DNA from: Bacteroidota bacterium
GTDB taxonomy: Bacteria; Bacteroidota; Bacteroidia; Bacteroidales; JABHKC01
Assembly (NCBI GenBank): GCA_018692315.1
Contig: JABHKC010000219.1
Coordinates: forward strand, 1 to 34,688
Direction: 5' to 3'
Length of the DNA stretch: 34,688 nt
Shown here: positions 1 to 34,688 of the stretch, in pieces
Layout: every line of letters starts with the position of its first letter
How positions within the stretch are numbered: position 1 is the first letter of the stretch
Notes under the pieces: generated by a model
What the model saw: only the letters and a program-made list of their open reading frames with translations
What the model was told of the DNA's origin: nothing
The model's database searches: none
Made by a program: the position numbers and the translations under genes

Positions 1-230
1 AAGATGTGCTTGCTTACCCATTTCAAACAGCCTCATATACTATTTATTCACAACAGTGTTTATTTTAATTGTGTTCATGAGCTCCCTTTGGTCGGTTCTG
101 TTCGTCAGTACCGGATTTTGTAGTCTCGCTTCCTTCAGATGTAGCTTCGCAGCTACCACCCTTGCGACTTACTAACAGGCTTCACCAACTTGCCTGTGAG
201 AGACTTTCACTCTCTGGAAATATTTAATGC
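1..230 (-). mobile_element. Group II intron, 5' ribozyme portion (partial)
   Basis: Read on the minus strand, this segment has the look of domain I of a bacterial group II intron of the kind common in Bacteroidota. It contains GAGAGTGAAAGTCTCTC, then GGCAAGTTGGTGAAGCC, CGCAAGGGTGG, the hairpin GTAGCTGCGAAGCTAC, TCTGAAGGAAGCGAGAC, and a stretch ending in ATATGAGGCTG. The intron would run leftward out of the window, where its reverse transcriptase/maturase gene should lie. The exact 5' splice boundary was not fixed; the right edge given is approximate. Recognition rests on remembered sequence similarity and on the run of short hairpins, not on a covariance model. Confidence 0.6.
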
Positions 231-300
231 CTACCCAAATTGAATATCAATTTTTATTTTCCTAAAATAATTTGTATTTTTCAAATTTTTCTTGAACATT

Positions 301-366
301 AAGGTTGGTGTCTGCGTAGGCTTTTGCTGGGCAAACACGGTAAAGTGCATGCCGAAGGTAGTGCTA
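301..366. other. Structured non-coding segment of unknown role
   Basis: The 230-497 stretch has no convincing gene. Within it, GTGTCTGC near 309 can pair with GCAAACAC near 331 (one mismatch), and further GC-richer words follow (GTGCATGCCG). The segment is clearly richer in GC than the flanking AT-rich DNA. It may be an exon or insertion-site remnant next to the group II intron, or a small structured repeat; nothing decides between these. Confidence 0.25.
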
Positions 367-497
367 ATTTAGAAATAAATGTATAGTAATTAAGATGGTG
401 CAAATTAAGAAATATAGTAGTAAAAATGCTGCAGGGACCATAGCCGAAAAACCTTGGTGGTAATAGTGAAAATCAATATGAAAGGTAAAGAATTTCT

Positions 498-1058
498 ATG
501 AAATTATATATCAAATACATGGTTAGTCTTCGTTGCAAAATGATGGTAAAAGAAGAGTTGAAAAAGCTGGGGTTAAAATATATGGTTGTAGATCTTGGAA
601 TGGCTGAAATTAATGATGACATAACAATGGAGCAAAAGAAATTGCTCAAAAAAAACCTTCTCAAATCCGGACTGGAATTGTTGGATGACAAAAAAAGCAT
701 CTTGATAGAAAAAATAAAAAATGTAATAACTGAAATGATACATTATACAGATGAATTACCTAAAGAAAACGATTCTGATTATATCAGCAAAAAATTAGGC
801 TATGATTATACCTATCTTGCTAATATATTTTCAGAAGTCAATGGTATTACTATACAGCATTTCATAATCGTCAACAAAATTGAAAGAGTAAAGGAATTGC
901 TGTTATATGATGAATTAAATCTTACAGAAATTTCATATAAATTACACTATAGTAGTGTAGCCCATTTATCCAATCAGTTTAAAAAAATAACCGGTCTTTC
1001 ACCTTCATTTTACAAAAAGTTGAAGAAAAAACGCAAAAACAATCTGGAAAACCTGTGA
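498..1058 (+). CDS. AraC-family transcriptional regulator (short form)
   Basis: This 186-residue protein ends in a two-helix-turn-helix AraC/XylS DNA-binding domain (about residues 85-180). The second HTH reads as LNLTEISYKLHYSSVAHLSN followed by QFKKITGLSPSFYKK, the usual AraC signature. The N-terminal 80 residues are not a cupin sensor. They match a small domain, beginning MKLYIKYMVSLRC, that I recall from a widespread Bacteroidota family of short AraC regulators often found near metal-resistance or mobile genes. No effector is evident. The downstream neighbour is 275 bp away and unrelated, so the target cannot be read from context. Start chosen at the first ATG because the N-terminal sequence is typical of the family. 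Confidence 0.85.
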   Translation: MKLYIKYMVSLRCKMMVKEELKKLGLKYMVVDLGMAEINDDITMEQKKLLKKNLLKSGLELLDDKKSILIEKIKNVITEMIHYTDELPKENDSDYISKKLGYDYTYLANIFSEVNGITIQHFIIVNKIERVKELLLYDELNLTEISYKLHYSSVAHLSNQFKKITGLSPSFYKKLKKKRKNNLENL

Positions 1059-1333
1059 TATATGTAAGATTTATACAAATACATGTAATGCTTTCAAATT
1101 TACATATTCCCATCTTTGTAATTTCGTTAATTTGATAAGTCCGCAATATTCTGCACGTAAAGGTCGGCAACCATTATTAAAAATGGTTTTGAAAAAAAAG
1201 TAAACGCAAGTTTATTCAATTAGAAACCAGTCGAATACCAAAGCCTTATTTATATTATTTTACAGTGTTTGATATGTCAATCTCACACAATGAATATATT
1301 CAATATTGGGTATATTAATTTAAATTGTAATAC

Positions 1334-2428
1334 ATGAAAGTAAAGGCGTTAGTATTTAGTGAAAACGAATTCGGGAAACTAGATGGAAAAGTAGCAAATG
1401 GACTAGCAAGACACTCTGAGAAATATGAAATAGTTGGTATTATTGATAGTACAAAAGCTGGACTTGATGCTGGAGAATATCTGGATGGAATAAAAAGTGG
1501 AATCCCAGTATATAAAAGTATGGAAGAGGCAGTTCAGAAACTGAATCTCATTCCAGACTATTTCATTTACGGGATTGCTCCTCTTGCCTCATTTTTAGAC
1601 GAGAAGCAAAGACAAATTATTTTCAGTGCTATGAAAATGGGAATGAACATTGTAAATGGTTTGCCAGAATTCTTTACAGAAGATGACGAATTTGTACAAA
1701 AAGCAAAACAATTTGGAGTACGTATCCTCGACATCAGAAAAGCACCCTTGAGGAAATATTTACACAATTTTACAGGAAATATATACAATGTCAGATGCCC
1801 TGTGGTAACAGTAGCTGGGACAGATTGTGCGGTAGGGAAAAGAACGACTTCGGTTAAATTAGTTGATGGCTTGAAAAAGCTTGGGCTAAATGCCATTTTT
1901 ATTGCAACTGGACAAACCGGAATACTTCAGGGAGCAAGATATGGAGTTGCAGTAGATGTTTTAAGCTCAGGCTTTGCAACAGGAGAAGTTGAGAATGCTG
2001 TTGTTAATGCTTATAAAACAGAGCATCCAGATATCATTGTAGTCGAAGGACAAGGAGCACTTAGTCATCCAGCATTTACATCATCCAGTGCTATTCATAG
2101 AGGAGCAATGCCAAATGCTGTTATCATACAACATCCACCCAAAAGAATAAATCATTGTGATTATCCAAATATACCAATGCCTTCATTAAAAAGTGAAATT
2201 GAATTAATTGAGGTTTTCTCCAGAGCAAAGGTGATTGGTATTACAATTAACCACGAAGATATGACAGATGATGAGGTGAAAAATAAGATTTTTGAGTATG
2301 AATATAAATATGAGTTGCCAGCAACGGATGTTTTAAAGTTTGGATGTGAAAAAATCATTGACAAATTATTCGAAACATTTCCTGAACTACTGAAGGTTGA
2401 GAATCTGATATGGCAACCCCAAGACTAG
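1334..2428 (+). CDS. DUF1611 family P-loop protein (DgcN-like)
   Basis: This 364-residue protein belongs to the DUF1611 family. It has an N-terminal Rossmann-like domain (about residues 1-150) and a C-terminal P-loop domain with the family motif AGTDCAVGKRTT (161-172), followed by ATGQTG (191-196) and EGQGALSHPA (238-247). From family knowledge as I recall it, some DUF1611 proteins (DgcN) act as D-glutamate N-acetyltransferases and are encoded beside a dipeptide-epimerase-like racemase (DgcA). Here the gene overlaps by 19 bp with a racemase-dipeptidase fusion, so a role in D-amino-acid or wall-peptide metabolism is inferred. Substrate not proven. No signal peptide; cytoplasmic. Confidence 0.8.
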   Translation: MKVKALVFSENEFGKLDGKVANGLARHSEKYEIVGIIDSTKAGLDAGEYLDGIKSGIPVYKSMEEAVQKLNLIPDYFIYGIAPLASFLDEKQRQIIFSAMKMGMNIVNGLPEFFTEDDEFVQKAKQFGVRILDIRKAPLRKYLHNFTGNIYNVRCPVVTVAGTDCAVGKRTTSVKLVDGLKKLGLNAIFIATGQTGILQGARYGVAVDVLSSGFATGEVENAVVNAYKTEHPDIIVVEGQGALSHPAFTSSSAIHRGAMPNAVIIQHPPKRINHCDYPNIPMPSLKSEIELIEVFSRAKVIGITINHEDMTDDEVKNKIFEYEYKYELPATDVLKFGCEKIIDKLFETFPELLKVENLIWQPQD

Positions 2429-4149
2429 AGATAAACATTGGTAAAATAAGCCATAACATAAAAACCCTGAAGAAATTGTATCGTTCAAAAGGAGTTGATG
2501 TCATTGGTGTTACCAAGGCGGTATGTGGAAACTCTTCTATTGCAAATACATTTCTAAAGAATGGAATAAGTATACTTGCTGATTCCAGAATTAGCAATAT
2601 AAAAAGGATGCTCACAGAAGGTGTAAAAGCTCAATTCCTTTTGCTAAGAACACCTTTACTAAGTCAAGCCGAAGATGTTGTAAAATATACAGATATTAGC
2701 TTGAATTCAGAATTATCCGTTGTTAAACGGCTATCAAAATTTGCAGTAGAACAAAATACTAACCACAAGATCATATTAATGGTTGAGTTAGGAGATCTAA
2801 GAGAGGGGATCATGCCTTATGATTTAGATCGTACCATTGAACAGATTCTAGAGTTAAAAGGTATTGAATTTGTTGGGTTGGGAACTAATTTAGCTTGTTA
2901 TGGAGGTATTAATCCTGATGAGGAAAAAATGAATGTTTTATCTTCTCTTGCTACCCATGTTGAAGAAAAATTCAGGATAAACTTAGATTTTGTTTCCGGG
3001 GGAAACTCAGCTAATTACGAGTGGTTTATGTCAAGCAAGAATGTTGGAAGAATCAATAATTTAAGAATTGGGGAATCCATCTTTTTAGGACGAGAGACAA
3101 GTCATCGAAAACCAATTCCCGGTTTATTTACCGATGCATTTTCTTTAGTTGCAGAAGTAATTGAATCAAAAACAAAACCTTCAATACCCTATGGAGAAGT
3201 TTCTCAGGATGCTTTTGGAAATATTCCTGAATTTGAAGATAATGGCCAGATAAAGAGAACTATATTGGGCATTGGTTTGCAAGATGTGATGGTCTCCGGA
3301 TTAATTCCCAAATTAGATGTTGACATAATTGGAGCTAGTAGTGACCATATTATTGTTAATTCAACGAAATTAGAACTTAAAGTAGGCGACGAATTAGGAT
3401 TTGATATGAATTATGGTGCTTTACTTTCGGCTATGACATCACCTTATGTAATTAAAAAAACCAGTGATTATATAAATGCTCAGGAATATTGCGAATCGGT
3501 TGAGAGAAAATACCGCCAGCACCTAAAACTTCTTCAAACAATTATAATTGGAGAAAACAATACTCGTTTAATTAGTCTTAAAGATTCAGGATTTGATTTA
3601 ATCTATGAACCATCAGTTCAAAAAAATTATCAATATCTGGTTAGAGAAGCAGTGCATGAAAAAATTGGACGAATTAGTAAAAAATTAGATGAGCAGGATA
3701 AAAAATTGATTATTCGCTCATCCTGGAGATCTTTTGAGCATCAACGTCTTTTATGGGAAGAAAAAGTTGTTTTCATGCAGAAAGAATATCCTAAACTTGA
3801 ACTGGAAGAAATCAAAGAAAATGTTTCTTATTTCATTGCACCACCAACTAAATCATCGCATGCTACAGGAGGAGCAGTAGATGCATTAATTTATGATTTA
3901 AAAAATGACTGTGTAATGGATTTTGGCACAAATGAAGGACTTAATATTGAACTAAATGATAAATGTTACCCTTACCATCCTTTTATTCCATCTCAGGCAA
4001 AACAAAATAGAGCCTTACTTATCAACTTATTTACAGAAGAGGATTTTGTAGTTGATCTTAAAGAATACTGGCACTTTGATTACGGTAATGCAGGATGGGC
4101 TATTGAGAAAGGTGAAGAACATTCGATATATGGTATTATTACAAACTGA
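2410..4149 (+). CDS. Fusion: PLP-dependent amino-acid racemase + VanX-like D-Ala-D-Ala dipeptidase
   Basis: This 579-residue protein has two enzyme parts. Residues 1-350 are a fold-type III alanine/ornithine-racemase-like domain: the PLP lysine is K36 in VIGVTKAVCG, followed by MVELGDLREG (124-133), SGGNSANYE (196-204) and RIGESIFLG (219-227). Residues about 385-579 are an M15D peptidase of the VanX type: RSSWRSFEHQRLLW (436-449), the zinc motif SxHxxGxAxD as SSHATGGAVD (482-491, H484 and D491), and EYWHFD (552-557, E552 and H555). No signal peptide, so both parts should act in the cytoplasm, as VanX does. It overlaps the DUF1611 gene and is probably translationally coupled. Inferred role: splitting a dipeptide containing D-amino acids and racemising a product. 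Which amino acid is racemised cannot be read from the sequence. Confidence 0.85.
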   Translation: MATPRLEINIGKISHNIKTLKKLYRSKGVDVIGVTKAVCGNSSIANTFLKNGISILADSRISNIKRMLTEGVKAQFLLLRTPLLSQAEDVVKYTDISLNSELSVVKRLSKFAVEQNTNHKIILMVELGDLREGIMPYDLDRTIEQILELKGIEFVGLGTNLACYGGINPDEEKMNVLSSLATHVEEKFRINLDFVSGGNSANYEWFMSSKNVGRINNLRIGESIFLGRETSHRKPIPGLFTDAFSLVAEVIESKTKPSIPYGEVSQDAFGNIPEFEDNGQIKRTILGIGLQDVMVSGLIPKLDVDIIGASSDHIIVNSTKLELKVGDELGFDMNYGALLSAMTSPYVIKKTSDYINAQEYCESVERKYRQHLKLLQTIIIGENNTRLISLKDSGFDLIYEPSVQKNYQYLVREAVHEKIGRISKKLDEQDKKLIIRSSWRSFEHQRLLWEEKVVFMQKEYPKLELEEIKENVSYFIAPPTKSSHATGGAVDALIYDLKNDCVMDFGTNEGLNIELNDKCYPYHPFIPSQAKQNRALLINLFTEEDFVVDLKEYWHFDYGNAGWAIEKGEEHSIYGIITN

Positions 4150-4185
4150 ACAACCACTAAAAAGAAAAGCTACAACCACCGATTT

Positions 4186-4334
4186 AGTAGGCGGCTGACG
4201 GTATTATAGCCACCAGCACAGCTCTCACAGCTCTGCTGAGCCTGTCGAACTTGTTGCTGAGCCTGTCGAAGTACCACTAAGCGTACGGGTCTCGTACTTA
4301 GCGGTTCATTAAGCAAAAGAAAATTTGAGTTGAT
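4186..4334 (+). repeat. Structured direct repeat, copy A
   Basis: First of two direct copies that flank the methyltransferase gene at 4672. It contains a GGCGGCT...AGCCACC stem, two tandem units of CTGAGCCTGTCGAA, the hairpin CTAAGCGTACGGGTCTCGTA closing with CTTAG, and the tail TTCATTAAGCAAAAGAAAAT. Compared with copy B it carries an extra 21-bp CTGAGCCTGTCGAA-type unit. The CTGAGCCTGTCGAA word is a commonly dispersed repeat in bacterial genomes; the complete composite may be a REP-like or cassette-boundary element. Confidence 0.8.
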
Positions 4335-4388
4335 ACTCTGATGACACATTTCTCAGTAATGGAAATAAAGAAAAAAAGACAAAAATAG

Positions 4389-4419
4389 TTTGCAAGCTTT
4401 CAGTATTCTTATATTTTTG
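4389..4419 (+). promoter_or_regulatory. Bacteroidota-type promoter upstream of the methyltransferase
   Basis: TTTG (4389-4392), a 19-nt spacer, then TATTTTTG (4412-4419) fit the Bacteroidota primary sigma consensus TTTG-N19/20-TAnnTTTG. It lies just after repeat copy A and about 250 bp before the gene at 4672, which would leave a long leader. Confidence 0.5.
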
Positions 4420-4620
4420 CAAAAGTATTTTTAATTTAAATTAATTTTATATCAAAGTCAATCAATATTAGAACATGAACAGAGTAAAACAACAGAAATA
4501 TGCACATGTTTGCGAGAATAATTTTATAAACTTAATAAATCCAATAGATGACATTATTTAATAAAACTTCACCATATTCCCCTGAAAATGGAAATAATAG
4601 TTATCCAACTAATAAAAAAA

Positions 4621-4640
4621 TAAGAGGAAGTCTCCTCTTA
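4621..4640 (-). terminator. Terminator-like hairpin
   Basis: A perfect 8-bp stem, TAAGAGGA and TCCTCTTA with a 4-nt loop, is followed on the minus strand by TTTTTTT. It looks like an intrinsic terminator for minus-strand transcription, although no minus-strand gene is visible here. On the plus strand it lies in the leader about 30 bp before the methyltransferase start, so it could also be an RNA element. Confidence 0.4.
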
Positions 4641-4671
4641 CACAGATGTTACAAACAATAGAGAAAGACAG

Positions 4672-5463
4672 ATGGATAACTTTGAACACAATAGAGAAAG
4701 TTGGAACGAATTGACAACTTTACACACAGAATCTAGCTTTTATGATGTTGACAGTTTCAAGAAAGGAAAAACTTCATTAAATCATATAGAAATTGAAGAA
4801 TTAGGAGACATTAGTGGAAAGAAACTTCTTCATCTTCAGTGTCATTTTGGAATGGACACTTTATCACTTGCTAGACAGGGAGCAGAAGTATTTGGAGTTG
4901 ATATTTCAGACATTTCGATACAGAAAGCCATTGAATTGTCGAATGAATTGGAAGTTCCAGCAAGATTTGTTCGTTCAAATGTTTACGACATTGAGAATGT
5001 TTTAGATGAGACTTTTGACATTATATACACATCTTATGGTGCAATTAATTGGTTGAATGATCTTGACAAGTGGGCGGAACTTATAAAACGCTACTTGAAA
5101 CCAAATGGGATATTTTACATGGTGGAATTTCATCCATTTATTTATACACTAAATGATAATTTTGAAATTGCTGATAGTTATTTCAAGTCAAAACCACTCG
5201 AAACAGTTGTTGAGAATTCTTATACTGACAAATCTGAAGTTTCTAATAAAAACCTAAAACATATTGAATGGCATCATAGTTTGAGTGAAGTTCTAAATAG
5301 CTTAATCACAAATGGATTGAAAATAGAATTTCTCAACGAATTCCCATATCAGGTTTATAACTGCTTTCCTAATCTGGTTGAAAATGAAAAGGGGAAGTGG
5401 GTTTCTGAAAAATATGGAGATAAAATCCCTCATATGTATTCTATCAAAGCAATGAAAATTTAG
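4672..5463 (+). CDS. SAM-dependent methyltransferase, class I
   Basis: A 263-residue class I methyltransferase. Motif I is LHLQCHFGMD (53-62), the acidic loop after beta-2 is FGVDIS (74-79), and the later DIIYTSYGAINWLNDLDKW and LKPNGIFYMVEFHP segments correspond to motifs IV-VI. The C-terminal third carries the substrate-binding part (WHHSLSEVLNSL, then a conserved ending on MYSIKAMKI). The family resembles small-molecule methyltransferases, but the substrate is not known. The gene stands alone between two copies of the same structured repeat, so it may have arrived as a unit. Start ATG at 4672 agrees with the typical family N terminus (NRESWNEL). Confidence 0.85.
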   Translation: MDNFEHNRESWNELTTLHTESSFYDVDSFKKGKTSLNHIEIEELGDISGKKLLHLQCHFGMDTLSLARQGAEVFGVDISDISIQKAIELSNELEVPARFVRSNVYDIENVLDETFDIIYTSYGAINWLNDLDKWAELIKRYLKPNGIFYMVEFHPFIYTLNDNFEIADSYFKSKPLETVVENSYTDKSEVSNKNLKHIEWHHSLSEVLNSLITNGLKIEFLNEFPYQVYNCFPNLVENEKGKWVSEKYGDKIPHMYSIKAMKI

Positions 5464-5482
5464 AAACTACAGTTTGTAATCG

Positions 5483-5610
5483 AGTAGGCGGCTGATGGCA
5501 AAATAGCCACCAGTGTACCTCTCACAGCTCTGCTGAGCCTGCCGAAGTACCACTAAGCGTACGGGTCTCGTACTTAGCGGTTCATTAAGCAAAAGAAAAT
5601 TTGAGTTGAT
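5483..5610 (+). repeat. Structured direct repeat, copy B
   Basis: Second copy of the element at 4186-4334, in the same orientation, beginning 20 bp after the methyltransferase stop codon. The GGCGGCT/AGCCACC stem is kept while its loop differs (tattat versus aaaat), and the CTAAG...CTTAG hairpin and the tail TTCATTAAGCAAAAGAAAAT are identical. This copy has one CTGAGCCTG unit instead of two. The following stretch to 5920 holds no gene I can support. Confidence 0.8.
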
Positions 5611-5824
5611 GTTCAGAAATTCTTTGTCTCAGTTCCCTTAATCGTAACTTATGGCTCAGCCACAGCATACAAGTAAATGCTACTGCCAAAAAACTTAGTG
5701 TAATAATCTGGAATATGATAACAAAATGAGCCTCATACAAACCTCCAAACCAATACCTGTTTCTCGACAAAAAAAAACTCGGGCATGCTATAATAATAAA
5801 AAACAAATTACTAAATTTGCACTA

Positions 5825-5845
5825 AAATCCGGAGATGTCGGATTT
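5825..5845. other. Hairpin in a gene-free stretch
   Basis: AAATCCG and CGGATTT form a perfect 7-bp stem with a 7-nt loop in the 5611-5920 intergenic stretch. It lies about 75 bp before the acyltransferase start and just after a -7-like TAAATTTG (5812-5819). It could be a leader structure; there is no T-run on the plus strand. Confidence 0.35.
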
Positions 5846-5920
5846 AATAAAAAAATGATTATGAATACTATAAATTTACGATAGTCAAGAATTAAGATAA
5901 TCTTATCAACCCTGAAATAT

Positions 5921-6769
5921 ATGACAAAATTTGGTGAAGACATTAAGTATATCGACATTGCAAAGATTATTGATGAAAGCAACTCGGAAGTATTAAATAA
6001 ACTGCCTGGATTTGTTGTTAAATGGATTGCTAAAATTATCAGGCAAGATGAATTAAACCGAATTTTTAGTAAATATTCAGATTATACCGGAGTCGATTTT
6101 CTTCCTAAAATAATCGAAGAGTATAATTTAAAGTTAGAAATTGAAGGGAAAGAGAACCTTCCGGAAAACGGAAAATGCTTTTTTGTCGCTAACCATCCTT
6201 TTGGTGTGATAGATGGATTAGTATTAACACACACAGTATCTGAAAAATATGGCAAGCTGAAGGCAATAGCTAATGAGGCTTTTATGTTTGTCCCCCAATT
6301 ACGTCCATTGATTGCAGCGGTAAATGTTTTTGGTCGATCATCAAGAGAGTATATAAAAGCACTGGATGAAACGTATAAAATGGAAATTCCCATAACACAT
6401 TTTCCTGCAGGGATAGTATCAAGGCTATATAAAGGAAAAGTACAGGATTTAATGTGGAAAAAAAGTTTTATTACAAAAGCTAATTCAAGCAAAAGAGATA
6501 TAGTACCGTTCTATTTTTATGGCAGAAATTCCTGTTTGTTTTATATGGTATATTTGATAAGGCAATTGTTTGGCATTAAGATTAATCTTGAGTTATTGCT
6601 CTTGCCTTATGAGATGTTTAAAAAGAGAAATAAAACCATAAAAGTTAAGATTGGAAAACCCATGTCATATCATATGTTCGATAAATCAACATCCCACTTG
6701 GGCTGGGCACAAAAGGTGCGTTCTCATGTATATGAGTTGGGGAACAATAAATCAAAAAATAATTTCTAA
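5921..6769 (+). CDS. Lysophospholipid/lyso-aminolipid acyltransferase (PlsC-like)
   Basis: This 282-residue protein is a membrane-associated PlsC-type acyltransferase. The catalytic motif is NHPFGVID (91-98, the HX4D type: H92 and D98 with variant spacing), and a second block reads HFPAGIVSR (160-168), matching the glycerol-acyltransferase phosphate-binding region. Similar Bacteroidota proteins are hemolysin/OlsA-like O-acyltransferases; related ones make ornithine or glycine lipids (GlsA-like), which is a possible but unproven role here. A methyltransferase starts 10 bp after its stop, so the two are probably cotranscribed and may act on the same lipid. Confidence 0.8.
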   Translation: MTKFGEDIKYIDIAKIIDESNSEVLNKLPGFVVKWIAKIIRQDELNRIFSKYSDYTGVDFLPKIIEEYNLKLEIEGKENLPENGKCFFVANHPFGVIDGLVLTHTVSEKYGKLKAIANEAFMFVPQLRPLIAAVNVFGRSSREYIKALDETYKMEIPITHFPAGIVSRLYKGKVQDLMWKKSFITKANSSKRDIVPFYFYGRNSCLFYMVYLIRQLFGIKINLELLLLPYEMFKKRNKTIKVKIGKPMSYHMFDKSTSHLGWAQKVRSHVYELGNNKSKNNF

Positions 6770-6779
6770 TAAAATAATT

Positions 6780-7550
6780 ATGAAGTTCAATTTTCGCGAA
6801 AGCATGTTCAGATTTTGGTATAGGTATTTGAATAATGTTGATAAAAATGCTGAGATATTATTTATGAATTACGGATATAGTGATAAAGATCAAGAGATTC
6901 CAATAGATGAACAAAATGAAATTAATCGATACTCTATCCAGTTATATCTCCATTTGGTATGTGCAACAGAGATAAAAAATAAAGATATTGTAGAAATAGG
7001 TTGTGGTAGAGGAGGAGGATTGTCCTATATCACTAAGAATTTTTTACCTGCTTCTGCTAAAGGGGTAGATTTAGATAAACAGGCTGTCTCGTTTTGTAAC
7101 CGCCATTATACTTTGGATGGTTTATCGTTTTTACAAGGCGATGCCCAGAATTTAAGTCTGGAGGATAATTCCTGTGATGTGGTGATTAACGTTGAATCAT
7201 CGCACCGATATCCTGATATGAAAGCATTTCTGGGAGAAGTATCTCGTATTTTACGTCCCAATGGATATTTTTTATTTACAGATTTTCGATATGATAATGA
7301 ATTTGAAGATATGAAGAAGGAGCTTGAGTTTAGTGGGATGAAAGTGGTAAAAGAAAGATTTATTAATAAGGAAGTTATTGCTGCTCTTGAGAAAGATGAT
7401 GAACGTAAACGCAAACTTGTAAAAAAATTGATTCCAAAAATTCTTCATAAAATAGCCTTGAATTTTGGCGGAACAATAGGTTCTGAAACATATAACCAAT
7501 TTGCATCACATAAATATATTTATTTCAGCTATATCTTAAAAAAGCTATAA
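6780..7550 (+). CDS. SAM-dependent methyltransferase, class I (lipid-type)
   Basis: A 256-residue class I methyltransferase with motif I VEIGCGRGGG (71-80), KGVDLDKQAVSFCNRHY (94-110), VVINVESSHRYPDM and LRPNGYFLFTDFR. The ESSHRYPD block is shared with methyltransferases acting on lipids or polyketides of the phthiotriol methyltransferase type. The reading frame stays open further upstream, but that part overlaps the acyltransferase in another frame. ATG at 6780, ten bases after that stop codon, is the natural start. The C-terminal 60 residues are basic and may contact membrane. Substrate unknown; the acyltransferase neighbour suggests a polar lipid. Confidence 0.85.
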   Translation: MKFNFRESMFRFWYRYLNNVDKNAEILFMNYGYSDKDQEIPIDEQNEINRYSIQLYLHLVCATEIKNKDIVEIGCGRGGGLSYITKNFLPASAKGVDLDKQAVSFCNRHYTLDGLSFLQGDAQNLSLEDNSCDVVINVESSHRYPDMKAFLGEVSRILRPNGYFLFTDFRYDNEFEDMKKELEFSGMKVVKERFINKEVIAALEKDDERKRKLVKKLIPKILHKIALNFGGTIGSETYNQFASHKYIYFSYILKKL

Positions 7551-7644
7551 GGTTTAAGATTAATATTTTATTTATTAAGAAACATGATTGCAAAAAATAA
7601 ACTATACCCAATAAATAGAACTATGAGCGGTTGGCAAAACCAAG

Positions 7645-7663
7645 TCCCGATGAAAAATCGGGA
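7645..7663. other. Hairpin downstream of methyltransferase
   Basis: TCCCGAT and ATCGGGA form a perfect 7-bp stem about 95 bp after the methyltransferase stop. It has no T-run but may act as a 3' end or be a dispersed small repeat. Nothing else coding is seen in 7551-7959. Confidence 0.35.
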
Positions 7664-7818
7664 TTGAACGACATCCCGTATTTAATGTAACCGGCAGTTA
7701 AAAATTTGCTATATACTTTGCAAAGGTTTTGTTGCTCTTTTCAAATAGAACTTATGGGTTAAAAATCTTTTTATCAACGAAATTTCTTCAAGTATTTATT
7801 TTTTCTCATATTTAGGGG

Positions 7819-7931
7819 ACTTCTAAAAATAGGAAATTTCAAGGCGCAAAAATTTTTGAAACCGCAGTTTACTATTGTAAATGAGGATTTCAAAATTTTG
7901 AAGCAACGAAGAAATTTGCATTTTTAGAAGT
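7819..7931. repeat. 113-bp imperfect palindrome (MITE-like)
   Basis: The ends ACTTCTAAAAAT and ATTTTTAGAAGT are perfect inverses. Inside them AAATTTC pairs with GAAATTT, AAAATTTTTGAAA with TTTCAAAATTTT, and at the centre GTTTAC with GTAAAT. The whole element can therefore fold into one long hairpin. It sits between a promoter-like sequence at 7799-7814 and the start of the gene at 7960. Its form suggests a non-autonomous mobile element or a repeat-derived leader. Confidence 0.7.
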
Positions 7932-7959
7932 TTCTTTAGTATTTTAAATTTGACATAAA

Positions 7960-9954
7960 ATGAAAACAATATTAAGAGTAATTTTTATCATAACAATATA
8001 TCAGTGTTTTAATATTCAAAATGCTCAATCACAAGAGACTACAAGGTGGGCATTAACAGACGATGGAGCTATAGAATGGCAAGTAAAAAAGGATGATTCT
8101 CATATGGATCATATAGAAATGAGTGGATTATCTTTGTCAGCAATTGTTCATTATGGCGTGCAAAACGGAAAATTAAAGCAAAAAATTCATTTAGTTTTTC
8201 CTAAACTAAGAACTATTCCTAATGACACACACGCCAGTCTTGCACACGAAATAGACTACGAAGGTTTAGGTCAAATAAGAGTTAATGGACAGATTATAAC
8301 TGAAGAACCGGAAGAATTTTATATCAAAGGAATATTATGCTATCAATCTAAAGCAACTGAAGGTCTTGTAATTAAACATAAATTATTCCCTTCAACTGAT
8401 AAAGCCCTATTTATAGACAAGATTGAAATTATTAATCCAACAAAGCAAACCATCAATGTTGAACTCCCAAAAATTAATTATTTCTATACAACTGATGCAG
8501 ATAAAGGGGTAGATGGAGCATATTGCATAAAAGTAGTTTCTAGCAAGCATGGCTATTATAAATTAAATGCTCTTGAATCTTTCGATTATTCATTAATTTA
8601 TTCGGGACAAAATGAAAATACAGAAGTGGCTTATGTTTCACCAAATTACGAATTGAAGAAACGTAAAAAACTAATAAAAGAAACTTTTTCCGATTTAGTA
8701 TTTGAATCTCCCGATGAAATACTAAACAGAGCTTTTGCATTCGCAAAACTAAGAGCAGTTGAAAGCATTTTTGACACTAAGGGAGGATTAATGCACGCTC
8801 CAGGCGGTGGTCGCTATTATGCTGCAATTTGGACAAATGATCAAGCCGAATATGCAAATCCATTTTTTCCATTCCTCGGAAATATTACAGCAAACGAATC
8901 TGCCATGAACTCATTTAGGCATTTTGCTAGATTTATGAACACTGAATACAATCCAATTCCCAGCTCAATTATTGCGGAAGGAACAGACATTTGGAATGGT
9001 GCCGGAGACAGAGGCGATATGGCAATGATTGCCTATGGAGGCTCTCGCTTTGCATTGGCTTGTGGCAATGAAAAATACGCTCGTGAACTATGGCCACTAA
9101 TAGAATGGTGTCTTGAATATTGCAGAAGAAAAGTAAATAAGGAAGGTGTTGTAAGTTCAGATAGCGACGAATTAGAAGGTAGATTTCCTGCCGGAAAAGC
9201 AAACTTAAATACTTCCTCATTATATTATGACGCACTGATTTCGGCAGTTTACTTAGGAAAAGAACTGAATATTGAACAGAATATTCTGGACAACTACCAA
9301 AGTCAATCTATGGAAATAGAAAAATCTATAGAAGATTATTTTGGGAGAAATATTTCCGGATATGAAACCTATAGATATTATAAAGGGAATGATGTTTTGC
9401 GTGCATGGATATGTACACCTCTTACAGTAAATATCTTTAATAGAAGCAAAGGCACAATTGACGCTTTGTTTTCTCATAAACTTTGGACAGAGGATGGATT
9501 AGCATCAGCTTCAGGAAGCATAACCTTTTGGGACATAGCAACACTATACGCATTACGAGGTGTATTTGCAGCCGGCGAAACTAAGCAGGCTATGTCTTTC
9601 CTTCTACATTATTCCAAAAGGAGATTATTAGGTGAGCATGTCCCCTATCCAGTAGAAGCATACCCGGAAGGAAATCAGAGACATTTATCAGCTGAAAGTG
9701 CTTTATATTGTAGAATATTTACGGAAGGAATTTTCGGCATTCGCCCTATCGGTTTCAATACATTTTCATTCTCACCAAAACTACCTGAAAATTGGGATTC
9801 AATGGCATTAAGAAATATTAAAGCTTTTAATCATAGCTTTGATATTGAGGTGCATAGAAAAAAGGACAAATTGTCTATCAAAGTATTATCTAATAATGAA
9901 ATATTTTTAGAAAGACTTATTGATCATAATGAAATTATTAAAATTGAGCTTTGA
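7960..9954 (+). CDS. Exported six-hairpin glycosidase-like protein
   Basis: This 664-residue protein starts with a signal peptide (about 1-25, ending NAQSQ). Residues about 30-220 look like a beta-sandwich domain, and about 240-600 like an (alpha/alpha)6 barrel of the six-hairpin glycosidase type. Supporting segments are GGRYYAAIWTNDQAEYANPF, EGTDIWNGAGDRGDMAM, DSDELEGRFPAGKANLNTSS and AESALYCRIFTEGIFGIRPI. The last, followed by FSPKLPENW, is like the C-terminal part of GH65/GH78/GH94-type barrels. The CAZy family could not be assigned and the catalytic acids are uncertain (D/E in EGTDIW and DSDELE are candidates). A GH109-like lipoprotein gene follows, which suggests a linked role in glycan breakdown. 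The leader carries a large palindrome. Confidence 0.7.
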   Translation: MKTILRVIFIITIYQCFNIQNAQSQETTRWALTDDGAIEWQVKKDDSHMDHIEMSGLSLSAIVHYGVQNGKLKQKIHLVFPKLRTIPNDTHASLAHEIDYEGLGQIRVNGQIITEEPEEFYIKGILCYQSKATEGLVIKHKLFPSTDKALFIDKIEIINPTKQTINVELPKINYFYTTDADKGVDGAYCIKVVSSKHGYYKLNALESFDYSLIYSGQNENTEVAYVSPNYELKKRKKLIKETFSDLVFESPDEILNRAFAFAKLRAVESIFDTKGGLMHAPGGGRYYAAIWTNDQAEYANPFFPFLGNITANESAMNSFRHFARFMNTEYNPIPSSIIAEGTDIWNGAGDRGDMAMIAYGGSRFALACGNEKYARELWPLIEWCLEYCRRKVNKEGVVSSDSDELEGRFPAGKANLNTSSLYYDALISAVYLGKELNIEQNILDNYQSQSMEIEKSIEDYFGRNISGYETYRYYKGNDVLRAWICTPLTVNIFNRSKGTIDALFSHKLWTEDGLASASGSITFWDIATLYALRGVFAAGETKQAMSFLLHYSKRRLLGEHVPYPVEAYPEGNQRHLSAESALYCRIFTEGIFGIRPIGFNTFSFSPKLPENWDSMALRNIKAFNHSFDIEVHRKKDKLSIKVLSNNEIFLERLIDHNEIIKIEL

Positions 9955-10220
9955 GCTATTTTGCAATCTGTTAGTAATTAAACTATTCCAAACCAATAAG
10001 CGTTGGATAATCAAGCATCAACAGATGATAAAGCCTTTGCTAGTTCACAATACCTAACACTTTTTATAGTTTGCTTCCTGGTTTGAAAAATGCTAAAAGA
10101 ATTTATATATGTTTTAATGAAAAGGAATATTTATTCAATAAAAAAACCATAAATTTGGAAGCTTTTTGATAGACTGATGTGAATGAATAAATGAGAAAAT
10201 TGAAAATAAAGAATAAAAAA

Positions 10221-11609
10221 ATGAGAAAACACACTATTGTAGTATTTATTAGCATTTTAGTTCTACTGAATTCATGTGGAAATAACTCAAAACCAGAACC
10301 TTCAATTAAAAATATTGCAGGAGCTTTAGAACTTTTTTCAGAACCTGAACGGCCTGATGGGCAAAAAGATGTAATCGAACTTCGATGCGAGCCTATCCAA
10401 ACGATTCGAATAGCATTTATAGGCCTTGGTATGAGAGGGGCAGGAGCTATTTATCGATACACATTTTTAGAAAATGTAGAAATTGCAATACTTTGCGACC
10501 CGGTGCAAAAGAATATTGACAAATGCCAGCAAATTCTGAAAGATAATAATTTACCAGAAGCTGATGTATATATTGGCGAAGATGATTGGAAAAAAATCTG
10601 CTTACGAGACGATATTGATTTAATTTATGTATGCACACATTGGGATTTGCATACCCCCATAGCTGTTCATGCTATGGAAAACGGGAAACATGTTGCAATG
10701 GAAGTTCCGGCAGCTCTAACTATCGATGAATGTTGGCAGTTGGTAAATACTTCCGAAAAAACCCGAAAACACTGCATGCAACTAGAAAATTGCAACTACG
10801 ACTTCTTCGAAATAGCAACACTAAATATGGCACAAAAAGGTCTTTTTGGCGAAATAGTTCATTGCGAGGGTGCATATATACATGATTTAAGATTTCTAAA
10901 TTTTGATGAGGAAGGATACTGGAATATGTGGCGTTTGAAACATTTGGAAAAAGAAGATGGGAATACTTATCCTACGCATGGCTTTGGTCCTATCGCACAT
11001 ATTTTAAATCTTCACAGAAGCGACAAAATGAATCATCTGGTTTCCATTTCAAGCAATCAGTTTGGAATGACAGAATATGCAAAAAAGAAATTTGGGGATA
11101 ATTCCGAATATGCAAAAAAAGACTACAAAAAGGGAGACATAAATACATCGATAATAAAAACAGAAAATGGGAAAACTATAATGTTGCAACACGATGTAAC
11201 AAGTCCACGACCATATAGCCGTTTACATTTAATTTCCGGTACAAAAGGTTTTGCCCAAAAATATCCTCAAAAAGGGATAGCACTTGAACCGAATGCTCAT
11301 CATTTTTTACCAAAAAACCAATTAGACTCATTGTTAGAACTTTATGCACATCCTATTGTAAAAAAAATAACAGAAAAAGCCAAAGAAGTAGGCGGACATG
11401 GCGGCATGGATTTTATTATGGATTACCGCCTGATTTATTGCCTTACACAGGGCTTACCATTAGATCAGGACGTTTATGATGCAGCAGAATGGTCATCAAT
11501 AATCGAACTTTCTCGCAAATCATCAGAAAATAATGGAATGCCAATAAAAGTCCCGGATTTTACTCGTGGAGCATGGAAAAAAATAAATAAAGTTACTTAT
11601 TACGAATAA
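10221..11609 (+). CDS. GH109-like alpha-N-acetylgalactosaminidase / Gfo-Idh-MocA family lipoprotein
   Basis: A 462-residue lipoprotein: positively charged N terminus, hydrophobic stretch and lipobox LLNSC (Cys19). The NAD-binding Rossmann fold follows (GLGMRGAG, about 68-75, in IAFIGLGMRGAG), then HWDLHTPIAVHAMENGKHV and MEVPAALTIDECW. The downstream blocks ENCNYDFFE, IVHCEGAYIHDLR, YWNMWRLKH and YPTHGFGP are those of glycoside hydrolase family 109, whose members cleave alpha-GalNAc by an NAD-dependent redox mechanism. Other Gfo/Idh/MocA activities cannot be excluded. The frame allows an upstream ATG at 10191; I prefer 10221 because it gives a normal lipoprotein leader. A -7-like TAAATTTG lies at 10150-10157. 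Confidence 0.75.
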   Translation: MRKHTIVVFISILVLLNSCGNNSKPEPSIKNIAGALELFSEPERPDGQKDVIELRCEPIQTIRIAFIGLGMRGAGAIYRYTFLENVEIAILCDPVQKNIDKCQQILKDNNLPEADVYIGEDDWKKICLRDDIDLIYVCTHWDLHTPIAVHAMENGKHVAMEVPAALTIDECWQLVNTSEKTRKHCMQLENCNYDFFEIATLNMAQKGLFGEIVHCEGAYIHDLRFLNFDEEGYWNMWRLKHLEKEDGNTYPTHGFGPIAHILNLHRSDKMNHLVSISSNQFGMTEYAKKKFGDNSEYAKKDYKKGDINTSIIKTENGKTIMLQHDVTSPRPYSRLHLISGTKGFAQKYPQKGIALEPNAHHFLPKNQLDSLLELYAHPIVKKITEKAKEVGGHGGMDFIMDYRLIYCLTQGLPLDQDVYDAAEWSSIIELSRKSSENNGMPIKVPDFTRGAWKKINKVTYYE

Positions 11610-11692
11610 TACAATTTTTTTGACTGAAGATTTATAACTTAGTTTTAATAATACAGTAGTTTTCAACTATTTTGCTATAACATACCATGCTA

Positions 11693-11713
11693 GCACGGAT
11701 TTGCAATCCGTGC
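11693..11713. repeat. Small hairpin repeat (CGGATT-loop-AATCCG family)
   Basis: GCACGGATT and AATCCGTGC form a perfect 9-bp stem with loop TGC. It is one of about six copies, some degenerate, between 11.69 and 16.09 kb. The 11610-12013 stretch otherwise holds only a decayed relative of the 66-bp repeat near 11775-11820 and the terminator at 11913. Confidence 0.7.
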
Positions 11714-11912
11714 AGCAATTATTGCTATAATTTAGCAATTTTACCTGTTTGTCATCCAAAGGTGATCATATTGATAATATATGCTTATCAGGTTCAAGTA
11801 TTTTGTTGTAAATAGAAAATTAAATTTTCACAATTATTCAAAACATTGAATTACCACTTTCTGAGTGTTCTTTTACTTCAATCAAGTCCCAAAACCAAAA
11901 GGAATATAAACA

Positions 11913-11940
11913 AAAAAGCCGGCTTTTTGCCAGCTTTTCT
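11913..11940. terminator. Bidirectional intrinsic terminator
   Basis: AAAAAGCCGGC, TTTTT loop and GCCAGCTTTT form a stem (one C-A mismatch) with A-rich and T-rich flanks on either side. It lies between the convergent genes ending at 11609 (+) and 12014 (-), the expected place for a shared terminator. Confidence 0.6.
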
Positions 11941-12013
11941 TATTTCAAAATAGACTACAACTAAGCGTAGTTTCAAAACTACGCTCACCCACTAACCTTT
12001 TCAACAATAGCCT

Positions 12014-12646
12014 TTACTTCTCAACATTATACCTTACTAATCTTTTCTCACTAATAATCGGACTATGTATATAAAAATATGATTGAAGCACTTTCCCAAC
12101 ATTGTTAGAATATAAGTTATTTAGAAATCTTGGATTTTCTACCCCGATTATTTGTTGTGGTGTGGTAACTGTTCCTTTAAAGTTTAATACTTCAAAATCT
12201 CCGGCTGGAACGTTGATTGGATCAGACAATATTTCCATCTGGTAGGTAAGTGTATATAATGTATCCTCATTCAATACTTCTGTTTTCGAAGCTAGAATGT
12301 TAGAAAAATTATCTTCCGAAAATCTAATTTCACCTTTGTCATTTACTATATATCCACTTGAATCTCTTAAGATGTCTAAAACACCCCAGGAAATTCCATT
12401 ATTCGGATAATTTGTCCCTTCCAAAACAAAATACTGAAGATTATTGATAATTGTGTCTCTGCTTATTATTACACTATCAATTCTGTCTTTTTCAATTTCA
12501 TTTCCTAACGAATCAATGTCATAATGAACATAAACCCAATAATTACCAATGTCCAATGGCAAATATTCTGATTTGTTAACTGAGTCATTTTTTTTGCACG
12601 AAGCAAAAAAAGTAATCACTAATACTAAAAACAATAATTTTCTCAT
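12014..12646 (-). CDS. Lipoprotein of unknown function
   Basis: A 210-residue lipoprotein: MRKLLFLVLVITFFASC gives a clear lipobox with Cys17, followed by a lysine-rich spacer. The mature part begins YLPLDIGNYWVYVHYD, a block often seen at the start of Bacteroidota lipoproteins of unknown role, and is rich in beta-strand-forming residues with a PAGDFEVLNFKGT segment. No enzymatic motif is visible. It stands alone, convergent with the GH109-like gene and followed by a terminator. Anchoring in the outer or inner membrane cannot be told. Confidence 0.75.
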   Translation of the reverse strand: MRKLLFLVLVITFFASCKKNDSVNKSEYLPLDIGNYWVYVHYDIDSLGNEIEKDRIDSVIISRDTIINNLQYFVLEGTNYPNNGISWGVLDILRDSSGYIVNDKGEIRFSEDNFSNILASKTEVLNEDTLYTLTYQMEILSDPINVPAGDFEVLNFKGTVTTPQQIIGVENPRFLNNLYSNNVGKVLQSYFYIHSPIISEKRLVRYNVEK

Positions 12647-12814
12647 TTCAAAAATTTTAAGTTAAACAACTAAATTAAAACGAGTAAATTTTTATCATAA
12701 GCTTTATATTATTTGTCCTTGAAACGAATATTGATATAAAGTATTGTTATTATCTGATACATTTATTGTTTTGAATGCCGCAAATTTGTAACTTGTGGCT
12801 CTGCCTATAAAAAA

Positions 12815-12846
12815 GCCCGCCGAAGGATGCAATCTTTGCAAAGCGG
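12815..12846. other. Hairpin in the 12.65-13.18 kb gene-free stretch
   Basis: CCCGC and GCGGG can pair around an inner GCAA-TTGC stem. The word GATGCAATCTTTGC here recurs near 13150 and 14198. The surrounding 12647-13175 stretch has only short frames with no family signal and looks like decayed repeat DNA. Confidence 0.35.
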
Positions 12847-13137
12847 GGAAGCATTCAAATTTACGTGCGACAAGTTGTAATATATAAATATGTTTTTGCT
12901 ATATTGTAATCACACCAGTTGGAAACTACGCTGAGACATTACTATGTTGCAAAAGTGTAGTTTTAAAACTATGCAGAGCCGGGTTATTTCAAAAGGTTTT
13001 GGTGAAAAAAAACCAATTATCACAAACGAAACTGAAAGCGGGAAGCAGAAAAACAGAAGAGTAGAGTTTACTATTTTGAAGAAATAGAATTGCTAAAATT
13101 AGAATCACGCAAGCTTTAGTTTTTGAAAACTTCGAAT

Positions 13138-13175
13138 GAAAAAAAGAGGAGATGCAATTTTTGCTTGACGGGGGA
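13138..13175 (-). terminator. Repeat-derived terminator-like element, copy 1
   Basis: Lies directly after the stop of the gene at 13176 (-). On the minus strand it reads GCAAAAATTGC (GCAA/TTGC stem), CATCTCC, then CTTTTTTTC. It matches the element at 14184-14220, which sits in the same position after the next minus-strand gene. Confidence 0.35.
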
Positions 13176-13919
13176 TTATAATCCTTTTGCATACTGTGAA
13201 AGAACATAATCAATTTCTCCCAAAAATAGCCCTTTATCCTTAAGTCTTCTACTAATTTCTTTTATTGGTAAACCGTTTCTAAACCATTCTCTTACCAGAG
13301 ATAATGCTTGATCAAGATTTATTTCCATATGGGTAGGAAATGAAGATATCATATTCGATGGTCTTATTTTCTTCTTTATTAAGTCAATATCATGTTTCAA
13401 TTGCATAAAGTCTTTCCTTTCATCGCTAACTTCCATACTTTTAGATTTGTTAACTTCTAAAAATGTTGGAGGAATAGCATCTTCTGGACTCTCTATAGTT
13501 TCTTTCAAAGCCTTAGCTATTTTACTTTGAAGTATTTCTCCCCAATCTGGAAAATTTTTGTCATATTCAATCACCCTTAAACTTCTTAAATCAAAAGGTA
13601 CATCATCGATTGAAGCAGTAACAAGTATAGCTGGTTTTGTAATAGCATGAGCTAATCCTAATTCATATAAAACATTTGGGTTTTTATTTGTCAAGTCCGC
13701 CAATATTATTTTGGCTTCATTTGTGAATCTCCAAATGTCATTAACAATGTTTCCAGGTCTATATATATCATCAGCTCTTTTTGCTTCAAAACCAGCCTTT
13801 TCAATGGCAGGAACATATACTTTAAAATAATATTTATCAAACCATCCACCAAAAGGCATTATGGTAAAACATATAGGATTTTTTTCTTCAAGTTTTGAGG
13901 TTTCTTCTTTCTTTTTCAT
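13176..13919 (-). CDS. NDT/TIR-like nucleotide-hydrolase-fold protein
   Basis: This 247-residue protein has an N-terminal flavodoxin-like domain of the nucleoside 2-deoxyribosyltransferase/TIR-like group: CFTIMPFGGWFDKYY (17-31), the block RADDIYRPGNIVNDIW (48-63), ILADLTNKNPNVLYELGLAH (72-91) with the likely catalytic E86, then KPAILV. The C-terminal part is helical and ends in a segment that looks like a winged or HTH-like bundle (EWFRNGLPIKEISRRLKDKG). Such domains occur in nucleoside metabolism and as effectors of anti-phage systems that destroy NAD or nucleotides. No partner gene of a known defence system is adjacent, so the role is open. The frame extends to a GTG at 13967, but that part lies in a hairpin repeat, so ATG 13919 is chosen. 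Confidence 0.65.
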   Translation of the reverse strand: MKKKEETSKLEEKNPICFTIMPFGGWFDKYYFKVYVPAIEKAGFEAKRADDIYRPGNIVNDIWRFTNEAKIILADLTNKNPNVLYELGLAHAITKPAILVTASIDDVPFDLRSLRVIEYDKNFPDWGEILQSKIAKALKETIESPEDAIPPTFLEVNKSKSMEVSDERKDFMQLKHDIDLIKKKIRPSNMISSFPTHMEINLDQALSLVREWFRNGLPIKEISRRLKDKGLFLGEIDYVLSQYAKGL

Positions 13920-14014
13920 TTCTTTTTTTAGGCTATGTGTGTTTTTATTCACGGATTGCACATCCACTTTAGCTGGGTTAAATCTTTCACGCTTGTGCGG
14001 ATTTGCAACCAGCT

Positions 14015-14080
14015 GAAATATATTTTATCAGTTTCAAGTATTTTGCATTTATCAGACATTATGCAAAGATAAAAATTATT
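14015..14080 (-). promoter_or_regulatory. 66-bp dispersed repeat with promoter-like motif, copy 1
   Basis: It shares 57 of 66 positions with 15975-16040 and has exactly the same length. On the minus strand its start carries TATCTTTG (14064-14071), which fits the -7 consensus TAnnTTTG and points toward the minus-strand gene starting at 13919. A matching -33 TTTG was not seen. Hairpin repeats of the CGGATT type lie on both sides. Confidence 0.55.
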
Positions 14081-14117
14081 TTTTAGATTTTTGCTTAGTT
14101 TAGTTTTGATAGTAGTA

Positions 14118-14132
14118 CGGATTGTAAATCCG
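14118..14132. repeat. Small hairpin repeat (CGGATT family)
   Basis: CGGATT, loop GTA, AATCCG: a perfect 6-bp stem related to those at 11693, 15911 and 16077. The 13920-14220 intergenic stretch consists mostly of this repeat, the 66-bp repeat and the terminator-like element. Confidence 0.6.
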
Positions 14133-14183
14133 CAATAGCAGTCTGCATAGCCGTTTGAGCAGGGGTAGTTGAAATTTACAAAT

Positions 14184-14220
14184 GAAAAAAACGAAGATGC
14201 AATCTTTGCTTGGCAGGGTT
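14184..14220 (-). terminator. Repeat-derived terminator-like element, copy 2
   Basis: On the minus strand, immediately after the stop of the T9SS cargo gene: AAGAT-TGC-ATCTT, CG, then TTTTTTTC. The stem is short but the T-run is good, and the same element follows the gene at 13176. Confidence 0.4.
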
Positions 14221-15843
14221 TTATTCCTTCACCACTAAACTTGTTCTTATTTTATCATCAAAGTAAACCTTTACTAAATACAATCCTGATGGTAAGTTGT
14301 TGGTTTCAATTTTTATTCTTAGTCCTGAAACAGCTTTGCTAATCAAAGCTTTTCCATTAATATCAATTATCTCAATATTTACCGTACCCAAATCAGCTTG
14401 CTCAATTATTAAATAATCATTAAATGGATTTGGATAAATATTAAAACTTGTTTGCAACCTATCATTAATTCCAATATCAAAGGTTTTACAAAGAAAATTG
14501 TCATCTATTAGTATTTCCAATTCAGAATTCGGTGCTAGACATTGAAAACACAATTGATTATTATTTATTCCGTCTTCATATGCTCGATTTAGGTTTACAG
14601 TGTGAGTTTGTCCGGGAAGAATTTCGAGGTCGGAGAATTTTTGATAAAAAAAGTTTTGTGCGCAATTAAAACCTCCGTGCAAATCAGAAAAAACAGCAAA
14701 AGAAGCTATAGTATCATTTCCATTGTTTTTAATCGAAAGCTCAGTATTGAAGCTATAACCTATTACCAATGAATCATCAAGAAAATAACCATATTCTAGT
14801 ACAATACTATCAATGTCGAAATCTATTATTTCAATATCCGGGAGAACGACATTATCAATTTCTCCATCAGGTGTTTGAAAATTGTATATCCCAATCTGAT
14901 TTGTATAGGAATTTCCTACGAAAGTATAGCTATTCCCAATTACAATAAAATCTAAATCATTCATTAAAACCGGAAATTCCAATGTGTCGGGGTTTGCAAA
15001 ATCTTGAAAGTTTAATAGTTTAATACTATCATAAAGAACAAGTTGAATCCATAAGCTATTCTCATAGAAATTCATTTTTTTAACAGTGCTTAAACTTGTG
15101 ATAACCGTATCAATAATAATTAAACCCGTGTCTATCCTTATCAGATATTGGTCAACCAAACTAAACACAGTATCATTATTTATTAGCAACTGATTAATTG
15201 AATTTGAGAACTGGATTGAGTCAATTAATACTAACGAACTATCTGATTTGTAAATTTTATTTTGAGTATGAATTAAATAAGAGGTAGGGCTAATAGCATA
15301 TATGGCATTTATTTCAGAATCTAAATTAGGCTCGTATTCATGAATTTTTGTACCGTAGATATTTGATTTGAAAATCGAATTAGTGGAACTGACCAAAATA
15401 GTTCCATCAGAAGCTATGTCAATGTTTTTAGGTTCATAATTTAAAGAAGAATACTCATGTGGTACTTCCGGATAACCAATACTAAAAATCTCGTTTCCAT
15501 TTTTATCATATTTCGAAACAATTATTTGATCTAATCCGGCGATACAGCCAACTGGTATGTATCCGGCCGAATAAATGTAATTCGAATCAGTATAGATTAT
15601 GTCATGCCGTCCTTCAATATTCCAAAGTTTCTGTCCGTCTGTGTTATAAGCAAATATATTAGGATAATGGCAAGAAGCATCACTTAAGAATCCGCTAAAA
15701 AGAATTATTGAATCCTGAAATAATTCTTTATCAGTTACATGAGAAATGTTGTAATCCGAGTCATCAACAACCTCATTCCAAAAAGTTTGGGCATTCACTA
15801 AAATTGAAACTAATATAAAAATAGCAGTTATAATTCTTTTCAT
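14221..15843 (-). CDS. Secreted protein with type IX secretion sorting domain
   Basis: A 540-residue exported protein. The signal peptide is about 1-19 (MKRIITAIFILVSILVNAQ). Residues about 30-340 have repeated short beta-rich units that look like a beta-propeller (WNIEGR, ISKYDKNGNEIF-like segments, phrases with DSI/DTV). About 340-460 form an Ig-like region. The last 75 residues are a type A T9SS C-terminal domain: FNIYPNPFNDYLIIEQ, IEIIDINGKALIS, LPSGLYLVKVYFDDK. It should therefore cross the outer membrane through the Por/T9SS machinery and be released or attached to the surface. No catalytic motif seen; binding or adhesive role possible. Confidence 0.85.
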   Translation of the reverse strand: MKRIITAIFILVSILVNAQTFWNEVVDDSDYNISHVTDKELFQDSIILFSGFLSDASCHYPNIFAYNTDGQKLWNIEGRHDIIYTDSNYIYSAGYIPVGCIAGLDQIIVSKYDKNGNEIFSIGYPEVPHEYSSLNYEPKNIDIASDGTILVSSTNSIFKSNIYGTKIHEYEPNLDSEINAIYAISPTSYLIHTQNKIYKSDSSLVLIDSIQFSNSINQLLINNDTVFSLVDQYLIRIDTGLIIIDTVITSLSTVKKMNFYENSLWIQLVLYDSIKLLNFQDFANPDTLEFPVLMNDLDFIVIGNSYTFVGNSYTNQIGIYNFQTPDGEIDNVVLPDIEIIDFDIDSIVLEYGYFLDDSLVIGYSFNTELSIKNNGNDTIASFAVFSDLHGGFNCAQNFFYQKFSDLEILPGQTHTVNLNRAYEDGINNNQLCFQCLAPNSELEILIDDNFLCKTFDIGINDRLQTSFNIYPNPFNDYLIIEQADLGTVNIEIIDINGKALISKAVSGLRIKIETNNLPSGLYLVKVYFDDKIRTSLVVKE

Positions 15844-15910
15844 ATTTCAAGTTTTTATTAAAAGAGATAGTTATTCCAGCATTGGTTGCACTGATACGGA
15901 CACTCAAACT

Positions 15911-15933
15911 CACACGGATTTGTAATCCGTGTG
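15911..15933. repeat. Small hairpin repeat (CGGATT family)
   Basis: CACACGGATT, loop TGT, AATCCGTGTG: a perfect 10-bp stem. Compared with the 11693 copy, the outer stem bases differ on both arms while pairing is kept, as expected if the structure matters. Confidence 0.7.
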
Positions 15934-15974
15934 ATCATATTAGACAGAATCCAGCTAATAGTTTTCATTGTGAT

Positions 15975-16040
15975 GAAATATGCTTTATCAGTTTCATGTA
16001 TTTTATATTTGTCAGACATTTAACAAAGATAAAAATTATT
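15975..16040 (-). promoter_or_regulatory. 66-bp dispersed repeat with promoter-like motif, copy 2
   Basis: Second copy of the element at 14015-14080. On the minus strand it has TATCTTTG (16024-16031), directed toward the T9SS cargo gene that starts at 15843. The 15844-16220 intergenic stretch holds this repeat, two hairpin repeats and the divergent promoter at 16154. Confidence 0.55.
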
Positions 16041-16076
16041 ATTAAATTTAGGTTTATTTATTGTTGATAGATGCAC

Positions 16077-16089
16077 GGATTACAAATCC
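16077..16089. repeat. Small hairpin repeat (CGGATT family, degenerate)
   Basis: GGATT, loop ACA, AATCC: a 5-bp stem and a decayed member of the family at 11693, 14118 and 15911. Confidence 0.45.
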
Positions 16090-16153
16090 TAGCTTGCGGG
16101 TACATTCTATTTTAGCTAAGCGAAGCCTGTTACTTCACTTATCAGAAAAATTA

Positions 16154-16192
16154 CCAAAATTGTCAAACTACTTTTTTTTCTCATATTTGTTA
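16154..16192 (+). promoter_or_regulatory. Promoter of the beta-galactosidase operon
   Basis: TTG (16160-16162), a 19-nt spacer and CATATTTG (16182-16189) approximate the Bacteroidota consensus. The segment from CCAAAATTG to CTCATATTTGTTA matches 29965-30003 at 34 of 39 positions. It lies about 30 bp before the ATG at 16221. Confidence 0.6.
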
Positions 16193-16211
16193 TTTTTTGA
16201 TTGAAAATTAA

Positions 16212-19370
<3,159 letters not shown>

Positions 19371-19378
19371 ATAATTTT

Positions 19379-20278
19379 ATGAAACCAAGCCTATTGATTC
19401 TTGCAGCCGGAATGGGTAGCCGCTACGGTAGCCTGAAACAAATAGATCAAATTGGTCCTTCCGGCGAAACCATCATCGATTATTCCATTTATGACGCTAT
19501 TAGCTACGGATTTGGAAAACTTGTTTTCGTTATCAGAAAAAATATTGAAAAGGAATTTCGCGAAGTCTTTCTTAGAAAATATGAAGGAAAAATTGAAATC
19601 AACTATGTTTTTCAAGAAATTGAGAATTTACCCGAAAACTTTAGAGTTCCTGAAAACAGAAAAAAACCCTGGGGCACAGCTCATGCAGTTTTAGTGGCAA
19701 AGAAAAAGATAAACGAACCATTTTTAGTAATCAATGGAGACGATTTTTATGGACGCGATGCTTACCGTGTATGTTCGGAATTCTTACAAAATATTGAGAA
19801 TGACATGGACTATTGTATGCCGGGATATTTTGTAAAAAACACCTTATCGGAAAATGGAGGTGTATCGCGCGGCATCTGCGAATTAAAAAATGAATATCTA
19901 CAAGCAATTGTAGAACGAAAAAATATAGTTCAAGATAAAGGAAAAATATTTTTCATTAATGAAAATAATCAAAAACAATTTCTAAGTGGTTTAGAATATT
20001 GTTCTATGAATATGTTCGGTTTTAGTCCTTCTATTTTCCAATTCTTAGAAGAAGAATTTAGAAAATTTCTGCATGAAAATCAGGATAATTTAGGCTCTGA
20101 ATTTTTTCTCCCTCTTGCTATAAACAATTTGTTAGAAAAGGAAAAAATCTCACTTAAAGTTTTGCCTAATAGTGCCAGGTGGTTTGGAGTTACTTATAAA
20201 GAAGACAAACAAGCAAGTAAAGATAAAATATATTCTCTTGTTAGAAATGGCAAATATCCTGAAAACCTATGGCTATAG
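19379..20278 (+). CDS. Sugar-1-phosphate nucleotidyltransferase
   Basis: A 299-residue NTP-transferase of GT-A fold. The N-terminal signature is LAAGMGSRYGSLKQ (8-21), followed by PSGETIIDYSIYDA, and the metal-binding region includes VINGDDFYGRDAY. The protein should convert a sugar-1-phosphate and an NTP (probably UTP) to a nucleotide sugar. It overlaps the next gene, a NahK-like anomeric kinase, by 10 bp, so the natural pathway is HexNAc-1-phosphate (or galactose-1-phosphate) to UDP-sugar. The window has no GalT, and this enzyme could take its place. Sugar specificity is not readable from motifs alone. Confidence 0.8.
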   Translation: MKPSLLILAAGMGSRYGSLKQIDQIGPSGETIIDYSIYDAISYGFGKLVFVIRKNIEKEFREVFLRKYEGKIEINYVFQEIENLPENFRVPENRKKPWGTAHAVLVAKKKINEPFLVINGDDFYGRDAYRVCSEFLQNIENDMDYCMPGYFVKNTLSENGGVSRGICELKNEYLQAIVERKNIVQDKGKIFFINENNQKQFLSGLEYCSMNMFGFSPSIFQFLEEEFRKFLHENQDNLGSEFFLPLAINNLLEKEKISLKVLPNSARWFGVTYKEDKQASKDKIYSLVRNGKYPENLWL

Positions 20279-21330
20279 AACTTAACATAAAGAATATTGC
20301 AAATCAGTTTAAAACCGTAGGAGAATTCAGCAGTTTCACAAGCTTGGGAGAAGGTTTAATTAACGATACATATTTGTTGGAAACAACAGCAGGTAAATAT
20401 GTTCTTCAAAAAATAAATCATCATATTTTTAAGAATATCCCAGCCTTAACTCGAAACAAAGTACTGATTACACAACATATTGCATCTAAAAAAAATAGTC
20501 AGACTATACAATTCCTTCCCACACATAAAGCTTTGTATTATTATCAAAATTCTGAGGGATACTGGAATCTATCGAAATATATAGAAAATTCTGTTACCAT
20601 TTTGAAAGTTTCCAATCCAAAAATTGCCTTCGAAGGAGGCAGAGCTATCGCTGAATTTCAATCATATTTGACTGATTTTGATCAAAACAATATTGTTGAT
20701 CCTATCCCCGATTTTCACAATACTTCTAAACGAATACGTGAGTTAAATGAAATTTGTCGAAGAAATACTAATAACAGAAAACTGGAAGTTGAAGACTTGA
20801 TTGAACTTGCAAATCGGTATCAAAAATTTATTGTTGCCATCGACAAACAGATTAAAAACAATAGTATCCCAAAAAGAATAACGCATAACGACACTAAAAT
20901 TAGCAATGTGCTTTTCGATGCCAATGAAAAAGCTATTTGTATGATAGATTTAGACACTTGTATGAAAGGCTCTGTTTTGCACGATTTTGGCGATGCTTTG
21001 CGCTCAGGCACCAACACTGGGAACGAAGACAATCCTGAGAATGTTGCTATGGATATTGAACTTTTTCAGGCTTATGCCGAAGGATATTTATCTATAGCAA
21101 AAACATTTTTATGCAAAACAGAATTGGAAAATCTGGTATATGCCGGACCTTTAATAACTTACGAACAATTCGTTCGCTTTTTAAGCGATTATCTCGACGG
21201 CGATAAATATTACAAAATTCATCACCCAAAACATAATCTTGAAAGAGCAGAATCTCAGGCAAAATTGTTTTTGAGCATGATGGACCAAATAAATGAAATG
21301 AAACTTACAATTAAAAAATTGTCTGAATGA
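20269..21330 (+). CDS. nahK: NahK-like N-acetylhexosamine 1-kinase
   Basis: A 353-residue kinase of the aminoglycoside-phosphotransferase fold. Catalytic loop THNDTKISNVLFD (205-217, D208), metal-binding IDLD (226-229) and HDFGDALRSGTN (238-249) match the NahK/LnpB type, which phosphorylates GlcNAc and GalNAc at C1. In bifidobacteria NahK works in the lacto-N-biose/galacto-N-biose pathway. Here it lies between a nucleotidyltransferase (10-bp overlap) and a mutarotase (4-bp ATGA overlap), in an operon with beta-galactosidase and galactokinase. HexNAc released from beta-galactosyl-HexNAc is the probable substrate. Other small phosphotransferase substrates remain possible. Confidence 0.75.
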   Translation: MAIELNIKNIANQFKTVGEFSSFTSLGEGLINDTYLLETTAGKYVLQKINHHIFKNIPALTRNKVLITQHIASKKNSQTIQFLPTHKALYYYQNSEGYWNLSKYIENSVTILKVSNPKIAFEGGRAIAEFQSYLTDFDQNNIVDPIPDFHNTSKRIRELNEICRRNTNNRKLEVEDLIELANRYQKFIVAIDKQIKNNSIPKRITHNDTKISNVLFDANEKAICMIDLDTCMKGSVLHDFGDALRSGTNTGNEDNPENVAMDIELFQAYAEGYLSIAKTFLCKTELENLVYAGPLITYEQFVRFLSDYLDGDKYYKIHHPKHNLERAESQAKLFLSMMDQINEMKLTIKKLSE

Positions 21331-22370
21331 ATCCGGAAAAATTCAAGAAAAATATTAATGGTAAAAAAGTCGAATTGTTTGTTCTGGAGAATTCAAATCG
21401 GATGCAGGTTTTTATAAGTAATTACGGTGCAAGGATTTTATCACTAAAATTTCCGGACAAAAACAGGAAACTGCGGGACATCGTTTTAGGGTATTCGAGC
21501 ATTGATGAGCACATAAACGGACTGCCATACTATGGTGCAATAATTGGAAGGTGCGCCAACAGAATATCAAAAGGAAGATTTAAGCTTGACGGAAAAGAAT
21601 GCCAGCTAAGCCAAAATATATTTCCAAATCACTTACATGGAGGCACAAAAAGTTTTTCGCATCAGGTGTGGGAACTTGTCGAATATTCTAACACAAAGTT
21701 AAAATTGAAATACACAAGTCCTCATTTGGAGGAAGGTTATCCGGGAGAACTGACTTGTGTTGTTAGCTTTCAGATTACAGAAAAAAATGAGCTAATTATA
21801 GAAATGAATGCAAAAACTGACAGAAAAACAATTGTCAATTTAACAAGTCATCCTTTTTTTAATCTTGAAGGGGAAGATTTCCCGAATGTGTTAAATCATC
21901 AGCTTAAAATCAATGCAGATAGTTATTTGTCCATGAGTCCGGATTTTGTTCCCGAAAAGAAGATAAATCTACAAAGCGATTCTGTTTTCGATTTCAACAA
22001 TTTCAAAAAAATTGGAAAGGATATTCATACAAATCACCCACAATTGATACTGGCAAAAGGATACGATCATAATTTCATTTTAAATGAAAATGATGCTAAA
22101 ACCACCGCTGCTTCCGTCTATGCTTCAAAGTCAGGCATCAGTATGGATTTATATACAAATCAGCCCGGCATTCAGTTTTACACAGGAAACGGTTTAAATG
22201 GCACCGATACTGGAAAAACTGGAAACAGCTATAAAAAACATGCTGCATTTTGTCTTGAACCGCAGCATTTTCCTGACAGTCCTAACAATCCTGATTTTCC
22301 ATTGATTGAACTAAATCCTAATGAAAAATATTACCACTTTACGAAATTTCACTTTTCAAACAAATATTAA
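21327..22370 (+). CDS. galM: Aldose 1-epimerase (galactose mutarotase)
   Basis: A 347-residue GalM-family protein. It has IGRCANRISKGRF (73-85), NHLHGG (101-106), the catalytic-histidine block NLTSHPFFNL (171-180, H175) and, near the C terminus, the block FCLEPQHFPDSPN with the catalytic glutamate. It interconverts beta- and alpha-galactose, giving the alpha form used by galactokinase. It starts inside the stop of nahK (ATGA) and is followed at 2 bp by the symporter, so it belongs to the same transcript. No signal peptide is evident, so it is cytoplasmic. Confidence 0.9.
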   Translation: MNPEKFKKNINGKKVELFVLENSNRMQVFISNYGARILSLKFPDKNRKLRDIVLGYSSIDEHINGLPYYGAIIGRCANRISKGRFKLDGKECQLSQNIFPNHLHGGTKSFSHQVWELVEYSNTKLKLKYTSPHLEEGYPGELTCVVSFQITEKNELIIEMNAKTDRKTIVNLTSHPFFNLEGEDFPNVLNHQLKINADSYLSMSPDFVPEKKINLQSDSVFDFNNFKKIGKDIHTNHPQLILAKGYDHNFILNENDAKTTAASVYASKSGISMDLYTNQPGIQFYTGNGLNGTDTGKTGNSYKKHAAFCLEPQHFPDSPNNPDFPLIELNPNEKYYHFTKFHFSNKY

Positions 22371-22372
22371 TT

Positions 22373-24004
22373 ATGAATTTTGGACTTATTGATTACATCA
22401 TTTTTGCCCTTTATGTTTGCCTTATATTAGGAATTGGATTGTGGGTATCACGCACCCAAAAAGGGAAAACCAAAACTGCAGAAGATTACTTTTTAGCGAG
22501 TAAATCACTCCCATGGTGGGCTATCGGTGCGTCATTAATTGCTGCCAATATTTCGGCAGAACAAATAATTGGTATGTCGGGGCAAGGTTTTGGAATTGGC
22601 CTGGCTATTGCTTCTTACGAATGGATGTCTGCTATCACACTGATTATTGTCGGGAAATATTTTCTACCAATTTTTATTGAAAAAAAACTATACACCATTC
22701 CGGATTTTATAAAACAGCGTTATAGTGTAGAATTAAAAACAATTCTGGCAATATTTTGGATTTCATTATTCACTTTTGTAAATCTGACAACTGTACTTTT
22801 ATTGGGTTCCAAAGCTTTAGATATGATTATTGGCAACGGAAACGGAGATTTATTGTGGTATGGAATTATTGGTTTAGCACTTTTTGCAGCAGCCTATTCG
22901 CTATGGGGAGGGCTTTCTGCAGTTGCATGGACAGATGTTATCCAGGTAATTTTATTAGTAATTGGTGGAGTAATCACCACCCTTATTGCTCTAGATAAGC
23001 TTACACCAGATGGAGGTATTTGGCAAGGTACGCAACATATTCTACAGACTGCACCCGAAAAATTCCATCTTATCCTAAGCAAATCTCATCCACTTTACAA
23101 TGAGCTGCCTGGAATTGCAGTTTTGGTTGGAGGCATGTGGGTAGCCAATTTATATTATTGGGGTTTTAACCAGTATATTATTCAAAGAGCCCTGGCAGCT
23201 AAAAATCTTCGGGAAGCACAAAAGGGAATTGCTTTTGCCGGTTTTCTTAAGCTGATAGTTCCTTTTATTGTTGTTATTCCGGGAATTATTGCATTTGTGC
23301 TATATACACAACCTGATGGTACTTCGATAGTTCCGGGAGTACAGGAAAATCTGGCAATTTCGGAAACTTATCAGGCCAACGACAATGCTTATCCCTGGTT
23401 GATAAAATCTTTTGTTCCAGTAGGACTGAAAGGTTTGGTAATAGCAGCTTTGGCAGCAGCCATTGTTTCATCTCTGGCATCTATGATTAATTCCATATCA
23501 ACCATTTTTACGATGGACATTTACAGGCAATACATCAATAAAAATGCAAATGACAGACAAACCGTCAGAACCGGAAGAATAGTCGCCTTTATTGCTTTAT
23601 TATGTGGTGTTTTAATTACTCCGCTTCTAAGTAGCGAACGCGGAATATTCAATGTTATTCAGGAATATACAGGTTTAGTAAGTCCGGGAATTTTGGCTAT
23701 TTTCATTCTTGGTTTGTTTTGGAAAAAAGCTACTAACATTGCAGCAATTTGGGGTGCAATTTTGTCGATAGCAGTGGCTTTCCTTTTTAAATTAGGCTCT
23801 CTGCCATGGATGGATCAGATGGCTTTGACTTTCCTTGCTTCTATTTTAATAATCGTCATTATTAGTTTAATTGAACATCGTGGAAAAGACGATGCCAAAG
23901 GTATCAATTTGACAAAATCGATGTTTAAAACCACTACATCTTTTAATATTTCTGCTTTTATAATAATGATTGTTCTGGCTTTTCTCTATTCAATTTTTTG
24001 GTAA
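22373..24004 (+). CDS. Sodium/sugar symporter (SSS family, SglT-like)
   Basis: A 543-residue inner-membrane protein with about 14 hydrophobic segments, from IDYIIFALYVCLILGIGLWV to the last one near the C terminus. Family blocks are AEDYFLASKSLPWWAIGASL, AANISAEQIIGMSG, YSLWGGLSAVAWTDVIQ and NQYIIQRALAAKN, with LASMINSISTIFTMDIYRQY late in the sequence, all typical of solute:sodium symporters of the glucose/galactose type. In this operon it is the obvious importer for galactose or for the products of the exported beta-galactosidase. Cotranscribed: 2 bp after galM and 3 bp before galK. Confidence 0.9.
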   Translation: MNFGLIDYIIFALYVCLILGIGLWVSRTQKGKTKTAEDYFLASKSLPWWAIGASLIAANISAEQIIGMSGQGFGIGLAIASYEWMSAITLIIVGKYFLPIFIEKKLYTIPDFIKQRYSVELKTILAIFWISLFTFVNLTTVLLLGSKALDMIIGNGNGDLLWYGIIGLALFAAAYSLWGGLSAVAWTDVIQVILLVIGGVITTLIALDKLTPDGGIWQGTQHILQTAPEKFHLILSKSHPLYNELPGIAVLVGGMWVANLYYWGFNQYIIQRALAAKNLREAQKGIAFAGFLKLIVPFIVVIPGIIAFVLYTQPDGTSIVPGVQENLAISETYQANDNAYPWLIKSFVPVGLKGLVIAALAAAIVSSLASMINSISTIFTMDIYRQYINKNANDRQTVRTGRIVAFIALLCGVLITPLLSSERGIFNVIQEYTGLVSPGILAIFILGLFWKKATNIAAIWGAILSIAVAFLFKLGSLPWMDQMALTFLASILIIVIISLIEHRGKDDAKGINLTKSMFKTTTSFNISAFIIMIVLAFLYSIFW

Positions 24005-24007
24005 ATT

Positions 24008-25162
24008 ATGAAGTATAAAATTCTGCAAACATTTAGAGAACTTTTTAATGAAGAACCTTTGTTATTTAATGCTCCCGGGCGAATAAACCTTATTGGCGAG
24101 CATACCGATTATAACGAAGGATTTGTTTTTCCGGCTGCTATTGATAAGTCGATAGTTTTGGCTATTAAGCCAAACAATTCTAAAAATGTTCGTTTACATG
24201 CTTATAACCTGAATGAAACTTATGAGTTTTATATTAGTGATTTTCAAAAATCTGAAAAAGCCTGGGCTAATTATATTCTTGGTGTTCTAAATGAATTTGA
24301 AAAAGAGGCGTACTTGATAGAGGGGTTCGATTGTGTTTTTGGTGGAAATATCCCCTATGGTGCAGGACTTTCGTCTTCTGCAGCTATCGAGACTGTTTTT
24401 ACATATGCTCTCAATCATTTGCACCAGTTTCAAATTCCCTCTTCTAAGCTGATAAAAATGGCTCAAATGGCAGAGGTTAAATTTGTTGGAGTGAATTGCG
24501 GCATCATGGACCAGTTTATTAGTTTCAACGGAAAAAAAGACAAGGCTCTAAAGCTTGATTGCCGAACATTGGAGTATGAATATTTCGACATCGATTTGGG
24601 AGATTATAGCATTATTTTGGCAGACACTCTAGTAAAACACGCCCTGGCTTCCGGCGAGTATAATTTGCGGCGGCAAGAATGTGAAAAAGGTGTTGAGACA
24701 GTGCAAAAGATTTACCCCAACGTTAAAAATCTTAGAGATGTTAATATTCAGCAATTGCATGAACTGCAAAAGCATTTTCATGAAACTATTTACAAAAGAT
24801 GCAAATTTGTTGTGGAAGAAAACCAAAGGGTACAAAATGCCGCTGCGTTTTTACAAAATAATATGCTTGAATCCTTTGGTCAGGAACTGTTTAAAAGTCA
24901 CATTGGCCTGAGTCAGTTATACGAAGTAAGTTGTCCGGGACTCGACCTTTTGTCCGAAGAAGCTAAAAAAATGAATGGCGTTATTGGCTCAAGGATGATG
25001 GGTGGCGGTTTTGGAGGTTGTACCATTAATATTGTAAAAAGCGACATTATTGAAAAATTTGAGCAAAAATTAAACAATTCCTTTTTCAAAATGTTTAATC
25101 ATAAACCGGAGTTTCATAAGGTTCGAATTGTAGATGGTGCCGGAACTTTAGTAGTCAATTGA
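24008..25162 (+). CDS. galK: Galactokinase
   Basis: A 384-residue GHMP kinase of standard galactokinase length. The galactokinase signature is APGRINLIGEHTDYNEGFV (22-40), the ATP-binding block is IPYGAGLSSSAAIE, and the third motif is GSRMMGGGFGGCTI. It makes galactose-1-phosphate from alpha-galactose supplied by GalM and the symporter. It is the last gene of the operon that begins with lacZ. No galT or galE is in the window; the nucleotidyltransferase at 19379 may accept its product. Confidence 0.95.
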   Translation: MKYKILQTFRELFNEEPLLFNAPGRINLIGEHTDYNEGFVFPAAIDKSIVLAIKPNNSKNVRLHAYNLNETYEFYISDFQKSEKAWANYILGVLNEFEKEAYLIEGFDCVFGGNIPYGAGLSSSAAIETVFTYALNHLHQFQIPSSKLIKMAQMAEVKFVGVNCGIMDQFISFNGKKDKALKLDCRTLEYEYFDIDLGDYSIILADTLVKHALASGEYNLRRQECEKGVETVQKIYPNVKNLRDVNIQQLHELQKHFHETIYKRCKFVVEENQRVQNAAAFLQNNMLESFGQELFKSHIGLSQLYEVSCPGLDLLSEEAKKMNGVIGSRMMGGGFGGCTINIVKSDIIEKFEQKLNNSFFKMFNHKPEFHKVRIVDGAGTLVVN

Positions 25163-25212
25163 AAAATTGAATCTATTCAATAAGCCGATTAGTTCAATTT
25201 ATTTTAATTGCC

Positions 25213-25228
25213 GTAGCCTATAGGCTAC
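25213..25228. repeat. Perfect 16-bp palindrome after galK
   Basis: GTAGCCTATAGGCTAC is perfectly self-complementary, and a second half-copy, GCCTATAGGC, follows at 25251-25260. The rest of the 25163-25586 gap holds CGCAAAG-type repeats (near 25290-25320 and, inverted, near 25350-25365), a kind of dispersed repeat common in Bacteroidota. A TAAATTTG -7-like box lies at 25510-25517, upstream of the restriction gene. Confidence 0.6.
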
Positions 25229-25586
25229 AGTTTCAAATGAACCTACCCCAGCCTATAGGCATCAAATATTGTTGAATAATAATAACCGCAAAGGTCGCCA
25301 TGGAAATCGCAATGTTTCGCAAAGAAAGCATATTCAATAACTTAGCGCTTTTTGCGGTAAAATAAATTTCATAACAATCATAGATTCGACACTTTAAACA
25401 CACTAATTAGTTACAGAATTTATATTCAACCGTTTAACTATTGCTTTTGTGTTCACTGATTATTTACCAAAAATTAAATTTAAATGAAACACTATTTAAA
25501 AATTAAATATAAATTTGGAGGTTTTTAGATGAACTATCGTTGAAGATTTATATTTTTATGAATTAATTAATATTTGCATAAATGCC

Positions 25587-28500
25587 ATGGGAATATTTCA
25601 AAAATCGGTAATAAAAAATCACTTTACGAGCCTCGACAAAGAGCAAGTTGATGAAGCATTCCGGAAGTTTAACAAAAGCTATTCATCAACAAAAATCTCT
25701 GAAATAAAACAACTAAAAGAAGAAGAATACCAGGACGGATTTTTAAGAGAAATATTTGTTGATGTATTTGGTTACACATTAAAACCAGCAGAAAATTTCA
25801 ATCTGGTGAGAGAATATAAAAATCAAACAGACGGAAAAAAGGCAGATGGTGCAATTCTAAAAGATGGAAAAGCAATTGTTGTAATCGAATTAAAATCGAC
25901 CAAAACAAAAGACCTGAAAAGTATAACTGAACAAGCATTTAATTACAAAAACAATCAGCCCGATTGCAAATATGTAATCACATCTAATTTTCAGAAACTG
26001 CGTTTTTATATCGATTATGCCAACGAATTCGAGGAATTTGATTTATTCAATCTGCAAAAACAGGAATTTGAATTGTTGTATTTAATCCTACACAAAGACA
26101 GCATTTTTTCAGATTTACCACTAAAATTAAAAACCGAAACTAAGTTTCACGAAAAAAACATTTCGGACAAACTCTATAAAGATTACTCGAATTTTAAATA
26201 CAATGTTTACAATAATCTTGTAGAAAACAATCCTGAGTACGATAAGTTGACATTATTTAAAAAATCGCAGAAATTTTTAGACCGACTGCTGTTTGTATTT
26301 TTTGCCGAAGATACAGGATTGGTTCCACCAAATGCCATTTCCAAAATTATTGAGCAATGGCAAACACTCATTTATTTGGACGAATATAAAACATTGTACA
26401 GCCGTTTTGTTAAGTTTTTTGAACATCTCGATAAAGGGCATAAATATAAAACCTACGATTTGCCGGCATACAATGGTGGTTTGTTTGCTGCTGACGAAAT
26501 TCTCAACAATGTACAAATTGACAACAAAATCCTGAAAGACGGTGCACTGCTATTATCATCCTACGATTTTAGCACCGATGTTGACGTAAATATTTTGGGG
26601 CATATTTTTGAACATTCGCTTAACGAGATTGAAGAAAAAACCGCCGAAATTGCTGCAACCACTACCACAACAACAAAGGAATTCATTCCCTTGTTGTCAG
26701 TACATAGCGAGAAAAACATATCGAAACGCAAAAAGGACGGAGTTTTTTACACACCAAAATACATAACTCAATATATAGTAGAAAATACCGTAGGTAAGCT
26801 TTGTACCGAAAAACGTGAGGAATTAGACATAAGTGAAATTGAGTTTGACGGCTCTTACAAAACCAAAGGCAAGAAACTATCCGCCAAAGGCAGGAAGCTG
26901 TTTGACACTCTCGAAAACTACAAACATTGGCTACTTTCCTTAAAGATAATTGATCCGGCTTGTGGTTCCGGTGCATTTTTGAACCAAGCCCTTAGTTTTT
27001 TGATTGATGAACACAAGCATATCGATGATATTATAGCCGAACTTACGGGCGAAACAATCCGGCTGTTCGATACCGACAAAGCCATTCTCGAGAACAATCT
27101 ATATGGAGTGGATATTAACGAAGAAAGTGTTGAAATTGCTCGACTATCGCTTTGGCTACCCACAGCACAAAAAGGCAGAAAACTATCGAATCTAAACAAA
27201 AATATTAAATGCGGAAACTCACTTATTGACGACCCCAAAATTGCAGGCAGCAAAGCTTTTGATTGGAATAAAGAGTTTCCTCAAATATTTAGCGAGAAAA
27301 AGAAAAATGCCTGGCACATAACCACAGCAACACATAATTCGAGATATTCGCAACGAATGTTCGATAATTATGTTAAAACCGGTAAAGCAATATGGCTCGA
27401 TGATAATGACGAAATAATAATTACGAAAACCGTAGCAGAAATAGTAAAAGAAGATAAACTAAATGTAATAGAATATAATATCTGTAGCGACCATATGCAC
27501 CTACTACTCGTTTGTGAAGAAGAAAAACTGACGAATATCGTAAAAAAAATAAAAGGTAGAACTGCAAGAGAGCGAAACAGAAACAAGGGGATTAATCCCC
27601 TTGTCCGCCAGGATGGCGAAAAATCCGTATCGGTCTGGACGCAAAAATTCGGAAAATCGAAGATAGAAAACGATGAATACCTGAATAATACGATAGAATA
27701 CATCCATAATAACCGCATAAAACACGAACTGCCTAAAAATGAAGAAATAGAAAAAATAAAAACAGAATTCCTATGCACAAGAGAACACGCATTTAGAACC
27801 GAATATAATGGTGGCTTTGATGTGGTGATTGGAAATCCGCCTTATGTTGATATAAAAGCCTTACCTCCTGAATTAGTTAAAGGATTATTTAAATATTATG
27901 TTACAACTGAGAATAGAATAAATTTATATTCTATTTTTATTGAGAAAGCAAGAAGTATTGTTAAAGACAAAGGTTTTGTTTCTTTTATTAACCCTAATTC
28001 AATACTTGTTAATTCATCTTATAAAAAGATAAGAACATTATTGATGTCAGAAATGACTAAAATTATTAAACTTCCTGACAATGTTTTTATAGATGCAAAA
28101 GTAGAAACAATTATTTTTGAGTATCGCAAGAATTATTCAACTGAAATTGTTGATGTTATTGTTTATCCTAAATCAGAAGTGATAAATTTTGTTGATAATC
28201 TTCGAATAAATCAAATTGATAAGAAAATTTGGAAAGAGGATAAAAATAATAATTACAATATCTTTTTATCATTGGAACATATTGGATTACTTGAAAAGAT
28301 AAAAAGACAATCTACAAATGAATTAGGAGATGTTTCAGACTTTTCACTTGGAATTACACCATATGATAAATATCAAGGACATTCTGAGGAAACTATAAAG
28401 AATAGAGAATTTCATTCCTTCACTAAAATAGATGAAATGTATAAACCTTTGATTACAGGTGAAAATATTATCAGATATGATGTAATCAATAAACCAAGTG

Positions 28501-29189
28501 AATATATTAAATATGGCAATTGGTTAGGCTCAATGCGTTCAGAAAAGTTTTTTACAGAACCTCGAATTATTGTTCGTCAGATTGTTTCTGGTAAGCCACC
28601 ACGCATCTATGCTGGTCTTACAACAGAAAGTTTATATTTTACCCAAATTGGATTTGCAATAATCCCAAAAGATAAATCAACTCTAAAATTTGTATTAGCT
28701 TTATTAAATTCAAAATTATTAACCTATTTTCATAAATATTCTTACCTTGATATTGAAAAAGATTTATTTCAAAAAATATTAATTGCAAACTGTAAACAAT
28801 TACCAATAAAGGAAATTGAACAGGAAAAGCTATTTCCATTCGACAATAAAGTTGAAGTCATTGTGAACAAAAATAAAGAACTTCAACGAAAGAAAACCAA
28901 ATTTCTAAACAGGCTATCAGATAATATTGAGATATATAAAATGTCTAAAAAGATAGATTCTTTTTACGATCACGACTTCAAAACATTAGTATCTGAACTT
29001 AAAAAGAAAAAAGTGGCTTTATCGTTATTGCAACAAGACGAATGGGAAGAATATTTTATGTCCTATAAAACAGAAATTAACAATCTGCAAAGCCAAATTA
29101 ATCAAACAGATGAAGAAATAGACCAAATGGTTTATCAGCTCTATGAGCTAACTGAGGAGGAAATTAAAATTGTGGAGGAGGGTGTTTGA
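25587..29189 (+). CDS. Type IIG restriction-modification enzyme with inserted HUH/Y1 transposase-like domain
   Basis: This 1200-residue single-chain enzyme cuts and methylates DNA. Its N-terminal PD-(D/E)xK nuclease has D87 and E101-L-K103 (IVVIELKS). After a helical connector comes an N6-adenine methyltransferase with motif I DPACGSGAF (456-464), YGVDINEESVEIARLSLWL, and motif IV NPPY (750-753). Residues about 913-1075 form a TaqI-like target-recognition domain, and the C terminus is a coiled coil. Between the FDWNKEFPQIF segment and GGFDVVIGNPPY lies an extra domain, about 572-741, with Y1/REP-transposase marks: WHITTATHNSR, HMH (H636, H638), IVKKIKGRTARE, WTQKFGKSKI and Y705 in EYIHNN. The frame is open throughout. 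It is followed by a gene overlapping by 1 bp. Confidence 0.85.
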   Translation: MGIFQKSVIKNHFTSLDKEQVDEAFRKFNKSYSSTKISEIKQLKEEEYQDGFLREIFVDVFGYTLKPAENFNLVREYKNQTDGKKADGAILKDGKAIVVIELKSTKTKDLKSITEQAFNYKNNQPDCKYVITSNFQKLRFYIDYANEFEEFDLFNLQKQEFELLYLILHKDSIFSDLPLKLKTETKFHEKNISDKLYKDYSNFKYNVYNNLVENNPEYDKLTLFKKSQKFLDRLLFVFFAEDTGLVPPNAISKIIEQWQTLIYLDEYKTLYSRFVKFFEHLDKGHKYKTYDLPAYNGGLFAADEILNNVQIDNKILKDGALLLSSYDFSTDVDVNILGHIFEHSLNEIEEKTAEIAATTTTTTKEFIPLLSVHSEKNISKRKKDGVFYTPKYITQYIVENTVGKLCTEKREELDISEIEFDGSYKTKGKKLSAKGRKLFDTLENYKHWLLSLKIIDPACGSGAFLNQALSFLIDEHKHIDDIIAELTGETIRLFDTDKAILENNLYGVDINEESVEIARLSLWLPTAQKGRKLSNLNKNIKCGNSLIDDPKIAGSKAFDWNKEFPQIFSEKKKNAWHITTATHNSRYSQRMFDNYVKTGKAIWLDDNDEIIITKTVAEIVKEDKLNVIEYNICSDHMHLLLVCEEEKLTNIVKKIKGRTARERNRNKGINPLVRQDGEKSVSVWTQKFGKSKIENDEYLNNTIEYIHNNRIKHELPKNEEIEKIKTEFLCTREHAFRTEYNGGFDVVIGNPPYVDIKALPPELVKGLFKYYVTTENRINLYSIFIEKARSIVKDKGFVSFINPNSILVNSSYKKIRTLLMSEMTKIIKLPDNVFIDAKVETIIFEYRKNYSTEIVDVIVYPKSEVINFVDNLRINQIDKKIWKEDKNNNYNIFLSLEHIGLLEKIKRQSTNELGDVSDFSLGITPYDKYQGHSEETIKNREFHSFTKIDEMYKPLITGENIIRYDVINKPSEYIKYGNWLGSMRSEKFFTEPRIIVRQIVSGKPPRIYAGLTTESLYFTQIGFAIIPKDKSTLKFVLALLNSKLLTYFHKYSYLDIEKDLFQKILIANCKQLPIKEIEQEKLFPFDNKVEVIVNKNKELQRKKTKFLNRLSDNIEIYKMSKKIDSFYDHDFKTLVSELKKKKVALSLLQQDEWEEYFMSYKTEINNLQSQINQTDEEIDQMVYQLYELTEEEIKIVEEGV
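27584..27605. repeat. In-frame palindrome inside the HUH insert
   Basis: ACAAGGGGATT and its exact complement form a 22-bp perfect palindrome within the coding sequence. It is followed at once by CGCCA-GGA-TGGCG (a second hairpin, near 27608-27620). Together they encode a segment (about residues 666-682, NKGINPLVRQDGEKSVS) that I do not expect in ordinary Y1 domains between the conserved helix KGRTARE and WTQKF. Confidence 0.75.
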
Positions 29190-29896
29190 TGGATTTCGAA
29201 TTAATGAATAGTATATTTTTGTATTATCAAAATGAGTTAGAAAAACGTAAAATAACTTTTGACAATGTATCAACATTTGATATAAAAAATTCCCAGTTTA
29301 ATATTTGCAAAAAAGATATTATTGAGCGTTTAAAAATCAAATTAAGAAATAAAGGGAAATATAGTAAGTTATTGTTAAATCAACTTACTATTCATAAATG
29401 TAATTTTGGAGAAAAATTTAATGTAAGTGATGCCGAAGATGAAGCTTACATAGAGTTTTATAATTCATCAGAAATACTTGATATTATAGAGTTAATTGAA
29501 AAAGAGAATACTAATCTTTCAAATCAGTTTAAACATAAACCATTACAAGGATTATATAAATTTCATCATAATGCATATAGCGGAATAGGGTATTCACTAT
29601 TAATGAATATAAGAAATTATTGGTTTAATAAACAAGGACAAATACATAAAAAAAGAAAAGCTGATTATAAAAATATTATAGATAAACATAAATTGTCAAA
29701 ACATATAATAATGAGTAATCTCCACTCACAAGCTATTTATGGTAATGAAAGAAAATTGACAGGAGAATGGCTTATATATACAAGAGTTCAAGAGGTAAAT
29801 TACTTTCTTTGTTTAGCTTCACATACAGAGGGTGATAATTCAATTTATGAAAATAAAATAAAGGAATGCTATAACGAATTTCCTGAATTAATGTAA
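29189..29896 (+). CDS. Unknown protein coupled to the type IIG enzyme
   Basis: A 235-residue protein that I do not recognise. It has no signal peptide or membrane segment, is lysine- and asparagine-rich, and has an aromatic-rich middle part (KHKPLQGLYKFHHNAY, IGYSLLMNIRNYWFNKQGQ). The C-terminal half ends in a segment LTGEWLIYTRVQEVNYFLCL followed by ASHTEGD. Its ATG overlaps the stop of the restriction gene by one base (TGATG) and has a clear GGAGGAGGG ribosome-binding site, rare in this window, inside the end of that gene. It should be made with the restriction enzyme and may be an accessory factor. A TTG three bases upstream is less likely as a start. Confidence 0.7.
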   Translation: MDFELMNSIFLYYQNELEKRKITFDNVSTFDIKNSQFNICKKDIIERLKIKLRNKGKYSKLLLNQLTIHKCNFGEKFNVSDAEDEAYIEFYNSSEILDIIELIEKENTNLSNQFKHKPLQGLYKFHHNAYSGIGYSLLMNIRNYWFNKQGQIHKKRKADYKNIIDKHKLSKHIIMSNLHSQAIYGNERKLTGEWLIYTRVQEVNYFLCLASHTEGDNSIYENKIKECYNEFPELM

Positions 29897-29964
29897 AAAT
29901 TTATTATGCAAAAAATCAACTCAGAAATACTATTATACTAAACAGAAGATAGGGAAATAATAAT

Positions 29965-30003
29965 CCAAAATTGCCAAGCAACAATTTTTTCTCATATTTG
30001 TTA
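29965..30003 (+). promoter_or_regulatory. Promoter of the PNGase F-like gene, shared with the lacZ operon
   Basis: TTG (29971-29973), a 19-nt spacer and CATATTTG (29993-30000) with the same CCAAAATTG and TTTTTTCTCATATTTGTTA surroundings as 16154-16192. It lies 112 bp before the ATG at 30115. Confidence 0.6.
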
Positions 30004-30114
30004 ATTTTTAAAGTTTATTGATTGTAGAGATACAAATTATGAATTTAATTGTGAAAAGAAATTTTAATAATAAGCTGTCCCATAAGGGATTTTGTTCAAC
30101 AAATTCTATTAAAA

Positions 30115-31836
30115 ATGCAACAGAAAAATAATTTTACAAATAATAGTATAGTTTCAAATTTGAAAATTTTAAGCATTTCAATTCTGCTTATTATTATAAG
30201 TAGTTCCTACAACAAAAAGAGCTCAAATGTACCCACATCCTTTTCTCAAGATACTGTATGTATTCATGTCATAAGTTTTGCAACACCATCTCCATCAAAA
30301 AAGGGAAAACAAGTTTACGATACCATTGCACATTTTCCTACGGAAGGCGAATGGAGAAAGATTCTAATGGTACAAACCTTAAAATGTGATAGTTCGACGA
30401 AAAGAGATAAATACCCTTGCGGTGAATGGGATTATGAAACATCGACTATTGTTTATACATCGGAAGGAAATAGCTCCGAAAAATTTCGAATAAATAGTTT
30501 TATTACTCCTTACGGAAAAAGGTTAAATCTAACTGACAATGGTTGGGAATATATTTGGGATGTAAGCGATTATGCTTCAATACTCAAAGGAGATAAACGT
30601 ATAGAACACGGAAACAATCAAGAACTTCACGATCTGAAATTCATATTTATTAAAGGAAAACCTAGCCGAAATGTTTTAAAAGTTGAAAACATTTGGCCTC
30701 AAGGGAAATACAAATACGAATATTTAGCTTTAGATTCTATTTTAAAAAAGAAAAAAATTGCCCTTATAGAAAATGCCAAAAGCTTTAGACTAAAAGCCCG
30801 AATAAGTGGCCATGGGCATTTTGGGCCATACAATTGTTGCGAATGGGATGAAAAAATGCATACCTACAGATTCTCGGGTGGAGAAAAAATCAATTGGACA
30901 GTTTGGAAAGACTGTGGTCATAATCCCATTCATCCTCAAGGAGGTACCTGGCAGTTTAACCGAGCCGGTTGGTGTCCGGGAACAGCAACTGACACCTATG
31001 ATTTTGAAGTAAGCAATTTTGTGGATAACGACAGCTTATCTATTGATTATCAGATAGAAATGTTTGATGGTAATGGAGAAAAAAAAGGGAATTTTACTAT
31101 GTCGCACCAATTAGTGAGCTATGGAGAATTCAATTTTAAAAGTGATGCAGCTATTATAGAAATTAAGTCCCCGAATAATGCTTTACGATATAGACGAAAT
31201 GTCAGAGGAAATGATGGAACACCAATAATAAATGTTCGCAATGAAGGCACCTTCCCTATTAAAAGTATAAAATTTCAATATGGAATTAAAGGAGGTGAAA
31301 CACAGCACTTTACCTGGCATGGAGCACTAAATAGTTTAGAAGAGGAAGAAATAATTCTAGCTCCATTAAAAATGAATGGTTTAAAAAACAGAGAACGCTT
31401 TTATATTGAAATTCAGACTGTTAATAATAGTGCCGATGAACAAATTTTAAACAATTATGCGGAATCGGTCTGGGACTTGCCAGTCTTTTTCCCAAAAGAA
31501 ATAATTCTTAGAGTTTTAACAAACGACATAGGACGTGCACAAGAAAACAGTTATGTACTGATAGACAAAAATGGCTTGCTTGTAAAAGAGAGAAGCCAAT
31601 TCCCTGAAAACACAGAGTTTATTGACACCTTAAAATTAAAATCGGGGCTATATACATGGATAATAAAAGACGAACAACAAGATGGCATGATTAAACATTG
31701 GTGGAATAGAAATAGTAATCCGGACAAAATAGGAAGAAACGGGAACATTCAATTTGAAAATCTTGAAGGGGAAATTATTAATTCACCTCCTTTTGATTTT
31801 GCAGACTATTATTCTTTTTCGTTTAGAGTAAAATGA
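30115..31836 (+). CDS. PNGase F-like peptide-N-glycosidase
   Basis: A 573-residue exported protein related to PNGase F, which removes N-glycans from asparagine. Two jelly-roll domains are expected. Matching blocks are CGEWDYETS (102-110, D106 possibly the catalytic Asp), SGHGHFGPYNCCEWDEKMH (231-249, with E243) and RAGWCPGT (283-290). The last 150 residues form an extra beta domain. The N terminus has a hydrophobic segment (about 17-31) ending SSSYNKKSS. This resembles a lipobox in which the Cys is replaced by Tyr (TAC), so it may be an uncleaved anchor. No other ATG offers a shorter start. Promoter shared with the lacZ operon. Confidence 0.8.
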   Translation: MQQKNNFTNNSIVSNLKILSISILLIIISSSYNKKSSNVPTSFSQDTVCIHVISFATPSPSKKGKQVYDTIAHFPTEGEWRKILMVQTLKCDSSTKRDKYPCGEWDYETSTIVYTSEGNSSEKFRINSFITPYGKRLNLTDNGWEYIWDVSDYASILKGDKRIEHGNNQELHDLKFIFIKGKPSRNVLKVENIWPQGKYKYEYLALDSILKKKKIALIENAKSFRLKARISGHGHFGPYNCCEWDEKMHTYRFSGGEKINWTVWKDCGHNPIHPQGGTWQFNRAGWCPGTATDTYDFEVSNFVDNDSLSIDYQIEMFDGNGEKKGNFTMSHQLVSYGEFNFKSDAAIIEIKSPNNALRYRRNVRGNDGTPIINVRNEGTFPIKSIKFQYGIKGGETQHFTWHGALNSLEEEEIILAPLKMNGLKNRERFYIEIQTVNNSADEQILNNYAESVWDLPVFFPKEIILRVLTNDIGRAQENSYVLIDKNGLLVKERSQFPENTEFIDTLKLKSGLYTWIIKDEQQDGMIKHWWNRNSNPDKIGRNGNIQFENLEGEIINSPPFDFADYYSFSFRVK

Positions 31837-31911
31837 TATTGTGAAAGATTTGCATAATCCTTTTTTAAAACTATTATTAACAAAATAAAGAAGCATAAAG
31901 TGATGAAATTC

Positions 31912-31934
31912 TGACAAAAAGTAGGATTTTGTCA
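31912..31934. promoter_or_regulatory. Inverted repeat upstream of the serine hydrolase gene
   Basis: TGACAAAA and TTTTGTCA form a perfect 8-bp inverted repeat with a 7-nt gap, ending 33 bp before the ATG at 31968. It could be an operator or a leader hairpin; no regulator gene is adjacent. Confidence 0.35.
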
Positions 31935-31967
31935 TTTATAATTTTAGTATTCTGTTACTGAATAACT

Positions 31968-33068
31968 ATGAGAAATATTATTTTTATAATAATCATATTC
32001 TTATTGTTTAGCTGCGACAAAGGAGTTGAAATTCTCTCCCCTGAAAAGCTCAATGATGGAATTAATGTATCAACTACTAATCAGCACAATATTGATTCTG
32101 TTCTGATAGCAAATCTTAATAATGACATCGCTAATGGTGAATTTGGAAATATTCATAGTTTTTTGGTCATGATAGACAATGAATTAATTGTAGAGCAATA
32201 TTATAGAAGTGGAAGTAGAGATAAAATTCATTTCATAATGTCTGTTACCAAAGCCTTTACATCATTATTAACAGGAATTGCAATTGAAAAAGGATATATT
32301 GATTCTGAAGATCAATATATGCTTGATTTTTTTCCTGCTTATAAATCCAAAGAAAAAGATAGTAGAAAACATCAAATAACAATTGAACATTTACTCACAA
32401 TGACTTCTGGTTTTGACTGGGATGAAACTACATATCCCATAGACGACCATAGGAATAGCGGATATGAAATAGAGAGAAGTGAAAATTGGTTAATAAGTTC
32501 ACTTGATTTAAAAATGGACACTATACCAAGTACAAAATATGTCTATTGTGGTTCTAATTGTGTAATACTTAGCGAAATTATCAGAGCGACCTCAAAAAAG
32601 GATATTGCTGATTTTGCTGAAAAGTACTTATTCAAACCACTTGGCATAAAAGAATATAAGTGGTATAAGAAAAATGGGATATTTGAAGCTGGTGGTGGAC
32701 TATATATCACTTCCAGAGACATGTTAAAATTTGGCCACTTACATTTAAACAAAGGTATTTTTAATGGCAATCGTATAGTTTCCTGCAATTGGATTGATCA
32801 AACATTTTCTCCTTATATTGAAACTGATAAACCAGGCTTTCATACCGGATATTACTGGGACATATTAAGGTCAGAGGATGGTTTGCTCGTCTATTTTAGA
32901 GGAGGTCGTGGTGGTCAGGCAATCTCAATAATTCCAGACTTAAATATGATAATTGTAATTACAGCAGACAACAGGAAAAAACCTCAATCCTTAGCACCAT
33001 TGATGGAAAGGATAACAAGAATACATCAGGATTATAAATTAAAAACAAACAACAGCATAAAGCTTTAA
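31968..33068 (+). CDS. Serine hydrolase, beta-lactamase (class C) family lipoprotein
   Basis: A 366-residue lipoprotein with lipobox LLFSC (Cys16). The SxxK motif is S92-VTK95 in IMSVTKAF, followed by IEHLLTMTSGFDW and YVYCGSNCVIL (Y193 as the likely second catalytic residue). After these come AGGGLYITSRDMLKFGHL and, near the end, a GGRGGQ block in place of the usual KTG/HxG. This is the PF00144 fold, which includes esterases, D-amino-peptidases and penicillin-binding proteins; true beta-lactamase activity is not implied. It stands alone 131 bp after the PNGase-like gene and might be read from it. Confidence 0.85.
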   Translation: MRNIIFIIIIFLLFSCDKGVEILSPEKLNDGINVSTTNQHNIDSVLIANLNNDIANGEFGNIHSFLVMIDNELIVEQYYRSGSRDKIHFIMSVTKAFTSLLTGIAIEKGYIDSEDQYMLDFFPAYKSKEKDSRKHQITIEHLLTMTSGFDWDETTYPIDDHRNSGYEIERSENWLISSLDLKMDTIPSTKYVYCGSNCVILSEIIRATSKKDIADFAEKYLFKPLGIKEYKWYKKNGIFEAGGGLYITSRDMLKFGHLHLNKGIFNGNRIVSCNWIDQTFSPYIETDKPGFHTGYYWDILRSEDGLLVYFRGGRGGQAISIIPDLNMIIVITADNRKKPQSLAPLMERITRIHQDYKLKTNNSIKL

Positions 33069-33236
33069 ATATAATGTCTTGTGCCACACTCCCATAGATG
33101 AGACTTTTGTCAATCACAAAAAAGAAATTCTTTAAATATAAAAAATTCAAAAAGAAAATTATTATACATTGTCCAAAATTTTCGCATAAATCAAATCCAG
33201 ATTTGTCGATAAACTTATTGTGTTTGTCGATTACAT

Positions 33237-33267
33237 TTTGCTAAACATTGAACCTGAATTATATTTG
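33237..33267 (+). promoter_or_regulatory. Bacteroidota-type consensus promoter
   Basis: TTTG (33237-33240), exactly 19 nt, then TATATTTG (33260-33267): a full match to TTTG-N19-TAnnTTTG. It lies 49 bp before the ATG at 33317. Just upstream, TTTGTCGATAA and TTTGTCGATTA are repeated in tandem (about 33202-33212 and 33223-33233), a possible operator. Confidence 0.7.
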
Positions 33268-33316
33268 TATCAGTTCTTAATATATTTGATACATAAACTT
33301 TTTAAAGTAGGATAAA

Positions 33317-33583
33317 ATGGAAGCAAGAAGTCGTTGGACAGAAAACAAACTGGAGGAGAGAATTGGTCTAATTGGTTCATCTTATAGTAATGCAGTTAGA
33401 ATTGGTAGTATATCAGCAGAATATATGTGGTTGAGTAAATATTATCCCGACTATAACTTTTTCAAACAATCTATGATGTTTTTCGAAAATAAACCATTCG
33501 ATATTCTAAAAATTGAAACCAAAAACGGAAAAACAAAAAAAGTATATTTCGACATTTCAAGTTTCTATAGCAATGTTTCTTAA
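33317..33583 (+). CDS. Small protein of unknown function
   Basis: An 88-residue protein without signal peptide or membrane segment. It has a charged start (MEARSRWTENKLEERI) and aromatic-rich middle (SAEYMWLSKYYPDYNFFKQS), ending in a beta-like part (ILKIETKNGKTKKVYFDIS). I do not recognise a family. It has a consensus promoter 49 bp upstream and an AGGA-type ribosome-binding sequence before its ATG, both of which support it as real. The next gene, 58 bp downstream, codes for a periplasmic protein. Confidence 0.65.
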   Translation: MEARSRWTENKLEERIGLIGSSYSNAVRIGSISAEYMWLSKYYPDYNFFKQSMMFFENKPFDILKIETKNGKTKKVYFDISSFYSNVS

Positions 33584-33641
33584 TAGATTATAAACCATTC
33601 AGGAAATATTAAACTTTTCTTGATAATTAAAACCAAAAATT

Positions 33642-34037
33642 ATGAATACTGTAAAATCAATTTTAATTTTATCATTTCTGCTCATAAGCAGTATGATTTT
33701 TGCCCAAACCGGCGGACAAAGAGGTGAGCGACAAGATGGACATCAAGGTCCTCCACCAGTTCCAAATGAAAAACAGATTAAAGAAATGGTGAGCAATTTG
33801 GCTAAAGAGATTTCATTGTCAGATGAGCAGGAAGCTGAGATTTTAAAACTTCACACTGCACATTTTGAAACAGTCAAAAAGAAAGTATCTGGCAATACCC
33901 GACCAACAAGACAAGAAATGGAGACATTCAAAAACGACTTTGAAAATCAAATAAAAGCAGTTTTAAATAAAGAGCAAATCAAAGTATATGAAACATTTAT
34001 GAAGAAACACAATGCTCATCATAAAAGGAAGCATTAG
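33642..34037 (+). CDS. Spy/CpxP-like periplasmic protein
   Basis: A 131-residue exported protein: signal peptide about 1-21 (ending MIFAQ), a Gly/Gln/Pro-rich linker (GGQRGERQDGHQGPPPVP), then a helical region with ISLSDEQEAEILKLHTAHFE and a later LNKEQIKVYETFMKKH. The pair of LSDEQ / LNKEQ helices is typical of the Spy/CpxP (LTxxQ-like) group of periplasmic chaperones or stress sensors that respond to envelope stress and metals. The C terminus is His/Lys-rich (NAHHKRKH), which could bind metal. A strong terminator follows. Confidence 0.75.
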   Translation: MNTVKSILILSFLLISSMIFAQTGGQRGERQDGHQGPPPVPNEKQIKEMVSNLAKEISLSDEQEAEILKLHTAHFETVKKKVSGNTRPTRQEMETFKNDFENQIKAVLNKEQIKVYETFMKKHNAHHKRKH

Positions 34038-34070
34038 GTCATTTGTTAATTGTTAGTTAGATTGAAAATT

Positions 34071-34112
34071 GGTTGGGCTGTATTCACTTGAATACTCCCA
34101 ACCTTTTTTTTA
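34071..34112 (+). terminator. Intrinsic terminator after the Spy-like gene
   Basis: GGTTGGG (34071-34077) pairs perfectly with CCCAACC (34097-34103), with an inner GTATT/AATAC stem, followed at once by TTTTTTTT. It is the clearest intrinsic terminator in the window, 34 bp after the stop codon. Confidence 0.85.
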
Positions 34113-34191
34113 TACAAATTAGTGCAATATCCCCAAAACTTGAACAAAATTCATCTCTTTGCCGGAATTAAAAGGAATTTGGGGAGGTATT

Positions 34192-34248
34192 ATGAAGGAC
34201 ATATTTAGTAGATTTTTACTATGGATTTTTTGGCTGTGCAAAATTTAA
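34192..34248 (+). CDS. Possible 18-residue leader peptide
   Basis: A short frame MKDIFSRFLLWIFWLCKI preceded by a strong GGGGAGG (34181-34187) five bases before its ATG. CCCCAAA at 34131-34137 can pair with TTTGGGG at 34178-34184 and cover part of that site. It lies between the terminator and the truncated methyltransferase. The peptide is hydrophobic. It may be chance, but the ribosome-binding site is unusually good for this genome. Confidence 0.25.
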   Translation: MKDIFSRFLLWIFWLCKI

Positions 34249-34310
34249 AAATAAAATATAAATTTGGCACTTTTGAGAGTAAATGACTTTAGCATAAAAT
34301 ATTAAGGAAT

Positions 34311-34550
34311 ATGGAAGAAATCAGGCCGATAGCTATGCCCGGAACGCACGAAAGTTTTTACGGTTATTTTATGAAACAGTCGTTTGATAAAAATTTAAAA
34401 ATATTAGATGTAGGTGCAGGACATGGAGCATTTACCAAAAGGCTGCACGATCTCGGATATAATATTTCAGCATGCGACTTATTCCCCGAAATATTCATGT
34501 TCGACAAAATTGAATGTAAAAAGGTAGATATCACTCAAAATTTTCCTTAG
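34311..34550 (+). pseudogene. Methyltransferase, truncated after motif I
   Basis: The 79-residue product is only the N-terminal part of a class I SAM methyltransferase: ILDVGAGHGAFTKRL (motif I), then YNISACDLFPE with the acidic residue of motif II. Such proteins normally continue for another 120 or more residues with the NPP/D-type motif IV. Here a TAG follows ITQNFP at once, and 30 bp later the 3' end of an IS transposase begins on the other strand. The gene was most likely cut by insertion of that element; the remainder would lie beyond the right edge. Confidence 0.75.
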
Positions 34551-34580
34551 TAATTGTAAATATATTATTGCTACAACTAC

Positions 34581-34688
34581 TTATAATGGTTTGATAGTAT
34601 AATTCCAATCTTCTCCATGAAATTCATGTTTATATATGTTAATTTTTTTGAAATCTGATTTAGATATTTTAATCCCTGTTTCATAGAT
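34581..34688 (-). mobile_element. ISAzo13-like transposase, C-terminal end (partial)
   Basis: On the minus strand the window edge opens into a frame of 35 codons plus stop, with the segments ETGIKISKSDFKKINIYKHE and FHGEDWNYTIKPL. The ending HGEWNYTIKP-like is, from memory, that of DDE transposases of the ISAzo13/Rhodopirellula type. The gene continues out of the window on the right. The IS end should lie within about 34545-34580, next to the truncated methyltransferase. Confidence 0.6.

Follow-up and report, generated by a model that had tools for sequence, protein, structure and literature searches.

In the DgcN-DgcA pathway, the DUF1611 protein DgcN is a D-Glu N-acetyltransferase and DgcA is an N-acetyl-D-Glu racemase. 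Marine sediment is rich in D-amino acids and peptides with D-residues, organic matter that breaks down slowly, and, to our knowledge, their use by most bacteria and archaea is poorly known. The C-terminal domain of canonical alanine racemases (Alr) holds Tyr-265. This residue is the second catalytic base of alanine racemase (PMC8142540). The M15 enzymes act on peptides of quite different sizes, and DdpX is potentially lethal via D-Ala-D-Ala hydrolysis (PMC6403190). In a survey of the Mariana Trench, dgcN counts were widespread among Bacteroidetes and Marinisomatia (PMC12363236).

The window described here, i.e., the whole stretch of 34,688 nucleotides that was analyzed, carries a DUF1611 gene overlapping a gene in which a PLP-dependent racemase is fused to an M15 dipeptidase. 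This arrangement had been proposed by a first-pass annotation of the letters alone, and its ORFs, its domain calls and the 19-nt gene overlap were borne out by Pfam and by the ORF positions. Relatives of the unit turn up in many bacterial phyla, and archaea have a simpler form that lacks the dipeptidase. The unit is probably an undescribed intracellular way to handle D-amino acids and D-peptides.

Organization of the locus and the DUF1611 protein

The features of the locus are collected in Table 1.

Table 1. Features of the DUF1611-fusion unit and its putative regulator (window positions).
Feature	Position	Strand	Remarks
AraC-type regulator gene	498..1058	+	186 aa; HTH_18 match; possible regulator of the DUF1611-fusion unit
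DUF1611 gene	1334..2428	+	364 aa; Rossmann-like N domain (residues 40-136), P-loop domain (146-341)
P-loop GTDCAVGKRTT of the DUF1611 protein	1817..1849	+	residues 162-172; alignment of 33 relatives
Overlap of the DUF1611 gene with the fusion gene	2410..2428	+	19 nt; read as translational coupling
Racemase-M15 fusion gene	2410..4149	+	579 aa; one ORF with Pfam domains of both halves
Fold-III PLP racemase domain, Orr-like	2410..3465	+	residues 1-352; NF040742 and fold match
K36, presumed PLP-binding lysine	2515..2517	+	conservation
ATA codon (I355) where split relatives begin the peptidase with ATG	3472..3474	+	junction codon comparison
M15 (VanX/VanY-type) zinc dipeptidase domain	3472..4146	+	residues 355-579; Pfam; without its own signal peptide
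Zn ligands H484 and D491 in SHATGGAVD	3859..3882	+	conservation in aligned M15 domains
E552 and H555 in EYWH	4063..4074	+	catalytic base and third Zn ligand by VanX analogy

The first gene of the unit matched both DUF1611 Pfam domains, PF07755 (216 bits, cut-off 25) and PF17396 (75 bits, cut-off 22.6). Its AlphaFold2 model (pLDDT 89) matched three solved DUF1611 proteins over their whole length, namely 2obn (Z 38.1), 2g0t (Z 35.7) and DgcN itself (7xrj, Z 34.0). Judged by its sequence, the P-loop is intact and was mostly invariant among the 33 aligned relatives (G162, T163, D164, A166, G168, K169, and T171), and in structure the P-loop domain resembled dethiobiotin synthetase and other ATP-dependent enzymes. 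Nevertheless, the protein scored 159 bits against the DgcN model NF041892, whose cut-off is 480, and PF13378, the mark of an enolase-type racemase, had no match in the window genome, which is 99.6% complete. Hence, D-Glu, which had been put forward as a substrate for this protein, found no backing, and the DgcN-DgcA pathway was ruled out for the window DUF1611 by the absence of an enolase-type racemase from the genome.

The same genome encodes one DUF1611 protein, one clear D-Ala-D-Ala ligase (Ddl) on another contig and four Ala_racemase_N genes: a frame of 826 aa (the size of a MurF-Alr fusion), one of 221 aa (the size of YggS), one of 378 aa and that of the window. Since the cell has its own MurF-Alr-sized racemase and a Ddl, the unit is probably dispensable for wall synthesis.

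The AraC-type protein may regulate the DUF1611-fusion unit. Homologues of its gene were found near the unit in many relatives from Bacteroidota and Ignavibacteria (L048, L095, L099, L115, L118, L129, L133, L152, L154, and others), mostly 275-1736 nt upstream; in Aquimarina the homologue lay 4-7 kb downstream of the unit on the opposite strand. Promoter consensus scans gave no motif above chance. Methyltransferases and an acyltransferase complete the neighbourhood in the window, where no ornithine-degradation genes were seen among the neighbours of the racemase.

The two halves of the fusion

The N-terminal half matched Ala_racemase_N at residues 8-226 (E 9.8e-25), and its best curated match, over the full length, was the ornithine racemase Orr (NF040742; 412.6 bits, cut-off 480). 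The AlphaFold2 model of the fusion was confident (mean pLDDT 89), and this half matched alanine racemases in fold with a Z of 27, with the fold-III barrel and the PLP lysine of Alr in place. K36 was invariant in the 40 relatives that cover the position. Likeness to canonical Alr was partial at the sequence level: a profile comparison aligned the N-terminal part alone and weakly, with K36 opposite the lysine region, TIGR00492 reached 38 bits (cut-off 168), and the Alr C-terminal domain PF00842 was absent from the Pfam matches of this half. The canonical C-terminal domain, which carries the second base in Alr, is not recognisable in the window racemase. A weak match to VanT was also obtained.

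The C-terminal half was identified as an M15 peptidase by PF01427 (residues 468-562, E 8.3e-9, 35.9 bits, cut-off 27) and PF02557 (residues 411-499, E 1.9e-8). It matched the VanY model as well, and VanX and VanXY weakly. In the PDB structure searches with the whole fusion, the racemase domain filled the list, so that the matches listed were all fold-III racemases and their relatives. Sequence profiles were therefore used to assess the M15 fold, and in these VanX (1r44) was the best solved relative (E 9.6e-4). EYWH lies opposite the EWWH motif of VanX, and H484, D491, E552, and H555 were invariant across the aligned M15 domains covering them. K36, SSHATGGAVD, and EYWH thus sit where the first-pass annotation had placed them. 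The assignment of D-Ala-D-Ala as the substrate fared worse, as the domain fell far under the cut-offs of VanX (NF033115; 26 against 320) and DdpX (NF007557; 38.5 against 176). Moreover, G510 occupies the position of what we take to be the VanX aspartate contacting the amino group of the substrate; with this replacement D-Ala-D-Ala may not be the substrate and is a leading candidate at most.

These scores bear on the possibility that the unit carries out a VanX/DdpX-like turnover of cytoplasmic D-Ala-D-Ala in stress, the peptidase destroying the Ddl product and so lowering wall synthesis, the racemase converting D-Ala to L-Ala for carbon and nitrogen, and DUF1611 being an accessory or acting on D-Glu. 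The alignment of the catalytic motifs with VanX, the cytoplasmic location of the fusion, the Ddl encoded in the genome and the potential lethality of DdpX mentioned above would all suit such a role, and in flavobacteria the unit lies close to genes for Cpn10, SPFH-type and cupin proteins and an AraC regulator, surroundings that could be linked to a stress response. We consider it a possible but rather unlikely role, given the distance from the VanX and DdpX cut-offs and an Orr-like racemase that lacks a recognisable Alr C-terminal domain; in addition, it leaves unexplained the archaeal pair of DUF1611 and racemase without M15 described below.

Occurrence of the fusion and exchange of its partners

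Relatives were surveyed with one genome per species, and the best 80 of the 185 loci found via two peptide motifs were compared; counts from these 80 cover close relatives only, many of them metagenome-assembled genomes (MAGs). The fusion was in frame in 31 of the 80 independent loci; another 28 had the peptidase as an adjacent gene, one had it as a separate, divergent gene, and 20 lacked it. The 31 fused loci included 19 records with a 597-aa form from Aquimarina, several of which came from isolates, together with MAGs under the labels Neomarinimicrobiota, Zixiibacteriota, and Electryonea, among others.

Some observations could be read as a sign that an assembly or sequencing error had joined two genes. 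The class-level search returned two relatives with the whole unit, L047 (69 and 63% identity; it shares its contig with L131) and L048 (56 and 59%), both of them split, and a run of seven A is present at the window junction. Nevertheless, this explanation was left with a negligible probability, since the fusion recurs in 31 of 80 records, Aquimarina isolates included, and since the window junction SDYINAQEYC is codon-for-codon in register with SDRVNAHEYC of another fused clade. Furthermore, the ATG that starts the peptidase in the split genes has its counterpart in ATA in the window and in most Aquimarina; another fused clade has GTG at this codon, and L095 has AAC; with no start codon left for the peptidase frame of the window, a single indel error cannot explain the fusion. 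Split adjacent genes, held up beforehand as a mark of misassembly, do exist (28 of 80), but the recurrence and the junction excluded such an error. On the racemase tree, the fused and split states required four changes, at least three of them being forced by well-supported branches (the tree comes from a quick search, so the exact number is soft), which indicated that fusion, or splitting, arose several times. The fusion had been called unusual: it is a real single polypeptide, but a recurrent one and not unique to the window genome.

The search for DUF1611 beside the fusion in relatives, also proposed beforehand, showed that in 72 of the 80 loci DUF1611 immediately precedes the racemase gene, mostly overlapping or abutting it, with 4 or 19 nt as the commonest overlap. 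M15 was fused or adjacent in 59 of the 70 bacterial loci (one record without a domain label was counted as bacterial) and in none of the ten archaeal ones; some of the archaeal labels rest on short MAG contigs, and one Heimdallarchaeota contig is 467 kb long. Racemase and peptidase stood without an adjoining DUF1611 in three bacterial loci, of which one abuts the end of its contig, an observation that counts against the function proposed below. A D-Ala-D-Ala-ligase-like ATP-grasp gene took the upstream place of DUF1611 in three Heimdallarchaeota and in one proteobacterial MAG, and in the latter an octopine-dehydrogenase gene was part of the same overlapping gene set. This ligase-like context suggests synthesis rather than breakdown.

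The unit could accordingly make D-amino-acid conjugates, with the racemase working from L to D, DUF1611 (through its P-loop, with ATP or CoA) or the Ddl-like enzyme coupling the product, and M15 editing or recycling it. Beyond the Ddl-like replacement, the resemblance of the P-loop domain to dethiobiotin synthetase and other ATP-dependent enzymes is consistent with this role. However, M15 domains break peptides down and accompany most of the bacterial loci, no exporter or tailoring genes were conserved around the unit among the loci compared, and the closest characterized DUF1611 enzyme is an acetyltransferase, which together make conjugate synthesis doubtful.

Additionally, DUF1611 genes outside the unit were inspected. 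According to the first-pass annotation, DUF1611 proteins of the DgcN type have a different racemase as their partner, and an enolase-type partner was seen in 13 of the 20 Bacteroidota DUF1611 neighbourhoods sampled independently, where a gene of an enolase-superfamily cluster was adjacent or within two genes. The two members of the cluster scanned with Pfam were MR_MLE, and one of them was DgcA (509 bits, over the cut-off). One of the 20 neighbourhoods, L208, had the racemase-M15 form and, judging from length and gene order, lies on the same contig as L099. In the tree, the racemase-linked DUF1611 proteins fell on one side of a branch (support 97), beside the enolase-linked group (support 98). 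The racemase-linked clade being the nearest, among those sampled, to the enolase-linked DUF1611 proteins, the racemase partner was exchanged.

The racemases linked to DUF1611 formed one supported group, apart from the Bacteroidia racemases linked to GNAT proteins. The latter, the sister group, adjoined small GNAT acetyltransferases in 32 of 33 tree rows, and their neighbourhoods often held an M20 amidohydrolase, an SSF symporter, and a canonical Alr. Three unrelated amine-acylating enzymes (DUF1611, GNAT, and Ddl-like) would thus recur beside this racemase family, if DUF1611 is counted as one by analogy with DgcN. Such a recurrent partner is, in our view, the strongest clue to function. We regard it as an evenly balanced possibility that DUF1611 swapped an enolase-type for a PLP racemase, passing from N-acyl racemization to the acylation of a racemizable free amino acid, and that this cross-domain module gained in bacteria a VanX-like peptidase, repeatedly fused so as to unite D-dipeptide cleavage and racemization in a single chain.

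Proposed function and comparison with known systems

The reading that we prefer, and hold with moderate confidence, is a cytoplasmic module in which M15 cuts a D-dipeptide, the racemase interconverts the product, and DUF1611 N-acylates it; its substrates, acyl donor, and direction of flux are what we infer, whereas the gene anatomy and coupling, the conserved catalytic residues, the recurrence of the fusion and the exchange of the racemase were observed. The M15 half would hydrolyse a small peptide with D-residues, D-Ala-D-Ala or a similar D,D-dipeptide being the leading candidate, and a PLP aldimine on K36 would allow the racemase half to interconvert the D and L forms of the amino acid released. 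One enantiomer would then be N-acylated by the DUF1611 protein, translated together with the fusion; the likeliest donor is acetyl-CoA, which its relative DgcN uses. The racemase and the amine-acylating enzyme would form the core, with the peptidase as a bacterial add-on feeding it, and fusion in several lineages would pass the peptidase product directly to the racemase. The absence of M15 from the archaeal loci is expected if M15 feeds on a wall-derived peptide. Because a PLP racemase uses a free amine, the acylation that DgcA requires is unneeded in this unit, and the step assigned to DUF1611 is a guess. The scanned members of the DUF1611, racemase, and M15 clades all fell below the cut-offs of characterized families, which counts against this reading.

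A pathway that splits peptides containing D-residues, as suggested at the outset, fits the comparative evidence. Its wall-peptide recycling version covers the M15 part alone, given that the DUF1611-racemase pair exists in archaea without M15. The further suggestion of self-protection, by destroying a D-residue peptide antibiotic or altering the wall target in the manner of VanXY and VanT minus the ligase, is very improbable. The weak matches of the racemase to VanT and of M15 to VanX and VanXY point that way, but no second ligase, biosynthetic cluster, exporter, or VanRS-like gene was seen nearby, the single clear Ddl lies on another contig, and the taxonomic spread, archaea included, is very broad.

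If the module acts as proposed, a function would be given to one DUF1611 clade, and the pairing of acyltransferase and racemase would be shown to outlive an exchange of the racemase. The unit is a defined, assayable enzyme set that occurs both in Aquimarina, which can be cultured, and in many lineages that are uncultivated. Since the racemase-linked clade looks different, caution is suggested for surveys that score DUF1611 genes as dgcN; if the models used in the Mariana Trench survey are broad, part of its dgcN counts may correspond to this clade (PMC12363236).

The literature searched, in which coverage of subscription journals was thin, gave no description of the operon or the fusion, and the papers mentioning DgcN dealt with D-Glu use only. 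The enzyme families are each known; their combination, the exchange of the racemase and the recurrent fusion appear to be undescribed. DgcN-DgcA likewise places a DUF1611 enzyme next to an amino-acid racemase gene, and the DgcN fold is common to both, but the window racemase is PLP-dependent and not enolase-type, the DUF1611 protein scores far below the DgcN cut-off, and an M15 domain is added. Orr is the best curated full-length match, although the window racemase falls under its cut-off and has no adjoining ornithine-degradation genes. With VanX/DdpX, the M15 half shares the aligned Zn-ligand and catalytic Glu motifs and the cytoplasmic location; it differs in scoring far under the curated cut-offs, in also matching VanY and in being fused to a racemase. 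The vanC/vanG-type operons likewise encode a racemase (VanT, a serine racemase) with an M15 enzyme (VanXY), whereas the window racemase has no membrane domain, the sequence match is weak and the unit contains no additional D-Ala-D-X ligase, which ruled out a van-type resistance operon. Finally, the Bacteroidia clusters of GNAT, Orr-like racemase, M20, Alr, and SSF genes also combine a homologous racemase with a neighbouring acetyltransferase and, in many cases, a peptide or amide hydrolase, but their acetyltransferase and hydrolase are non-homologous to those of the window, a transporter is present, and their racemases form a separate clade.

Partial and alternative units in other genomes

In genome G016, the racemase downstream of the DUF1611 gene was matched over only its first ~52 residues; the unit at this locus (L078) is decayed or interrupted. 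Furthermore, genome G294 retained the M15 gene together with an SPFH-type gene and an AraC-type gene, and neither DUF1611 nor the linked racemase accompanies them. In the proteobacterial MAG, the pair formed by the Ddl-like ligase and the racemase was preceded by an octopine-dehydrogenase gene and by a 662-aa protein, for which no Pfam match was obtained.

Other genes of the contig

The genes at 10191-25162 and 30115-31836 listed below look like a cluster for the use of galactose/GalNAc-containing glycans. Additionally, the open frame of the type IIG methylase contains a Y1_Tnp match at residues 604-709 (E 5.9e-11), a transposase domain of the IS200-like type.

Features of the contig and of loci (L) in other genomes
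Feature	Coordinates	Strand	Remarks
Group II intron D1-D4-3 match	77-156	minus	37.5 bits vs 32; close to left contig end
GlsA, lyso-glycine lipid acyltransferase	5921-6769		score above curated cut-off
Fatty-acid/phthiotriol methyltransferase-like gene	6651-7550		next after GlsA
GH109-type oxidoreductase, GH2 beta-galactosidase, nucleotidyltransferase, APH-type kinase, aldose epimerase, SSF symporter, galactokinase, PNGase F-like protein	10191-25162 and 30115-31836
Type IIG restriction-modification methylase	25587-29186		Eco57I/MmeI/TaqI_C domains
Y1_Tnp domain	about 27396-27713		inside methylase frame
M15, SPFH-type and AraC-type genes	L050:8581-11562		G294
SSF symporter, GNAT, M20 amidohydrolase, canonical Alr, Orr-like racemase	L053:3642-8917
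DUF1611 gene and partial racemase match	L078:2915-4531		G016; N-terminal extension on DUF1611
Ddl-like ligase immediately upstream of racemase	L130:4983-7068 and L149:1562-6660		Heimdallarchaeota and proteobacterial MAG

The Orr-like racemase in Bacteroidia

The run of genes at L053 that includes an Orr-like racemase recurs in many Bacteroidia, and it looks like a catabolic cluster for D-amino acids or N-acyl amino acids.
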